Shown piece after piece: positions 1 through 64,000 of a stretch of 64,000 bases of DNA (position 1 is its first letter; each line of letters begins with the position of its first letter). Both the position numbers and the translations under genes were made by a program. This stretch comes from Flavobacterium frigoris (GTDB lineage Bacteria > Bacteroidota > Bacteroidia > Flavobacteriales > Flavobacteriaceae): assembly GCF_900111075.1 (NCBI RefSeq), contig NZ_FOFZ01000001.1, forward strand, positions 124,001 through 188,000, in the 5' to 3' direction. The notes beneath the pieces are model-generated. The model worked only from the letters and a program-made list of their open reading frames with translations, was not told the DNA's origin and ran no database searches.

Positions 1-360
1 AGATGGACAGGATACCCATATCAGTTTACTAACCCAATTGCAGGGAAAACAGGTACTACACAAAATCAATCAGATGGTTGGTTCATGGGAATGGTTCCCA
101 ATTTAGTAACAGGTGTTTGGGTAGGTTGTGAAGATCGTTCGGCAAGATTTAAAACAATAACATATGGACAAGGAGCAACCGCTGCATTGCCGGTATGGGG
201 TTATTTTATGAAACTTTGTTATGCTGACCCAGAATTAAAAATATCTAAAAATGAATTTGAAAGACCAGCCAATCTTTCTATAAAAGTAGACTGTTATACT
301 GCACCAGTAGTAAAAGACACTACCAATACGCTACAAAATACAGATGAATTTGAATTCTAA
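1..360 (+). CDS. Class A penicillin-binding protein (PBP1A-like), C-terminal fragment
   Basis: The reading frame is open from base 1, so only the last 119 residues of a bifunctional peptidoglycan glycosyltransferase/transpeptidase are present. The KTGTT motif (residues 16-20 of the fragment) is the conserved third transpeptidase box (KTGT) of penicillin-binding proteins. It is followed by the typical DGWFMG and VWVGCED segments of PBP1A. The Asp/Thr-rich tail after the catalytic domain is unremarkable. The enzyme polymerises and crosslinks murein on the outer face of the inner membrane. The start and the glycosyltransferase domain lie outside the window. A monofunctional transpeptidase cannot be strictly excluded, but the tail resembles Bacteroidota PBP1A. 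Confidence 0.88.
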   Translation, partial: RWTGYPYQFTNPIAGKTGTTQNQSDGWFMGMVPNLVTGVWVGCEDRSARFKTITYGQGATAALPVWGYFMKLCYADPELKISKNEFERPANLSIKVDCYTAPVVKDTTNTLQNTDEFEF

Positions 361-467
361 ATAAAACAAGAATTAAGTAGATTTCCAAATTTTAGATTCC
401 AGCAGCGGGTACTTTTCACGATTAAGAGTGTTTCAAAATACAGCTGTTTGGACTTAAAAAATAGACT

Positions 468-1166
468 ATGATAAATAAAAAAGTAGATAACGTTCAAGTT
501 GCTCTTGAAGGAGTTGAAAACGGAATGACGATCATGTTAGGCGGTTTCGGTCTCTGTGGAATCCCCGAAAATTCTATCGCAGAATTGGTAAAAAAAGAAA
601 CTACCGGTCTAACTTGTATTTCTAATAATGCTGGCGTTGACGATTTTGGTCTTGGCTTATTATTACAAAAAAGACAAATCAAGAAAATGATTTCTTCGTA
701 TGTTGGAGAAAACGCTGAATTTGAACGCCAAATGCTTTCTGGAGAACTGGATGTGGAATTGATTCCACAAGGTACTCTTGCAGAACGTTGTCGCGCAGCC
801 CAAGCTGGTATTCCCGCATTTTTTACTCCCGCAGGATACGGAACAGAAGTTGCAGAAGGCAAAGAAGCAAGAGAATTCAACGGAAAAATGCATGTAATGG
901 AGTTGGCTTTCAAGGCTGATTTTGCTATTGTGAAAGCGTGGAAAGGAGATACAGCAGGAAATCTAATTTTTAAAGGAACTGCGAGAAACTTCAATCCTTG
1001 CATGTCTGGAGCAGCTAAAATAACCGTTGCGGAAGTAGAAGAATTAGTGGAAGCTGGAACGCTTGATCCTAATCAAATTCATATCCCCGGAATATTCATA
1101 CAACGTATTTTTCAAGGCGAGAAATACGAAAAGAGAATCGAGCAACGTACAGTAAGAATTAGATAA
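468..1166 (+). CDS. scoA: 3-oxoacid CoA-transferase subunit A
   Basis: This 232-residue protein is the alpha subunit of a succinyl-CoA:3-oxoacid (or acetoacetate) CoA-transferase, which moves CoA between succinyl-CoA and acetoacetate in the cytoplasm. The glycine-rich [11 protein letters not shown] motif near residues 25-35 is the family's N-terminal CoA-site signature, and the length fits the family. The beta subunit follows 74 bp downstream in the same direction, so the two are probably co-transcribed. The exact acyl donor cannot be read from sequence; ScoA is preferred over AtoD by overall resemblance. Confidence 0.9.
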
Positions 1167-1180
1167 TCAGAAAATCAGTT

Positions 1181-1210
1181 AATTAGATAGTGCAAACCAA
1201 TTATCTAATT
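1181..1210. repeat. Intercistronic palindrome between scoA and scoB
   Basis: A 9-bp perfect inverted repeat (AATTAGATA at 1181-1189, TATCTAATT at 1202-1210) surrounds a 12-base loop in the scoA-scoB gap. The surrounding DNA is made of TAATT/AATTA-like words. It has no U-tract, so it is more likely an interspersed palindromic element or a processing site than a terminator. Confidence 0.4.
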
Positions 1211-1240
1211 TCCTAATTCTCTAATTGACACATAAATATT

Positions 1241-1900
1241 ATGGCACTAGACAAAATAGGTATTGCAAAACGTATCGCACAAGAGCTTAAAGACCGCTAT
1301 TTCGTGAATTTAGGGATTGGTATACCAACATTGGTAGCCAATTATATCCCAACAGGAATTGACGTTGAATTTCAAAGTGAAAACGGCGTTTTAGGCATGG
1401 GTCCCTTCCCTTTTGAAGGAGAAGAAGATGCAGATATTATCAATGCAGGAAAACAAACAATAACGACGTTACCGGGAGCCTCCTTTTTTGATTCAGCGCT
1501 AAGTTTCGGAATGATTCGTGGGCAACATGTTGATTTAACTATTCTGGGTGCTATGGAAGTTTCTGAAAACGGAGATATTGCTAACTGGAAAATTCCAGGA
1601 AAAATGGTAAAAGGAATGGGAGGAGCAATGGATTTAGTAGCTTCTGCCGAAAATATTATCGTTGCCATGATGCACGTCAACAAAGCGGGGCAATCTAAGA
1701 TCCTCAAAAAATGTAGTTTACCATTGACTGGCGTTGCTTGTGTAAAAAAAGTAGTGACTGAATTGGCTGTATTAGAAGTAACATCTAAAGGCTTTAAATT
1801 ATTAGAACGTGCACCAGGAGTTACCGTTGAACATATTATTGCTTCCACTGAAGCAGCATTAATTATTGAAGGTGAAATTCCAGAAATGCTTATTGACTAA
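1241..1900 (+). CDS. scoB: 3-oxoacid CoA-transferase subunit B
   Basis: This 219-residue protein is the beta subunit that completes the CoA-transferase with the preceding scoA product. The SENGVLGMGP motif carries the glutamate (E47) expected to form the covalent glutamyl-CoA intermediate in this family. The IGIPT segment (26-30) and the C-terminal beta-subunit body are also typical. Length is normal. A strong terminator lies about 70 bp after the stop, which suggests a two-gene transcription unit used in ketone-body or acetoacetate metabolism. Confidence 0.9.
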   Translation: MALDKIGIAKRIAQELKDRYFVNLGIGIPTLVANYIPTGIDVEFQSENGVLGMGPFPFEGEEDADIINAGKQTITTLPGASFFDSALSFGMIRGQHVDLTILGAMEVSENGDIANWKIPGKMVKGMGGAMDLVASAENIIVAMMHVNKAGQSKILKKCSLPLTGVACVKKVVTELAVLEVTSKGFKLLERAPGVTVEHIIASTEAALIIEGEIPEMLID

Positions 1901-1967
1901 AACCCATCTCCTTACTATCAATAGTCTATTCTTTACGAAAAAAAGGAACACTTGATTACAACTCATT

Positions 1968-2010
1968 AAATCGGAACACAATTAATTTTCTGTTCCGATT
2001 TATTTTTTTA
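1968..2010 (+). terminator. Rho-independent terminator after scoAB
   Basis: An 11-bp perfect stem (AAATCGGAACA at 1968-1978 pairing with TGTTCCGATTT at 1991-2001) is followed by a T-rich run to about 2010. It lies 68 bp after the scoB stop in the correct orientation. Confidence 0.85.
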
Positions 2011-2153
2011 CTACTAGTAGCATTCCTTATTTCTACAAACATGCTTTCTTTGAAATCAGCAACTCCTTTGACGAATACATTATGCTTTCGCAAATAATCC
2101 AAAAGCAAGAATCCTTCAAATTAAAATATTATACATACTGTAAATCTAATTTT

Positions 2154-2261
2154 GCGGAATCTGAAACCGGAATAAACGTTAGTCAATTAGCAGCTGGAGT
2201 TTACATCGTAGAAGTAAATGACGGTCAAAAAACAGTTGCTAAGAAATTCGTTAAAAATTAA
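2154..2261 (+). pseudogene. Orphan T9SS type A sorting-domain tail (3'-end remnant)
   Basis: A frame ending in TAA at 2259-2261 encodes about 33 residues nearly identical to the last residues of the M4 protease that ends at 7019. Both carry a GINVS..L..GVYI.EVNDGQ core and end KKFVKN. The similarity continues some 17 bases past both stops (a shared TTACCAATACTA word), so this is a DNA-level duplication and not convergent protein sequence. The frame upstream (2100-2153) shows no clear homology, no start codon and no secreted-protein body. It is best read as the last remnant of a second T9SS cargo gene or a partial duplication of the protease 3' end. Confidence 0.7.
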
Positions 2262-3480
2262 TTCTATTACCAATACTACAAAGAGGCTGTCTGAAAAGAA
2301 ATTTTCGGACCGTTTTTTTTTAAACCTACTAACTTGTAATTTCACGAGACAAGTACTACTTGAGTATCCCATTGCATAACGTCTCCTATTCATCTCTAAG
2401 AACATTTTGAAATAAATTAATTTAATTCCAAAGATTCATACTTCAAGGATAGTGGATTTTGTGGTAGAAAAATGAAACATTTTAAAAAAAATTCAACAGG
2501 CATAATCAAAAAAAAATTTAGCAAACTAGTCAAGACAATCCTTGACTTAGAACTTGTTGCTATTCAAAACAGTCCAACCAATTTATAGCCGCTGCTTTTT
2601 ATCAAAGTGACTTCGATTATCAATTATTTAGATAATCGGTCAATTGCGCTTTCCATTTCCTCTGCTATGTGTCAATTAAAAAAGACTCGAAAGAACCTAT
2701 TTCATACTCAAAACCTCTTGTACAAGCCCGAACAGGAATTTTTAGCTTGTTCTCTCGCACTAAATATTAAAAATTCACTCTGAAAAATCTAAAACAACAA
2801 CAGCTTTTTTTTCAATAGCTTTCCGCTTATCGAGCTATTGAATATCCGCCATGCGACCGAAACTTTAAAGCAATCCTCACATTTAAACCTTGAATCATAA
2901 ATAAAAACAGTCCACAAACAATATTATATTCTACACAAGGCTTACTCTTTTGTAAACATCCTCCTTTCCTTTTTTCACTATTGAGCTCGATATTTCTATA
3001 AAAAAACGATTGGTTTAAATTTAACAGCTACTCTGATAAATTCAATATGCTCTTATAAGTAATTTCCAGATCAACTCACTTGTAACTATAAGATTTTAGA
3101 ACCATAATCAGGTTATTTACTTCGCCGAAACTCACTATTATTCCAACCCTTTAGTACATAAGTATTCCTATTCTAATTCACTTTTATGAGGACAATACAT
3201 CCTATGTCAAAACAGCATAAAATTTTGAAGGTTTGCTTTGCTTCCAATTTAAAAATTGAATTTCTTAGACAAAATACCACTTATGCATATTCGATTTAAT
3301 CAAATATTCGAAAATTAATCATCTCAAATACTGCAAAAATCTCCTTTTTCCTTTAAAAATTTAAAAAATAAAACACGTCTTCATCTCGCACTACGACCGT
3401 CCTTAATTAAAATTAGATGTGAAAAAAACAAACAAAAAAGAAAAAAATTACAATATTCACAACATTTATCACATTTTATG
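2262..3480. other. Gene-poor AT-rich spacer
   Basis: Apart from the terminator at 2289-2321, no convincing coding frame, RNA gene or repeat was recognised here. All frames are broken by frequent stops. It lies between the orphan T9SS tail and the promoter of the M4 protease, so it may contain further decayed coding DNA that is no longer recognisable by eye. Confidence 0.5.
2289..2321 (+). terminator. Rho-independent terminator after the orphan T9SS tail
   Basis: A 9-bp stem (GTCTGAAAA at 2289-2297, TTTTCGGAC at 2302-2310, one G-T pair) is closed by a GAAA tetraloop and followed by CG and nine T residues. It sits 28 bp after the remnant's stop codon, which supports the idea that a complete gene once ended here. 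Confidence 0.8.
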
Positions 3481-3481
3481 T

Positions 3482-3489
3482 TAAATTTG
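3482..3489 (+). promoter_or_regulatory. Bacteroidota-type -7 element of the M4 protease gene
   Basis: TAAATTTG matches the flavobacterial -7 consensus TAnnTTTG and leaves an AT-rich leader of about 40 bases before the start at 3534. No clear -33 TTG was found at the usual spacing. Confidence 0.55.
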
Positions 3490-3533
3490 GGAACAACAAT
3501 TTTAATAATTTATTAACATTTAACCTACAAGAA

Positions 3534-6500
3534 ATGAAAAGAAAATTACTAGGTAAAATTGCACTTGCAATTAGCGTATCACTGTTTGCTATTGACGGAA
3601 ATGCCCAAGATTCTGCCAAAAATGTAAAACAGAAAGTTCTTAATCAAAATGGAGAACCCTCCATAATTACTTTTAACGAGAAATCTACTTATAAATCGAC
3701 AGACTCTCAAAAAGTATTAACAGAGCAATTAGAATTAAAAGCCAATTCTAAATTTACTATTCTAAAATCTGAATCTGACAGATCAGGTTTCAATCATGAA
3801 AAATTCCAACTGTATCATCAAGGCGTAAAAGTAGAATATGCTACCTACTCTCTACATTCTAAAAATGGAAAGTTAACATCTATGAGTGGCGAATACTATG
3901 ATATTAAAAATGAATCAACAACTCCAAGTATTTCAAAAGAAACTGCTTTTAAGAAAGCCGTCAATCAAATAGGTGCTTCAAAATACTTATGGGAAAATCC
4001 AGAAAATGCCTCAAAAATAGGCTATCATAAACCTGAGGGGGAATTAGTTTTTCTTCCCTCTATGATTGACCAAGGTGAAAAAACAACGAATCAAAAAGTT
4101 CGTTTAGCCTATAAATTTGACATCTATGCAACAAGTCCCGTTAGTCGCGGTGACTTATACATTGATGCAACAACTGGAGAAGCATTGTACTACAATGCAA
4201 CAATTAAGCATCTTGGTGAATATAGTCATGCGAAAAGCCATACAATAAATGAGGTTGGAGCAAAAAACTCAAACACTGCAAAAACTTTATTTGTATCAGC
4301 AAACGCTGCAACAAGATATAGCGGAAATCAGCCAATCCAAACTGCTTTAAGCGGTTCTTCTTATATATTATCTGACGCTACACGTGGAAACGGTGTTCAG
4401 ACGTATAATATGAAAAAAGGAACAAATTATGGTACAGCTGTGAATTTTACAGATACTGATAATAATTGGACTGCTGCTGAATTTGACAATACAGCTAAAG
4501 ATAATGGTGCTTTTGATGCCCATTGGGGAGCAGAAAAAACATATGATTACTGGTCTACCGTTCACGGAAGAAACAGCTACGATAATGCAGGTGCTGCTAT
4601 TAAAAGTTATGTGCATTTCGACGTCGCCTATGATAATGCTTACTGGAATGGTAGCGTTATGACTTACGGAGATGGAAGCGGGACTTATTTTGATGTTTTA
4701 ACGTCAATTGATGTAGCAGGTCACGAAATTGGTCATGCCGTTTGTGAGAAAACAGCAAATTTAGCATATCAAAAAGAATCAGGAGCAATGAATGAGGCCT
4801 TTTCTGATATTTGGGGAGCTTGTATCGAATATTACGCAGCACCAGGTAAATCTACATGGTTAATTGGAGAAGACATAGAAAGAAGAGCTGGACATTTAGC
4901 TTTACGTTCTATGAGCAATCCTAAATCTGAAGGACAACCTGATACTTACGGCGGTACAAACTGGAAAACAATTAACTGTGGTACACCTACACAAACAAAT
5001 GACTATTGTGGTGTACATACAAATAGTGGTGTATTAAACCATTGGTTTTATATATTAAGTATTGGAAAATCAGGAACAAATGATATTGGAAGTTCATACA
5101 CAGTTACAGGAATAACAATTGATAAGGCAGCAAAGATTGCTTATCGTTTAGAAAGCGTGTATTTATCAGCAAATTCAACTTACGCAAATGCTAGAACTTA
5201 CGGAATCCAAGCAGCTACTGATTTATACGGAGCTGGATCTCCTGAAGTAATCGCCACTACTAATGCATTTTATGCAGTAGGTGTTGGCGCTGCATACGTA
5301 ACTGCAGACAGCATTGCTCCTTCTACTCCTACAAGTTTAACAGCTACGGGAACAACTGGCTCATCAACAAATTTATCTTGGACAGCTTCTACAGATAATG
5401 TTGCCGTAACAGGATACAATATTTATAATGGTGCGACTTTAGCAGGAACTAGTACAGGAACAACTTACACTGTCTCTGGATTGACAGCATTGACAGCCTA
5501 CACTTTTACAGTTAAAGCAAAAGACGCAGCAGGAAATCTATCTACGGCGAGTAATTCTGTCAATACAACTACAACAGCAGCTTCAATCTCATATTGTACG
5601 TCTAAAGGAAACAGCGTTGCTGATGAATATATAAGCAAAGTTCAATTAGGGACAATAAACAACACAACCACAGGTGGTACAGGTTATAGCGACTATACCA
5701 GTATTACTACTAGCCTAACCAAAGCGAGTTCAAACACTATTACCATTACACCAAAATGGACGGGCACTAGTTATAACGAAGGGTATGCTGTGTGGATTGA
5801 TTACAATCAAAATGGTGATTTTTCAGATGCAGGTGAATTAGTTTGGAGTAAAGCTGCTTCTAAAACTACCCCAGTTTCTGGTACTTTTACAGTTCCAAGT
5901 TCTGCAACTTCTGGAACGACACGCATGAGAGTTTCCATGAAATACAATGCCGTAGCAACACAATGTGAGGCATTTTCTTATGGTGAAGTTGAGGACTATA
6001 CAGTTAACATCACAGCTGGTACAGCAGATACAACTGCACCATCTACACCATCAAGCTTAACAACTTCTGGAACGACTACAACCACTACAAGTTTATCATG
6101 GAACGCTTCTACGGATAACGTTGCAGTAACTGGATATGATGTGTATCAAGGTAGTACTTTGAAAGCAACAGTAACAAGTACTTCATACGATGTATCTGGA
6201 TTAACTGCCAGTACAGCTTATACCTTCTCAGTAAAAGCAAAAGATGCTGCTGGAAATATTTCTCCAAGTAGCAACGTTGCAAACGTAACCACCTTAAGTA
6301 ATACAGTATCCTATTGTGCTTCTAAAGGGAATACGGTAACTGATGAGTATATTGACTACGTTTCTATTGGAGGAATTACAAATACAACTGGAGCGAATGC
6401 AGGATATGGTGATTTCACGAGTCTTGCTGCAAACCTTCCTTACGGTTCAAACACGATCTTGTTTAGTGCTGGTTTTAGCGGTTCAGCTTATACTGAATAT

Positions 6501-7019
6501 TGGAAAATTTGGATTGATTACAACCAAAACGGAACTTTTGAAACTTCGGAAGAGATGGTTACTGGATCTTCGTCAAGTAGCGCAAACCTAACAAGTACAT
6601 TTACGGTACCTACCTCAGCTTTAGCAGGTCCAACTCGTATGAGAGTATCAATGAAATACAACGCAGTACAAACCGCATGTGAAACTTTCTCTTACGGAGA
6701 AGTGGAAGACTATACAGTTAATATTGGTGGTCCAGCGATTACAACTATTACAACTGCCAAAACTGCAATTGACTTAGGAAATGAAAATTCAATTTCAGAT
6801 CTATTAATGTATCCAAACCCTACAAATAACATCCTAAATGTAAGAATGACAGATAGTAGAAAAGGAACTTACAGACTTATTAATTTCCTTGGTCAACAAG
6901 TTGACGCGGGTAAATTATCTGAAAGCGGAATAAATGTTAGTAAATTAGGAACTGGAGTTTACATTTTAGAAGTGAATGACGGTCAAAAAACTGTCGCTAA
7001 GAAATTCGTGAAAAATTAA
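3534..7019 (+). CDS. Secreted M4 (thermolysin-type) metalloprotease with FN3 and GEVED modules and T9SS tail
   Basis: This 1,161-residue multidomain exoprotease starts with a Sec signal peptide (1-25, cleavage near NAQ/D). An FTP/PepSY-like propeptide occupies about 40-220. The M4 catalytic domain (about 290-585) has the zinc motif HEIGH (H397, H401), the third ligand E421 in NEAFSD and the catalytic histidine H495 in GVHTNSG, with thermolysin-like spacing. Two alternating pairs follow: FN3 (about 592-683), GEVED (685-825), FN3 (832-922) and GEVED (925-1063). A type A T9SS sorting domain (about 1085-1161) ends in KKFVKN. The protein is therefore expected to cross the outer membrane by T9SS and digest extracellular protein. 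The duplicated FN3-GEVED pairs probably bind surfaces or substrate. It is monocistronic, with its own promoter and terminator. Confidence 0.93.
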   Translation: MKRKLLGKIALAISVSLFAIDGNAQDSAKNVKQKVLNQNGEPSIITFNEKSTYKSTDSQKVLTEQLELKANSKFTILKSESDRSGFNHEKFQLYHQGVKVEYATYSLHSKNGKLTSMSGEYYDIKNESTTPSISKETAFKKAVNQIGASKYLWENPENASKIGYHKPEGELVFLPSMIDQGEKTTNQKVRLAYKFDIYATSPVSRGDLYIDATTGEALYYNATIKHLGEYSHAKSHTINEVGAKNSNTAKTLFVSANAATRYSGNQPIQTALSGSSYILSDATRGNGVQTYNMKKGTNYGTAVNFTDTDNNWTAAEFDNTAKDNGAFDAHWGAEKTYDYWSTVHGRNSYDNAGAAIKSYVHFDVAYDNAYWNGSVMTYGDGSGTYFDVLTSIDVAGHEIGHAVCEKTANLAYQKESGAMNEAFSDIWGACIEYYAAPGKSTWLIGEDIERRAGHLALRSMSNPKSEGQPDTYGGTNWKTINCGTPTQTNDYCGVHTNSGVLNHWFYILSIGKSGTNDIGSSYTVTGITIDKAAKIAYRLESVYLSANSTYANARTYGIQAATDLYGAGSPEVIATTNAFYAVGVGAAYVTADSIAPSTPTSLTATGTTGSSTNLSWTASTDNVAVTGYNIYNGATLAGTSTGTTYTVSGLTALTAYTFTVKAKDAAGNLSTASNSVNTTTTAASISYCTSKGNSVADEYISKVQLGTINNTTTGGTGYSDYTSITTSLTKASSNTITITPKWTGTSYNEGYAVWIDYNQNGDFSDAGELVWSKAASKTTPVSGTFTVPSSATSGTTRMRVSMKYNAVATQCEAFSYGEVEDYTVNITAGTADTTAPSTPSSLTTSGTTTTTTSLSWNASTDNVAVTGYDVYQGSTLKATVTSTSYDVSGLTASTAYTFSVKAKDAAGNISPSSNVANVTTLSNTVSYCASKGNTVTDEYIDYVSIGGITNTTGANAGYGDFTSLAANLPYGSNTILFSAGFSGSAYTEYWKIWIDYNQNGTFETSEEMVTGSSSSSANLTSTFTVPTSALAGPTRMRVSMKYNAVQTACETFSYGEVEDYTVNIGGPAITTITTAKTAIDLGNENSISDLLMYPNPTNNILNVRMTDSRKGTYRLINFLGQQVDAGKLSESGINVSKLGTGVYILEVNDGQKTVAKKFVKN

Positions 7020-7039
7020 TTTCATTACCAATACTAGAA

Positions 7040-7068
7040 AAGCCTCACAGTGATGTGAGGCTTTTTTT
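7040..7068 (+). terminator. Rho-independent terminator after the M4 protease
   Basis: A 9-bp perfect stem (AAGCCTCAC at 7040-7048, GTGAGGCTT at 7055-7063) is followed by T residues. It lies 21 bp after the protease stop codon. Confidence 0.9.
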
Positions 7069-7176
7069 GCTAATATCCCGTTATTTTTTAAAAGGTAATT
7101 ATATTGTACATCCTTGAGAGATCGAATTATAAAGCACTTTTTTCAATTACTCTTTCCGCAGAATGTCTGTCACACT

Positions 7177-7560
7177 TTATAAATGACTCAATTTTAATTG
7201 TTGCAGTTTCTCTTTATTTAACGGTTTTTCGATAAAATCAATAATTTTAGAATAGGAAGCTGCTTTTTCTTTGTCTGCACTATCGACTGAAGAGGTCACC
7301 ATCACTACCTGAATATCATAATCAAAATTATCTTGATGAATAATGTCCAATAAACCCCAACCGTCCATTACCGGCATGTTGATATCTAAAAACAATAAAA
7401 TAGATTTCCTATCTTTAGAAAGACCATCAAAAAATTCCAAAAAATTAGTAGCAGAATTGAAGGTTTTTGGCGAATCAGTAAGCCCAACAGCTTGAATTAT
7501 TTTACTGTGTAAAAACAGAATTATTTCATCGTCATCTACAATAACTACATCGTAACTCAT
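7177..7560 (-). CDS. Single-domain response regulator (CheY-like)
   Basis: This 127-residue protein is a stand-alone receiver domain. Seen in sequence are the acidic cluster DDDE (9-12), the phospho-acceptor D59 in LFLDINMP and the conserved lysine in the IEKP motif near residue 113. It has no output domain, so it must act by protein-protein contact or as a phosphorelay intermediate. Its start overlaps the end of the upstream receiver-PAS gene by 4 bp (ATGA), so the two are translationally coupled and probably partners. Confidence 0.88.
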   Translation of the reverse strand: MSYDVVIVDDDEIILFLHSKIIQAVGLTDSPKTFNSATNFLEFFDGLSKDRKSILLFLDINMPVMDGWGLLDIIHQDNFDYDIQVVMVTSSVDSADKEKAASYSKIIDFIEKPLNKEKLQQLKLSHL

Positions 7561-8576
7561 TTGTCTTCTGCTTTATTTATTGTTTCTGTTTTTTTAACAA
7601 TATCCCTAATAATAGCATCGAGTTCCGTTCCTGAATTAAAAAAATGAGTCAAAAGCTCTTCATACTCTAATGGAATACTACCCGACTCCTTCATAAATCC
7701 AATAATAGACATCATTTTTGCCAATGGCGCTCGCACAACATGAGAATGTGTCCAGGCAATATCTTTGAGGCTTTTATTCTGGGCTTCAATAGTGGTAATA
7801 TGTTGCATTTGCTTTGTTATATCATTTGCGATAACTAATTTAACCTTTTGATTTTTAAAGTAAATGATATTGCTTTGGACCTCAACATTAATTATAGCTC
7901 CATTTTTTTTCTTATGTCTGAGGTATCTTTTTTTAAAGTTATCTCTATACTGACTAAAAGAATTCACTCCTTCGTCAAAAATAGGATAATCTTCTTCCGG
8001 CCATATCTCTTTTATAGTCATTTTTAAAAATTCCTCTTTGGTATAACCATATTTCTTTATAACGGCTTCATTAACATCTAAAAAATGAAATGTCCCTAAA
8101 TCGTAAACCCACATCGGCAGTGGACTTAAGTGAAAAAGATCGCTATAACGCGTTTTTGCGTCATCGTAAGAAAAAAATATTTTCTTACGTTCTATGGAAC
8201 AAATGATACTCTTATACAACATAGCGGCGGTTAGGTCTTCCTTTATCAAATAATCTGAAATACCCTGAGAAATTGATTTAATACTGAAATCAACACCTTC
8301 ATTTGAAGTTAACAAAATTATAGGACAGAATAATACCTTGTCTATCATTTTATTAACCAAAGTATGTGCACTTATGCCTGGTAAAGTTTGGTCTAATAGA
8401 ACAACATCAAAGAATTTATCGTCTGAAGACAAAACCTCAGCGGCTTCTTCGAAATTTTTTGCATATCTAATTTCAAAATCAAAATTTAGCTCCACTAACA
8501 ACTCTTTAATCCGCGCAGCGTCAGTTAAACTGTCTTCAACAACTAAAATTGAATATATCTTCTGGTCTTTATTCAT
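7557..8576 (-). CDS. Receiver-PAS protein with a kinase-like dimerisation helix but no ATPase domain
   Basis: The protein has 339 residues. An N-terminal receiver domain (about 6-125) has acidic residues ED at 14-15 and phospho-acceptor D62 in LLDQTLPG. A PAS domain follows (about 147-260). A HisKA-like segment then carries H279 in the THSHVVRAPLA box, resembling flavobacterial H-boxes. The protein stops about 60 residues after this histidine, where a kinase would continue with the HATPase_c domain (N, G1, G2 boxes). None is present and no frame downstream supplies one, because the coupled single receiver begins immediately. It may be a phosphotransfer scaffold, or a partner phosphorylated in trans. 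Kinase activity on its own is not expected. Confidence 0.85.
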   Translation of the reverse strand: MNKDQKIYSILVVEDSLTDAARIKELLVELNFDFEIRYAKNFEEAAEVLSSDDKFFDVVLLDQTLPGISAHTLVNKMIDKVLFCPIILLTSNEGVDFSIKSISQGISDYLIKEDLTAAMLYKSIICSIERKKIFFSYDDAKTRYSDLFHLSPLPMWVYDLGTFHFLDVNEAVIKKYGYTKEEFLKMTIKEIWPEEDYPIFDEGVNSFSQYRDNFKKRYLRHKKKNGAIINVEVQSNIIYFKNQKVKLVIANDITKQMQHITTIEAQNKSLKDIAWTHSHVVRAPLAKMMSIIGFMKESGSIPLEYEELLTHFFNSGTELDAIIRDIVKKTETINKAEDK

Positions 8577-8718
8577 TTTGTTTGAAAAATTGCAATGGTT
8601 TTCACAGAAGCCATAAATTAAGAACTACTTTCTGAACTATGATTCCCTTCAACAAATAGAGTATTTATAAAACAAACGTGTTTTTCTCGTTATTGTTATT
8701 AAAACAGTTTCAATAGTG

Positions 8719-8726
8719 CAAATATA
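8719..8726 (-). promoter_or_regulatory. Putative -7 element for the receiver-PAS operon
   Basis: On the minus strand this reads TATATTTG, matching TAnnTTTG. It lies about 140 bp upstream of the start at 8576, in the gap after the ABC ATPase gene. Confidence 0.4.
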
Positions 8727-8777
8727 GAACTCCTTTTTATATTATGATCAAATTACACTCAATTTGAGACAATAGGA

Positions 8778-10472
8778 CTAACTATCATTCCCTTTGGGTA
8801 TAGCCTCAATCAGCATCTTTGTATATTCTTTTTGAGGATTGGCATACAAGGCATCAGCATCTGCGATTTCCTCTATTCTACCTTTATTCATAACCAAAAC
8901 CTGATCGCTCATGTACTTCACCACAGCCAAATCATGCGAAATAAAAATATAGGTAAACCCAAAATTCTCTTTTAACTCATTTAAAAGATTTAAAACCTGC
9001 GCCTGAACCGATATATCCAATGCAGAAACCGATTCGTCACAAACGATTAACTTGGGCTGTAACGCGATGGTTCTCGCTATTCCAATGCGTTGTCTTTGCC
9101 CTCCGGAAAATTCATGTGGATACCGATTAAAATACTCCGCTCCTAAACCTACTCTCTCCAGAATTTCAATCGTTTTGGTTTTTCTTTCTTTGTCATCTTT
9201 GTACAATCCATGAACTTTCATGGGTTCCATAATCGCTTTACCTATAGGAATTCTTGGATTCAATGAAGAGTAAGGATCTTGAAAAATAATTTGAATTTCC
9301 TTTCTTAGTTTTTTGATTTCTGTGTTTCCTAGTTTAGTAATATCCTGACCTCTATATAATATTTGCCCTGAAGTCGCTTTATCTAATTGTAAGATGGCAT
9401 TCCCCAGTGTCGATTTTCCACAACCACTCTCCCCTACTAAACCTAATGTTTCGCCCTCATACAATTTAAAACTCACGTTATTCACCGCTTTAAATCCTGT
9501 TTTCTTTCCAAAGAAACCCGCTGTAGAAAAATATTCTTTCTCCACGTTCACAACTTCCAAAATAGGTGTCTGACTGTACAATTTATTGTGAAAACGAGTT
9601 CTGTCTTCCGGGGTTACCACTTCAGCGTTGATTGTATCATCTAAGAAATCCTGAATGGTAGGTAATCTCTTCAATCGAAAATCTAAAGAAGGACGCGAAG
9701 CAATTAAGGCTTTCGTATAATTATGTTGCGGATTTTTGAATATCTGCTTTACTTCTCCTTGCTCTACAATTTCTCCTTGATACATCACCAATACCCGATG
9801 AGCAATCTCAGAAACGAGAGACAAATCATGGGAAATAAAAATAATACTCATTCCAGTTTCGTGTTGAATGTCTTTTAACAACTGAATAATTTCCTTTTGA
9901 ACGGTAACGTCTAAGGCGGTTGTAGGTTCATCTGCAATCAACAACTTTGGTTTACAGGCAATCGCCATAGCAATCATCACACGTTGTTTTTGTCCTCCTG
10001 AAATCTCATGTGGGTATTTATCGAATAATATTTCCGGATTAGGTAATTTTACCTTCTCGAATAACGAAAGTGTCTCGATTTTAGTCTCTGCTGTGGATAA
10101 TCCGGTGTGCTGTAATAGAATTTCTTGTACCTGAAAACCACATTTCAGTGATGGATTGAGCGAACTCATCGGCTCTTGGAAAATCATGGCAATTTCGTTT
10201 CCTCTGAGTTGCTGCAATTCTCTTTCGCTTAGATGCCCTACATTTTTAGTGTCAAAAATGATCTCTCCTGCTGAAATTCTTGAAATAGTAGCAGGCAATA
10301 AACCCATAATCGCTAAAGAAGAGACTGACTTACCAGAACCGGATTCCCCTACAATTCCGAGAATTTCATTCTTTTGCAAATCATAACTTATGTTTTTGAT
10401 AACAGCAGTATAAATCCCTTCTTTTTTAAAGGAGATTTCGAGATTCTGAACGAAAAGTAAAGGCTTATTCAT
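8778..10472 (-). CDS. Dipeptide/oligopeptide ABC transporter, fused double ATPase (DppD-DppF type)
   Basis: This 564-residue cytoplasmic protein contains two complete ABC ATPase domains in tandem, like GsiA or YejF. The first has Walker A GESGSGKS (42-49), signature ISGGQKQR and Walker B LLIADEP. The second has Walker A GESGCGKS (about K353), signature FSGGQRQR and Walker B LIVCDES. The oligopeptide-transporter C-terminal extension follows each domain. It powers import, or possibly export, of peptides or a similar solute. The membrane subunits and binding protein are not in this window, so the substrate is unknown. The gene stands alone between a two-component pair and an exonuclease gene. 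Confidence 0.9.
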   Translation of the reverse strand: MNKPLLFVQNLEISFKKEGIYTAVIKNISYDLQKNEILGIVGESGSGKSVSSLAIMGLLPATISRISAGEIIFDTKNVGHLSERELQQLRGNEIAMIFQEPMSSLNPSLKCGFQVQEILLQHTGLSTAETKIETLSLFEKVKLPNPEILFDKYPHEISGGQKQRVMIAMAIACKPKLLIADEPTTALDVTVQKEIIQLLKDIQHETGMSIIFISHDLSLVSEIAHRVLVMYQGEIVEQGEVKQIFKNPQHNYTKALIASRPSLDFRLKRLPTIQDFLDDTINAEVVTPEDRTRFHNKLYSQTPILEVVNVEKEYFSTAGFFGKKTGFKAVNNVSFKLYEGETLGLVGESGCGKSTLGNAILQLDKATSGQILYRGQDITKLGNTEIKKLRKEIQIIFQDPYSSLNPRIPIGKAIMEPMKVHGLYKDDKERKTKTIEILERVGLGAEYFNRYPHEFSGGQRQRIGIARTIALQPKLIVCDESVSALDISVQAQVLNLLNELKENFGFTYIFISHDLAVVKYMSDQVLVMNKGRIEEIADADALYANPQKEYTKMLIEAIPKGNDS

Positions 10473-10602
10473 AAGTGTAAAAGTAAAAATTTAACCGCTT
10501 GAAACACATTTTTTTTTTAAAACTCTCCTGTGATTCAATGATAATCACAGCAATTAGTATAACCGCTTACTTTCCATTTATTTAAATAATCAACACCGGG
10601 TG

Positions 10603-11328
10603 TTAAACATGAATAATCTCATCATCAATCAATAAATCCTCCCTTCTAAGCCTGAGAAAAATCTGAGCAACGGCAATAGTATCTTTCTCACAATAGGTTA
10701 CAATCCGATCAATGTCTTTATCTACATAAAAAACATGACCTACTTGACTGCCGTCGATATCACCTTTTGGCGAAGGTACCCCAAGTACTTTGCACATTAA
10801 TTTTAAAGAAGTATAATGCTTATAATCGCCAAACTTCCATAACTCCAGCGTATCCAAATGGGGGATTTCCCATGGTTTCTTACCAAATAAATTGAGTTTA
10901 TCAGGCAGTGCGATTTGGTTGATAATCATTCTTCTTGCCATAAACGGAATATCAAATTCCTTAGCATTATGGCCGCACAAAATATGTTGCGGTTGGTTGA
11001 AGTGATTGTTTAATAAATTATTGAAGTCCTTCAGGATTGTCTTTTCCTCTCCAAAAAAGGAAGTGACCCGAAAGTTCCGGATATCGCCTTTGATGGTAAA
11101 ATAACCCACAGAAATACATACTATTTTTCCAAATTCAGCCCAGATTCCCGCTCGATCATAAAAATCTTCTGGAGTATATTCATCTTTTCGCTGGTATTGG
11201 GTTTTATGTTCCCAAAGGTCTTTCATCTCGGAATCCAAAGCATTATAATTCTCGGCTTCTGGCACTGTTTCTATATCTAGAAAGAGAATGTTATTAAGGT
11301 TAATTTTTTCTATCATATTGATGGGCAC
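10603..11328 (-). CDS. PolB-like 3'-5' exonuclease
   Basis: The 241-residue protein matches the predicted 3'-5' exonuclease family related to the PolB exonuclease domain. The ExoI motif FLDIETVPE near residues 16-24 supplies the metal-binding D and E. A later HNAKEFDIPF segment (ExoII-like) and a YCEKDTIAVAQ segment with the ExoIII-type aspartate complete a DEDD-type active site. It probably trims DNA or RNA 3' ends, with unknown physiological substrate. An in-frame methionine at the sixth codon (MIEKINL) is an alternative start. Confidence 0.85.
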   Translation of the reverse strand: MPINMIEKINLNNILFLDIETVPEAENYNALDSEMKDLWEHKTQYQRKDEYTPEDFYDRAGIWAEFGKIVCISVGYFTIKGDIRNFRVTSFFGEEKTILKDFNNLLNNHFNQPQHILCGHNAKEFDIPFMARRMIINQIALPDKLNLFGKKPWEIPHLDTLELWKFGDYKHYTSLKLMCKVLGVPSPKGDIDGSQVGHVFYVDKDIDRIVTYCEKDTIAVAQIFLRLRREDLLIDDEIIHV

Positions 11329-11433
11329 ACCGATTTACATAAATTAGTATAGATTTCGTTTTCTATCGAAAACATCAATTGATATTAACGATGTTCGAAT
11401 ATAAAGAAAATCAAGCAATTTACATTTAATTCT

Positions 11434-11904
11434 CTAAAACAAACTTTGCTGCATTGTTGGGTTTTCGTGTTCCAAAAGCCATTTCTTACGCCACAAACCT
11501 CCTGCATAACCGGTCAGCGAACCATCTGAACCAATCACTCTGTGGCAAGGCACAACAATCCACAGCGGGTTTTTCCCATTGGCGGAAGCCACAGCCCGAA
11601 TTGCTTTGACGTCTCCTAAAATTTTGGACTGTTCTAAATACGTCCTAGTTTTTCCATAGGGAATCTCTAGTAATGATTTCCATACCTTCTGTTGGAATTC
11701 AGTCCCTTTTGGATTCATCTTGAAACTAAAATCATTTCTTTTCCCTTCGAAATATTCGTTGAGTTGTTCAACCGCTTCTTGCAAAACGGACGGAATGATA
11801 GCCGAAATAGTATCCTGGTCAGAAACGGATATAGAAGAAATTCCGCTTTCATCACCAGTAATTATCGCGATACCTAGTGGTGTTTTGATTTGCGCTGCTT
11901 CCAT
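11434..11904 (-). CDS. ogt: Methylated-DNA--protein-cysteine methyltransferase
   Basis: This 156-residue DNA repair protein transfers the methyl group of O6-methylguanine to its own cysteine. The active-site motif PCHRV with C120 is intact, followed by GSLTGYAGG and the preceding GTEFQQKVW helix of the DNA-binding C-terminal domain. It is the short Ogt/MGMT form without an Ada regulatory domain. It is probably monocistronic or loosely coupled to the exonuclease gene downstream. Confidence 0.93.
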   Translation of the reverse strand: MEAAQIKTPLGIAIITGDESGISSISVSDQDTISAIIPSVLQEAVEQLNEYFEGKRNDFSFKMNPKGTEFQQKVWKSLLEIPYGKTRTYLEQSKILGDVKAIRAVASANGKNPLWIVVPCHRVIGSDGSLTGYAGGLWRKKWLLEHENPTMQQSLF

Positions 11905-11949
11905 TTTATAAATATAAATAATATTCTTTACTATTAGCTTAAAACAAAA

Positions 11950-11978
11950 CGACCTACGAGAAAAAATCCTGTAGGTCG
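11950..11978 (-). terminator. Terminator-like hairpin downstream of the cytochrome gene
   Basis: An 8-bp perfect stem (CGACCTAC at 11950-11957, GTAGGTCG at 11971-11978) is followed on the minus strand by a T-rich stretch. It lies about 110 bp beyond the stop of the cytochrome c gene transcribed leftwards. Confidence 0.6.
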
Positions 11979-12089
11979 ATTAAAATAAATTTTATTGTAT
12001 GTGCAGTTTTCTAGCCCTGATGGAAACGGCATCCTTTATATTTTTTCTTTAAAAACATAAAGATATAGTGTACAGCAGGAAATAGCTCC

Positions 12090-12503
12090 TTACTTTAAAT
12101 TAGAATTAATATAAGCTTCTAATCCTTGTAATTCTTCGGTAGACAATGCTTTTGTAATTGCGAAATTTGCTTTCATTATTTCATATTGAGTTGGGTCAAC
12201 TAACGGTTTCGCATCGTCTCTTAAGAAGGCCACAATGTTACCCCCTTTGGCTTTATAAACCGCTGCAATCTCTTGTACACTAGGCCCAATCAATTTCGTA
12301 TCTACCTTATGACAGGTTGCACAAGTTCCTTTTCCGTTAAAAATGGTTTCTCCTAATTTTTCTGGCGTTTGAGCCACAGCAGGCATTCCTTCAGAAGAGG
12401 CTTCTGTAGACGCCGCTGGTTCTTCTTTACCAAAAGATTCTTCTTCCTTTCCTTTACAAGAGAATGCTACTAATGCGATCGCAATAATTACTATTTTTTT
12501 CAT
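12090..12503 (-). CDS. c-type cytochrome lipoprotein
   Basis: The 137-residue protein has a lipoprotein signal peptide with lipobox AFSC (lipidated C16), then an acidic, low-complexity linker (17-50). A class I cytochrome c domain follows with heme motif CATCH (C61, C64, H65). A methionine in the YEIMKANF segment is the likely distal ligand. It should be anchored in the periplasm and carry electrons. It lies just downstream of hemB, the last gene of the minus-strand heme cluster, with a 65-bp gap, so it may be expressed together with heme synthesis. Confidence 0.9.
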   Translation of the reverse strand: MKKIVIIAIALVAFSCKGKEEESFGKEEPAASTEASSEGMPAVAQTPEKLGETIFNGKGTCATCHKVDTKLIGPSVQEIAAVYKAKGGNIVAFLRDDAKPLVDPTQYEIMKANFAITKALSTEELQGLEAYINSNLK

Positions 12504-12568
12504 GATTTGAAGTATTTGAACTCAAAGTTAATTAACTTAAAATTTTTATCAAATGATAATTGTCAGTT

Positions 12569-13561
12569 TTATTTGTTTAAAAGTATTGCTGCTTCTTTAG
12601 CAAAATAAGTAGAAATTAAACTTGCCCCAGCACGTTTGATACACATTAATTGCTCCATCATGGTTTTATCATGGTCTAACCATCCTCTTTCAGCAGCGGC
12701 CTTGATCATGGCATATTCACCAGAAACATGAAATACCGTTACCGGAACATTTACCGCATTTTTTACTTCACGTACAATATCTAAATAAGCAATTCCTGGT
12801 TTTACCATTACCATATCTGCACCTTCTTCAACATCCCAAAGGGCTTCTTTGACCGCTTCAATACGATTAGCATAATCCATTTGATAGGTTTTTTTATCTT
12901 TTGGGATTTCGTTATTGTCAACTGGTGCGCTGTCTAATGCATCCCGAAATGGCCCGTAAAAAGCAGAAGCATATTTAGCCGAATAACTCATGATACCCAC
13001 ATTATGAAATCCTGCAGCATCAAGTCCTTGGCGCAATCGCAAAACACGTCCATCCATCATATCAGATGGGGCAACAAAATCGGCTCCAGCAGCTGCATGT
13101 GAAACGGCCATCTTTACTAAGGCTTCATTTGTAGGGTCGTTTGCTACATCTCCATTTTCTATAATACCATCGTGACCATAAATAGAATACGGGTCTAAGG
13201 CGACATCTGGCATAACAATCATTTCGGGACAAACCGTTTTAATCGCACGAATCGCTTCTTGCATCAATCCGTCTTTATTCCAAGCTTCTTTTCCTGTATT
13301 GTCTTTTAAGTTTTCACTTACTTTTACATAGATATTTACCGCACGAATGCCTAAAGCGTAAAGTTCTTTGATTTCTTTTACCGTTAAATCAATCGAACGT
13401 CGGAAGATTCCCGGCATCGAAGGGATTTCCACTTTTACATTTTCTCCCTCTGCAATAAACATGGGAAACATAAAATCGGACGGACTTAAAGTGGTTTCTC
13501 GTACTAACGAACGAATTGATTCGTTGGTTCTTAATCTTCTACCTCTGTGTAATGGGAACAT
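12569..13561 (-). CDS. hemB: Delta-aminolevulinic acid dehydratase (porphobilinogen synthase)
   Basis: This 330-residue enzyme condenses two 5-aminolevulinate molecules to porphobilinogen. The Schiff-base lysines are visible: K196 in YSAKYASAFYGP and K254 in MVKPG. The segment DVALDPYSIYGHDG (119-132) has D and A where zinc-dependent enzymes carry three cysteines, so this is a zinc-independent, magnesium-type HemB. It is the last heme gene of the minus-strand cluster, after hemF. Confidence 0.96.
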   Translation of the reverse strand: MFPLHRGRRLRTNESIRSLVRETTLSPSDFMFPMFIAEGENVKVEIPSMPGIFRRSIDLTVKEIKELYALGIRAVNIYVKVSENLKDNTGKEAWNKDGLMQEAIRAIKTVCPEMIVMPDVALDPYSIYGHDGIIENGDVANDPTNEALVKMAVSHAAAGADFVAPSDMMDGRVLRLRQGLDAAGFHNVGIMSYSAKYASAFYGPFRDALDSAPVDNNEIPKDKKTYQMDYANRIEAVKEALWDVEEGADMVMVKPGIAYLDIVREVKNAVNVPVTVFHVSGEYAMIKAAAERGWLDHDKTMMEQLMCIKRAGASLISTYFAKEAAILLNK

Positions 13562-13617
13562 ATGATTTTGTTTAAATTGTTTAAAAGTTTAAGGTTTAAA
13601 GTTGCTATTCTTTATTC

Positions 13618-14520
13618 TTAAACCCAATCTATAGGTGCTTCTAATACTTTGACTAATTTTTCTTCTTCGCTTCCTGCTTCCGGATGATGATCATATACCC
13701 ACTGCACATGCGGTGGCAAAGACATCAGGATACTTTCGATTCTTCCATTCGTTTTTAGTCCAAATAAAGTCCCTTTATCATGAACCAAATTAAACTCTAC
13801 GTAACGACCACGACGGATTTCTTGCCATGTCTTATGTTCCGGAGTATAAGGTAATTCTTTTCTCTTCTCAACAATTGGCACATAAGCTTCGAGGAAACTA
13901 TTCCCCACTTCAGAGACAAAGTCAAACCAGTTTTCCATGCTCATCTCGTCTGTCGCTTTGCAATAATCGAAAAATAATCCGCCTATTCCGCGTGCTTCAT
14001 GACGATGTGCGTTCCAGAAATAAGCGTCACATTGTTTTTTATATTTTGGATAAAACTCCGAATTGTGTTTGTCGCAAGCCGTTTTACAAGTTTGGTGAAA
14101 ATGAATTGCATCCTCATCAAACAAATAATAAGGCGTTAAATCTTGTCCGCCACCAAACCATTGTTGAATCACCTTTCCGTTATCATCGTACATTTCGAAA
14201 TACCGCCAATTGGCATGAACCGTAGGCACCATTGGACTTTTAGGATGAATGACTAAACTTAGTCCACACGCAAAGAAATCAGCCTCTCCTACATTGAACA
14301 TTTTTTGCATGGCTTCGGGTAATTTACCGTGAACAGCTGAGATATTGACACCGCCTTTTTCAAAAACTTTTCCGTTTTCGATTACTCGAGTTCTTCCTCC
14401 TCCACCTTCTGGGCGATCCCAAAGATCTTCTTTAAATTTGGCTTGACCATCAACAGCTTCAAGTCCTGCTACGATTTGGTCTTGAAGGTTTTGTATGTAT
14501 GTGTAGAATTTATTTTTCAT
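13618..14520 (-). CDS. hemF: Oxygen-dependent coproporphyrinogen III oxidase
   Basis: HemF converts coproporphyrinogen III to protoporphyrinogen IX using O2. Recognisable segments are RPEGGGGRTRVIENG, HPKSPMVPTVHANWRYFE and GGGQDLTPYYLF, all typical of the family. The start at 14520 (MKNKFYTY) gives 300 residues, the usual length. A methionine at 14532 is possible but would lengthen the overlap with the upstream GNAT gene. Use of the O2-dependent enzyme implies aerobic heme synthesis; a HemN might exist elsewhere. Confidence 0.95.
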   Translation of the reverse strand: MKNKFYTYIQNLQDQIVAGLEAVDGQAKFKEDLWDRPEGGGGRTRVIENGKVFEKGGVNISAVHGKLPEAMQKMFNVGEADFFACGLSLVIHPKSPMVPTVHANWRYFEMYDDNGKVIQQWFGGGQDLTPYYLFDEDAIHFHQTCKTACDKHNSEFYPKYKKQCDAYFWNAHRHEARGIGGLFFDYCKATDEMSMENWFDFVSEVGNSFLEAYVPIVEKRKELPYTPEHKTWQEIRRGRYVEFNLVHDKGTLFGLKTNGRIESILMSLPPHVQWVYDHHPEAGSEEEKLVKVLEAPIDWV

Positions 14521-15046
14521 TTGTATGTTCATATAATTCCATATCTAATGGAGACTCTCCAGTAGGAGTAAATTCATTTAATAACGTTCGCTTCCATATA
14601 AAACCGCAATTTTGAGCCACTTTTACACTTCCTACGTTCGTTTCATGAGCGATAATCTGTAAAACTTTCAAATGTAGCTCACCATAAGCAAAACCCGAAA
14701 TAGCTTTAACTGCTTTAGTAACCAAGCCTTTCCCTTCAAAATTACTTCCGATACAATAAGCGAGTTCGCCTACTTTATCTACCCAATCAATTTTTTTTAT
14801 GATAATTAAACCTGCAATTTTTTGCGTATCCAACTCTTTAATTGCAAAAGTAAAATTGACTTTTCGCTCAATTTCATCATTCTTTTCTTCAATATAGGCT
14901 CTTGACTTCTCAATAGTTTCATTACTAGACAGCGTAAGCGGGAAAAACCTGTGAAGCCGCGCTGTATTATCTAACAAAAAAAGATGCAATTCGGTCGCAT
15001 CTGTTGATTTTAATTGATCGATAGTGAAATTTTCAGAGAGTGTCAT
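14510..15046 (-). CDS. GNAT acetyltransferase, RimJ/RimL-like
   Basis: The 178-residue protein belongs to the GCN5-related N-acetyltransferase superfamily. The pattern GELAYCIGSNFEGKGLVTKAV is interrupted in motif A by a relaxed acetyl-CoA loop (FEGKGLVT), and the later HETNVGSVKVAQNCGF segment is typical of RimJ/RimL-like enzymes that acetylate N-termini or small molecules. It is embedded in the heme operon, overlapping the start of hemF by 11 bp, which suggests co-expression and not a proven role in heme synthesis. Confidence 0.85.
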   Translation of the reverse strand: MTLSENFTIDQLKSTDATELHLFLLDNTARLHRFFPLTLSSNETIEKSRAYIEEKNDEIERKVNFTFAIKELDTQKIAGLIIIKKIDWVDKVGELAYCIGSNFEGKGLVTKAVKAISGFAYGELHLKVLQIIAHETNVGSVKVAQNCGFIWKRTLLNEFTPTGESPLDMELYEHTNEK

Positions 15047-15051
15047 TTACC

Positions 15052-15432
15052 TTATGATTTTGATTGAATAGTAGCAATTTTATTAAAAATATCAAATGAA
15101 AAAGTTTTACTATCCACTTGAATGTGATTATAAACAGCAATCGCTTTTGCTGAAAAATCAAATTGTTTATTACCAGAATAAAGAACTAAAAAATTAGCGA
15201 ATTGCTCCTTTTGGGCCCAATCCATTTCGTATTTATCTAACAATGAAATCAAATCTTTTTCTTCAATTTGATTAAGAATAGTAGTTGTTAAGTCGAAATC
15301 AGTCAACTGATTATCAATAAGACTTGTGTCTTCTATATTCCAAAATTTTGGAACAAAAACCAAAGAAAGTAAAGTACTTAACATAGTGTCAATCTTTACT
15401 TTCTTTTCGTCTCTTAATCCTTTATTCAGCAT
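15052..15432 (-). CDS. Hypothetical protein inside the heme operon
   Basis: The 126-residue protein is not recognised. It is soluble, rich in helices and acidic/aliphatic residues, with no signal peptide, transmembrane segment, cysteine cluster or known motif. It is tightly packed between the GNAT gene (5-bp gap) and hemE (6-bp gap), so it is clearly part of the same transcript. It is likely a real flavobacterial gene given its codon use and spacing, but its function is open. Confidence 0.7.
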   Translation of the reverse strand: MLNKGLRDEKKVKIDTMLSTLLSLVFVPKFWNIEDTSLIDNQLTDFDLTTTILNQIEEKDLISLLDKYEMDWAQKEQFANFLVLYSGNKQFDFSAKAIAVYNHIQVDSKTFSFDIFNKIATIQSKS

Positions 15433-15438
15433 CTGCTA

Positions 15439-16464
15439 TTATTGGTTGTATTCTTTCACTGCATCGATAAATGCTTTCGCATGATCAACAGGAATATTTG
15501 GTAAAATACCATGACCTAAGTTCACGATGTATTTGTCCTTACCGAATTCGTCAATCATTTCATGTACCATTTTCTTGATGACAGGAATAGGAGATAACAA
15601 TCTAGATGGATCAAAATTACCTTGTAAAGTAATGTTTCCACCAGAAAGGTATCTTGCATTTCTAGGCGAACAAGTCCAGTCAACTCCTAATGCAGAAGCA
15701 CGACTTTTTCCCATTTCGCCAAGAGCGAACCAACATCCTTTTCCGAAAACGATTACCGGAGCGTCATCTGCCAAAGCTTCAATGATCTGATTAATGTATT
15801 TCCAAGAGAATTCTTGATAATCAACAGGAGATAACATTCCTCCCCAAGAATCAAAAATTTGAACAGCATCTACTCCAGATCTTACTTTTTCTTTTAGGTA
15901 TAAAATAGTCGTGTCAGTAATTTTTTGCAATAAAACATGTGCTGCTTCTGGGTGAGAGAAACAAAATCCTTTCGCTTTATCAAAGCTTTTAGATCCTTGT
16001 CCTTCTACTGCATAACACATAATAGTCCATGGCGAACCTGCGAAACCAATTAATGGAACCTCATCATTCAACATTTCTTTAGTCAATTTAATAGCCTCAA
16101 AAACGTATCCTAAAGTTTCATGTACATCTGGAACGATTACTTTTTCTACATCCTGAATCGTGCGAATAGGATGTGGTAAATATGGCCCAAAATTAGGTTT
16201 CATCTCTACTTCAATTCCCATTGCTTGTGGAATCACCAAGATATCCGAGAATAAAATCGCAGCATCTGGCGCAATTCTACGGATAGGTTGCACTGTGATT
16301 TCGGCAGCTAATTCAGGGGTTTGACAACGGGTGAAAAAATCATATTTATCACGCAAAGCGATAAATTCTGGCAAATACCTTCCGGCTTGACGCATCATCC
16401 AAACTGGTGGACGTTGAACTGTTTCTCCTTTTAACGCTCTTAAAAATAAGTCATTCTTTAACAT
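15439..16464 (-). CDS. hemE: Uroporphyrinogen decarboxylase
   Basis: This 341-residue enzyme removes four carboxyl groups from uroporphyrinogen III to give coproporphyrinogen III. The N-terminal signature [15 protein letters not shown] with the substrate-binding arginine, the [14 protein letters not shown] segment and the C-terminal [14 protein letters not shown] are all canonical. Length is normal. It follows hemD with a 46-bp gap in the minus-strand heme operon. Confidence 0.97.
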
Positions 16465-16510
16465 AATTCTATCTTTTTTATTCCCCGCCGCAGCGAGGGT
16501 ATTGGATTTT

Positions 16511-17215
16511 TTAATTTTCAGCTGTAGGCTCGATACTTTCTTCCGGATTATAATATTGAATCACTTCAATAATTACGTCTTCGATTGTTGGGATTTCGGC
16601 AATTACAATGTTTTTAACTTTGTTTAATTCTAATGATTTTGCAGTAGTATTCCCTACGCAAAAGCAGATTTCCTTTTTGATTTTGTTGTTTGTCAAATAA
16701 CTCTCCACTGCAGATGGACTAAAGAACATGATTCCGTCAAAATTCTCTTGTTCAGATATTTTGAAAGGCGCTAATGTAGTTTGATATACTTCTATTTCAT
16801 TAAAAGTAATTCCTTCACTTTTTAATGCTGCTGGCAAGGTTTCCTTACGTAAATTTCCGCTTAAAAAAGTATAACTCTCTTTGCTATAAATTAATGTAAT
16901 GATCTCCGCTAATTCAGAGGCATAATCCATATAAACACTCACCGTAAAACCATTAGCTTCTAATAATTCTTTGGTTTTAATACCTACACAAAAGACCATT
17001 TTAGTCTTAAGAACTTCCCAACCGCTTTGTTCCATTAAACTCACAACAGCATTTTGACTACTGAAAATCAAATTATCGTTGAATTTATCTAATTGAAAAA
17101 GGTTGTTTTTAATTTCGATAAAATCTTGTTCTAAAAGATCAAAATCAGCATCGATAAATACTTGCCTTTGTTCTGCAGACAATGTTTTGGTTGATAAAAT
17201 GCTTGTTTGACTCAT
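16511..17215 (-). CDS. hemD: Uroporphyrinogen-III synthase
   Basis: The 234-residue protein is a divergent HemD, which closes hydroxymethylbilane into uroporphyrinogen III with ring D inversion. HemD is poorly conserved. The call rests on the [11 protein letters not shown] segment (about 170-180), the [11 protein letters not shown] segment and its place directly after hemC, with start and stop codons overlapping by one base. A short acidic tail ([11 protein letters not shown]) follows the domain. Confidence 0.9.
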
Positions 17216-18141
17216 TATTTCTTTAGATTATTTTTAATTTCCGTCATCAATTTTGTTCCGCCATTATTTAAAACTTCTTGGGCAGAAAAGAAGCCTAATT
17301 TTTTCCACTCTTCGATAGGAACAATTTTTTCAACTTCAATTTTTTCTTTTCCGTCAAGCGAAAATAAAACTCCCTGAAAATGAATAGTATCTTCTTGTTC
17401 GTTATAACGTGCCAAAGCTCCAATAGGTGCCGTACAACCCCCTTCTAATGTTTTTAGAAACTGACGTTCTATATAGGTTACGATTTCGGTTTCAATATCA
17501 TTTAGCTGCGATAAAGCATCTAATGTAAATGCATCTTCCTGCATGGCAACAACAAGCATAGCTCCTTGAGCGGGAGCAGGAATCATCCAGTCTAAATTAA
17601 TGAAGTTCTCCGGCTTTAAGTTGATTCTTTCTAAACCAGCAGCTGCAAAAATAGCTCCGCTCCAGTCTCCTTCGTTCAACTTTTTCATACGCAAATTTAC
17701 ATTTCCGCGAAGGTCAACTACTTTATGTGTTGGATATTTATTCAGCCATTGCGCTTGACGACGCAAACTTCCTGTAGCAATTATACCTGATTCGTTAAGA
17801 AAATCAAGATTGCCTTTATGTACTAAAATATCTAAGGCATTCGCTCTTTCTAAAACTGCTGCTTGAACAATCCCTTTTGGCAAAGCCGTAGGAACATCTT
17901 TCATGGAATGCACTGCTATATCCACATCGCCATTTATCATAGCCACATCAAGTGTTTTAGTAAAAATTCCTGTGATTCCTAATTCGTAAAGTGGTTTGTC
18001 CAGAATGATATCTCCAGTAGATTTAACCGTTATAATTTCTGTTTTATATCCTAAATCGTTTAACTTTTTTTCTACTGTGTGTGCTTGCCAAAGTGCGAGT
18101 TCACTATCTCTGGTACCAATTCGTATTGTTTTTTCAGCCAT
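17215..18141 (-). CDS. hemC: Hydroxymethylbilane synthase (porphobilinogen deaminase)
   Basis: This 308-residue enzyme polymerises four porphobilinogens into hydroxymethylbilane. The dipyrromethane cofactor is attached at C236 in LEGGCTAPIGA. The GTRDSELALWQ start, the VHSMKDVP motif (78-84) and the TGSLRRQAQ motif (123-131) are intact. It is translationally coupled to hemD and preceded by hemA with an 80-bp gap. Confidence 0.97.
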   Translation of the reverse strand: MAEKTIRIGTRDSELALWQAHTVEKKLNDLGYKTEIITVKSTGDIILDKPLYELGITGIFTKTLDVAMINGDVDIAVHSMKDVPTALPKGIVQAAVLERANALDILVHKGNLDFLNESGIIATGSLRRQAQWLNKYPTHKVVDLRGNVNLRMKKLNEGDWSGAIFAAAGLERINLKPENFINLDWMIPAPAQGAMLVVAMQEDAFTLDALSQLNDIETEIVTYIERQFLKTLEGGCTAPIGALARYNEQEDTIHFQGVLFSLDGKEKIEVEKIVPIEEWKKLGFFSAQEVLNNGGTKLMTEIKNNLKK

Positions 18142-18221
18142 TTTTATATTTTGATTTCAAAAAGGTTTCTTTAAAATTAAAAACCATTAAGAAATTAAGA
18201 TTCATTACGTTTTATATAAAT

Positions 18222-19478
18222 TTATTTCGCTGCAAGACCTATTTTAAAAACTTTTTCAATCCATTCGATACTTTCATCTACCATGGTATCATCATCTTTT
18301 AAATGATTTGCAAATTGGGTAGTGATTTTTTGAATAATTCTTGCGCTGATAATCTCTGCTTGTTCTTCATTGAAATCAGCTATTTTTTTACTCTGGAAAT
18401 TTAATTCGGAAGTTTTGATAGCATTCAATTTTTCTTTCAAAGCATGAATGGTAGGCGCAAATTTTCGGCCTTTTGTCCAAACATTGAACTCTTCTTTTAT
18501 TTCTTCGATAATAGCTTCAGCGGCAGGAATGTGTTTTTTTCTGTTTTCTAAAGTTTCATCAGTTAGTTGAGACAAATAATCCATATGAATTAATGTAACG
18601 CCATCTAATTCCTGAACATCTTCATTTACATTTTTAGGTATGGATAAATCTAAAATCAACAAAGGCTTTTTTAGATTCAAAATTGCTTTATCTACAGTAG
18701 GGTTTTGGGCACCAGTAGCAACCACAACAACATCTGCTTTTTGTAATTCCAGATGTAACTCTGAATAATCTTTTACGATTAAGTTTAGTTTACCCGCTAA
18801 TTTTTCCGCTTTATCTTTCGTTCTGTTGATTAGAGTAATGTGTTCGTTTTTGGTGTGTTTTACCAAATTTTCACAAGTATTACGACCAATTTTCCCTGTG
18901 CCAAACAATAGAATGTTTTTGTTTCCAATGTCTTCTACGTTCTTCATTATATATTGAACGGAAGCAAAAGATACCGAAGTGGCTCCGGAACTAATTTCTG
19001 TATCTGTTTTTATTTTTTTACTCGCTTGAATAACCGCATTCACTAATCTTTCCATGAAATTACTGGCAAGACCTAAGGATTTCGACTGGCTAAAACTAGT
19101 TTTTATTTGGGAAATAATTTCAAAATCTCCAAGAATCTGGCTGTCTAAACCTGTTCCTACACGAAACATATGGTTTATGGCTTCTTGATTTTTATATACA
19201 AAACCAACTTTTTGAAATGCTTCAACACTACCTTGACTATTCTCACAAATCAATTTTATTAATTGAAAAGGGTGTTCTGCAAATCCGTATATCTCTGTTC
19301 GATTACAAGTAGAAGTTACGATTAAGCTCTCAATTCCTTCCTCTTTTGCTTGCTCCAGTAAACGTGTTTTAGCTAAAGCATCTAAGCTAAATTTTCCTCT
19401 AATCTCAGCATCTGCTTTTTTATAGCTTAATCCAACGGAGTAAAAATACTGATGCTTTGATAGGTTGTTATTTTCCAT
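18222..19478 (-). CDS. hemA: Glutamyl-tRNA reductase
   Basis: HemA (418 residues) reduces glutamyl-tRNA to glutamate-1-semialdehyde, the first committed step of the C5 route to heme. The active-site cysteine C58 lies in VTSTCNRTEIYG. The NADPH-binding LLFGTGKIGRNT segment and the C-terminal dimerisation domain are present. It is the first gene of the minus-strand heme cluster and faces a divergent AraC-type regulator, so the intergenic region 19479-19706 is the natural control point. hemL (the aminomutase) is not in the window. Confidence 0.96.
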   Translation of the reverse strand: MENNNLSKHQYFYSVGLSYKKADAEIRGKFSLDALAKTRLLEQAKEEGIESLIVTSTCNRTEIYGFAEHPFQLIKLICENSQGSVEAFQKVGFVYKNQEAINHMFRVGTGLDSQILGDFEIISQIKTSFSQSKSLGLASNFMERLVNAVIQASKKIKTDTEISSGATSVSFASVQYIMKNVEDIGNKNILLFGTGKIGRNTCENLVKHTKNEHITLINRTKDKAEKLAGKLNLIVKDYSELHLELQKADVVVVATGAQNPTVDKAILNLKKPLLILDLSIPKNVNEDVQELDGVTLIHMDYLSQLTDETLENRKKHIPAAEAIIEEIKEEFNVWTKGRKFAPTIHALKEKLNAIKTSELNFQSKKIADFNEEQAEIISARIIQKITTQFANHLKDDDTMVDESIEWIEKVFKIGLAAK

Positions 19479-19503
19479 ATAATTACTTTTCCAAAAAGTG
19501 AGA

Positions 19504-19511
19504 CAAAATTA
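19504..19511 (-). promoter_or_regulatory. -7 element of the hemA operon
   Basis: On the minus strand the sequence reads TAATTTTG, matching TAnnTTTG, 26 bp upstream of the hemA start codon. No clear -33 element was found. Confidence 0.5.
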
Positions 19512-19605
19512 TCACTAAAGACTTTATAAAAGTAACGCTAGAAGTACTTTTTGTATCGCTATATGTTTTTTTGTTTCTAATCGCCTGTTTTAATGCAAAA
19601 ATAGC

Positions 19606-19613
19606 TATTTTTG
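19606..19613 (+). promoter_or_regulatory. -7 element of the AraC regulator gene
   Basis: TATTTTTG matches TAnnTTTG, about 95 bp upstream of the regulator's start. It lies in the divergent hemA/araC control region. Confidence 0.45.
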
Positions 19614-19706
19614 TACTGAAATCAAGTAATTAGACGTTTCTTATTTAGAGTCGTTCTAAACTAAAGAGGTTTGTAATCGTCGTGTTTTAAATTAAAAAAT
19701 ATCGCT

Positions 19707-20579
19707 ATGAGTTCTCAAGAAATTATAAAAATAGAAGATGATTTTACCTTAATTCGTTTTCAGAATGACAGCACAGAATCCTTTAATGCCCAACGCGAAG
19801 TCAGCAGCGGCTTGATTCAATTTCATTTTGGATTAAAAGGAAGCGCTAAATTTATATTCAATCAAGGGAATTATGCCTTGGAACTGAAAGAAGAAAAATC
19901 ATTGCTTTTATACAATCCACAAAAGGAGTTACCGCTGAATCTCGAACTAGCGCCAAATTCATGGGTGATTTCGGTAATTATTTCGATCAAGAAATTTCAT
20001 GCCTTATTTTCGACAGAAGCTGATTACATTACTTTTTTGAGCGGAGATAATAAAGACAAGAAATATTATAACGAAGGAAATATAAGTCCGTCGATGGCAA
20101 TTGTACTGTCTCAGTTATTTCATTATAGCCTGCATCCTTCGATAAAAAACTTGTATTACAAAGGAAAAGGCTACGAATTGTTGAGTTTGTATTTCAATAG
20201 AACCGAAGATCCCAATGCAGAACAATGTCCGTTTTTAATAGATGAAGACAATGTAATGAAGATTAGAAAAGCCAAAGAAATTATTATTGCTAATATGGCT
20301 GAACCACCAGGTTTACAAGAACTAGCCGATGAAATAGGTTTGAATTTAAAGAAACTGAAAATGGGTTTCAAACAAATTTATGGCGATACTGTTTATGGGT
20401 TTCTGTTTGATTACAAAATGGATTTTGCTCGAAAGTTACTCGACAGTGGCTCTTATAATGTAAATGAGGTAGGACTAAAAATAGGATACAGCACCGGAAG
20501 TCATTTCATCGCTGCCTTCAAAAAGAAATTTGCCACAACGCCAAAGAAATACTTAATGTCCATTAATCCGAATACGTAA
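19707..20579 (+). CDS. AraC-family transcriptional regulator (PchR-like)
   Basis: The 290-residue protein has an N-terminal ligand-binding region (about 1-180) and a C-terminal double helix-turn-helix AraC domain (about 190-285). The second motif reads VGLKIGYSTGSHFIAAFKKKF, close to the family consensus, followed by the TPKKYL end motif. Its overall form resembles the siderophore regulator PchR. Position between the divergent hemA operon and hemH makes it the candidate regulator of heme synthesis, perhaps in response to iron, a siderophore or heme. The sensed ligand cannot be read from sequence. Confidence 0.9.
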   Translation: MSSQEIIKIEDDFTLIRFQNDSTESFNAQREVSSGLIQFHFGLKGSAKFIFNQGNYALELKEEKSLLLYNPQKELPLNLELAPNSWVISVIISIKKFHALFSTEADYITFLSGDNKDKKYYNEGNISPSMAIVLSQLFHYSLHPSIKNLYYKGKGYELLSLYFNRTEDPNAEQCPFLIDEDNVMKIRKAKEIIIANMAEPPGLQELADEIGLNLKKLKMGFKQIYGDTVYGFLFDYKMDFARKLLDSGSYNVNEVGLKIGYSTGSHFIAAFKKKFATTPKKYLMSINPNT

Positions 20580-20653
20580 TTCGTCATCGGTTTTATATAT
20601 TAAACAATAAATAAAAAATAGTTAATCGTAATTTACAGCAAACCAACTTTAAT

Positions 20654-20661
20654 TACTTTTG
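20654..20661 (+). promoter_or_regulatory. -7 element upstream of hemH
   Basis: TACTTTTG matches TAnnTTTG, 80 bp upstream of the hemH start. It implies that hemH-MATE-hemJ can be transcribed separately from the AraC gene. Confidence 0.45.
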
Positions 20662-20741
20662 CCACAAGATTACACATTCTTCGTACTAAAGGGTTTTACC
20701 TATACAGCTGAAGCAATGATAATAATAAAAAGAAATAATTT

Positions 20742-21773
20742 ATGAAAGGTGTATTATTAGTCAACTTAGGTTCTCCTGAAAGTCCAACTGCAAAAGATGT
20801 AAAACCATATTTGGATGAGTTTTTAATGGACAAATACGTAATTGATGTTCCGTTTTTATTAAGAGCGTTATTAGTTCGCGGAATCATTTTGCAAACACGA
20901 CCTAAAAAATCGGCGGCAGCCTATGCTAAAATATGGTGGGACGAAGGCTCTCCGCTTGTCGTGATATCAAAAAGAATGCACGCTAAAGTAAAGCAATTAG
21001 TGAATGTTCCCGTTTCCCTTGCCATGCGTTATGGAAACCCTTCTCTTTTGTCAGGCTTGCAAGAATTACATGATCAAGGGGTGAATGAGGTGCTGCTTTT
21101 TCCTTTGTATCCGCAACATGCGATGGCGTCTACGACTACAATATTAGAACTAGCCGAAGAACACCGTAAAAAGTATTTCCCGGAAATGAATTTTACGATA
21201 GTACCTGCTTTTTACAACAAACCAGATTATTTACAAAACCTTGCCGATTCTATAAAAGGACACTTGAAAGGGTATGACTACGATCATCTATTGTTTTCTT
21301 ACCATGGAATTCCGGAGCGTCACATTCGCAAAACGGATATTACTAAATCACATTGTAAAATTGACGGCTCTTGTTGCAATACGCCTTCACCGGCACATGA
21401 ATTTTGTTACCGTCACCAATGTTATGAAACCACAAAACAGGTCGTGAAATTATTAGGTATTCCAGAAGGAAAATACAGCCAAACGTTTCAATCGCGTTTA
21501 GCGGGTGACAAATGGCTTACGCCTTACACGGATGTCGAAGTGAATAAAATGCCTGAAAAAGGAATCAAAAAATTAGCGGTGGTAACCCCAGCTTTTGTCT
21601 CTGATTGTTTAGAAACATTAGAAGAAATCGCGATGGAAGCCAATCACGAATTCAAAGCACATGGAGGCGAAGAATTCTTGGCAATTCCTTGCTTGAACGA
21701 TAGCGATGCCTGGTGCAATACCGTAAGCAATTGGATCACGGAATGGGTAGCTGTTGAAAAAACAAATGCATAA
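20742..21773 (+). CDS. hemH: Ferrochelatase
   Basis: This 343-residue enzyme inserts iron into the porphyrin ring. The catalytic histidine is H188 in FSYHGIPERH. The C-terminal TPAFVSDCLETLEEI segment with its conserved acidic residues is present. Between them a Cys-rich loop holds five cysteines in about 30 residues (the CKIDGSCC and HEFCYRHQC portions), which could bind a metal or cluster, although this loop is common in bacterial ferrochelatases. Its stop abuts the start of the MATE transporter gene, so the two are co-translated. Confidence 0.97.
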   Translation: MKGVLLVNLGSPESPTAKDVKPYLDEFLMDKYVIDVPFLLRALLVRGIILQTRPKKSAAAYAKIWWDEGSPLVVISKRMHAKVKQLVNVPVSLAMRYGNPSLLSGLQELHDQGVNEVLLFPLYPQHAMASTTTILELAEEHRKKYFPEMNFTIVPAFYNKPDYLQNLADSIKGHLKGYDYDHLLFSYHGIPERHIRKTDITKSHCKIDGSCCNTPSPAHEFCYRHQCYETTKQVVKLLGIPEGKYSQTFQSRLAGDKWLTPYTDVEVNKMPEKGIKKLAVVTPAFVSDCLETLEEIAMEANHEFKAHGGEEFLAIPCLNDSDAWCNTVSNWITEWVAVEKTNA

Positions 21774-23129
21774 ATGGCAATTTCAGCCGAAGAACTAGGA
21801 ACCGAAGACATAAAAAAACTCTTGATGAAGCAGGCTTTGCCTGCTTCTATTGGGATTTTGTTCATGTCCGTCAATATCCTTATTGATACCATATTTGTCG
21901 GACAGTGGATTGGTTCGCTTGCTATTGCGGCCGTAACAGTGGTCTTGCCTATAACTTTCCTGATTTCATCATTAGGCATGGCTATTGGCGTAGGTGGTGG
22001 TTCTGTTCTTTCTAGAGCTTTGGGTGCGAAAGACCGCGAAAAAGCGAAAACTACTTTTGCCAATCAAATTATGATGACCTTTATTTTGGCGTCACTTTTT
22101 GTAATACTTGGTATCTTTTTCAGTTCTGAAATGCTACTGCTTTTTGGTGCCAAAGGAGCAATCATAGCTCCGGCAGCTGAATTCTTTTCCCCAATTATTG
22201 TTTCTGTGCCTTTCCTTGCCCTTTGCATGATGGGAAACAACATAATCAGAGCCGAAGGCAAAGCTAAATTTGCTATGGTCGCCATGATTATTCCTGCTTT
22301 TGTCAATATCATTTTAGATATTATTTTTATAAAAGTGATGGGATTAGGCATGTTTGGAGCAGCGTTAGCAACATCCATTTCCTATTTTATGTGCTTCCTT
22401 TTTGTTCTTTGGTTCTTTGTTTATAAAAGCGAATTAAAACTAAAAGCACGACATTTTACGTTACACTTACCCATCATAAAAGAAATTACAGAACTAAGTT
22501 TTGTTACTTTTTCAAGACAAGGAGTAATAGGTGTTTTGGCCATTATTCTCAACCATACTTTATACTCGTATGGCGGCGAACATTCGATTGCCGTTTACGG
22601 AATAATAAGTAGAATGTTGATGTTTGCCCTGTTCCCTATTCTTGGAATTACACAAGGATTTATCCCGATTGCCGGTTATAATTATGGAGCCCAAAATTAT
22701 GAAAGAGTTAAAGAAAGCATTCAAATATCCATCAAATATGCTGCACTATTAGCATCGTTGATATTTGTTGTTATTCTCTATTATGCCACGCCAATAGTAA
22801 CCATTTTTACCACCGACCCAAAGGTTATTGCCGAAACACCGAATGCCTTACGATGGGTATTTGCCGCTTCTCCTATTATAGCCATCCAGTTAATTGGCGC
22901 AGCCTATTTTCAAGCCGCGGGAAAAGCTAAAAAAGCATTAATGCTGACGCTGAGTAAACAAGGATTTTTCTTAATTCCGTTAGTACTGATACTACCGAAT
23001 TTTTTCGGTATTTTTGGAGTGTGGGTTGCCTTCCCTATTGCCGATGTGTTGTCAACAATACTAACCGGCTATTTTCTAAAGAAAGAAATGAATACAAAAT
23101 TGATTAAAACTACTGATGGAATATTATAA
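21774..23129 (+). CDS. MATE-family efflux transporter
   Basis: This 451-residue integral membrane protein has about 12 hydrophobic segments. The first half holds the GGGSVLSRALGAKDREKA motif and the second half ITQGFIPIAGYNYGAQN, both typical of MATE (NorM/MepA-like) cation-drug antiporters. It starts on the base after the hemH stop and overlaps hemJ by 14 bp. This placement inside the heme unit hints at export of a porphyrin, heme or toxic by-product, but that is inference from context only. Confidence 0.92.
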   Translation: MAISAEELGTEDIKKLLMKQALPASIGILFMSVNILIDTIFVGQWIGSLAIAAVTVVLPITFLISSLGMAIGVGGGSVLSRALGAKDREKAKTTFANQIMMTFILASLFVILGIFFSSEMLLLFGAKGAIIAPAAEFFSPIIVSVPFLALCMMGNNIIRAEGKAKFAMVAMIIPAFVNIILDIIFIKVMGLGMFGAALATSISYFMCFLFVLWFFVYKSELKLKARHFTLHLPIIKEITELSFVTFSRQGVIGVLAIILNHTLYSYGGEHSIAVYGIISRMLMFALFPILGITQGFIPIAGYNYGAQNYERVKESIQISIKYAALLASLIFVVILYYATPIVTIFTTDPKVIAETPNALRWVFAASPIIAIQLIGAAYFQAAGKAKKALMLTLSKQGFFLIPLVLILPNFFGIFGVWVAFPIADVLSTILTGYFLKKEMNTKLIKTTDGIL

Positions 23130-23673
23130 CTACCTCAAATCCCTACACCTCATATTTGTAATTACCTGGTTTGCAGGTTTGTTTTATATTGTTCGGTTGT
23201 TTGTTTACCAAATTGAAGCAAATGACAAACCATCTCCTGAAAAAGAAATTTTGCAAGCACAATACAAAATAATGACCTACCGATTGTGGTATATTATCAC
23301 CTGGCCTTCGGCGGTTCTGGCTAGTATTTTTGCGTTTTGGATGCTATTTTTCACTCCCTTAGGAAAGTCTTGGTTGCAAATGCCATGGATGCATGTAAAA
23401 CTTGGCTTTGTATTTGTGTTGTATTTATACCATGGCAAATGCCACCAAATATTCAAGCAATTGCAAAACAACCAAGTTAAATACACAACTAACTTTATGC
23501 GTTTATGGAATGAAGGCGCCACCATCATTCTTTTTGCAGTTGTTTTTTTAGTGATTCTAAAAAATGCCGTCAATTGGATTTACGGAGTCGCTGGCATTTT
23601 TCTATTTTCAATTACAATTATGTTGGGCTTTAAATTTTACAAGAGAATACGAGAAAAGAACAGTGAACAGTGA
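23116..23673 (+). CDS. hemJ: Protoporphyrinogen IX oxidase HemJ
   Basis: The 185-residue protein has four or five membrane helices and matches the HemJ (UPF0093) family. It has the N-terminal YLKSLHLIFVITWFAGLFY segment with the conserved H11, the MPWMHVKLGFV motif with conserved histidine and lysine, and the RLWNEG motif. HemJ oxidises protoporphyrinogen IX to protoporphyrin IX in the inner membrane using b-type heme. It fills the gap between HemF and HemH here, and no hemG or hemY is visible. The start overlaps the MATE gene end by 14 bp. Confidence 0.93.
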   Translation: MEYYNYLKSLHLIFVITWFAGLFYIVRLFVYQIEANDKPSPEKEILQAQYKIMTYRLWYIITWPSAVLASIFAFWMLFFTPLGKSWLQMPWMHVKLGFVFVLYLYHGKCHQIFKQLQNNQVKYTTNFMRLWNEGATIILFAVVFLVILKNAVNWIYGVAGIFLFSITIMLGFKFYKRIREKNSEQ

Positions 23674-23741
23674 TGAGTCTTTTAGTGTTCAGTTTCTCCT
23701 ATTACTGACATGTAAAAAGATGAAATACTAAAAAGAGAACA

Positions 23742-25214
23742 ATGCTAAAAGGTTTCAAATTATCGATGTTGTCGCTACGAATTCGGATTTTTCTTTCGAT
23801 GATCGTACTGATAATCGTAGCCTCTATTTTGTTAGCTTCTATCTCGATTATCCAATTTAAAAACGAAGCCAAAGAATACCATCAGGAACGACTGGAAAGA
23901 AAAGAAAATGCGGTTAGAGAACATATTAATTACGTTCTTTCGACAACAACCTATCCTTTAACTACTGAAAACCTCGATCTGATTTTCAAGGATAAGATTC
24001 ACGAACTGGCGCACATTCATAATATTGAAATAAATATTTATAGTCTTGAAGGCAAGCTTTTAAAATCATCCAAAGAATCTTTTTCCGTTGATAAGGTTTC
24101 TCCGCCCATCCCAAAATACATATTAAAACTGGTTCGTTCTTCGATTGAAAAACGATACGTAGATATTAAAACCGTAAATGGTGTTAAAAACAGGTCTTCT
24201 TTTACCCAAATAAAAGACGATAAATTCAAGCCCTTGGGTGTTTTGAACTTACCTTATCTAGAGGATGATGGCTTTTATGAAAAGGAGCTGAACAGTTTTT
24301 TAATCCGTTTAGGACAAGTCTATACCTTTATGTTAATTGTGGCCTTTGGACTGGCTTATTTTCTTTCGACGTACATCACAAAATCCTTGAAAACAATTTC
24401 AGACCGTATAAACGAAACTAGTTTGAGCCAAAAGAATAAAAAAATAGTATTAGAAGCAAGCAGTAAAGAAATCAACCTATTGATTAAATCTTATAATCGA
24501 ATGGTCGAAGAACTCGAGATAAGTGCCGTCAAATTAGCGCAAAGTGAAAGAGAAGAAGCTTGGCGCGAAATGGCGAAACAGGTAGCGCATGAGATCAAAA
24601 ATCCATTGACGCCAATGCGTTTGACGGTACAAAGCTTCGAAAGAAAATTCAATCCCGAAGATCCTGACATCATACAAAAAATGAAAGATTACTCGGAGAC
24701 CTTAATTCAGCAAATTGATACTATGAATGCCGTTGCATCTGCTTTTTCTAATTTTGCTTCTATGCCAGCACAACAAAATGAAACGCTGAACGTAGTCGAA
24801 GTAGTCGAACTAGCATTAGACATTTTTAATGAAGAACACATTGTATTTGAAAGTGAATTCCCTGAAATTATTTCTAAAATAGACCGAACGCAATTGATTC
24901 GAATTCTCACTAATTTGGTCAAAAATGCCATCCAATCGATACCTGAACTACAGGAAAACAAAAGGGTTTTTGTAGCCGTAAAAAAAGAGCTCAACAGTGT
25001 GTTAATCATTGTTGAAGACAATGGAATTGGGATTAAGCCTGAAGATATTAGTCGTATTTTCGAACCTAAATTCACCACTAAAAACAGCGGAATGGGATTA
25101 GGCCTAGGTATTATAAAAAATATCATTGAAAATTATAAAGGAACAATTACCTTTGATACAGAATATGGAAAAGGAACACGGTTTACGGTGTCACTTCCTA
25201 TAATTAACTCTTAA
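23742..25214 (+). CDS. Sensor histidine kinase (NtrY-like, HAMP-HisKA-HATPase)
   Basis: This 490-residue membrane sensor has TM1 at about 13-35, a periplasmic sensing loop of about 160 residues and TM2 at about 193-213. A HAMP-like linker follows. The HisKA domain carries H283 in VAHEIKNPLTPM, and the HATPase domain carries NLVKNAIQ, DNGIGI and GLGLGI. All catalytic boxes are intact. No response regulator gene is adjacent, so it is an orphan kinase. The next gene, an enoyl-CoA hydratase, starts 9 bp downstream and may be co-transcribed. Confidence 0.93.
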   Translation: MLKGFKLSMLSLRIRIFLSMIVLIIVASILLASISIIQFKNEAKEYHQERLERKENAVREHINYVLSTTTYPLTTENLDLIFKDKIHELAHIHNIEINIYSLEGKLLKSSKESFSVDKVSPPIPKYILKLVRSSIEKRYVDIKTVNGVKNRSSFTQIKDDKFKPLGVLNLPYLEDDGFYEKELNSFLIRLGQVYTFMLIVAFGLAYFLSTYITKSLKTISDRINETSLSQKNKKIVLEASSKEINLLIKSYNRMVEELEISAVKLAQSEREEAWREMAKQVAHEIKNPLTPMRLTVQSFERKFNPEDPDIIQKMKDYSETLIQQIDTMNAVASAFSNFASMPAQQNETLNVVEVVELALDIFNEEHIVFESEFPEIISKIDRTQLIRILTNLVKNAIQSIPELQENKRVFVAVKKELNSVLIIVEDNGIGIKPEDISRIFEPKFTTKNSGMGLGLGIIKNIIENYKGTITFDTEYGKGTRFTVSLPIINS

Positions 25215-25223
25215 ATTACTAAA

Positions 25224-26006
25224 ATGAGCTACAACAACATTCTAGTTGCAAAAGAAAACAGCATTGCAACAATAACTATAAACCGTCCTACAAAACTAAA
25301 TGCCCTAAATACAGTAACAATTCAAGAACTGCATCACGCATTTGAGGAGTTAGAAAAAAATTACGAAACTCGAGTGGTTATTTTAACTGGAAGCGGAGAA
25401 AAAGCATTCGTCGCAGGAGCTGACATTGCTGAATTTGCCGATTTTTCAGTTGAAGAAGGTGTTCAATTAGCTGCTCAAGGCCAAGACATCTTATTCAATT
25501 TTGTGGAAAATCTAAAAATCCCAGTTATTGCAGCCGTTAACGGATTTGCACTTGGCGGCGGATTAGAATTAGCTATGGCCTGTCACTTTAGAATCGCCTC
25601 AGACAATGCCAGAATGGGCTTACCAGAAGTATCGCTCGGAGTTATTCCTGGTTATGGTGGAACGCAACGCTTACCACAATTAATAGGTAAAGGACGCGCC
25701 ATGGAAATGATTATGACTGCCGGAATGGTAACGGCTGATGATGCCTACAGAACTGGTTTAGTAAACCATGTGGTACCGCAAGCAGAACTTTTAGAATTCT
25801 GTAATGGAATAGCACAAAGAATCATGAAGAACTCTCCCTTAGCAATCAGCAAAGCCATCAAGTCTATTAATGCGAATTATAAAGACGGTGAAAATGGTTT
25901 TGAAACCGAAATAAAATCTTTCGGGAAATGTTTTGGAACAGAAGATTTTAAAGAAGGAACAACTGCTTTCTTAGAAAAAAGAAAAGCCGTGTTTACTGGG
26001 GAATAA
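25224..26006 (+). CDS. Enoyl-CoA hydratase/isomerase family protein
   Basis: This 260-residue crotonase-fold enzyme likely hydrates 2-enoyl-CoA in fatty acid or amino acid breakdown. The oxyanion-hole segments are GAGEKAFVAGADI-like (AFVAGADI) and NGFALGGGLELAMAC. The catalytic glutamate positions are present in ALGGGLELA and LPEVSLGVIPG, followed by GGTQRLPQLIG. Length is typical of a stand-alone crotonase. A 14-bp hairpin lies 31 bp after the stop. Confidence 0.93.
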   Translation: MSYNNILVAKENSIATITINRPTKLNALNTVTIQELHHAFEELEKNYETRVVILTGSGEKAFVAGADIAEFADFSVEEGVQLAAQGQDILFNFVENLKIPVIAAVNGFALGGGLELAMACHFRIASDNARMGLPEVSLGVIPGYGGTQRLPQLIGKGRAMEMIMTAGMVTADDAYRTGLVNHVVPQAELLEFCNGIAQRIMKNSPLAISKAIKSINANYKDGENGFETEIKSFGKCFGTEDFKEGTTAFLEKRKAVFTGE

Positions 26007-26037
26007 ATAAACATTGCATTACAACAAAATAGTTTTT

Positions 26038-26084
26038 AACAGCAGATTCACAGATCATATGATTCGTGAATCTGCTGTTTTGTA
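26038..26084 (+). terminator. Hairpin after enoyl-CoA hydratase (left copy)
   Basis: A 14-bp perfect inverted repeat (AACAGCAGATTCAC at 26038-26051, GTGAATCTGCTGTT at 26066-26079) is followed by TTG. A near-identical hairpin occurs at 47625-47666. It probably terminates the upstream operon and marks the outer edge of the left flanking repeat. Confidence 0.7.
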
Positions 26085-26500
26085 TACAGAAAACAAACTT
26101 TTCTACTATTTAGTGGTACAAAACCTAATTTTACAAAATCTATTCGAGATTCATTCCATATCTATAAATAACCTCCTGTTCTTTCAATCAGTATTCATTC
26201 AATTTTTAAGAAAAACTAAAGAAGGTATTTAAAACGGCACTTATACCAAACTAACTTTGGCGAAGACCACCAGCAAAACGGAACTGAAAAACATCTATTT
26301 ACGTCCTGTTTTACTAGAAAATGATGTTTTTTAGACTTTCACTTAGAGCTAAGTACAAACCTTAGAAAATAGAAAGTTTTCATACACTTGACGAAACCTT
26401 TACAGGTATTTGCGACTTAAATAAAAAATCCGTTTTTGACTGATCTTCTATTCACGACGTAAAAAAACATTACCTTCAAACTGAAGAAAAAGACCGTGAT
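26038..26500 (+). repeat. Left flanking repeat of the EPS locus (decayed copy)
   Basis: This segment aligns by eye, in direct orientation, to 47622-48265. The order is the same: hairpin, AAACAAACTTTTC word, -7 element, then gene body. About 150 bp present between hairpin and promoter in the right copy are missing here. The -7 element TAATTTTG of the right copy reads TAATTTTA here. Confidence 0.8.
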
Positions 26501-26700
26501 AATCGCATAAAGAATTATTTAATTATATAAAAGTAAATTTAAAACAATCACAACGCGCTGTTTTTCCATACATTTTGACCTCTTGGATTCACCAAAATTT
26601 GTCTCCACTTTTAGGCAACATGAAACAGTCATACCACAATATCTATCTTAAACTTTTGAAAAAGTTAGTTGAAAAAATGCTGCCAGTACAGGCATAGACT
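26190..26700 (+). pseudogene. Decayed copy of the 133-residue gene at 47935-48336
   Basis: Reading from about 26191, the frame gives FQSVFIQFL, then KEGI-stop-NGTYTKLTLAKT, then ELKNIYLRPVLLENDVF. This matches the intact protein residue for residue, with CAA changed to TAA at the KESIQ position, loss of the ATG and a one-base T insertion near 26327-26332 (six T for five). Further stops follow, and an identical 17-base word (TTTTCATACACTTGACG) is retained. DNA similarity fades after about 26500. Weak methyltransferase-like fragments (GNMKQSYHNIYLKLLKKLVE in one frame, about 26618-26677) hint that the ancestral gene was longer; this part is inference. Confidence 0.8.
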
Positions 26701-27058
26701 TAGTTAAATTTTCAATAGACCATTAAGCCAAAGCAATAAGACACTCATCTATACTTAAATAGAAACTCGTCGAAATTCCGTTGCTTAAAGGCAATCCTTG
26801 AAATAAGTTTGTAGAAGTTCTACTAAATTAGGATTTAAAGATTTAGTCAAAGAATAGGAGTGTTATAAAAGACAATGTAATAGGCATAGCTTTAGTACTT
26901 TTGAATAAATAATTAAAACTTTTGCAAAGCTTCAAAGTAATATTTCTTTTAGTAATTTTTGACTTTCTATTCTAAAAAAATGTCTAGTTTTATGGTAATG
27001 AAATTTGGCTGAAATCTAAATTAAATATAGAAACAATGTTTTACTTAATAAATTAATT
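26700..27058. other. Non-coding, possibly decayed coding DNA
   Basis: No intact frame, RNA or repeat was recognised between the pseudogene and the Hpt gene. Fragments of open frame broken by single stops suggest old coding sequence, but no family could be assigned with confidence. Confidence 0.4.
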
Positions 27059-27376
27059 ATGGAAGAACCAAATTTTTCTTACCTCAACAGCTTTTCAGCG
27101 GGAGATAAAGTTTTTGAAGATAAGATACTTAAAGTTATAAAAACGGAGTTCCCTGAAGAAAGAGATACTTATTTAAATAACATTGCAATAACTAATTTCG
27201 ACTTAGCTGCCAATAATGTGCATAAACTCAAACATAAAATTAGTATTTTAGGACTTGAAAAAAGTTATGAATTAGCATGTAAGCATGAATTAAACTTAAT
27301 TGAAGGAAATAATACGCTTCATGAAAATTTCAACGAGATATTAAATACGATGACTCGTTTTTTAAATGAGCTCTAA
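27059..27376 (+). CDS. Histidine phosphotransfer (Hpt) domain protein
   Basis: This 105-residue helical protein has the Hpt signature. The segment VHKLKHKISILGL (about residues 55-67) contains the HxLKH pattern whose first histidine is the phospho-acceptor. It is a stand-alone phosphorelay intermediate without kinase or receiver domain. It lies just before a degraded LytTR regulator and the EPS locus, which encodes a CheY-like receiver and a receiver-fused sugar transferase. A phosphorelay controlling EPS production is therefore plausible but unproven. Confidence 0.8.
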   Translation: MEEPNFSYLNSFSAGDKVFEDKILKVIKTEFPEERDTYLNNIAITNFDLAANNVHKLKHKISILGLEKSYELACKHELNLIEGNNTLHENFNEILNTMTRFLNEL

Positions 27377-27391
27377 AAAATTAATTTTAAA

Positions 27392-27765
27392 ATGGATTGC
27401 ATAATTAATGATGATAAAACCACGACAAAGCGATAATAATATAACTATGTGAGTGAATAGAGTGCCTATGCCGATTGTTTATTCACTATAGTCTAATTAC
27501 ATTGCGCTTTGAACTAGAAAATAAATTCATATGATATTGAATAATTTCGCTGAATTTTCAAATGCTTTTCAAGCCGTAAAACAGTTAAACCACAATGAAG
27601 TCAATCTTATTTTTGTAGCTAGTAACGTGGCAAATTTTACTGTTTTTGCTTTCATTTAAATATTTAATAGTACTCTCAAAATTATTTTAATACCCCGCGA
27701 TATAAATTTTGTTTGTGAAGCTTTTAGTATAATTGTAGTGTTGATTATTCATATTAACCTGTTAA
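27392..27765 (+). pseudogene. Decayed LytTR-type response regulator (receiver part)
   Basis: A start-like segment at 27392 reads MDCIINDDK, like the MKCIIIDDE start of LytTR regulators. After a frameshift, 27531 onward reads EFSNAFQAVKQLNHNEVNLIF, and past a stop at 27657 the same frame gives LKIILIPRDINFVCEAFSI. These align without gaps to the alpha2-beta3 and beta4-alpha4 parts of LytTR receivers (DLIFLDINMP, PKIIFTTAYRDYAVEAFEL). The phospho-acceptor aspartate is lost (FVAS for FLDI). No LytTR DNA-binding domain is recognisable. Family assignment is by eye. Confidence 0.55.
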
Positions 27766-28038
27766 TTTCATAGCAGGTATTATTTATGTTTTTTACTATC
27801 TTTTTTAATGATAAACGCTAAAAAAAGTATTAATTATAAGTAAAAATACGCCTTATCGATTTTTTTTGCACTTCATCGATGTTTGCATTGTTTTTGTATT
27901 ATATTTGATTACGAAATAAAATATTTTTTTATGTTCTGTTGATCTTATAAAACCAAATATTTGATTTTTTAGATCGAAATTTAATCCTGATTAAGTTCCG
28001 ATTTTAGAAGTTAAATAACCTATAAAAATCTAAATAGT
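27766..28038 (+). promoter_or_regulatory. Upstream region of the EPS operon with paired ATCGAT sites and -7 element
   Basis: Two ATCGAT palindromes (27855-27860 and 27875-27880) are spaced exactly 20 bp apart, which is two helical turns, and lie just upstream of TATATTTG at 27900-27907, a match to TAnnTTTG. The leader to the ugd start is then about 125 bases. The pair could be an operator for the EPS operon. No regulator is identified. Confidence 0.45.
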
Positions 28039-29379
28039 ATGAAAATTGTAATTGTTGGAAGTGGATACGTTGGGCTTGTAACTGGCGCATGTTTTTCGGA
28101 AGTTGGTATTGATGTTACGTGTGTTGATATAGACCGTAATAAGATAGATAACCTTAATAAGGGTATTATACCTATTTATGAACCAGGCTTAGAAGATATG
28201 ATTACCCGAAATATGAAAAAGGGGCGATTAAGTTTTACAACTAACATTGCAGAGGCCTTAAAAGATTCTGAAGTTTTATTTATTTCTGTCGGAACTCCAC
28301 CAGATGAAGATGGCAGTGCAGACTTAAAATACGTTCTTGCTGTTGCTAGAGATTGTGGAAAGCATATGAATGATTACTTACTAGTGGTTACAAAAAGTAC
28401 GGTTCCCGTAGGTACTTCTATAAAAGTAAAACAGGCATTACAAGAAGAACTAGATAAAAGGAATATTGATATAGAATTTGATGTAGCATCAAATCCCGAG
28501 TTTTTAAAAGAAGGAGCTGCTATTGACGACTTTTTAAAACCGGATAGAATTGTAGTTGGAATAGAAAGCGAAAGAGCAGAAGACTTAATGAAGAGTTTAT
28601 ATAAACCATTTACTCTTAATGGTCACCCCGTAATTTTTATGGATATTATTTCGGCTGAAATGACTAAATATGCCGCAAATTCAATGCTAGCTACAAAAAT
28701 TAGTTTTATTAATGATATAGCAAATCTTTGCGAAATTGTTGGAGCCGATATAAATAAAGTAAGAAAAGGTATTGGGTCAGATTCTCGTATAGGGCATAAA
28801 TTTTTATATGCAGGCATTGGGTATGGAGGTTCTTGTTTCCCAAAAGATGTTCAGGCATTAATAAAAACAGCAAGTGAATTCAATTATGAATTGCGTGTGC
28901 TTAAAGCTGTTGAAGCGGTTAACAAAGACCAAAAACTGATACTCTTCAATAAAATCACGAATTACTTTAAAGGAGCTATTAAAGGCAAAACCATCGCATT
29001 ATGGGGACTTTCCTTTAAACCACAAACAGATGATATGCGTGAAGCCCCTTCATTAGATGTAGTGAAAAATCTTTTAGAAGCTGGCGCTATAGTAAAAGCG
29101 TATGACCCAATTGCTATTAATGAAGCTAAGCATCACTTTGGAGATACTATTCTATATTATGAAGATCAGTATGAAACCTTAATTGATGCAGATTGTCTAG
29201 CCATACTTACAGAATGGCCAGAATTTAAGATTCCTAATTTTAAAATTGTACGCAAATTACTTAATACACCAGCAATTTTTGATGGACGTAATATTTATGA
29301 TAGAGAAGAAATGAAAGAAAATGGCTTTGATTATTTCTGTATTGGTATTGACACATCAAAAAATAATGTAAAATCCTAA
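28039..29379 (+). CDS. ugd: UDP-glucose 6-dehydrogenase
   Basis: This 446-residue cytoplasmic enzyme oxidises UDP-glucose to UDP-glucuronate with two NAD+. The Rossmann motif GSGYVGLVTGACF (7-19), the NPEFLKEGAAIDDF segment and the catalytic cysteine C266 in GGSCFPKD are intact. The C-terminal UDP-binding domain ends normally. It is the first gene of the EPS locus and supplies the substrate of the following decarboxylase, whose start is 3 bp downstream. Confidence 0.96.
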   Translation: MKIVIVGSGYVGLVTGACFSEVGIDVTCVDIDRNKIDNLNKGIIPIYEPGLEDMITRNMKKGRLSFTTNIAEALKDSEVLFISVGTPPDEDGSADLKYVLAVARDCGKHMNDYLLVVTKSTVPVGTSIKVKQALQEELDKRNIDIEFDVASNPEFLKEGAAIDDFLKPDRIVVGIESERAEDLMKSLYKPFTLNGHPVIFMDIISAEMTKYAANSMLATKISFINDIANLCEIVGADINKVRKGIGSDSRIGHKFLYAGIGYGGSCFPKDVQALIKTASEFNYELRVLKAVEAVNKDQKLILFNKITNYFKGAIKGKTIALWGLSFKPQTDDMREAPSLDVVKNLLEAGAIVKAYDPIAINEAKHHFGDTILYYEDQYETLIDADCLAILTEWPEFKIPNFKIVRKLLNTPAIFDGRNIYDREEMKENGFDYFCIGIDTSKNNVKS

Positions 29380-29382
29380 ATT

Positions 29383-30321
29383 ATGTCACGAAAAAAAATA
29401 CTTGTAACCGGTGGTGCTGGTTTTGTTGGTTCTCATTTATGTGAGCGTTTATTAAATGAGGGGAACGAAGTTTATTGTTTAGATAATTTTTTTACTGGAC
29501 AAAAACAAAACGTAGTACACTTATTAGATAATCCTTATTTTGAATTAATCCGTCATGATGTCACTGCACCTTTCTTTATAGAAACTGATGAAATTTACAA
29601 TTTAGCATGTCCTGCTTCTCCTATACATTATCAGTATAACGCCATTAAAACAATGAAAACTTCTGTGATGGGAGCTATTAATATGTTGGGACTTGCGAAA
29701 CGCGTAAATGCCAAAATATTACAAGCATCTACTAGCGAAGTTTATGGAGATCCACTTGTTCATCCGCAACCAGAATCCTATTGGGGTCATGTTAATCCAA
29801 TAGGAGAAAGAGCCTGTTATGATGAAGGAAAACGTTCAGCAGAAACCTTGTTCATAAACTATCACAAGCAAAACAATGTAAAAATTAAAATCATTAGAAT
29901 ATTCAATACATACGGACCTAAAATGCATCCAAACGATGGGCGTGTAGTTTCGAATTTTATTGTTCAAGCTTTACAAAATCAAGATATAACTGTTTACGGA
30001 CAAGGAAATCAAACACGAAGCTTTCAATATGTTGACGACTTAGTTGAGGGTATGATAAGGCTAATGAATTCAAAAGATAGTTTTACAGGGCCTGTAAATG
30101 TTGGAAACCCAAATGAATTTACAATTCTTGAGTTAGCTCAAAAAGTAATAGAACTAACCGGTTCCAAATCAAGGATTATTTATCAACCATTACCGTCAGA
30201 TGATCCTATGCAAAGGCAACCAGATATTTCTATAGCTAAAAAAGAATTAGACTGGTCACCAAAGGTAAATCTTGATGAAGGTTTAATAAAAACGATAGAT
30301 TTCTTTAAATCAATTATTTGA
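29383..30321 (+). CDS. UDP-glucuronate decarboxylase (UDP-xylose synthase)
   Basis: This 312-residue short-chain dehydrogenase/reductase has NAD-binding GGAGFVGSH (10-18), catalytic YDEGK (Y146, K150) and the UXS-specific PASPIHYQ and [18 protein letters not shown] segments. It decarboxylates UDP-glucuronate to UDP-xylose, so with ugd the locus can supply both GlcA and xylose to an exopolysaccharide. It is coupled to ugd with a 3-bp gap. Confidence 0.93.
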
Positions 30322-30372
30322 GTTAAAGAAAATAAATAATAATAATTTTTAAAATACTTAAAAGTAAAAATT

Positions 30373-30759
30373 ATGAAGAAAAAAATATTAGTTTTAGATG
30401 ATGAAGTAAGTATCTGTCTTTTGCTAGAGAACTTTCTTTCCAAGAATTATGAGGTAATTTCACTTAATAACGGGTTAGATGCTCTTCTATGGCTTGATAA
30501 TAATATCCCTGATTTAATAATTAGCGATATTCAAATGGAAACGATGGATGGATACGAATTTTTAACAAACCTTCGCCAACGTGGATTTACAAAGCATACT
30601 CCTTGCATCATGCTCTCAGGGAAATCAGAAAGTAAAGAACGAATAAAATGTTATAAACTAGGTGCGCAAGATTATCTTACAAAGCCTTTTAATCCAGAAG
30701 AATTAGAAGAATTAGTTAAAAAAAATCTATTCCCAATTCACTATGCCATTGACTGGTAA
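30373..30759 (+). CDS. Single-domain response regulator (CheY-like) in the EPS locus
   Basis: This 128-residue stand-alone receiver has the acidic triplet DDE (9-11), phospho-acceptor D52 in IISDIQM and the lysine of YLTKPF (about 101). There is no output domain. It lies directly before the receiver-fused sugar transferase (41-bp gap), so it may relay phosphate to or from that protein, or act with the Hpt protein encoded at 27059. Confidence 0.9.
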   Translation: MKKKILVLDDEVSICLLLENFLSKNYEVISLNNGLDALLWLDNNIPDLIISDIQMETMDGYEFLTNLRQRGFTKHTPCIMLSGKSESKERIKCYKLGAQDYLTKPFNPEELEELVKKNLFPIHYAIDW

Positions 30760-30800
30760 AGGATTTATCAACTAAAATTAAAACCTAATTTAAAGACCTT

Positions 30801-32009
30801 ATGAACATGCACAAAAATCTTAATATTTTATACATTGGAAACGTTCCTGAATATTTTGATGTCATGGAACAAAAAAATAAATGGTCGATAATTACTTTAG
30901 AGAATAGTGTTAAAGTCACTAATTACCTAAGCACTCACGAACATCCTAATGCGATTGTTTGTGATTATAACTTACCTGGAAATAATGGTATATTTCTTTT
31001 TGATTGGATTAGAGAAAATAAAGAATTTGATAGCATCCCTTTTATCCTTTTATCCAAGGAATTTAATGTTGATATTTATAAGTTAGCATTTAAAAAACAA
31101 ATTGATGATTTTTATATAACTTCAGTAACTCCACCACAAGATATCTTAAGCCGGATAGAATTTCTTTGTAGCAATAAAAAACCTTCAAAAGTTCAAATAT
31201 CACAAAAAACAACTGACGAAGTTTACAGAATGCCACGATCAAAACGTATTTTTGATGTTTTTGTTGCATCTTCTGTACTTTTATTTGCATCACCCTTCCT
31301 GCTACTTATTGTACTTGCAATAAGGTTAGAATCAAAAGGAAAAGTGTATTACATATCAAAAAGGGTAGGACGTAAAACATTTGACTTTTATAAGCTAAGA
31401 TCAATGCGCACTGGCTCAGACGAACTTTTAAAAAAATTAGCTCAAGAAAAAAATCAATATAAAAAAGAAACAACAATTTCAACAGATAATCCATTAGAAA
31501 TACCTTGCCCAAAATGTAGTGCGTTGCCCGAAGGTGAATCATGTTCTCCTTTGATGTATATTGATACTCATACCATCTGTGATTATTGGTTTAATGTTCA
31601 AAAGCAAGAAGCAGCAAAAAACAATTCAACTTTTGTTAAAATTATTGATGATCCTCGCGTTACAAAAGTGGGCAAATTTATTAGAAATACTAGTATAGAT
31701 GAATTACCTCAGTTAATCAATGTATTAAAAGGAGATATGTCTATTGTGGGTAATAGGCCACTACCCGTATATGAAGCAGAGTTAATAACTGCCGATGATA
31801 TATCAAAAAGATTTTTAGCTCCTCCAGGAATTACAGGCTTATGGCAGGTCGAGTTAAGAGGAAAAGGCGGGAAAATGTCTGAAGAAGAAAGAATGCGCCT
31901 TGATAATGAATATGCTGATCATTTTAAAGGAGATAATTATTCGTTTTGGTATGATATTAAACTCATTTTAAGAACCATTCCAGCATTACTTCAAAAAGGA
32001 TCAGTTTAA
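30801..32009 (+). CDS. Receiver-fused polyprenyl-phosphate sugar transferase (initiating EPS transferase)
   Basis: The N-terminal 120 residues form a receiver-like domain with D55 in VCDYNLPGNNG, but the usual acidic pair (here YIGN) and the switch lysine (here TSVTPP) are missing. A membrane helix follows at about 151-173. The C-terminal bacterial sugar transferase domain has FDVFVAS, KLRSMRTGS, TSIDELPQLINVLKGDMSIVG split across the usual blocks, and GNRPLPVYE. An insertion of about 70 residues between the catalytic blocks contains CPKC and a further cysteine (CPKCSALPEGESC). The enzyme should start repeat-unit synthesis by moving a sugar phosphate to undecaprenyl phosphate. The receiver suggests direct signalling control. 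Confidence 0.9.
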   Translation: MNMHKNLNILYIGNVPEYFDVMEQKNKWSIITLENSVKVTNYLSTHEHPNAIVCDYNLPGNNGIFLFDWIRENKEFDSIPFILLSKEFNVDIYKLAFKKQIDDFYITSVTPPQDILSRIEFLCSNKKPSKVQISQKTTDEVYRMPRSKRIFDVFVASSVLLFASPFLLLIVLAIRLESKGKVYYISKRVGRKTFDFYKLRSMRTGSDELLKKLAQEKNQYKKETTISTDNPLEIPCPKCSALPEGESCSPLMYIDTHTICDYWFNVQKQEAAKNNSTFVKIIDDPRVTKVGKFIRNTSIDELPQLINVLKGDMSIVGNRPLPVYEAELITADDISKRFLAPPGITGLWQVELRGKGGKMSEEERMRLDNEYADHFKGDNYSFWYDIKLILRTIPALLQKGSV

Positions 32010-32037
32010 AAAACATGGTTTACTCCTAAAAAATAAC

Positions 32038-32763
32038 ATGAAAAATACATTAAAAATAATCTTAATTTTAACGGTAACGGTATTTTCGTTTGATGTTGCG
32101 CAGGCACAATCGACTGATTTTGAAAATAAAGACGAAATTTCTCTGCCTTCTCTCCAGGTTGTTATTGACTCTGTTCTAAATCGCAATGCTATGCTAAAGT
32201 TTAGAAAGCAGCATATTGGAGTCAAGGAATCAACTTTAGCATCAGAGCGTATTTATTGGACAAGGAATTTTGGCGTACAAGCTGATACGAAATACGGGAA
32301 TCTGAATAATTTTTCAACAAATGCCGATGCCCAAGGTAACACCTCTGTTTTAACAACCTCATCGCAGTTTAATTATAGTGTAGGCCTTTATGCTAAAATC
32401 CCCATTTTTGATTTTTTAAATCGAAAGCACCAAGTAGGCCTAGCCAGATTAGAGCTTGATGAGGCAAAGAGTATGGCGCAGTTTCAAGAGGATGAAATCA
32501 GACAAACCGTAATTAAAATGTACCAAGATTTAATCTTAAAACAAAAAATACTTAAAATAAAATCTAAGACTTTAGGAGACGGTAAAGTGAATATGCAAAT
32601 GGTCGAAAAGGAATTTCGCAATGGCATAGTCCCTGTTGCAGAGTATGTAAGAATAACAAGTATTGCCTCTACTGTGGAGGTAGATTATGAATTTGCCAAA
32701 TCTGAATTTACAACAGCGAAAAAACTTTTAGAAGACATGGCCGGGTTTACATTTTACAAATAA
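32038..32763 (+). CDS. Half-length TolC-like outer membrane protein
   Basis: The 241-residue protein has a Sec signal peptide (1-24, AQAQ/S) and one TolC-type repeat: an N-terminal helix, a beta-hairpin rich in aromatic residues (QFNYSVGLYAKIPIFD) and a long coiled C-terminal helix. Ordinary TolC/OEP proteins have two such repeats and 400-480 residues, so this is half the usual length. No frameshift or second half is seen downstream, because the copolymerase gene begins 15 bp later. A homo-oligomer of half units could form the EPS export channel. Confidence 0.82.
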   Translation: MKNTLKIILILTVTVFSFDVAQAQSTDFENKDEISLPSLQVVIDSVLNRNAMLKFRKQHIGVKESTLASERIYWTRNFGVQADTKYGNLNNFSTNADAQGNTSVLTTSSQFNYSVGLYAKIPIFDFLNRKHQVGLARLELDEAKSMAQFQEDEIRQTVIKMYQDLILKQKILKIKSKTLGDGKVNMQMVEKEFRNGIVPVAEYVRITSIASTVEVDYEFAKSEFTTAKKLLEDMAGFTFYK

Positions 32764-32778
32764 ACTCAAAGTAAAACT

Positions 32779-35157
32779 ATGAAAATAATTGATTTTATTA
32801 GATTAATATTAAAACATTTAGCACTATTAATTATAGTGCCTCTTTTCCTTGCCCTATTGGTTTTAGTTCTTACTAGTAAACCAAGTTTTGAATATTCATC
32901 ACAAACAGTATTGTACACCGGACTAGCAACTGGCTCTTCTGTTGAAATGGATAAAACATTCAATTATTTTGCAACTAATATTGCTTTTGATAATTTAATC
33001 AACATCATTAACTCCAGAGAAACTCAAGAAGAAGTGGCTGTGAGACTGCTTACTACGCATCTGATGTTATCTAAAGCTGACCCGAAGTACATTTCAAAAA
33101 AATTATTTGACGAACTCCAATTAAAAATTCCTAAAGAAATTTATAAGTACGTTGAAAAAGGTTCAAACAACAAAATACAAAACACCGATAGTCTGGGTTA
33201 TAGCAATTCACTTCCTCCTGGAATAAACAGATACAACTATGAAAAAACGGTACAGCGCTTATTGACCTTAATGCGAAGCAGTAACGATAATTATATCTAT
33301 GAGTTACTAAATTATGATGATGACAAGCATTATTCATTAAAAGCATTATCAAGTATACAAGCTTCACGTATTAATAGTAGCGACTTAATAAAAATGAGTT
33401 ACACCGTTAATGATCCTGGTATTTGTCAACAAACACTGGCTATTTACAATGAAGTGTGCATCAAAAATTACAAAAACATAAAAGAAAATAGATCTGACGC
33501 CGTTGTTAAATATTTTGAAGAACAATTAGGTTTAGCCAATAATAATTTAAAAATGGCTGAGGACAAACTTCTTGAGTTCAATAAGTCTTATAATATCATC
33601 AACTACTACGAACAAAGTAAAGCTGTCGCAGTCGTAAAAGAGGACATGGAGGTTGATTATAATAATAAAAAAGCACAACTAGCTGGAACGGAGGCATCCA
33701 CTAAAAGACTTGCGGAAAAGCTAAATATACAAGAATACATACAAAATGAGAACAACAAAGTTCTTGAAAAAAAGAAGTTACTCGGGGATATTAACTATCA
33801 GATAGCATTTAATGAAGCTAATTTAGAACCTAATAAAAATGAAAATCTTCTGTCTAAGCTAAATGAATTAAAAAAGCAAAGAGAATCTTTAACAAATGAC
33901 ATTAAAAAAGCTGTTGATGACATTTACCGCTATCAAAATTCAACTGATGGCGTACCTATAAGTAAGGTACTTCCAGACTGGATAAATAGTGTAGTCGAGG
34001 CTGAGAACCTTAAGGCCAAGATCAATGTTATGGATCAACAAAACAAAAAATTTGGAGAGCAATATGCAACTTATGCACCAGCTGGTGCCAATATAAAAAG
34101 AATAGAACGTGAAATTTCAGTTTCAGAACAGGGATACTTAGAATTACTTCATGGACTAAACTTAGCAAAACTAAAATTGCAAGACAATGAAATGTCTTCC
34201 AACTTAAAAGCGATTGACCCCCCGTTTTATCCCTTATCGCCCAACCCAACAAAAAGAGCAATACTAATTATTGCAGCAGCTTTTGTAGGTGGTATTTTAA
34301 CCTTAGCAATTATTTTAGTGATGGAGTATTTTGATGATACTTTAAAAAACTCTAGTAGAGCAAGCAAAAAATTAGGACTACCATCGTTAGGGATGATGCC
34401 TAAGATGATCTTAGACGCTGGCAGTATCAATTTACCCTTCATTCAGCAAAGACTAATAGAGATAATTACTCAAAATATATTACAATATTTTGGATCAAAT
34501 CCTTCTGAAAGACCAGTAAAAACCATAGTTGTATTTAGTACACAAAAAATGGAAGGTAAAACCGTTTTAGCTGGAAATATTGCCAAAACGTTGAAGCAAG
34601 AAGGTAAAAAGGTACTGATGCTAAATTATGATAGCAAGCAGGAGCCTATTGTACAGCAAAGGAAATTTCCCATCATTAATAAACTTTTGGGTTACCAAGA
34701 TCCTAGAATAGACCTTGACAATCCTTTTCTAGCTGACGTTGCTACTTACTTAGACAAAACAGAGTACTATTCGTATAAAATTGACCATTTATTTTATGAA
34801 GCAAAAAGTTATTTGGACATACTTGAACAAAATAATATTTCTCTAAATTACAATCCAGATTTTGTAATTATCGAGCTACCTGCATTAATATATAATAATT
34901 ATCCGGCAGATTTAGTGACTCATGCAGATTTAAGTATTCTGGTTTGCCGTTCTAATAGAATATGGACTGATGCAGATCAATCAGCGATAAGTAATTTATT
35001 AGTAACCTCTGCCTCAAAAATTAAATTTATAGTGAATGGCGTAAGTATAAATGAAACTGAATCTGTATTAGGAGATCTTCCAAAAAAGAGAAGCAAGTTT
35101 AGAAAGAAAATAAAAGCTATGTTTAAGTTCCAATTTTTTTCTAAAAACCAGATTTAA
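32779..35157 (+). CDS. Wzc-like polysaccharide copolymerase with divergent BY-kinase domain
   Basis: The 792-residue protein has TM1 at about 16-33, a long periplasmic Wzz domain with coiled coils (about 230-480), a PLSPNPTKR proline motif and TM2 at about 490-512, then a cytoplasmic P-loop domain (575-780). The Walker A-like loop is STQKMEGKTV, with GKT kept but the usual PGEGKS changed. The Walker A' aspartate sits in LMLNYDSK and Walker B-like VIIELPAL lacks the usual aspartates. The C-terminus (KKRSKFRKK) is basic and has no tyrosine cluster. It likely sets chain length, with little or no tyrosine-kinase activity. Confidence 0.88.
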   Translation: MKIIDFIRLILKHLALLIIVPLFLALLVLVLTSKPSFEYSSQTVLYTGLATGSSVEMDKTFNYFATNIAFDNLINIINSRETQEEVAVRLLTTHLMLSKADPKYISKKLFDELQLKIPKEIYKYVEKGSNNKIQNTDSLGYSNSLPPGINRYNYEKTVQRLLTLMRSSNDNYIYELLNYDDDKHYSLKALSSIQASRINSSDLIKMSYTVNDPGICQQTLAIYNEVCIKNYKNIKENRSDAVVKYFEEQLGLANNNLKMAEDKLLEFNKSYNIINYYEQSKAVAVVKEDMEVDYNNKKAQLAGTEASTKRLAEKLNIQEYIQNENNKVLEKKKLLGDINYQIAFNEANLEPNKNENLLSKLNELKKQRESLTNDIKKAVDDIYRYQNSTDGVPISKVLPDWINSVVEAENLKAKINVMDQQNKKFGEQYATYAPAGANIKRIEREISVSEQGYLELLHGLNLAKLKLQDNEMSSNLKAIDPPFYPLSPNPTKRAILIIAAAFVGGILTLAIILVMEYFDDTLKNSSRASKKLGLPSLGMMPKMILDAGSINLPFIQQRLIEIITQNILQYFGSNPSERPVKTIVVFSTQKMEGKTVLAGNIAKTLKQEGKKVLMLNYDSKQEPIVQQRKFPIINKLLGYQDPRIDLDNPFLADVATYLDKTEYYSYKIDHLFYEAKSYLDILEQNNISLNYNPDFVIIELPALIYNNYPADLVTHADLSILVCRSNRIWTDADQSAISNLLVTSASKIKFIVNGVSINETESVLGDLPKKRSKFRKKIKAMFKFQFFSKNQI

Positions 35158-35167
35158 ATGAGTGTAG

Positions 35168-36556
35168 ATGAAAATACTTAAAAAAATTGTGCGCGAGGAT
35201 AACTTCCTCTCATTAACTGGAAATGTTGTGATTGCAATTTTAGGAATTGGAGGCTTTGCTCTGCTTGCCAGAAGTCTAGCATTAGAGGTGTTTGGTGAAT
35301 GGGTGCTGTTTATTGCGGCAGGATCATTTATTGAAATGTTTAGGTTTGGCATTACTAATACTGGTTTGATAAGGTATCTTTCTGGAGCTGATGGTTTTTA
35401 TCGAATAAAACTGATCGGTTCTAACGCATTAATAAGTTTAGGGGCTACAATTATAGTTGCAGTGATCCTGATTGCTTGTAAATTAGTATTCCCTGAGGCA
35501 ATTAAAAATTCCGGATATAATATGTTTTTCACATGGTATCCCCTACTAGCATTTTTAAACCTTCCTTGGAATAGTGCTTTGGTAGTACTACAGGCCGATA
35601 GAAAGTATATCCAAATTTTAGTTCTTAAAGCAATTAATAGTGGTTTCTTTTTTTTAGTAATCTTACTGCACTTTCTAGTAGTCACTTTAAACCTAAATCA
35701 ATTGGTTATAGCATTGATTATCGTTAATGGGGCTACATCAATTATTAGTCTCATTTTAGGTTGGGATGGAATTCTTCACATTAAGAAAGCTAGTGTGGAA
35801 ACTAATAAAATTCTATTGCATTTTGGCAAATACACCACATTTACATTGATAGGAACTAATCTATTACGAAGTGTGGATACTTTAATTATTAGTTTAAGTC
35901 CATTAGGAAGTGCGGCCGTTGCTCTTTACAGTATTCCATTAAAGCTGACAGAATTACAGCAAATTCCTTTGAGGAGCTTTGTCGCAACAGCATTTCCTAA
36001 GATGTCTAAGGCTAGTCTACAAGATAAAATTGATGAAGTAAAAAGTTTGTTTTATACGTATTCAGGTGCCTTAACGTATCTATTTGTGGGTATAAGTTTA
36101 GTCACATTTGTATTTGCAGAATTCTTTGTTATTGCAATAAGTGGACATAAATATTTAGTAACAGATCCTATTACTGGATTTAATGTCGTTGCTATTGTTC
36201 GAGTATTTTCCGTCTATGGGTTATTACTTCCTATTGATAGGATGACGGGCGTTGGCTTAGATAGCATTAATAAACCTAAGATTAATGCCATTAAAGTATT
36301 TGTTATGCTACTAGCTAATGTGATTGGAGATTTAATAGCTATTTTAATATTTAAATCCCTAATTCTCGTTGCAATAGGCTCTATCTTTTTTACCATTATT
36401 GGTGTTTGGATGGGAATGTACTTTTTAGACAAGGAGCTATCGTTATCATTTAGAGAGATCTTTAGCAAAGGTGTACTATTTTATATCTCGCTTTTTAATA
36501 AGGCAACCCATAATCGTTATGAAAGCTTTGTGAAAATTGAAAATAACATTAGGTAA
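35168..36556 (+). CDS. Polysaccharide flippase (Wzx-like)
   Basis: This 462-residue integral membrane protein has about 12-14 hydrophobic segments and fits the MOP-superfamily polysaccharide exporters. The N-terminal LLARSLALEVFGEWV segment is typical of Wzx/RfbX proteins. It should move lipid-linked repeat units across the inner membrane. It starts 10 bp after the copolymerase gene and its stop overlaps the start of the polymerase gene by one base. A second start at the methionine near residue 59 is less likely. Confidence 0.88.
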   Translation: MKILKKIVREDNFLSLTGNVVIAILGIGGFALLARSLALEVFGEWVLFIAAGSFIEMFRFGITNTGLIRYLSGADGFYRIKLIGSNALISLGATIIVAVILIACKLVFPEAIKNSGYNMFFTWYPLLAFLNLPWNSALVVLQADRKYIQILVLKAINSGFFFLVILLHFLVVTLNLNQLVIALIIVNGATSIISLILGWDGILHIKKASVETNKILLHFGKYTTFTLIGTNLLRSVDTLIISLSPLGSAAVALYSIPLKLTELQQIPLRSFVATAFPKMSKASLQDKIDEVKSLFYTYSGALTYLFVGISLVTFVFAEFFVIAISGHKYLVTDPITGFNVVAIVRVFSVYGLLLPIDRMTGVGLDSINKPKINAIKVFVMLLANVIGDLIAILIFKSLILVAIGSIFFTIIGVWMGMYFLDKELSLSFREIFSKGVLFYISLFNKATHNRYESFVKIENNIR

Positions 36557-38037
36557 TGAGTGAACATAATAACATCAATCCCTTTGAAAATTATTCAGGC
36601 TCAATGAATATATCCAAACCTGGATATTTATTATTGCTTTTTGCTGTACTTTTCATTTTCGCTCTCCTTGTGGTTAAATTAGGAATAATAGGTATTGGAA
36701 TAGTATTAGCGCTAATGTTTGGATCCGTATTTTTATATTATTTATTCTGTTACCCAATAATTGGTTTTTATACCGCAATCGCTTTAAATTTTCTATTACT
36801 TGGCATCGGAAGATATATAAAAGGATTGCCTTTAGGTTTCGGAATAGATGGGATACTCATTTTGACCTATATAGCCTTATTCATGAATAAGTTTAAGGAA
36901 AAAATAAATTGGACTCCGGCAAAAAAAGACATTACATTCTTGTGTATTATATGGTTTGGCTATTCCCTTTTTGAAATCATTAATCCAGAGGCTCGAAGTA
37001 TACAGGCTTGGATTTCAGGACGTGGCATAGGCTTTTATCCACTACTTTTTGTTCCACTAACACTACTGTTTATTGATACTAACAAAAAATTAGAACTATT
37101 TTTATATGTCTGGGGCTTTTTTTCAGTACTCGCCACATTAAAGGGGATTATGCAAATGACTTTGGGTGTAGACTTTGCAGAGCAAGAATGGTTAAATGAA
37201 GGAAGTTATAAAACACATATTCTATTTGGAAAACTAAGAGTCTTTTCTTTCTACAGTGATGCAGGACAATTTGGAGCAAATCAAGGATATACAGGCGTTG
37301 TATTTTTGATCTACTCTATGTCTCAAAATAAATTAATGTCTAAATTATTTTTCATATTGGTTGGGCTTTTAGGAATTTATGGAATGATTATTTCAGGTAC
37401 GCGAGGTGCTTTAAGTGTCCCTATAGCAGGATTTATGACCTATTTTGTGTTAAGTAAAAATATAAAGGTCCTTAGTGCAGGTATTGGATTTTTGGTACTT
37501 GTTTTTATTTTCTTTGCGTACACATCAATTGGTCAAGGAAATGCTCAAATTAGAAGAATGCGAACCGCGTTTGACCCTAATGATGCCTCTTTACAGGTCA
37601 GACTTGATAATCAAAAAATACTTAAAAACTATTTAGCCTCAAGACCTTTTGGAGGAGGAATTGGTCATGGCGGTACAAAAGCACAAAAATACTTACCTAA
37701 TGCTTTCCTTTCTAACGTAGCAACAGATAGCTGGTATGTTTTAATTTGGGTAGAACAAGGTATTGTTGGATTATTACTCCATTTGAGTATCCTTTTTTAC
37801 GTCATGGCAAAAGCAAGCCTCATCGTTATGTTTAAGATTAAAGACCCAATTTTAAAATATAAAATATCTGCACTAATAGCAGGAATGGCAGGTATTATGG
37901 TAGCATCTTATGGAAATGCAGTTTTAGGACAAATGCCAACTGCTCTATTAATTTATGCCACTATGGCCATAATTTTAAATACCGATGTATTTGAAAAGGA
38001 GAATGAAGTAAATCAGCGCGAACTAAATAAATCATAA
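36556..38037 (+). CDS. O-antigen ligase/Wzy-like polymerase
   Basis: This 493-residue membrane protein with about 11-12 helices carries the Wzy_C-like block at 270-370. The SGTRGALSVPIAGF segment, the positively charged TAFDPNDASLQVRL and the GGGIGHGGTKAQ loop are typical of EPS polymerases/ligases. In a locus with Wzx and Wzc it most likely polymerises repeat units in the periplasm. It is coupled to the flippase gene by a one-base overlap. Confidence 0.87.
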   Translation: MSEHNNINPFENYSGSMNISKPGYLLLLFAVLFIFALLVVKLGIIGIGIVLALMFGSVFLYYLFCYPIIGFYTAIALNFLLLGIGRYIKGLPLGFGIDGILILTYIALFMNKFKEKINWTPAKKDITFLCIIWFGYSLFEIINPEARSIQAWISGRGIGFYPLLFVPLTLLFIDTNKKLELFLYVWGFFSVLATLKGIMQMTLGVDFAEQEWLNEGSYKTHILFGKLRVFSFYSDAGQFGANQGYTGVVFLIYSMSQNKLMSKLFFILVGLLGIYGMIISGTRGALSVPIAGFMTYFVLSKNIKVLSAGIGFLVLVFIFFAYTSIGQGNAQIRRMRTAFDPNDASLQVRLDNQKILKNYLASRPFGGGIGHGGTKAQKYLPNAFLSNVATDSWYVLIWVEQGIVGLLLHLSILFYVMAKASLIVMFKIKDPILKYKISALIAGMAGIMVASYGNAVLGQMPTALLIYATMAIILNTDVFEKENEVNQRELNKS

Positions 38038-38105
38038 CTTTTAGTAAATATCCACAATAATGTAGAAGCTACTAAACCTGACTATGAACTCTTAAACCCA
38101 ACACT

Positions 38106-39044
38106 ATGAATTATAGAAATATAAAAAATTTAAATGATATAATACTTCAAAAATTAAGTATAATTCCTCGCGATTTTGATTTAATTGTTGGGGTTCCACG
38201 AAGTGGTATGCTTCCGGCAAATTTACTATCATTATATCTTAATAGACCTTATACCGATATAGATTCGTTTTTAAATGGGCACATTTACAAAGCCGGAGCT
38301 AGAAGTCAGTTTTTTGATTCTGGTGAACATAAAAAAGTTTTAGTAGTAGATGACAGCATAGCATCTGGTTCTGCAATGATAGAATGTAAAGAAACGCTAA
38401 AGCATCTTGAAGATAAATTTGATATAAAATATTGTGCCATATATGTGATTCCTGGTAAAGAAAAAATGGTAGACTATTACTTTGAAACCGTGCCATTACC
38501 AAGGTATTTTCAATGGAACATACTAAACCATACAACCCTTGAGAAAGCTTGTTTTGATATTGATGGCGTTTTATGTGCTGACCCATTACCGGAACAAAAT
38601 GATGATGGAGAAAAATATATAGATTTTATTTTGAATGCTCCTCCTCTATTTATTCCCGGCAGTAAAATTGGAACTATTGTAACCTCACGTTTAGAAAAAT
38701 ACCGTAAAGAAACCGAAACTTGGTTACAGGCCAACAATATTAAATACAATGATCTTGTAATGCTTGACTTGCCCAATATGGAAGCTAGACAACGTGCTAA
38801 TAATCATGGCGATCATAAGGCTAAAGCGTATATGTCTAAACCCTATGTGTTGTTTATAGAAAGTGAATACAATCAAGCCGTTGAAATTAATAGAATATCA
38901 AAAAAGCCCGTTTTGTGTACCGCTAACTTTGAAATGATTTTTGAATCAGAGTCCTTTATGTACAATCTAAAAAGTGGAAAACACTTGCCATTTTTAAGAA
39001 AATATGCTTTAAAAATAAGAGATAAAATAAGAAAATTGAAATAG
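38106..39044 (+). CDS. Phosphoribosyltransferase-HAD fusion protein
   Basis: This 312-residue soluble protein has two parts. Residues 1-135 hold a type I phosphoribosyltransferase core: VGVPRSGMLPA (28-38) and the PRPP loop VLVVDDSIASGSA (78-90). Residues 148-290 hold a HAD-like domain with the nucleophile motif FDIDGVLC (D151, D153), a TSRLEKYR motif II and later acidic residues. The partner genes are all EPS functions. It may make or remodel a phosphoribosyl or ribose-phosphate group for the polymer or its lipid carrier, but no substrate can be named. It is clearly in the operon (68-bp gap). Confidence 0.85.
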   Translation: MNYRNIKNLNDIILQKLSIIPRDFDLIVGVPRSGMLPANLLSLYLNRPYTDIDSFLNGHIYKAGARSQFFDSGEHKKVLVVDDSIASGSAMIECKETLKHLEDKFDIKYCAIYVIPGKEKMVDYYFETVPLPRYFQWNILNHTTLEKACFDIDGVLCADPLPEQNDDGEKYIDFILNAPPLFIPGSKIGTIVTSRLEKYRKETETWLQANNIKYNDLVMLDLPNMEARQRANNHGDHKAKAYMSKPYVLFIESEYNQAVEINRISKKPVLCTANFEMIFESESFMYNLKSGKHLPFLRKYALKIRDKIRKLK

Positions 39045-39093
39045 GATTTGTATCAATCTTAAGTCCTAACCATGTTAATAATAAATATTTATT

Positions 39094-40290
39094 ATGCCAC
39101 TATTTAATATCATACAAATTGTTTTACTATTCCTACTGGGTTTAGCGACTTTATATATTTTAATATTTTCAATAGCAAGCTTATTTTACAAACAAAAAAA
39201 ATATGCTGATAATGGGAATATAAAAAAAATAGCTGTCCTTATTCCAGGTTACAAAGAAGACGGGGTAATTCTTGAGGTGGCAAACTTAGCTTTACAGCAA
39301 GATTATCCCTCAAACCTATATGATGTTGTTATCATAGCAGATTCTTTCAAAAAAGAAACTTTAAACACCTTAAGCAGCTTACCAATACAATTAATTGAGG
39401 TGAGTTTTGATAAGAGTACAAAATCAAAAGCTTTAAACAAAGCCATGGCTACTCTTGAGAGAGATTATGATATTGCTGTAGTTTTGGATGCAGATAATGT
39501 TATGGCAACTGATTTTTTAAAGAAAATTAACGCTGCTTTCGAATATGATTTTATTGCGGTTCAAGGCCATAGAACTGCAAAAAACACCAATAACTCTTGG
39601 GCAGTACTCGATGCAATAAGCGAAGAAATAAATAATAATATTTTTAGAAAAGGACATCGAGTATTAGGGCTTTCATCAGCGATAATTGGTTCTGGAATGG
39701 CTTTTAAATATAATTATTTTAAATCACTTATGTCAACTGTAACTGCCGTTGGTGGTTTTGACAAAGAGATAGAATTAAAAATGCTAAAAGAAGGTCATAA
39801 GATCGTTTATTTAGATGACGCTATTGTATATGATGAAAAAATACAAAAATCTGAGGTTTTTGGAAACCAACGTCGCAGATGGCTGTCTGCACAATTACAT
39901 TATTTTAGGAAAGATATTTTAACTGCCTTTAAACACTTACTATTTAAAGGAAACTTAGATTATTTTGACAAAGCTATTCAGTTTATTCAACCGCCTAGAG
40001 TATTATTATTAGGTGCTGTTATGCTTTGTAGCGTTGTTTTTGTTTCAACCAATTACTTTTTAGATAACCAAGTGTCTTTAACTAATTATTGGATTGTCTT
40101 AGCTGTAGCTTGTGTATTGTCTTTTGTTTTTTCGGTACCCACATCTTTTTACAACTTGAAAACATTGAAGGCTTTGATTCGCTTACCAAAAGGGATGTTA
40201 ATGATGTTGTTGTCTCTACTAAAAATAAAGGGAGCAAATAAGACATTTATTCATACACAACACACATCAGGCACAAAAGAAACTGACTAA
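39094..40290 (+). CDS. Membrane glycosyltransferase, family 2
   Basis: The 398-residue protein has an N-terminal membrane helix (7-30) and a GT-A domain with VLDADN (DxD-type metal site), GGFDKEIELK and NQRRRW (the QxxRW-like motif of processive and related GT2 enzymes). Two or three C-terminal helices follow (about 305-365). It adds a sugar from a nucleotide donor on the cytoplasmic face of the membrane. Q-RRRW and the C-terminal helices resemble hyaluronan/cellulose-synthase-like enzymes, but non-processive action is equally possible. Confidence 0.87.
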   Translation: MPLFNIIQIVLLFLLGLATLYILIFSIASLFYKQKKYADNGNIKKIAVLIPGYKEDGVILEVANLALQQDYPSNLYDVVIIADSFKKETLNTLSSLPIQLIEVSFDKSTKSKALNKAMATLERDYDIAVVLDADNVMATDFLKKINAAFEYDFIAVQGHRTAKNTNNSWAVLDAISEEINNNIFRKGHRVLGLSSAIIGSGMAFKYNYFKSLMSTVTAVGGFDKEIELKMLKEGHKIVYLDDAIVYDEKIQKSEVFGNQRRRWLSAQLHYFRKDILTAFKHLLFKGNLDYFDKAIQFIQPPRVLLLGAVMLCSVVFVSTNYFLDNQVSLTNYWIVLAVACVLSFVFSVPTSFYNLKTLKALIRLPKGMLMMLLSLLKIKGANKTFIHTQHTSGTKETD

Positions 40291-40414
40291 AAATATAGCA
40301 GAAGTTACTATTTTAAACGTATTATTACGAAATGAGTATGACTTTAAATTAGTCGCAATCACTGATGAAAATATGGGAATTCCATATTCCAATAAAAACA
40401 AATATTATCTACGT

Positions 40415-41575
40415 ATGAAAATAGGTATTGAAGGACAGAGACTTTTTCGCAAGAAAAAACATGGTATGGATATGGTAGCTCTGGAATTGATAAGAAACCT
40501 CCAACTTATTGATACCGAAAATGAGTACTTCATCTTTGTAAAACCAGATGAAGATAATACTGTTTTAAAGGAAACACCCAATTTTAAAATCATTCAACTC
40601 GATGGCGGTTCCTATCCAATGTGGGAACAAATAGAATTGCCTAAGGCTGCCAAAAAATATGGTTGTGAGATTTTGCATTGCACCAGTAATACGGCTCCCA
40701 TTTTTAGTGACATTCCATTGGTTACCATTTTGCATGATATTATTTATATGGAGAGCAGTTATTATAAAATACTGACAGGAAGTGCAACTCCTTATCAAAA
40801 ATTTGGCAACGCCTATCGAAAATTAATTGTCCCTTGGGTGGTCAAAAAAAGCGATAAAATAGTTACCGTTTCCCATTTTGAAAAAAATCGGATTGCTGAG
40901 TTTTTTGGAATGAGGGAGGACCAATGCCTTACAGCAATTTACAACGGTGTTAGCGAACATTTTAAGCCTATCACCAATAAAGAAGAACTGCAACGCGTAA
41001 AAGAAAAATACAATTTACCAGACAACTATTTCTTTTTTCTTGGCAATACAGACCCAAAAAAGAACACAAAAGGAACTCTAAAAGCCTTTTCAGATGTTTT
41101 AAAACAAACAGGTTCCAATCATAAACTAGTTATGCTAGATTATGATAAGACCGAACTCAATAAACTTTTAGTTGAAATTAATGACGCAGGCCTTATTAAT
41201 AATATTGTTCTAACAGGCTACGTCATAAATACAGATCTACCAGCTATTTATTCGCAATGCGACGTGTTTTTATATCCATCGCTCAGAGAAAGTTTTGGTA
41301 TTCCTATGCTCGAAGCTATGGCTTGCGGAGTACCGGTTATCACATCAAATACATCGTCTATGCCAGAGGTAGCTAAAGAAGCCGCTCATATTATTAACCC
41401 ATATAATACTGATGAAATTACGCAAGGACTTATCAAAATTTTAAATGATGATGTTTATAGAAAATTACTTTGTGATAAAGGACTAGAACGCAGTATGAAA
41501 TTTTCATGGAACAACATGGCAAAGGATTATCTCAAACTTTATGAATTAATTTTTGCAGAACATTCAAAAAAATAA
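40415..41575 (+). CDS. Glycosyltransferase family 4 (GT-B)
   Basis: This glycosyltransferase of about 386 residues has the GT4 signatures: the MKIGIEGQRLFRKKKHGMD start, the N-terminal HCTSNTAPI segment, FFLGNTDPKKN at the donor domain entry and the retaining GT4 motif ESFGIPMLEAMACGVPVI with the two conserved glutamates (EX7E). The start at 40415 is preferred because it begins directly with the GT-B fold; the frame stays open to an ATG at 40373. It follows a 124-bp gap, the longest inside the glycosyltransferase block. Confidence 0.9.
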   Translation: MKIGIEGQRLFRKKKHGMDMVALELIRNLQLIDTENEYFIFVKPDEDNTVLKETPNFKIIQLDGGSYPMWEQIELPKAAKKYGCEILHCTSNTAPIFSDIPLVTILHDIIYMESSYYKILTGSATPYQKFGNAYRKLIVPWVVKKSDKIVTVSHFEKNRIAEFFGMREDQCLTAIYNGVSEHFKPITNKEELQRVKEKYNLPDNYFFFLGNTDPKKNTKGTLKAFSDVLKQTGSNHKLVMLDYDKTELNKLLVEINDAGLINNIVLTGYVINTDLPAIYSQCDVFLYPSLRESFGIPMLEAMACGVPVITSNTSSMPEVAKEAAHIINPYNTDEITQGLIKILNDDVYRKLLCDKGLERSMKFSWNNMAKDYLKLYELIFAEHSKK

Positions 41576-41581
41576 TTAACC

Positions 41582-42778
41582 ATGATAGAAGGCAAAAACA
41601 TAATTTGTATATCACAAACCACTTGGCATGGTGAGTACACAAAATCAACAGTGCAATTATTATCGTTATTAGCAGAGAAGAACAAAATCGTTTTTGTTGA
41701 ATATCCTTTTACAGTCAAAGATGTTCTCATGTCTATTCTAGGAAAACAAAAAGCACAGGTATCGAGAATGCTGGGTTTAAAAAAAAGAATAATTGATGAA
41801 AAAACAGATAATGGATCTGTTGTTAAACATTTAGTAATGCCACCAGTATTGCCTGTAGATTTTATTGGTAATGAATCGATATTTAAAAAGCTTTTTAGTA
41901 TCAATACATTTATTTATAAAACTCAACTTCGCAAAGTTATTAAAAAATTAAAATTAGACAATCCTATTATTATTACCGCATACAACCCTATTTATGGCTT
42001 ACCAATGATAGGACAGTTGAATGAATTACTGAATATCTATTATTGCTATGACGGTATGGATACGCAAAGGCATAAATCAAGAATTTTTGATATTGAAAAG
42101 CAGTTTTGCGAGAAAGTTGATGGTATCATAACAACATCAGATTATTTAAACTCTGAAAAAAAGAAGCTAAATAAGCAGAGTTATGTGGTTAAAAACGGTG
42201 TAGATTTTGAGTTATTTATCGCTCACGCAAAAAAGCAAGTTTCAACTAATAGTATAAAAAAAGTAGGCTATATAGGCACCTTAGATTTTAGGTTTGATAT
42301 AGATATAATGGAATATACCATTAAAGAACTACCTCATGTACTATTTGAGTTTACAGGTTATTTATTAAACCACAATATAAAACAGCGCTTATTGCAATAT
42401 GAAAACGTTTCATTTTTTAATTCGGTTAAACCCCATGAAGTTCCTAAACTATTATCAAAATATGATTTAGGCATTATTCCATATAAAATGGATGAGGTTA
42501 ATAAAAATATATATCCACTTAAAATTAATGAATATTTAGCCGTGGGAGTTCCTGTGGTTATGACAGACTTTGCCAATTTAAACGATTTTAAAGAGATGGT
42601 GAAATCGGCTGAAAATAAGGAGTTTTTTAAAACCCAAATTGAAAATGAATTAAAGAACGATAATAATGCATTAATTAATGAAAGGATTCAATTTGCTAAA
42701 CTTAATTCATGGCAAGTAAGAGCTGAAGAATTTGGAAATATTCTTGAAAAATTTGTCATAGAAAAAGGCAATAATTAG
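41582..42778 (+). CDS. GT-B glycosyltransferase (TuaH-like)
   Basis: This 398-residue GT-B protein resembles TuaH/WcaI-type transferases. Visible are an N-terminal ICISQTTWHGEYTKS segment, YYCYDGMDTQ, GYIGTLDFRFD at the start of the donor domain and IYPLKINEYLAVGVPVV in place of the classical GT4 motif, with a conserved glutamate in INEYLA. It is likely to add one sugar to the repeat unit. It begins 6 bp after the previous glycosyltransferase gene, so both are translated from one transcript. Confidence 0.87.
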   Translation: MIEGKNIICISQTTWHGEYTKSTVQLLSLLAEKNKIVFVEYPFTVKDVLMSILGKQKAQVSRMLGLKKRIIDEKTDNGSVVKHLVMPPVLPVDFIGNESIFKKLFSINTFIYKTQLRKVIKKLKLDNPIIITAYNPIYGLPMIGQLNELLNIYYCYDGMDTQRHKSRIFDIEKQFCEKVDGIITTSDYLNSEKKKLNKQSYVVKNGVDFELFIAHAKKQVSTNSIKKVGYIGTLDFRFDIDIMEYTIKELPHVLFEFTGYLLNHNIKQRLLQYENVSFFNSVKPHEVPKLLSKYDLGIIPYKMDEVNKNIYPLKINEYLAVGVPVVMTDFANLNDFKEMVKSAENKEFFKTQIENELKNDNNALINERIQFAKLNSWQVRAEEFGNILEKFVIEKGNN

Positions 42779-42800
42779 ACTAAAAAATAAAAAAAATGCT

Positions 42801-43991
42801 ATGTTAACACTAAAAATTATATGCTGGGTATTACTATTTATCATTGTTTACACGTACGTTGGTTATGGCATTTTACTATATACAATTATCAAAATTAGAA
42901 GGTTTTTGAAGATTGGAAATAAGGTTAAGATCGATCCATCTTATGAACCAGATGTAACGCTTTTTATTGCAGCATATAATGAAAAGGATTATGTAGCCGC
43001 AAAAATGAAAAACACCTTAGCACTGGAATACCCTAAAGAAAAACTAAATATTATTTGGGTTACAGATGGTTCTGATGATGGAACACCCGATTTATTAAAA
43101 GGGTATCCAAATACAACCGTATATCATTTAGAGGAAAGAAACGGAAAAATTGGAGCAATGAACAGAGGTATGGAATTTGTAAAAACACCAATTGTAATTT
43201 TTAGTGACGCCAATACCAATCTAGGCAAAGAATCTATTAGACGAATAGTTAATTTATTTAGTAGTACTAAAGTAGGCTGTGTCTCTGGCGAAAAGAGAAT
43301 TGTTGATAAAGAAAGTGATGTGGCTTCTGGAGCAGGCGAAGGAATTTACTGGAAATATGAATCGGCGCTAAAAAAATGGGATGCGGAATTATATTCTGTT
43401 GTTGGGGCAGCAGGAGAATTATTTGCAATTAGGACAGTGCTTTACAAGCATGTAGAAAAAGACACTATATTAGATGACTTTATTATATCATTAAGAGTCG
43501 CTCAAGAGGGTTACACTATACAATATGACCCCGAAGCTTATGCCATAGAAACCGCCTCTGCTAATGTTAAAGAAGAATTTAAACGCAAAATTAGGATTTC
43601 TGCGGGAGGAATTCAATCTATTGTAAGATTACGTTCGTTATTGAATATTTTTAAATATGGAACGCTTTCATTTCAGTACATTTCCCATCGGGTTTTACGC
43701 TGGAGTTTAACACCTTTGTGTCTCATTCTCCTAATTCCAATTTTAACAATATTAGCAGCTAAAGAAGGCTTTTTATCTTTTGGGTTTTATTCCGTATTAT
43801 TTTGGCTGCAATTACTTTTTTACGCTTCAGCTTTATTAGGTTGGTTCTTAGAGAATAGAGAGACGAGGATAAAAATTCTGTTTGTACCGTACTACTTTTT
43901 CATAATGAATTTATCAGTGGTATTAGGATTTTTTAGATATATGAAAAAATCGCAATCCGTAAATTGGGAACGTGCTAAAAGAGCAAGTTAA
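42801..43991 (+). CDS. Membrane glycosyltransferase, family 2
   Basis: The 396-residue protein has an N-terminal helix (4-30), a GT-A domain with IAAYNEKDYV, WVTDGSDDGT, IFSDANTN (DxD-type site) and ILDDFIISLRV, and three C-terminal helices (about 305-385). It is a GT2 enzyme related to poly-N-acetylglucosamine- and cellulose-synthase-like transferases. The QxxRW motif is replaced by KIRISAGG. It is the last transferase of the locus. Confidence 0.88.
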   Translation: MLTLKIICWVLLFIIVYTYVGYGILLYTIIKIRRFLKIGNKVKIDPSYEPDVTLFIAAYNEKDYVAAKMKNTLALEYPKEKLNIIWVTDGSDDGTPDLLKGYPNTTVYHLEERNGKIGAMNRGMEFVKTPIVIFSDANTNLGKESIRRIVNLFSSTKVGCVSGEKRIVDKESDVASGAGEGIYWKYESALKKWDAELYSVVGAAGELFAIRTVLYKHVEKDTILDDFIISLRVAQEGYTIQYDPEAYAIETASANVKEEFKRKIRISAGGIQSIVRLRSLLNIFKYGTLSFQYISHRVLRWSLTPLCLILLIPILTILAAKEGFLSFGFYSVLFWLQLLFYASALLGWFLENRETRIKILFVPYYFFIMNLSVVLGFFRYMKKSQSVNWERAKRAS

Positions 43992-44061
43992 ACACTCTTG
44001 TTGAAGAGAAAAACCCTATATGACGTCATTATCAAACAGCATTCGTTGACTAAAATCATTT

Positions 44062-45111
44062 ATGAAAAAAATAAAATTACTAATATACAGCTTAGGTATA
44101 TTATTCTTAGTAGTTGTGACAACAAGATATTTTGTTAGAATCCCTTCTTATACAATTCAAACTAATGGGAAATTATACATCGTTAATAAAGCTAGTAGAG
44201 ATATTGAGGTCTTTGATTTACTTCATGGTAAAGAAATAGCAGAATTTCCCATTGATATAGAATCCCATCAAGCAGCGACATTATCTGGGTCAAATAGAGT
44301 TGTGGTTGCAAATTACGGCACCAATCAAATTGTCCGCAAAAGTATAACCGTTATAAATACAAAAAATAATACAGTTGAAAAAACAATAGAACTTGCAAAA
44401 GGATATTCAGGTCTAGACGGCATTGTTGCATTTCCAGAATCTAATAAAATTGGTCTTATTAGCTACATAAGTAATGATTTACTAGTTGTAAATATTGAAA
44501 CAAAACTTGTTGAAAAAAAAATACCAACTCAACAAAAGGGAAGCCATTTTTTTGTGCTTCATCCCTTTAAACCATTGGCTTATGTTACTAATAATCATTC
44601 AGGTTCCATTAGTGTTATCGACCTAAATATTGACAAGGTTATTAAAATTATTCCTTGCGGATTAGGAACACAAGGCATTGATATAACGCCCGATGGTTCA
44701 GAAATATGGGTTACTAACGAAAACGAAAATTCAATTGTTATTATCAGTACTACAAACAATCAGGTTATAAACACATTAAGATCAGGGAAAGATCCTTTGA
44801 AGCTTAAATTCTCTAACGACGGTAAATATTGCCTAGTTGCTAATGCTATGGATGGCACTATTTCTGTTTATAATCAAAAATCCAAAAAGAAAATCAAGAC
44901 CATTAGTCTCCATGGTAAAAAAACATTGTTAGAAAGAATACTGTACCACACTCCTCGTCCAGTAAATATTTTAATGCATCCCAATGGATTATATGCTTTC
45001 GTTTCTAATTCCAATGCTAATAAAATTGAAGTAATTGATATGAAGACATTTACAATTGTAAGTACTATTGGAACTGGAAAGGTTCCTGATGGAATGGCAT
45101 TTGTAGAATAG
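44062..45111 (+). CDS. YVTN-type beta-propeller protein
   Basis: The 349-residue protein has an N-terminal membrane anchor or uncleaved signal (about 5-23) and about seven 40-residue YVTN/YncE-like beta-propeller repeats (patterns such as LAYVTNNHSGSISVIDL and AFVSNSNANKIEVIDM). It is probably anchored in the inner membrane facing the periplasm or exported further. Such propellers bind ligands or act in assembly. It follows the last glycosyltransferase gene by 70 bp, so it may be the last or near-last gene of the EPS operon. No enzymatic motif is seen. Confidence 0.85.
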   Translation: MKKIKLLIYSLGILFLVVVTTRYFVRIPSYTIQTNGKLYIVNKASRDIEVFDLLHGKEIAEFPIDIESHQAATLSGSNRVVVANYGTNQIVRKSITVINTKNNTVEKTIELAKGYSGLDGIVAFPESNKIGLISYISNDLLVVNIETKLVEKKIPTQQKGSHFFVLHPFKPLAYVTNNHSGSISVIDLNIDKVIKIIPCGLGTQGIDITPDGSEIWVTNENENSIVIISTTNNQVINTLRSGKDPLKLKFSNDGKYCLVANAMDGTISVYNQKSKKKIKTISLHGKKTLLERILYHTPRPVNILMHPNGLYAFVSNSNANKIEVIDMKTFTIVSTIGTGKVPDGMAFVE

Positions 45112-45459
45112 AATTTATTGGAGAATTATATACTTTCAGCTTTAAACAAGAAATTATTAGGCCTTTTAAAATTCTTGGTCAGATGAATAAATTTAAGTCG
45201 ATAATTTGGAAATGAGAGAAGCGATAGCTGTTAGAAAAACAATTATTAAAAATGAACAATGGCAACATCAATACGCTTAATTAAAAAGTACTTTCTCACT
45301 AGCTTATATAAATACCCCTAAAGCAAAAAACCATCTAACTACAGAAAACAACTAATTACCGACAGTAAAATAGTGCTGGTCTAATTCATTAATTACTTTT
45401 AGCCATAAATAGTTAACTTTAAAGTGTTTAATAGTCATCATAACCCGTAATTAACAAGT
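45112..45459. other. Intergenic region before the LruC gene
   Basis: There is no convincing gene, RNA or hairpin terminator in these 348 bases. Short open stretches (near 45210-45290) have no recognisable homology. The region separates the EPS genes from the LruC gene and could hold a promoter for it, but no TAnnTTTG element was found. Confidence 0.4.
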
Positions 45460-47475
45460 ATGAAACCACACTTTTTTAATTTTATAAAGATTTTCTTGTT
45501 TTTACTTTTACTAAACTCTTGTAGTGCTCCAGAAGTTCAAAATGATCCTACAAGTCAAGGCGATACAACCACTACTATTACAAACAAAACGTTTGACTTT
45601 AGCACATACCGACAAGTTAAAATAACTATTAATGACGTTGAAAAATACACTAAATATGATGTCTATGCCTATTCCGACGAACCCTATTTCGATGGGAATC
45701 AAACGTTCTTAAATCAATCAAATGAGATCGTTACAGAACCTGTTTACAGAAATGATATATTAAATAAGTTACTATTTTCAGGTGTTCCTGTGAATGGAGT
45801 TTTGGTACAAACTATAAATGTGCCCAGATACTGCACTAAATTGTACATTCGAAGAAACAACAACCTCAACTTTTCATCCACAATTATTCTTATTATTAAT
45901 GATGAAGCGCCATATACCTATACTAAAGCAGCTACAACTAGAAAATCTACTGCTACAGTTTCAAAATCTACTACTACGACTCTCGTAAATGATTATTTGT
46001 ATTGTGTAAATAGTTCAGCTGAACTATTTCAAGTTAACCCTTTAAACGGACAACTAACCTACTTGTCAGACATGCCTATGGGAAGCGTTACCTGTGCAAT
46101 TGATCAATCCAACAAATGTGTATATTCTATAGGAAATAAGAGTCCGTACCCACTAATGAAATATTCTATTGCTAACAATTCATGGACAACGGTCAAAAAC
46201 ATAGGAATAAGTGGCCCACGATTAGACTTTAATACCACAGACGGACTACTTTATTTTTCTAACCTAGATAAACTATATACGATTAATCCCACTACTGGAG
46301 CTCTTAGTGCGCCACGAACGATTAAAGGACTTCATGATACTAGTGGAGGAGATCTAGCTTTCGCGAAAGATGGAACTTTGTTTCTATGTACCTTTTCTGG
46401 ATTATATAGATTACAATTAGATCAGGCAAACGTATATCTAAGCACTAGAATAAGTGCCGATAACTTGCCTTTTCAACCGACGTCTATGACTTTTGATTCT
46501 AAAGAAGAACTTTGGCTCGCAAACAACGCTTCTAGCTCCGATCTAATCATAATGGATACACAAACAGGTGGGTGGAAGTACGTCTATGGAATAAGCGCAC
46601 AGAACAATACCGATTATAAACGCACAATAAACGATTTATCTACTTTTAGGGTTTACACAACAGTAGATACTGTTGTAGATTCAGATGGTGATGGTATTCA
46701 AGACCAAGATGATGCGTTTCCGCTAGATGCTGCTGTAGCTTTTGAATTATTTACTCCAAGTAAATATGGTACAGGCACCATTGCCTTTGAGGATTTATGG
46801 CCTTCCTATGGAGATTACGATTTTAACGATGTGACCTTAAATTATCAAGCAATTGTGAAATTAAACGCTCAAAATTTGGCAGTACAAATGGACATTATCT
46901 GTCATGTAAAGTCTAATGGAGCTGGATTTACGGACGGAATAGGTATAGAAATAGGAAATCTATCCCCATCTCAAATAAAAAGTGTTTCTGGGTCTATTTT
47001 GACAGAAAATTATATTACCATAAATGCCAACGGAACCGAAGCCAATCAGCAACATGCTGTCATTATTTTGACCGATTCGGCTCGTAACCTACTTACTGAA
47101 CACACCATATCCATTAAGTTTACACAACCAATTAGCACTATAGACCTTGGAATAGCGCCCTTTAATCCATTTATAATAGCTAATAAAGAGCGAAAAAAGG
47201 AAATTCATTTACCATATTCAAAACCGACATCTTTAGGTGATAATCACATTCAAATAACAGGTGCAAATCGCGACACCAAAGGTAACTATGTCTCAGATAA
47301 GGGAATGCCATGGGCTATCAGTTTTATACATGATTTTAAAGTTCCAAAAGAGAAAATTAATATTGCTGAAGCCTATAACTTTTTTATACAGTGGGCAAAT
47401 TCTGGTGGGACTTTATATCAAGATTGGTATAAAGACAATCCAGGTAACCGAAATACTGACAAAATTCAAAACTAA
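45460..47475 (+). CDS. LruC-domain surface lipoprotein
   Basis: This 671-residue lipoprotein has a signal peptide with lipobox LLNSC (C21). Residues about 175-395 form a propeller-like region with repeated YxVNPxTG elements. A calcium-binding thrombospondin type 3-like segment (DSDGDGIQDQDDAFP, about 408-422) comes next. The LruC/DUF4842 domain (about 432-665) starts with FEDLWPSYGDYDFNDV. Such proteins are surface or outer-membrane lipoproteins of Bacteroidota with unknown function. The gene stands at the right end of the EPS locus and could help attach or sense the polymer; that role is inference. Confidence 0.88.
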   Translation: MKPHFFNFIKIFLFLLLLNSCSAPEVQNDPTSQGDTTTTITNKTFDFSTYRQVKITINDVEKYTKYDVYAYSDEPYFDGNQTFLNQSNEIVTEPVYRNDILNKLLFSGVPVNGVLVQTINVPRYCTKLYIRRNNNLNFSSTIILIINDEAPYTYTKAATTRKSTATVSKSTTTTLVNDYLYCVNSSAELFQVNPLNGQLTYLSDMPMGSVTCAIDQSNKCVYSIGNKSPYPLMKYSIANNSWTTVKNIGISGPRLDFNTTDGLLYFSNLDKLYTINPTTGALSAPRTIKGLHDTSGGDLAFAKDGTLFLCTFSGLYRLQLDQANVYLSTRISADNLPFQPTSMTFDSKEELWLANNASSSDLIIMDTQTGGWKYVYGISAQNNTDYKRTINDLSTFRVYTTVDTVVDSDGDGIQDQDDAFPLDAAVAFELFTPSKYGTGTIAFEDLWPSYGDYDFNDVTLNYQAIVKLNAQNLAVQMDIICHVKSNGAGFTDGIGIEIGNLSPSQIKSVSGSILTENYITINANGTEANQQHAVIILTDSARNLLTEHTISIKFTQPISTIDLGIAPFNPFIIANKERKKEIHLPYSKPTSLGDNHIQITGANRDTKGNYVSDKGMPWAISFIHDFKVPKEKINIAEAYNFFIQWANSGGTLYQDWYKDNPGNRNTDKIQN

Positions 47476-47624
47476 AGATTACGATAACACCCCATTTGTA
47501 TATTACTTAAAGTAAAAGTGGTATTGAATATAACTATTTTATGATTTTGTAAAATTAAAAAAATAAAAGTCTGATTTACGGGAGAATAATAAAACAATTC
47601 TATTAGACTAAAATAACTGTTAAC

Positions 47625-47666
47625 AGCAGATTTACAGACAATACGATTCGTGAATCTGCTTTTTTA
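47625..47666 (+). terminator. Rho-independent terminator after the LruC gene (right copy of hairpin)
   Basis: The stem AGCAGATTTAC (47625-47635) pairs with GTGAATCTGCT (47650-47660) with one G-T pair, followed by TTTTTTA. It is nearly the same sequence as the hairpin at 26038-26079. Confidence 0.75.
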
Positions 47667-47883
47667 TACTTTCAAGTATTTGAATGTATTAGAAAACAAA
47701 ATGATGATTTTTTTCTTTAAATAAAACAGAAAATTAAACTATAGCTTTTGTTGCGGTATTATTTTATGTTGAAATAGAAAGAAAAAAAGGGCGTTCTATT
47801 CCAGTAAATTTGAATGTTAATTGGTATTGTAGATAGAAAACAAACTTTTCCGATATTTGACTGTTATTTAGCCATACAAAACT

Positions 47884-47891
47884 TAATTTTG
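47884..47891 (+). promoter_or_regulatory. -7 element of the 133-residue gene
   Basis: TAATTTTG matches TAnnTTTG, 44 bp upstream of the start, with a TTTG at 47856-47859 that could act as a distant -33 element. The corresponding site in the left copy has lost the terminal G. Confidence 0.5.
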
Positions 47892-47934
47892 CAAACTCGA
47901 TCTGAGAATCATTCAACAGCTAAAAAATAATTAT

Positions 47935-48336
47935 ATGTCATTCCAACCCGTATTTGTTCAATTTTGGGAAAGTGTTAAAGAAAGTATCCAAAATGGTACT
48001 TATGCCAAATTAACTTTGGCGAAGACCATAGGTGACACAGAACTAAAAAACATCTATGTGCGACCCGTATTATTGGAAGATGACGTTTTTAGTCTTTCCC
48101 TTAGCGCGAAGTACAAAACAGAGGAAATCGAAAGTTTTCATACACTTGACGAAGCTTTTATAGTATTGGCTCCTTATATGAACAATCCATTTTTGACCGC
48201 TCTTTTATTCACTACAGAAAACGACATTACCTTTAAACTCAACAAAAAAAGAGTGGGAAGTATCATCACGCAAGCGCCTACTTTTAAAAATGCTTCGGAT
48301 GTGATTATCGAAATGAAAGAAAAAGGGATAATTTAG
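47935..48336 (+). CDS. Conserved hypothetical protein, possibly the N-terminal domain of a methyltransferase family
   Basis: The 133-residue soluble protein is intact and has its own promoter. Segments such as KLTLAKTIGDTELKNIYVRPV and ALLFTTENDITFKLNKKRV resemble, from memory, the N-terminal domain of a longer Bacteroidota class I SAM-dependent methyltransferase family (about 390 residues). If so, this gene encodes only the N-terminal third, with no methyltransferase domain downstream. It is homologous to the pseudogene at 26190-26700. The function is unknown. Confidence 0.7.
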   Translation: MSFQPVFVQFWESVKESIQNGTYAKLTLAKTIGDTELKNIYVRPVLLEDDVFSLSLSAKYKTEEIESFHTLDEAFIVLAPYMNNPFLTALLFTTENDITFKLNKKRVGSIITQAPTFKNASDVIIEMKEKGII

Positions 48337-48346
48337 TAGTATTCAG

Positions 48347-48491
48347 TGTTCAGTTTTTTAGTAATCAGTTGCTTATGTTGATAATCTAATAGTATTCAGT
48401 GATCAGATATTTAGTGATCAGTAGTAGTTTTTTGAGTAGAGCAGTTCTACTTTAAGAGCCCGAGAAACTGAACACTAAAAAACTGAACACT
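48347..48491. repeat. Inverted repeat of the TGTTCAGTTTTTTAGT type in a convergent gap
   Basis: The left arm AGTGTTCAGTTTTTTAG (48347-48363) recurs in inverse orientation near 48474-48491 (CTAAAAAACTGAACACT), and related words (AGTGATCAGATATTTAGTGATCAGT) fill the space between. Related words also occur at 23661-23695. This looks like a dispersed palindromic element that also serves as a bidirectional end for the two converging genes. Confidence 0.6.
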
Positions 48492-48497
48492 CCTCAC

Positions 48498-49151
48498 TTA
48501 CTTCTCCCCATCCCATTCCGCATAAAATTGAGAAATAAATATTTCCATGAAACGGTGTCTCTCTAAGGCAATTTGTTTGCCAGTTGGTGTATTCATTTTA
48601 TCTTTAAGTAAGAACAGCTTTTCATAAAAATGATTCAGCGTAGGCGCATCGCTATTTTTATATTCCTCTTTTGTCATTTTTAAATCCGGAGCAATTTTAG
48701 GGTCGTACAGCACTCTATTTTTAAAACCTCCATAATTGAACGTTCGCGCTATTCCTATTGCTCCAAGGGCATCTAAACGGTCTGCATCTTGAACAATATC
48801 TAACTCGACAGATGTAAATTCTTTTTGAAAATTTCCGCCTTTATAGGAAATGTTTTCTATAATTTTGATAACGTGCTCAATAATTGCTTCATCTACATCT
48901 TCTGACTCCAGAAACGCTCTCGCTGTTTCTGGACCTAGAGTTTCATCTCCATCATTGAATTTGCTATCTGCAATATCATGAAGCAAGGCCGCCAGTTTTA
49001 CAACGGTCTCATTACAAACCTCATCCTTTGCAATCAGCAGGGCATTTTTATAGACTCTTTCGATATGAAACCAATCGTGGCCACCTTCGGCATTTTTCAA
49101 TTTTTCTTTAACAAAAATGATTGTTTTGCTAATAATATCTGTGTTGTCCAT
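48498..49151 (-). CDS. HD-domain phosphohydrolase
   Basis: The 217-residue HD-superfamily metal-dependent phosphohydrolase has HDWFHIERVYKN (first His), LLHDIADSKF (HD pair, about 51-52), HVIKIIENISYKG and DADRLDALGAIGIART, in the usual order. The set is typical of the YedJ/YpgQ-like group, which hydrolyse nucleotide or similar phosphates. The natural substrate is unknown. It is monocistronic. Confidence 0.9.
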   Translation of the reverse strand: MDNTDIISKTIIFVKEKLKNAEGGHDWFHIERVYKNALLIAKDEVCNETVVKLAALLHDIADSKFNDGDETLGPETARAFLESEDVDEAIIEHVIKIIENISYKGGNFQKEFTSVELDIVQDADRLDALGAIGIARTFNYGGFKNRVLYDPKIAPDLKMTKEEYKNSDAPTLNHFYEKLFLLKDKMNTPTGKQIALERHRFMEIFISQFYAEWDGEK

Positions 49152-49269
49152 CTTTTATAATTTTATAAAAAAATGTTGATTTCTAAAGTTACTACACTCT
49201 AAAAATCAACATCTGTATTTTATTTTAAGGTTGATTCTAAAATCAACATTCGGTACTCTTGTCTAAAAC

Positions 49270-50262
49270 CTACAATCTTGCAGGCTCTACCCATTTGAAA
49301 ATGTGAGATTCTTGAGGAATAACGATTCTCTCAGATATTCTAGCCATTCTCCCTGGTAATTTCATTAGATAGTCACGTGCTTTCTCTGCCTCATCTGTTA
49401 ATCCAGTAATTTGGTCTATTTCCCATTTTACAATTAACTTTTGCATGATATCAACATAATCTGCTGCAGTATAAACTCCGATACGTTGTGCAGAATCTGA
49501 AAACTGCTCAAAAGCAGTACTAATTTTTTGTCCTGATTCTCTCAAGAAATGCGCTGGCATAACAATTTTAGCTTTCATCATGTATTGAAAAGCAAGCATC
49601 ATTTCGCTAGGATCTATTTGGAAAATTCTATTCACAAATTCACTGTATGCATGATGATGACGCATCTCGTCGCCAGCAATCATTTTACACATTTTAGACA
49701 ATTTATTGTCCCCATATTTCTTAGCCATTTGTGCCACTCTATTATGAGAAACATAAGTAGCAAGCTCTTGAAAACTGGTGTAAACAAAGTTTTTGTACGG
49801 ATCTCTTCCGGTTCCAATATCGAAACCATCATTGATAAGGTGTTGTGTTGTCATTTCAATCTCACGCATATTCACACGCCCTGACAAGTACAAATACTTA
49901 TTCAACATATCTCCATGGCGATTTTCTTCACCAGTCCACTGTCTGATCCATTTTGACCATCCGTTTCCTCCACCTTCTACTTGGTCTATACCTTCTACAT
50001 CCATCAACCACGATTCGTAAGTTGGCAAAGCTTCCTCAGTGATCGTGTCACCAACTAAGGTTACCCAAAAATCATATGGTAAATCTTTAGCAATTTCTCT
50101 TAATTCCTTAACCTCTTCAAAAAAATTATCTCCTTCAGAATTAGGTAAAAAATCAGATGGTTGCCAAATTTTTTCAACTGGTATTAAGTACTGATCAACG
50201 AAGGTATCCACATTTTTTTCCAAAAACTGCATCACTTCTAATCGAATGTTTTTTATTGACAT
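49270..50262 (-). CDS. Acyl-ACP desaturase (soluble di-iron type)
   Basis: The 330-residue protein belongs to the plant-type stearoyl-ACP desaturase family. The two di-iron ExxH motifs are visible: EENRHGD near residue 110 and DEMRHH near residue 195, with supporting helices around them. It introduces a double bond into ACP-bound fatty acids in the cytoplasm using O2. It is found downstream of plsC with a 10-bp gap, so unsaturated acyl chains and glycerolipid acylation are probably co-regulated. Confidence 0.92.
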   Translation of the reverse strand: MSIKNIRLEVMQFLEKNVDTFVDQYLIPVEKIWQPSDFLPNSEGDNFFEEVKELREIAKDLPYDFWVTLVGDTITEEALPTYESWLMDVEGIDQVEGGGNGWSKWIRQWTGEENRHGDMLNKYLYLSGRVNMREIEMTTQHLINDGFDIGTGRDPYKNFVYTSFQELATYVSHNRVAQMAKKYGDNKLSKMCKMIAGDEMRHHHAYSEFVNRIFQIDPSEMMLAFQYMMKAKIVMPAHFLRESGQKISTAFEQFSDSAQRIGVYTAADYVDIMQKLIVKWEIDQITGLTDEAEKARDYLMKLPGRMARISERIVIPQESHIFKWVEPARL

Positions 50263-50272
50263 TTTATATAAA

Positions 50273-51007
50273 TTAAAATTTTATTCCTTTTACTACTTCG
50301 CTTTCTGTCTTCTCCATTAATTCATCAAACTCATATTCACTGACTAGTAATGGCTTATGCAATACAAAGGTAAGGCGATTTCCCAAACCTAATGGAAAAA
50401 ATCCAAATTTAACCATTTTCCAAGAATTGTTTATACTTATCGGAACGACATAAGCCGAAGGGGTGTTCTTACATAATATCTTTAAACCGGTTTGCGCAAA
50501 CTCTTTTGGCTTCCCTGTTCTACTTCGAGTTCCTTCTGGGAAAATAACTGCCGAACGGTGGAACTTTTCTATATACTCCCCTAATCCTTTAATAGCAGGA
50601 ATCGCTTGCTTACGATCTTTTCTATCGATTAATACAGAACCTCCATGACGCAAATTAAAGGAAATACTTGGAATTCCTTTGCCTAATTCCTTCTTACTTA
50701 CAAATTTACAATGAAATCTACGTAGATACCAAATCATTGCGATGATATCGTACATACTTTGATGATTAGAAACAAATATAATTGGTGCATTTTTGGGCAC
50801 GCTTTCTATATTTTCAAATTTATAGGTTGTTCCCAAAAGGTTCGTGAATCTCACGAAAAGAAAATTCATGTAGTCCACACTTTTTTTATGGGCTTGGTAT
50901 CCAAAAATATTGAAACAAACCCATTGAATAGGGTGAAAAATGACCAACGTAAGACCAAATAACAAATAATATATTACAGATATGGGATACGATATTATTT
51001 TTTCCAT
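50273..51007 (-). CDS. plsC: 1-acyl-sn-glycerol-3-phosphate acyltransferase
   Basis: This 244-residue membrane-associated enzyme converts lysophosphatidate to phosphatidate. The acyltransferase motif NHQSMYD (H82, D87) and the FPEGTRS motif (about 156-162) are intact, and an N-terminal membrane helix lies at about 8-27. It is first in an operon with the acyl-ACP desaturase. A divergent rnpA gene starts 122 bp away. Confidence 0.93.
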   Translation of the reverse strand: MEKIISYPISVIYYLLFGLTLVIFHPIQWVCFNIFGYQAHKKSVDYMNFLFVRFTNLLGTTYKFENIESVPKNAPIIFVSNHQSMYDIIAMIWYLRRFHCKFVSKKELGKGIPSISFNLRHGGSVLIDRKDRKQAIPAIKGLGEYIEKFHRSAVIFPEGTRSRTGKPKEFAQTGLKILCKNTPSAYVVPISINNSWKMVKFGFFPLGLGNRLTFVLHKPLLVSEYEFDELMEKTESEVVKGIKF

Positions 51008-51024
51008 GCTAAAAATTTAAGCCA

Positions 51025-51032
51025 CAAAAGTA
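51025..51032 (-). promoter_or_regulatory. -7 element of plsC
   Basis: On the minus strand this reads TACTTTTG, matching TAnnTTTG, only 18 bp upstream of the start codon, which implies a very short leader. Confidence 0.5.
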
Positions 51033-51092
51033 GGAAATATATTTTTACTGCTATTTAATTCCTAAACAATAATAGCGTTTAGGGTTTAATTG

Positions 51093-51100
51093 TACCTTTG
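51093..51100 (+). promoter_or_regulatory. -7 element of rnpA
   Basis: TACCTTTG matches TAnnTTTG exactly and lies 29 bp upstream of the rnpA start codon. This leaves a short leader of about 22 bases. Confidence 0.6.
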
Positions 51101-51128
51101 CACCCTATAATCCCTGTTTTTAACAATA

Positions 51129-51542
51129 ATGAATTTCACTTACCCCAAAAAAGAAAAACTAAAAAGTAAAATCACAATAGGATTGTTATTTTCTGAAGGA
51201 AAATCTATATCTAAATATCCGTTACGACTCGTGTTCCATTGCGGACCATCGATTGATGGTGAGAAAATAAAAATGGGCGTTTCTGTTTCTAAGCGGAACT
51301 TCAAAAAAGCAGTAGACAGAAATTATTTCAAACGTGTCCTGCGCGAGACCTACCGCCTGAACAAACATATCCTTACTGACAACTTAGACTTGCCGTATTC
51401 TTTCATGTTTTTTTACCAAACCAAAGACCGCTTGTCTTATGAAGAGATCAACACCAAGACGATCCAGTTGTTTGAAAAATTTATCGCACAACACGGTAAG
51501 AAAGAGCAGTCAGAAACAAATAACGATCTTGTAGAAGAATAA
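51129..51542 (+). CDS. rnpA: Ribonuclease P protein component
   Basis: The 137-residue basic protein is the RNase P protein subunit that aids the catalytic RNA in 5' tRNA processing. The KEKLKSK start and the SVSKRNFKKAVDRNYFKRVLRE segment (about 60-82, the conserved basic RNR-type motif) are typical. An acidic C-terminal tail (residues about 123-137) follows the domain. It is not next to rpmH, which is its usual bacterial neighbour. Confidence 0.94.
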   Translation: MNFTYPKKEKLKSKITIGLLFSEGKSISKYPLRLVFHCGPSIDGEKIKMGVSVSKRNFKKAVDRNYFKRVLRETYRLNKHILTDNLDLPYSFMFFYQTKDRLSYEEINTKTIQLFEKFIAQHGKKEQSETNNDLVEE

Positions 51543-51638
51543 TCCGTACTATTTTAAACCTATGAATATGAGATTGCTCCTTTTCAAGTTTCATTATTGA
51601 TGATTTATTACTAATTTAGTACATCTTAAATTAAAATC

Positions 51639-53276
51639 ATGATTTCTATATTCAAAAAAAGATATATCCTTCCCGTAGTTGCTTCGGCATTATTATTTCT
51701 AGGTGCCAGTTTCAAAAACGACTTTTTTGAAATAGCAAAGCAAATAGAGATATTCACGACCCTTTTCAAGGAATTGAATACTAATTATGTTGATGAGACA
51801 AATCCCGGCGATTTAATGAACAATGCCATCAAAGGTATGTTAGCTAGCTTAGATCCCTATACGGTTTATTTTAATGAACAAGAAGTGGTGAAGTTTAAAA
51901 TAAACAATACCGGAGAATATACTGGAATTGGCGCTTTGATTACCCGAAGAGAAGATAAAATAATAATTCGCGAAGTCTACAAAGATTTCCCTGCAGACAA
52001 AGCTGGCTTAAAGCCCGGAGATGAAATCATACAAATAGGAGATGTTGTTTTGTCCGACTTCAAAGACGATGCCTCCCAATTGATCAAAGGAGCTAAAAAC
52101 ACTAAAATTGACGTAAAATACAATCGCCAGGGAAAAACAAATACGGCACAAATTATTCTGGACGAAGTCGAAATAAAATCAGTCGTGTTTTTTTCGAAAA
52201 TAGATGCAAAAACAGGATACATCGTTTTGTCTCATTTTAATAAAAAAGCATCCCTAGAAACCAAACAAGCGCTAGAAGAACTAAAGAGACAAGGCGCTGA
52301 AAGAATTATTCTAGACCTAAGAGGAAATCCGGGAGGTTTACTAAATGAAGCAATTAACATCTGTAATTTGTTTGTCGCGAAAAACGAAATTATCGTAACC
52401 ACAAAATCGAAAATCGAAAAACACAACAACACTTATAAAACGACAATGGAACCAGTAGATCTGGAAATTCCATTGATTATTATCATAAATGATAGAAGTG
52501 CATCGGCATCAGAGATTGTTGCAGGGGCGTTACAGGATTTAGACCGTGCCGTAATCGTGGGAAGTCGTAGTTTTGGAAAAGGGTTAGTACAAAAACAAAT
52601 AGAATTAACATACGATACCCAATTAAAAGTAACCATTTCCAGATATTACACTCCGTCAGGAAGATGCATTCAAGCCTTAGACTATGCCCATAAAGACAAA
52701 AATGGAGCAGCCATCAGAACGGATGAAAAAAATTACAATAGCTTTAAAACCAGAAAAGGAAGAAACGTATATGACGGCGGCGGTGTTTTGCCAGACATCC
52801 AAATGGAAGAAACAAAAACAAGTACCATTGCTAATGCATTGCTGAAAAATGACGGAATTTTCAATTTTGCAACTGCTTACTACTATAAAAATCCAAATTT
52901 AGGAATTCAGATACCTTCTTTTTCGAATACAGACTTTTTAGATTTCAAACAGTTTTTAAAAACTGAAAAAATCTCTTTCAACACGGAAACAGAACAGGCA
53001 TTAAAAAATACTTTGGCTGTAGCCAAAAAAGAAAAGATAGACGCCGCCATTATTACAGAATACCAACAACTCCTTGCAACACTACAAAAAAGCGAAGAAA
53101 TGCTATTGGATAAAAACCAAGAAGAGATCAAAGGTCTGCTTGTTGATGAAATTATTAAACGATATCAATATCAGGAAGGTTTTTATCAATATTATGTAAA
53201 AACCAATTCTGAGATAAAAAAATCTATCGGTATTTTAAACAATACCGCTGACTATAAAAGCATATTGAAAATGTAA
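51639..53276 (+). CDS. C-terminal processing serine protease (CtpA-like, S41) with PDZ domain
   Basis: The 545-residue protein has an N-terminal signal or membrane anchor (about 8-23), a PDZ domain (about 85-165, with GIGALITRREDK and KAGLKPGDEIIQIGD), and an S41 catalytic core with SASASE (287-292) and the catalytic lysine K314 in RSFGKGLVQ. It cleaves C-terminal tails of exported proteins in the periplasm. A long C-terminal helical extension (about 400-545) follows, with no recognisable domain. It lies 96 bp after rnpA. Confidence 0.93.
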   Translation: MISIFKKRYILPVVASALLFLGASFKNDFFEIAKQIEIFTTLFKELNTNYVDETNPGDLMNNAIKGMLASLDPYTVYFNEQEVVKFKINNTGEYTGIGALITRREDKIIIREVYKDFPADKAGLKPGDEIIQIGDVVLSDFKDDASQLIKGAKNTKIDVKYNRQGKTNTAQIILDEVEIKSVVFFSKIDAKTGYIVLSHFNKKASLETKQALEELKRQGAERIILDLRGNPGGLLNEAINICNLFVAKNEIIVTTKSKIEKHNNTYKTTMEPVDLEIPLIIIINDRSASASEIVAGALQDLDRAVIVGSRSFGKGLVQKQIELTYDTQLKVTISRYYTPSGRCIQALDYAHKDKNGAAIRTDEKNYNSFKTRKGRNVYDGGGVLPDIQMEETKTSTIANALLKNDGIFNFATAYYYKNPNLGIQIPSFSNTDFLDFKQFLKTEKISFNTETEQALKNTLAVAKKEKIDAAIITEYQQLLATLQKSEEMLLDKNQEEIKGLLVDEIIKRYQYQEGFYQYYVKTNSEIKKSIGILNNTADYKSILKM

Positions 53277-53401
53277 TGCTTTTCTATAGTTACGTCTATT
53301 AGTCAAAAAGTTTGCTAATAAGGGTGTTGAAACTAAATTCCTTTCTGGAAAACGAGAATAATTTTGAAAGCAACGTTGCGTTTCTTAGTACAAATATAGC
53401 T

Positions 53402-53848
53402 CTACTCCCTTTTCATATCAATGTGTGGAATATCATCTTCAAGATACATATCGCTAGTTTGCACAAATCCGTGGCTTTCATAGAATTTCTTGAGGTATAA
53501 TTGAGCACCTATGGTTATTTTACTTTCCCCGTAATGTTGCGCTATCCCAGCGATCGCTTCCCGCATCAAATCATGTCCCCATTTTCGGTCACGGTAATGA
53601 GCATCAACAACCACTCTTCCTATCGAAGCGTTATCAAAACTGATTCCGGGTTTGATAAGTCGGGCATGAGCCACCACTTTTCCTTCAAACTCTGCAAAAA
53701 GATGTAACGCCAGCTTATCCTTACCATCAAGATCAAGATAGACGCAATTTTGCTCCACTACAAAGATCTCACTTCGTAGTTTAAGTAAATCATAAAGTTC
53801 GTTTACTGAAAGTGCCTCAAAAGGCTTTATTTTCCATTGTATTGTCAT
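53402..53848 (-). CDS. ElaA-type GNAT acetyltransferase
   Basis: This 148-residue GNAT protein is of the ElaA type. It has the LRSEIFVVEQNCVYLDLDG start, LIKPGISFDNASIGRVVVD and the acetyl-CoA loop RDRKWGHDLMREA, then YLKKFYESHGF. It probably acetylates an amine substrate that is not known. It is converging with the protease gene upstream. Confidence 0.92.
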   Translation of the reverse strand: MTIQWKIKPFEALSVNELYDLLKLRSEIFVVEQNCVYLDLDGKDKLALHLFAEFEGKVVAHARLIKPGISFDNASIGRVVVDAHYRDRKWGHDLMREAIAGIAQHYGESKITIGAQLYLKKFYESHGFVQTSDMYLEDDIPHIDMKRE

Positions 53849-53892
53849 GGATAGTTTGTTTTTATTTTAAAATTTAGGTTTGGGAAGCGGCA

Positions 53893-53900
53893 CAAATTTA
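53893..53900 (-). promoter_or_regulatory. Possible -7 element of the ElaA gene
   Basis: On the minus strand this reads TAAATTTG, matching TAnnTTTG, 45 bp upstream of the ElaA start and overlapping the stop of the DUF4837 gene. Overlap with coding sequence lowers confidence. Confidence 0.35.
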
Positions 53901-54881
53901 CAATTCCTTTTTAAAAACGGTAACTGATTTTATAATGGATTCTAATTCATGCATCGAATCGCGTTTTTCTTTTGATGGTGAATAACAGAATCCTTCCAGA
54001 AACAACACTCTATTATTTTCTGTGTCAAAAACGGCATAATTAATAAAAGGCCCTGACATGAAATCATTCCTCAATTCCCAGGTTCCCTTAATTTCATACG
54101 TTACTTTTCCGTCCAGTTTAATCTTAAAAAAATAGGGTGCATACGCTTCTTCAGTAATCATATCCGTATCGGGCTCTTTTCCGTGAATGTATAAAGCACC
54201 AATAGAATCCCTGGTTTTAATAATATTTGAAATCAAATTACCCTTGTTTTGTATAGCATTAAGTGGTACTTGATAAATTAATACGCTAGTGTTCCCACTC
54301 ACTAATTCTTTCTTTAGCCAAATAAAATTAGAATCCTGAACCATATATTCATAGTCAGACGGAATGTCTAAGCTGATGTTGAATTTACTGCTAACAACTC
54401 TTGGGTTAAGAAGCGATTTTTTATTAATTCTCTGGCTTTCCACAATTTCTGTCTGCCTTATAATTTGAATTATTTTAGGCGTGTTTTTTTCAATAATATC
54501 TAAAATATCAGCGCTAGTTTTTCCTGAAATATGAAACACATTTTGAGGTGCGGCGTATTGATCTTTCTTTATGACAAAATTATTATTTTTTTCCTTTTTT
54601 ATTATAATAATGTTTCGGCTGTCCACCATAAATCCTTCCATAAGTTTAACCGGATATTGATTTATAGTAAAACGAGGTTCTTCCTGTGGCAATCCAATTA
54701 CCGGAGAAGCAAACTTATTTCTAATGCTGTCTCCTATCTCGCCGTTCCACTCTTGATCATCAATTATAACAGAAATGTTGTTGACCTTTCCTGTAGCTTT
54801 ACGAATACCGTCCCTATTCTCCTTTTTACAAGAAAAAACTAGAACAGAGATCGAGAGTATTAAAAAAAGGGATTTATTCAT
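53898..54881 (-). CDS. DUF4837 lipoprotein
   Basis: The 327-residue protein matches the DUF4837 family of flavobacterial lipoproteins. It has a signal peptide with lipobox VFSC (C18), a short DGIRKATGKVN start and a body with repeated ISVIIDD and DSIGALYIHGKEPDTD-like segments. It is expected in the periplasmic leaflet of a membrane. Its function is unknown. The gene follows the LysM transglycosylase and a LysM remnant in the same direction. Confidence 0.8.
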   Translation of the reverse strand: MNKSLFLILSISVLVFSCKKENRDGIRKATGKVNNISVIIDDQEWNGEIGDSIRNKFASPVIGLPQEEPRFTINQYPVKLMEGFMVDSRNIIIIKKEKNNNFVIKKDQYAAPQNVFHISGKTSADILDIIEKNTPKIIQIIRQTEIVESQRINKKSLLNPRVVSSKFNISLDIPSDYEYMVQDSNFIWLKKELVSGNTSVLIYQVPLNAIQNKGNLISNIIKTRDSIGALYIHGKEPDTDMITEEAYAPYFFKIKLDGKVTYEIKGTWELRNDFMSGPFINYAVFDTENNRVLFLEGFCYSPSKEKRDSMHELESIIKSVTVFKKEL

Positions 54882-54906
54882 TCGAATTGCATTTTGTAAT
54901 AAAATC

Positions 54907-54914
54907 CAAATTTA
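54907..54914 (-). promoter_or_regulatory. -7 element of the DUF4837 gene
   Basis: On the minus strand this reads TAAATTTG, matching TAnnTTTG, 26 bp upstream of the start at 54881. Confidence 0.5.
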
Positions 54915-54929
54915 TAGAAGTTAAACGAG

Positions 54930-55001
54930 TTATCCGCTAATTTTTAACTTCATTCTGGGTTTAATTATTTCATCGCGAATATCGTTCCACTTTTTATACA
55001 T
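54930..55001 (-). pseudogene. Orphan copy of the last LysM repeat (3'-end remnant)
   Basis: On the minus strand, the 23 codons from 55001 to the stop at 54930 read MYKKWNDIRDE, then IIKPRMKLKISG. This matches the last residues of the transglycosylase that ends at 55183 (KKWNGIRDE, KITPGMKLKISG). DNA similarity is obvious, with about 17 of 22 residues identical, and upstream sequence does not match. It is a second truncated 3' end, probably from a lost paralogue or a partial duplication. Confidence 0.7.
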
Positions 55002-55105
55002 TTAACACAATTCAAATAATTAGAATTAAAAAAGGGTTTTATCCAAAACAAAAATTTTTCAATACTGACTATTATAATAAATTTCCTCTTTTTAGTAAAA
55101 CTAAA

Positions 55106-55131
55106 AAAGCAACACTCCTACATGTTGCTTT
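55106..55131 (-). terminator. Rho-independent terminator after the LysM transglycosylase
   Basis: A 9-bp perfect stem (AAAGCAACA at 55106-55114, TGTTGCTTT at 55123-55131) is followed on the minus strand by a T run. It lies 52 bp beyond the stop codon. Confidence 0.8.
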
Positions 55132-55182
55132 AACTTAATCTTTAAATGAGAAAACCAGAACCCAATCAACCCCCTATACCTA

Positions 55183-57213
55183 CTACCCGCTGATTTTTAA
55201 TTTCATTCCTGGTGTGATTTTTTCATCTCGAATACCGTTCCATTTTTTAATATCTGAAATCGTTATCCCCGGATATTTTTTGGCTATGCTATATAAAGAA
55301 TCGCCCTTTTGAACAAAATAATCCTTTGCTATTTTTTTAGTGACTGCAGCGGTTTTGTCTTTCTTTTTGAATGAATCAACCGAGGCTTGCGCCGTATTAA
55401 TAGCAATTTCATTTTTGGACACAATCAAAACCTTACCTAAAACGATAGTATGATCTGACAACTGATTCCATTCTTTTAAATCTGCTAAAGAAGTACCAAA
55501 TTTCTTTGCTATATTTCCAAGGTTGTCTCCCTTTTCAACTGTATATTCAATGTTTTTCAACTCTGGTGTAGAAGCAACAACTTCTTTAGTGTCACTTTCA
55601 GTACCCTTAACTAGTAAAGAACTTCCTAGTTGAATTGAAGCGTTACTAAGGTGATTCCAATCTTTTAATTGTGCTACGCTAACGTTATTTTTTTCAGCAA
55701 TGCTATTTAAATTATCTCCTTTTTGAACACTATAATAATTGGTACTACTAGTAGCAACTGTATCAGTCTTAACTTCTTTTATAGCTTTAACTTCCTTCGC
55801 TACTTTTTTTAGGTCTACAGAAGCAATCTCCGTCCTTGGCTCTTTTTTAACGGTTTGAACAACGCTTTCTGTAGTAATGATTTTTAAACTTTTTCCGTAT
55901 GCAATGGAGTTGCTTCTCAGTCCGTTCCATTTCTTAATTTCGGAAACAGAGACTTCATACTTGTTAGCAATCACTCCAAGATTATCCCCTCGCCTTACTT
56001 TGTAATATTTTGTTTTGGTTTGGGTAACTGTTTTTGTTTCAGTACTGCTTTCATCACTTTTTGCTATAGCTCTTGAATTTCTAAAAGGGTTTTCCTTAAC
56101 GTCTATTTCATGTTGTACATACGCATACATTTTATCTTCATTCGAAACAAACGCTGCTATTTTTTCGGTTGGTAATCTTAAATAATGATTCTCGTCTGTA
56201 TAAAAAGGAATGATATTTAATTTATAAGACGGATTTAGTAGTTGCAATTGCGAAACGGGAACATCTAATAAATCAGCAACTTGCTTGAATGACATTTGCT
56301 TTTTGATCATTATTGTATCCGTGGCAAAGTGCTGTACCACTGCTCTATCTGCTTTTATTCCGTGCTCGTTGTGGTATTCATATAAGTACATCGTTGCTAA
56401 AAAAGCAGGAACATAGCCTTGTGTTTCTTTAGGCAAATACTTTCTAATGTCCCAATAGCTTTGTTTTCCTCCAGATCGTCTGATTGCTTTAGACACATTT
56501 CCGGGTCCTGAATTATACGATGCCAATACCAACTCCCAATCTCCAAATATGGAATACATATTAGACATATACTTTGCAGCAGCAGCGGTCGCATTTAAGG
56601 GATCACTTCGCTCATCAACATATGAATCGATCTTTAGGTTGTATTGCTTCCCCGTTTGATACATAAACTGCCACAATCCGGTGGCTCCCATTCTAGAAAC
56701 TGCCTTCGGGTTTAATGCTGATTCAACAACGGCAAGGTATTTTATCTCTAATGGCACATTTCCTTTGGCGAAAGCCTCTTCGAACATGGGGAAATAATAT
56801 TCTGAAATTGCCATTAATCGTTCAAATGAATGTTTACGGTACTTCAGGAAGGATTTAATCACGTTTTCCAGACTCTGATTGTATTCAATCTTGAAAGGTG
56901 ATTTTGCGTTCATGGCTTCCAATCTTGATTTTAACAACGCTGTAGGCAATTCATAATCTACCTTCGCATCCATATTGATATTTTCAATATCAGAGGTGAT
57001 GTCATTGTACAACTCTAGATTGGTCAATTCCTTCATCCACAAACTGTCTACGCAAGCAGCCATATCGTCTTTTACGAAGGTTTTTTTAATGGAATCTAGG
57101 TACGATAGATTTGTTTCTATACTAACAATTCCTTTGTTTTCTACAAATTGTTGCGAAAACGAAGGAATTGATGTTAATAAAATGAAGGATAGTGATATAT
57201 TTTTTATAGTCAT
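55183..57213 (-). CDS. Membrane-bound lytic murein transglycosylase (MltD-like) with four LysM repeats
   Basis: This 676-residue protein has a signal peptide (about 1-20). An SLT (family 1 transglycosylase) domain spans about 115-290, with catalytic E in VVESALNPKAVSRMGATGLW. Four C-terminal LysM repeats each start Y.V..GD.L..IA (three with GDNL, the last GDSLYSIAKKYPG). It cuts the glycan strand of peptidoglycan in the periplasm and binds it through the LysM repeats. A typical MltD carries fewer LysM repeats. A remnant of its 3' end lies 182 bp downstream. Confidence 0.93.
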   Translation of the reverse strand: MTIKNISLSFILLTSIPSFSQQFVENKGIVSIETNLSYLDSIKKTFVKDDMAACVDSLWMKELTNLELYNDITSDIENINMDAKVDYELPTALLKSRLEAMNAKSPFKIEYNQSLENVIKSFLKYRKHSFERLMAISEYYFPMFEEAFAKGNVPLEIKYLAVVESALNPKAVSRMGATGLWQFMYQTGKQYNLKIDSYVDERSDPLNATAAAAKYMSNMYSIFGDWELVLASYNSGPGNVSKAIRRSGGKQSYWDIRKYLPKETQGYVPAFLATMYLYEYHNEHGIKADRAVVQHFATDTIMIKKQMSFKQVADLLDVPVSQLQLLNPSYKLNIIPFYTDENHYLRLPTEKIAAFVSNEDKMYAYVQHEIDVKENPFRNSRAIAKSDESSTETKTVTQTKTKYYKVRRGDNLGVIANKYEVSVSEIKKWNGLRSNSIAYGKSLKIITTESVVQTVKKEPRTEIASVDLKKVAKEVKAIKEVKTDTVATSSTNYYSVQKGDNLNSIAEKNNVSVAQLKDWNHLSNASIQLGSSLLVKGTESDTKEVVASTPELKNIEYTVEKGDNLGNIAKKFGTSLADLKEWNQLSDHTIVLGKVLIVSKNEIAINTAQASVDSFKKKDKTAAVTKKIAKDYFVQKGDSLYSIAKKYPGITISDIKKWNGIRDEKITPGMKLKISG

Positions 57214-57266
57214 ATTAATGTTGTCAACATCCTTAATTCTAAACGATTAAGGAACCGTTATTTTTA

Positions 57267-57274
57267 CAAACATA
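57267..57274 (-). promoter_or_regulatory. -7 element of the LysM transglycosylase gene
   Basis: On the minus strand this reads TATGTTTG, matching TAnnTTTG, 54 bp upstream of the start at 57213. Confidence 0.45.
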
Positions 57275-57321
57275 ATATGTTATAACTACAAACTTCTATA
57301 AAAATTGTTAAAACTGAGTAT

Positions 57322-58509
57322 CTACTCTAAAATCGCTGCTATTCCTGGCAATACTTTACCCTCCAGCATTTCGAGCATTGCACCTCCACCTGTCGAAACG
57401 TAACTCATTTTGTCCTCAAGACCAAATTGTTTTACTGCCGCTACAGAATCACCACCACCTACAAGAGAAAAAGCTCCTTTTGCAGTAGCAGCTGCTATAT
57501 ATTTACCAAGTTCAATAGTACCATTAGCGAAATTTTCCATTTCAAAAACGCCTAATGGTCCGTTCCAAAGTATGGTTTTAGATTCCATTATTACCTTTTC
57601 GAAATTGGCTAATGATTTTGGGCCAGCGTCCAAACCTTGCCATCCATCAGGAATTTCATTTACGTCAACAATCTTAGTTTCGGCATCATTTGAAAATGCA
57701 TTTGCGGCAACCACATCTACTGGAATATGAATTTGCACTCCTTTCTCTTTAGCCAATCTTAAGATTTCTAGTGCCAATTCTTGTTTGTCATCTTCACAAA
57801 TCGAATTACCAATTTTTCCACCTAAGGCTTTTACAAAAGTAAAGGTCATACCGCCACCAATAATCATGTGGTCTACTTTATCCAAGATGTTTTCAATTAC
57901 CGTAATTTTAGAAGACACTTTTGACCCACCAAGAACAGCCGTTACCGGTTTTTCACTATTTTTCAATACTTTGTTTAAACTCTCTATTTCTTTGGCCAAT
58001 AACAATCCGAAACATTTTTTATTTTCAAAAAACTGGGCAATGATCGTAGTCGAAGCGTGTGCTCTGTGCGCTGTTCCAAAGGCATCATTCACATAAATAT
58101 CTCCTAGTGCTGCTAATTGTTTTGCAAAAGCAACATCTCCCGCTTCCTCTTCACTATGGAAACGTAAGTTTTCCAATAATAAAACGTCGCCTGGCTGTAA
58201 TTTTGCAGCTGCAGCAGTAGCTTGGTCACCCACGCAATCAGAAACGAAATGCACTGGTACTCCAAGAACTTCAGAAGTTATTTTCAAAATATGCTTCAAT
58301 GAGTACTTTTCTTCTACTCCTTTTGGTCTTCCTAGGTGTGACATCAAAATTACGCTTCCTCCTTGCGCTAAGATAGCGTCTATAGTTGGTTTTGCTGCTT
58401 CTATACGCGTAGCATCAGTCACGTTAAAATTTTCGTCTAAAGGCACGTTAAAATCAACACGTATTATTGCTTTTTTATTTTTGAAATCAAAATCGTTTAA
58501 AGTCTTCAT
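57322..58509 (-). CDS. pgk: Phosphoglycerate kinase
   Basis: This glycolytic enzyme makes ATP from 1,3-bisphosphoglycerate and ADP. The signature [10 protein letters not shown] (about 18-27), [10 protein letters not shown] and the C-terminal GGGDSVAA nucleotide loop are intact. The start at 58509 ([13 protein letters not shown]) gives 395 residues, the usual length. The open frame extends to 58551, but this would put the start codon upstream of the -7 element at 58538. Confidence 0.96.
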
Positions 58510-58537
58510 CAGGTCTGTTTTTAGTTTAAAAGAATCA

Positions 58538-58545
58538 CAAATATA
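58538..58545 (-). promoter_or_regulatory. -7 element of pgk
   Basis: On the minus strand this reads TATATTTG, matching TAnnTTTG, 28 bp upstream of the start codon at 58509. It supports that start over 58551. Confidence 0.55.
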
Positions 58546-58677
58546 ACGCATTTAGCGTATTTCTAAATTCGAAAAAAACAAAAAAAACGGTTTTACATCA
58601 ACGAAATCGTTGTAATTGAATTCATTATCAGCCTTTCTTTTCCCATACATCAATTGTATGGAATTCCTAAAAATGAC

Positions 58678-58709
58678 AAACTCGACCTATTTTAAAATAG
58701 ATCGAGTTT
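58678..58709 (-). terminator. Terminator hairpin between the SprF-like gene and pgk
   Basis: AAACTCGACCTATTTT (58678-58693) pairs with AAAATAGATCGAGTTT (58694-58709) with a single G-T pair. It is 24 bp after the end of the SprF/PorP-like gene on the minus strand and is followed by GTCATTTTT. Confidence 0.75.
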
Positions 58710-58733
58710 GCAATATCCATGAGACAAATTGTA

Positions 58734-59696
58734 TTAATCGTGCACTGGACTTTGTGTACAAGGACAATTACTGACTCCTTGAAGGAAATCAAATCCTACA
58801 GTAACTACATGTGTTCCGGTATTGTATCCCGCAATCTCATTAAGTGTCATTTGATACGAATATCCAAAATAAAAACCAGACTTCTTGAAACCAGCCATTG
58901 GCCCAAGATTTAATGGCTTTCCTATCTGATCGTTAAGAAAACGATATGAAACTCCGGCCCAATAATAATCATCATCGCGATTGTACTTTCGATACTTTAC
59001 ATTAAGATCCGTACTAGATCTTCCATCACTGGCAAACAATTGATAGTAAACCGATGGTTCAATTTCTGCCCTGTTGTAATTGCTATTCGAGAAAACATAT
59101 CCAGAGTAAATTTGATAATTTATAAGTAGACTAGGCTCAATTTTATTTGACTTATCGATGTTTTTATCTAAGATATTACTGGCATTGAAACTCAAATAAA
59201 AATCCTTGTTTCTATACAATAAACCCACGTCAAAATTGTTGTTAGCATTGTATCTGTTGTTAGTAATATAAGGGTCTGGATCAGTTGGATCAAAGGCACC
59301 TATGTCAATTTTAAAGGTATTAATGTTATAAGACATACCAAAGGATAAGTATTGCTTAGAATAATAATCTAAGATAATATGGTGTGCAAAGGAGACTTTG
59401 GCCCCTGTTTGTCTGGTGAATCCATTTTTATCATTATACACTGAAAAACCAATTCCGGACTGATCTGCTATCCTAAAATCAGCATACAGAGATTGATTTT
59501 CAGGAGCGTCTTTTATGCCTACCCATTGAGTCATACCATTGGCTCTAATTCTAAGGTTGTCACCGATACCAGCAAACGTAGGCGAAATAACAAATGGGTT
59601 ATCGGCCAAGTATTGAGTAGCTACGGGCAAATTTAGCTCTTGGCCGTACCCTGAGGTAACAGCCAAAAGAAAAAATGATATTATAATTTTTTTCAT
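58734..59696 (-). CDS. T9SS-associated outer membrane protein of the PorP/SprF family
   Basis: The 320-residue outer membrane beta-barrel protein has a signal peptide (about 1-19, GYGQ/E). The body has the PorP/SprF family pattern of alternating hydrophobic strands: the PTFAGIGDNLRIRANGMTQW start, DQSGIGFSVYNDKNG and GFKKSGFYFGYSYQM. In gliding flavobacteria the SprF partner is needed to deliver a SprB-type adhesin to the surface, and here it directly follows such a gene (44-bp gap). It therefore probably handles that protein. Confidence 0.9.
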   Translation of the reverse strand: MKKIIISFFLLAVTSGYGQELNLPVATQYLADNPFVISPTFAGIGDNLRIRANGMTQWVGIKDAPENQSLYADFRIADQSGIGFSVYNDKNGFTRQTGAKVSFAHHIILDYYSKQYLSFGMSYNINTFKIDIGAFDPTDPDPYITNNRYNANNNFDVGLLYRNKDFYLSFNASNILDKNIDKSNKIEPSLLINYQIYSGYVFSNSNYNRAEIEPSVYYQLFASDGRSSTDLNVKYRKYNRDDDYYWAGVSYRFLNDQIGKPLNLGPMAGFKKSGFYFGYSYQMTLNEIAGYNTGTHVVTVGFDFLQGVSNCPCTQSPVHD

Positions 59697-59740
59697 TGTA
59701 CTAATTTTATATCGTGAGAATAGGGTTATTACTTTGCTGC

Positions 59741-62700
59741 TTATCTATAAAGCGTAAAGTGACCTACAAATTCGCGTGCATCCTTCTCATTTTTAAGTTT
59801 TAAAACATACCAATAATCTCCCGAAGGTAGTTCGTTTCCGTTGTATTTACCATCCCAAGACTGTCCTTGTCTGAAAGTACCCAGTTTTCGTCCGTAACGA
59901 TCATAAACATAGAAGGACAAGTCCTTGTAATTTTCGGTATTAGTAGGAGTCCATGTTTCATTAGAACCATCCCCGTTAGGCGTAAACACATTCGGGATCT
60001 TGATATCAATAAATTCAAACGGTCTCGTTGCCGAAGCCACACAACCATACACATCCGTGACCGTGACCGTATAATCACCAGAACGATAGTAAATATATGT
60101 ATTGGAACCTCCAGTAGATTCACCGTTAAAAGTATATTGATATCCTCCAGAACCTCCAGTAGCCGTAGCAACAATCTCATTCAATCCACCATCAGCAATT
60201 GAAACTGCTAAAGGCTGAACAACATCAATCTGGAAATAGTTAGAATCTTTTTCACAACCATTACTATGTCTCGCTCTAATAAAGTGATTTCCTGGTGGTA
60301 CATCAGAAAATACCGGACTCATTTTATAAACTAAAGGACTTGGTGCAATTCCGTCTAAAACTAATGCGTAATCAACATCCGCAGGATCGGTAATACTTGC
60401 ATCGACAGTCACCGTTACCGTATTACTAGCTGCGTTATTAAAGCAACCATACTCTACTGTCGCAACTGGTGCTAGTTTCACTGATGGAGCCATTGTTACA
60501 AGCCATTCTATAGTACAATCATTGGCATCTTTGATATAAACGGTATGTTCTCCTCCTACTAATCCAGAAAACGAAAATATAGTTTGCGTTGAAGTCCCAG
60601 TAGTATAAGTTCCATTCACATCATCTAAACTTACACTATATGGAGCGGTTCCTTCAGAAATATCAATATCAAAAGCACCGTCTTTATCTCCAAAACAAAT
60701 TTCGTCAGCTACAGAACCCGGTACTGTAACAACACTTAATGAATTTGGTTCAAAAATTTCGACTCCAGTCATATAAACATAACAACCATTTTCATCTTGT
60801 GCAATTAAATCATATAAATCAGGTTTCAGATTTTCAAAAATATTAACATCAAAAAACTGATTTAAATTAGGTGAAATAGCATATTTTATAATTCCTGTTC
60901 CACCAGCAGCCGTTACAATAATTTTACCATTACCCTCTCCGGCACATGAAACATTAACGGTGGTAGGCACTGCAGTAAGAGCTGTTGCTGGTTCTTTAAT
61001 TTCAATCATAGTAGACCTCACAGGGCCACAATCTACACCACTAGTTACCTCCACTTCATAAAAACCTGCCGCTAATTTCGTGAAGTTTCCTGGCGTGGTT
61101 TGAGTAGCGGTTGTAGTTATATCAACACCCGATTTAAATAATGTGTACACATAGTTCCCAAGACCTCCTTGCGCTGTAGCCACAATCACACCTGTCAAAC
61201 CATCAGTACAATTGACCACTGCATTTCTTACATCTAGATTAATTACCAATGTAGGCAATGGATCAATTTTAATATCATTAGAAACATAGCTTACACAATC
61301 ATTAGCATCTTTTACATAGTAACGATACGTTCCCACAGGTACCGAAATTAGTACTGATGGATTAAATGGTGCCGAAGGACTAGTAAATGCGGCATCTACA
61401 CTGTATGTATAGGGCGCTGTTCCTCCAGTTGCCGTTAAGGTTAGTGTCGATTGAGTTAAACACGTTTGGGTAGTTGCAACTACTAAACTCGCTTTAACGA
61501 CAGTTGGCTCATCAATTTTAATAGGCGCTGATACTGTAGAACAAGTCCAAGAATCAGATACTTTCACTTGATAACTTCCAGCACCCAGATTAGGGAATGT
61601 ATTGGCTGCTTGTGGTCCGTTACTCGTTACGGTGCCATCAGCCAAAGTAGTGATCAAAGTATATAAATAATCACCTGAACCCCCTGTTGGTGTACCCACT
61701 GTAATTATTTCGCTAGTATCTCCGTAGCAACTTACAAGCAGTGGACCCGTTGTTGTCGTGAAAGTAATAAGCGTTGGGTTTGCCAATGGAACATTTACTG
61801 GATCTACACAACCTTTGCTGTCTTTTACATTTATCGTGTACCCACCAGCCGTTAAGCCTGTATACTCAGTTACATCAGAATAAGGACCTACTGGTGTACC
61901 ATCTTTAATTAATTGGTATTCATAACCTCCAGGCCATCCACCGGTAGCCGTCACTGAAATCGAACCATCGTTGTTACCTGAGATACAAGTAATTTGAGTA
62001 TGCGTTTCGGTAATATCTAAAACTTCCGTTGGTCCATTAATGGTAAAACTAGTAGACACTGTACAATAAGGAGAATCAACCAATATAGCATCAACTGTAT
62101 ACACACCAGATTTTAAACCTGTAATATTTGCTGTTACTCCTGTACTTGTTCCAGCATCTATTGTAGCACCCATAGCGTCTTTAACCGTATAATCAAATAT
62201 TCCTGCTTGATCTAGATCTGTAGCACTAATTACTCTGTCAGTGAAAGTGATTGTTGCGCTTCCGTCCGTATCTGCAAAACACTTAAGATCTACAACATTA
62301 GAAGCTTTAAGTTCAAAAGTATTTGGGTTGTTTACATAATGCGTCGTTTGCGTGCTACAACCTGTAGCAGGATTAGTCACTGTAATAAAATAATTACCAA
62401 TTGGTAATGCATCTACTCCACTGAAAACCCCATTATTATTAGAACGGCTATAAACAGTGCCTACTACTGCACCCACAACATCTTCTACTTTATAATCTAA
62501 AACTGGTGCAGGCGATCCAGTAACAGTAACAGTTACTGAAATCTCCTCATCATTTGTACAAGTAATTGCTCTAGTGACGGCAACCGTTGCTTTATCAATT
62601 CCTACAAAGGCATTAATCACAGCACTGGTTGTTCCCACGCATCCTTTATCATCATAGACATTCACGGTATAAGTTCCTCCTAATAAATCGGATTCGGTAT

Positions 62701-64000
62701 ACGTATCGCTAGGTCCAAAATAAACTACAATACCTGATTTTATAAACTCATAGTTTGCATACGTACTAGATCCACCTGTAACTCCTGTCACCGTAATAGT
62801 GGCAAAGTTTGTAGCGTTTCCTGTGGTACAACCATATTGCGTCACTGTAGGAGCTGGGACAGTAATAACTGCTGGTTCCTCTATCACAATAGATTTAGAA
62901 TCCTGACAACCTCTTCCAGAAGTTACTGTTATTGTATAACTTCCTGCTGGCAATCCAGCGAATTGATCAGAAGGTTGTGCTGGGCGATTAAAAGCCGCTC
63001 CAACTAACGGAACTCCTGCTAAACTATAGCTGTAAACTGGGTTGTTATTGATTCCTGGTGCTGGTGTAGCAGCCGGTGTAGCCATGGTAGCCGTAATAGT
63101 ACCATCACTACCTCCATTACAAGTTACTGCTGTTCTTGAAACAGCAAAACCTGTGATTGGCGTAGCGGCAACTAAATTTACCGTTACAAACTTAGTACAC
63201 GTAGTGCTAGTTGGATCATTATCTCGAACTCCAAAAGTATGTGTCCCAGAAGAAACCGTATTAAATACATTTCCTGAAACAAAACCTAAACCATCAATAT
63301 TATAAACATAGTTGGCAGGATTATTTGACCCCCCTGATGCAACAAGAGTAACAGTACCATCGCCATCTACACAGCTTGGTAAAGCCGTAATCTCAGCTTG
63401 CAAGGTTAAAGCAGGTAAAATAGTTACCAAAGCCAGTACCGTTGTTGGACAACCAAATTTATCTTTCACCGTTACATCATAAGTGCCTGGAGCATTTACA
63501 GTAAATATTGCGCTAGGTTGGAAACCGCTACCAATACTGTATTCATAAGGTGCCATTCCTGTAGCAACATTAATCGTAAAATCATACGTTCCAGTTACGC
63601 TTGGACATTGCGATGGAATCACAGCGGTGATACCTCCAGGTAATGGATCTGTTACAATCGTTACTAATACTGGTGCAGAAGTACAACCATTAGCATCCTT
63701 GGCATAAAAATCCCAAATAAGACTTGTAGCTGGATCAAGTACAGCTGAATCACTAGTAGTAAAAATGGCTCCTACTAATCCTGCCCCTGACACTACATAC
63801 GTATAAGTATAATCAGGTGTACCGCCTGCGCCTGCAACTTGTACAAGTGCTCCAGTTTTACAATTGGCATTGACATTAGAAACTTCAGTAACCGTTACCG
63901 CAGTTGGCTGTGCAACCGTTATTGTTGCTGTTGAAGTACATAATGTAGTATTATCTGTTACATCTATTTTATAAACCCCAAAAGCCAATCCTGTTAAAGG
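59741..64000 (-). CDS. SprB-like repeat adhesin with T9SS type B sorting domain (N-terminus outside the window)
   Basis: The minus-strand frame runs open past the window end, so only the last 1,400 or so residues are seen. Most of the sequence is a series of Ig-like SprB-type repeats of about 80-90 residues, each with Cys, G-rich turns and GxYxVxVxDxxGC endings such as LTAGGYTINVKDSKGC. The last about 85 residues form a T9SS type B (gliding-motility-associated, CHU_C) C-terminal domain: NVFTPNGDGSNETW, YDRYGRKL, then WDGKYNGNELPSGDYWYVL. It should be exported through T9SS and attached to the cell surface as an adhesin. Confidence 0.92.
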   Translation of the reverse strand, partial: PLTGLAFGVYKIDVTDNTTLCTSTATITVAQPTAVTVTEVSNVNANCKTGALVQVAGAGGTPDYTYTYVVSGAGLVGAIFTTSDSAVLDPATSLIWDFYAKDANGCTSAPVLVTIVTDPLPGGITAVIPSQCPSVTGTYDFTINVATGMAPYEYSIGSGFQPSAIFTVNAPGTYDVTVKDKFGCPTTVLALVTILPALTLQAEITALPSCVDGDGTVTLVASGGSNNPANYVYNIDGLGFVSGNVFNTVSSGTHTFGVRDNDPTSTTCTKFVTVNLVAATPITGFAVSRTAVTCNGGSDGTITATMATPAATPAPGINNNPVYSYSLAGVPLVGAAFNRPAQPSDQFAGLPAGSYTITVTSGRGCQDSKSIVIEEPAVITVPAPTVTQYGCTTGNATNFATITVTGVTGGSSTYANYEFIKSGIVVYFGPSDTYTESDLLGGTYTVNVYDDKGCVGTTSAVINAFVGIDKATVAVTRAITCTNDEEISVTVTVTGSPAPVLDYKVEDVVGAVVGTVYSRSNNNGVFSGVDALPIGNYFITVTNPATGCSTQTTHYVNNPNTFELKASNVVDLKCFADTDGSATITFTDRVISATDLDQAGIFDYTVKDAMGATIDAGTSTGVTANITGLKSGVYTVDAILVDSPYCTVSTSFTINGPTEVLDITETHTQITCISGNNDGSISVTATGGWPGGYEYQLIKDGTPVGPYSDVTEYTGLTAGGYTINVKDSKGCVDPVNVPLANPTLITFTTTTGPLLVSCYGDTSEIITVGTPTGGSGDYLYTLITTLADGTVTSNGPQAANTFPNLGAGSYQVKVSDSWTCSTVSAPIKIDEPTVVKASLVVATTQTCLTQSTLTLTATGGTAPYTYSVDAAFTSPSAPFNPSVLISVPVGTYRYYVKDANDCVSYVSNDIKIDPLPTLVINLDVRNAVVNCTDGLTGVIVATAQGGLGNYVYTLFKSGVDITTTATQTTPGNFTKLAAGFYEVEVTSGVDCGPVRSTMIEIKEPATALTAVPTTVNVSCAGEGNGKIIVTAAGGTGIIKYAISPNLNQFFDVNIFENLKPDLYDLIAQDENGCYVYMTGVEIFEPNSLSVVTVPGSVADEICFGDKDGAFDIDISEGTAPYSVSLDDVNGTYTTGTSTQTIFSFSGLVGGEHTVYIKDANDCTIEWLVTMAPSVKLAPVATVEYGCFNNAASNTVTVTVDASITDPADVDYALVLDGIAPSPLVYKMSPVFSDVPPGNHFIRARHSNGCEKDSNYFQIDVVQPLAVSIADGGLNEIVATATGGSGGYQYTFNGESTGGSNTYIYYRSGDYTVTVTDVYGCVASATRPFEFIDIKIPNVFTPNGDGSNETWTPTNTENYKDLSFYVYDRYGRKLGTFRQGQSWDGKYNGNELPSGDYWYVLKLKNEKDAREFVGHFTLYR

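Follow-up and report, generated by a model that had tools for sequence, protein, structure and literature searches.

A PRT-HAD fusion protein in an EPS cluster of Flavobacterium frigoris is a candidate PRPP-dependent ribofuranosyltransferase for glycans

What might a phosphoribosyltransferase (PRT) joined to a HAD-type phosphatase in a single polypeptide be doing in the middle of an EPS cluster? The question is raised by a gene, here referred to as PRT-HAD, in a stretch of 64,000 nucleotides of the F. frigoris genome (the window; contig NZ_FOFZ01000001.1). An earlier note on this DNA had recognized that a PRPP loop, VVDDSIASG (residues 80–88), and a HAD motif, FDIDGVLC (residues 150–157), are encoded together, and both do lie in one ORF of 312 aa. 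The note suggested a two-step reaction in which phosphoribose is transferred and the phosphate is then removed, as in the mycobacterial synthesis of a lipid-linked ribose. Phosphoribose transfer followed by dephosphorylation is still the best-supported reading, while the mycobacterial lipid route has become less likely. On balance, PRT-HAD is probably a soluble, cytoplasmic, PRPP-dependent ribofuranosyltransferase for glycans. The observations behind this proposal are the two domains, the intact PRPP and HAD residues, the operon-like context, the conserved neighbours, and the fusions to glycan enzymes.

The ORF is real and not a chance reading frame. When it is compared with five relatives, the codon differences are mostly synonymous, with synonymous to non-synonymous counts of 124/14 (locus L009), 95/14, 110/28, 123/35, and 134/47 (L028). 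The gene setting is confirmed as an EPS cluster (Table 1), as the earlier note had it: the Wzy_C gene lies directly upstream and four glycosyltransferase-type genes lie downstream, with genes for a sugar-phosphate transferase, a Wzc-like protein, a UDP-glucose dehydrogenase and an epimerase-family protein upstream. The initiating transferase was identified from PF02397, the OEP-type gene from PF02321, and the Wzc-like gene from a match to a TIGR03007-type chain length determinant model that is below its cut-off. The Wzx-like flippase gene matched no Pfam or NCBIfam family and is named from our own reading. The dehydrogenase matched PF03721, PF00984 and PF03720, and the epimerase-family gene, which matched PF01370 and PF16363, is read as being of the UDP-xylose synthase type. 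The initiating transferase (30801–32009) has an N-terminal stretch that resembles the receiver domain of response regulators (PF00072, at 28.5 bits slightly short of the cut-off) and is adjoined by a separate protein, receiver-like by eye, at 30373–30759. A 671-aa protein with a DUF4842 domain follows the EPS genes at 45460–47475.

Table 1. Features of the PRT-HAD gene and the surrounding EPS cluster, in window coordinates
Feature	Position	Strand	Basis or remark
PRT-HAD fusion gene	38106..39044	+	312 aa
Type I phosphoribosyltransferase domain, residues 1-142	38106..38531	+	PF00156, PDB profile, fold
Pyrophosphate-binding loop G-V-P-R-S-G, residues 29-34	38190..38207	+	alignment
PRPP loop LVVDDSIASG, residues 79-88	38340..38369	+	alignment
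Hood motif R-x-F-x-W-N, residues 133-138, predicted acceptor site	38502..38519	+	alignment
Cap-less HAD phosphatase domain, residues about 143-277	38532..38936	+	AlphaFold2 model, fold
HAD motif I D-I-D-G-V-L-C, residues 151-157	38556..38576	+	D153 99/99, D151 98/99
HAD motif II T-S-R, residues 193-195	38682..38690	+	T193 93/99, R195 98/99
HAD motif III lysine K238	38817..38819	+	99/99
HAD motif IV E-S, residues 252-253	38859..38864	+	E252 99/99, S253 96/99
Wzy_C (O-antigen polymerase/ligase-like) gene	36556..38037	+	PF04932 E=4.4e-11; 68 bp upstream of PRT-HAD
GT2 glycosyltransferase gene	39094..40290	+	PF13641 E=1.3e-23; 49 bp downstream of PRT-HAD
Two GT4-type and one GT2-type glycosyltransferase genes, EPS cluster	40373..43991	+	
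Initiating sugar-phosphate transferase, OEP-type, Wzc-like and Wzx-like flippase genes	30801..36556	+	
UDP-glucose dehydrogenase and NAD-dependent epimerase family gene	28039..30321	+	Pfam

PF00156 (Pribosyltran) was the only Pfam model to match the 312-aa protein at E ≤ 0.1, covering residues 7–130 (E = 3.2e-9, 36.7 bits against a curated cut-off of 26.3). In a profile search against the PDB, the best match for the PRT domain was a purine PRT (4z1o, E = 1.2e-10); the pur operon repressor and PyrR are also among the PDB matches. The full-length AlphaFold2 model of the protein has a mean pLDDT of 87.6, and its PRT fold superimposes on H. pylori XGHPRT (7kl7, Z 15.5, RMSD 3.6 over 134 residues) and E. 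coli XGPRT (4jit, Z 15.1, RMSD 2.1 over 116). No membrane segment was detected, the maximum 19-residue hydropathy being 1.23. At E ≤ 0.1, eleven NCBIfam models matched and none reached its own cut-off, salvage-enzyme models included; a profile match that would identify the protein as a known salvage enzyme, which the earlier note had named as evidence against its idea, was thus not obtained.

Conservation was assessed over 99 divergent family members, of which 58 are viral and 41 bacterial. In the pyrophosphate-binding loop, G29, P31, R32, S33, and G34 are present in all 42 sequences of alignment A2, and G34 is found in 98 of the 99 members. The PRPP loop is similarly constant (D83 in 99, G88 in 96 and D82 in 95). 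Within the hood motif, whose counterpart in an archaeal purine PRT is FPWD, W137 is retained in 98 members, N138 in 93 and R133 in 73. Although W137 matches the tryptophan of purine PRTs, it could equally well stack on a sugar instead of a base.

The C-terminal half is less easily recognized. Neither Pfam nor NCBIfam provided a HAD model for the protein at E ≤ 0.1, and the half searched alone met no NCBIfam model at E ≤ 0.01. Since no HAD model of these two libraries matched, the HAD assignment rests on the conserved motifs and the AlphaFold2 model, and the motif picked out by the earlier reader is one that these libraries miss. Modeled alone, the HAD half (146 residues) has a pLDDT of 91.6. 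A Foldseek search of this model against the PDB returned no match at E ≤ 0.001, the best being 0.012. A second structural aligner placed the T4 Pnkp phosphatase first (5uj0, Z 12.9, RMSD 2.6 over 118) and Pnkp1 next (4xru, Z 12.6, RMSD 2.9 over 121), with scores well above most later rows. The HAD profile gave four matches in the PDB at E ≤ 10, the best of which was again Pnkp1 (4xrp, E = 0.0026). Weak PHROGs matches over the HAD half were to a polynucleotide kinase (phrog_415, E = 2.6e-4) and to phrog_1238 (E = 5.8e-4); the latter, annotated as phosphoheptose isomerase, matches the F. frigoris protein at residues about 147–224.

From the first nucleophile residue, D151, to T193 of motif II there are 42 residues, a span in which the model shows a single helix of 9 residues and a short turn, leaving no cap domain. 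The signature of a cap-less HAD is complete in its DxD nucleophile, T/S, K and acidic motif IV (D151, D153, T193, K238, E252); a HAD domain lacking its catalytic aspartates, which the earlier note had also considered, is therefore not what is seen. Motif IV of HAD proteins is more usually D-D. PRT-HAD shares a HAD fold without cap with the T4 Pnkp 3'-phosphatase (5uj0) and Pnkp1 (4xru), and is unlike T4 Pnkp in its E-S motif IV, in having no kinase domain and in its PRT partner. Motif IV of T4 Pnkp is D-D. Eight key residues of the catalytic and loop positions in both active sites are jointly intact in 89 of the 99 family members. The ten exceptions comprise T193 replaced by S in five, G88 by A or T in three, a gap at G34 in one, and one member (L222) with both D151 and T193 altered; at position 193 alone, S occurs in 5/99 and A in 1/99.

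The PRT-HAD gene is patchy and accessory. Full-length relatives occur in 12 of 299 Flavobacteriaceae genomes and in 10 of 395 Bacteroidota genomes, with the genome of F. frigoris counted in each. Other matches among the 299 genomes are mostly short and pair the HAD half with separate proteins of about 150 aa. Such stand-alone HAD-like proteins are common in Flavobacteriaceae genomes (for example, L077 1414–1860) and match the HAD half at residues about 147–224. A scan of genome contigs identified 56 loci with identities down to 43%, from phyla that include Bacillota, Pseudomonadota, Fibrobacterota, Elusimicrobiota, and Synergistota. With the centre counted in each case, the rates were 5/289 in the class of a Hyphomonas locus, 6/274 in the class of a Shewanella locus and 2/398 in the phylum of a Pseudoneobacillus locus. 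Relatives were also found in 41 of 72,556 plasmid records (Rhizobium 26, Sinorhizobium 7, Paracoccus 4, and four other genera with 1 each).

Among the close Bacteroidota loci (42 loci, L009–L050), a relative of the same GT2 gene lies directly downstream in 31 of the 39 with room, and a relative of Wzy lies directly upstream in 23 of the 40 with room. The EPS setting is thus conserved in close Bacteroidota; however, the family also occurs outside EPS loci in some genomes. Further along the EPS clusters of the relatives, inspection by eye found a probable GMC oxidoreductase in 11 loci (for example, L024 15097–16821) and a small protein like gluconate dehydrogenase subunit 3 in 10 (for example, L015 15596–16171). 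A similar oxidoreductase lies near the PRT-HAD gene of Hyphomonas (L054 4675–6135).

A set of 33 other bacterial loci was also considered, two of which (L213 and L224) have no family ORF in the non-overlapping ORF set. Their neighbours were surveyed as 84 genes within two same-strand ORFs at 30 loci, excluding those at least 3000 bp away, opposite-strand ORFs and translations with stops; L219 has no neighbour within these limits. GT2 family PF00535 matched 14 of the 84 genes, a raw count without a background control, and Polysacc_synt and Polysacc_synt_3 matched two each, possibly the same genes. Glycan genes were not in view, judging the ORF lists by eye, at L056, L063, L057, L058, L064, L214, L222, L225, and L226, several of these contigs being short. 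At the two of these that are from Selenomonadales (L056 4250–6293 and L063 1585–3611), PRT-HAD is followed directly by ispD and ispF. On two rhizobial plasmids (L095 and L096), PRT-HAD is downstream of a caspase-family gene and near both glycosyltransferases and type VI secretion genes (VgrG, DUF4150).

Relatives are also present in viral contigs. An IMG/VR scan with alignment A3 found 183 stretches that encode relatives, from which 80 loci were kept, and the two IMG/VR scans together gave 84 metagenomic viral loci. A family ORF was obtained from 77 of these, the other 7 having none in the non-overlapping ORF set, and thinning at 80% identity left the 58 viral members. Neighbours were excluded if at least 600 bp away, at least 1000 aa long, on the opposite strand or translated with stops. 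The 100 directly adjacent genes matched Methyltransf_23 (16), Methyltransf_11 (15), PF00535 (8), PF10111 (6), and Nucleotid_trans (3), with several of these models matching the same genes. As a control, 100 genes were drawn from 202 ORFs that lie on these contigs at a distance of 4.5 kb or more; each of the five families had at most one match (none was among the 25 families listed), and GT4-type PF00534 had two. One kind of small methyltransferase is found at 16 of the 58 viral loci, and at 14 of these it overlaps the gene or lies within 100 bp of it. Of 31 other bacterial loci, 3 have the same methyltransferase, either next to the gene or fused with it, and all 42 close Bacteroidota loci lack it. 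The neighbours and fusion partners of the family, which the earlier note had recommended surveying, are often glycosyltransferases or methyltransferases.

A search of 50,697 phage records gave no match, either to the F. frigoris protein (E ≤ 1e-3) or to any of four viral members used as further queries (E ≤ 1e-5). A terminase control had matches in 1167 of the records, and thus the search works; since all five queries found nothing, the result counts against a wide spread in known phages. Phage structural families are encoded on the same IMG/VR contigs. The viral occurrence rests on metagenomic contigs, some of which could be mis-sorted.

Fusions are weighed above neighbours as evidence. A GT2 domain precedes PRT-HAD in L052 and L060, a GT4 domain follows it in L130, and methyltransferases are joined to it in L053 (FkbM, after PRT-HAD), L059 (after PRT-HAD) and L196 (before PRT-HAD). 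An NTP transferase precedes PRT-HAD in L173 and L183; in two viral members the N-terminal NTP transferase weakly resembles IspD. One 806-aa viral protein (L122 6459–8879) seems to join an N-terminus that is GT-like by eye to methyltransferase, PRT and HAD domains. A tree of all 99 sequences groups the 11 Bacteroidota EPS members in a single clade (99/97). The viral label changes 7 times and the other bacterial label 8 times, against means of 32 and 26 when labels are shuffled; supported branches force only two changes of each, and the deep forks are weak. We rely on the tree for the Bacteroidota clade alone and otherwise take it as a hint of exchange.

The mechanism that we infer, from donor and step order to acceptor, ribose identity and the part of the methyltransferase, would proceed as follows. 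PRPP is cytoplasmic. In the first step, the N-terminal type I PRT would bind PRPP-Mg and transfer ribose-5-phosphate to a sugar hydroxyl on the EPS repeat unit as this is being built on its lipid carrier, with release of pyrophosphate. In the second step, the cap-less HAD domain would take off the 5-phosphate to leave a neutral ribofuranosyl residue, which the next glycosyltransferase could extend. Outside the close Bacteroidota, the small methyltransferase whose gene abuts PRT-HAD in some loci may methylate the product.

Bipartite ribofuranosyltransferases of the gPRT-PRP type were reportedly described by Kelly et al. 2022. Fusions of this kind have been shown biochemically for Klebsiella O4 and O7, the Haemophilus b capsule and Campylobacter Cj1432; Klebsiella O4 ORF5 and Cj1432 use PRPP in vitro, and the Hib Bcs3 polymer is built from PRPP and CDP-ribitol (PMC11127046, PMC11231755, PMC12096443, PMC10299916). 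For polysaccharides at least, the earlier note was mistaken in seeing no precedent for such a fusion among known EPS pathways, and the two-step logic is already known. PRT-HAD resembles Klebsiella O4 ORF5 and O7 ORF7, Hib Bcs3 CriT-CrpP and Cj1432 in that a PRPP-type transferase and a HAD domain share one polypeptide in a polysaccharide locus, and the two-step chemistry of these enzymes is proposed for PRT-HAD by analogy.

The likeness does not extend to the domains as described. The PRT comes first in PRT-HAD, unlike in the gPRT-PRP enzymes. The acidic pair is split in Bcs3 CriT (D680 and E818) whereas it is adjacent in the canonical PRPP loop of PRT-HAD (D82–D83), CrpP has a helical cap at residues 393–490 whereas the HAD of PRT-HAD is cap-less, and Bcs3 and Cj1432 have a further transferase fused on. 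Since both domains differ from the gPRT-PRP descriptions, PRT-HAD is probably a separately assembled variant. No gPRT-PRP chain is named in the PDB profile matches or in the best 50 rows of the fold lists, where absence is no evidence that the folds differ. Among the papers listed in searches of an open-access library, none was recognized as a description of the PRT-HAD family.

Several observations count against the glycan reading. The nearest solved relatives of the PRT are purine-salvage enzymes and the stacking tryptophan is kept, the 3'-phosphates of nucleic acids are the substrates of the HAD domain's nearest solved relatives, glycan genes are not in view around some members, the methyltransferase is absent in close Bacteroidota, and five queries found no relative in the phage records. 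The best surviving alternative, though an unlikely one, is that PRT-HAD makes a nucleoside or nucleoside-like metabolite, with the PRT coupling PRPP to a heterocyclic base, purine-like or otherwise, and the HAD serving as a 5'-nucleotidase. It would agree with a PRT whose fold and profile are nearest to those of purine PRTs, with the near-invariant W137, and with the members outside glycan loci. PRT-HAD is indeed like the purine PRTs (7kl7, S. solfataricus GpT-2 4z1o and E. coli XGPRT) in fold, PRPP loop and hood tryptophan, and unlike them in its fused HAD, its glycan gene context and its base lysine. The lysine that 6-oxopurine PRTs use for the base (K115 of E. coli XGPRT) aligns at residue 115; with the position set by the 4z1o alignment, this residue is K in only 7 of the 99 family members. 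The lack of an NCBIfam match at cut-off and the many neighbours and fusion partners that are glycan enzymes also speak against a nucleoside product. Plain purine salvage is therefore kept as a rival but lowered, because of the missing lysine and the context.

Pairs of PRTases and HADs in Ter systems have been proposed to make nucleoside derivatives in sequence (PMC7824862), which would favor a nucleoside product here as well. The Ter enzymes are separate proteins with TerB/C/D partners, none of which is among the F. frigoris proteins scanned: between 28039 and 47475 the plus strand has 15 ORFs of 100 aa or more, and the 14 scanned (all but that of the receiver protein at 30373) matched no Ter family, nor is one among the 25 commonest neighbour families. 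A Ter-type system was rejected on this ground.

It is improbable, and more so than a nucleoside product, that PRT-HAD is a polyprenyl-phosphate phosphoribosyltransferase and phosphatase supplying a lipid-linked donor of ribose, or of arabinose after epimerization. Such systems do exist: C. youngae ORF15, in which a UbiA-type transferase and a HAD (PRP) form one protein, makes prenyl-phosphate-linked ribofuranose. The known polyprenyl phosphoribose transferases of the Rv3806c type are integral membrane proteins of the UbiA type, and HAD-type phosphatases are not related to Rv3807c (PMC11127046). PRT-HAD likewise lies in an EPS cluster and, as proposed, would share with the UbiA-type synthases a PRPP donor, phosphoribosyl transfer followed by dephosphorylation, and a pentofuranose destined for glycans. 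The UbiA-type synthases have an integral membrane fold and a lipid acceptor, whereas PRT-HAD is soluble by hydropathy and has a type I PRT fold close to that of purine PRTs. All four UbiA matches of the F. frigoris genome are outside the window, the genome has no match to the ALO family, and no GT-C or GtrA-type model is among the Pfam matches of the 18 window proteins scanned. The ALO family is the DprE1 type. The mycobacterial-type lipid route offered by the earlier note is thus probably wrong; the solubility of PRT-HAD and its different fold are the grounds on which it was rejected as the leading reading. Least probable of all is a regulator or proofreader in which no ribosyl group is transferred, the PRT being a sensor of PRPP or a nucleotide and the HAD trimming a glycan intermediate that carries a phosphate, for although some PRT-fold proteins regulate, as do the two regulators among the PDB matches, the PRPP and pyrophosphate loops are intact in nearly all 99 members and the fusions found join glycan-type enzymes and none a DNA-binding domain.

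The entry of ribofuranose into bacterial glycans has been solved only recently, for a single class of soluble enzymes and for a membrane route. If PRT-HAD is a ribofuranosyltransferase for glycans, it may, as a tentative and somewhat less favored extension, represent a second, separately assembled class of PRPP-dependent glycan ribosyltransferase in which a purine-salvage-type PRT serves as an O-glycosyltransferase together with a Pnkp-type cap-less phosphatase. Members of this class would occur in different bacterial phyla and in many uncultured phages, frequently together with glycosyltransferases or with a dedicated methyltransferase, and would perhaps decorate the surface glycans of phage or host with capped (O-methylated) ribose. 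The enzyme itself is small, is predicted to be soluble and lends itself to direct testing. Were the proposal true, a nucleotide-salvage fold would be able to act as an O-glycosyltransferase, the gene would point to glycans with ribose at many loci in Bacteroidota and elsewhere, and it would provide a handle on how uncultured phages use glycan genes.
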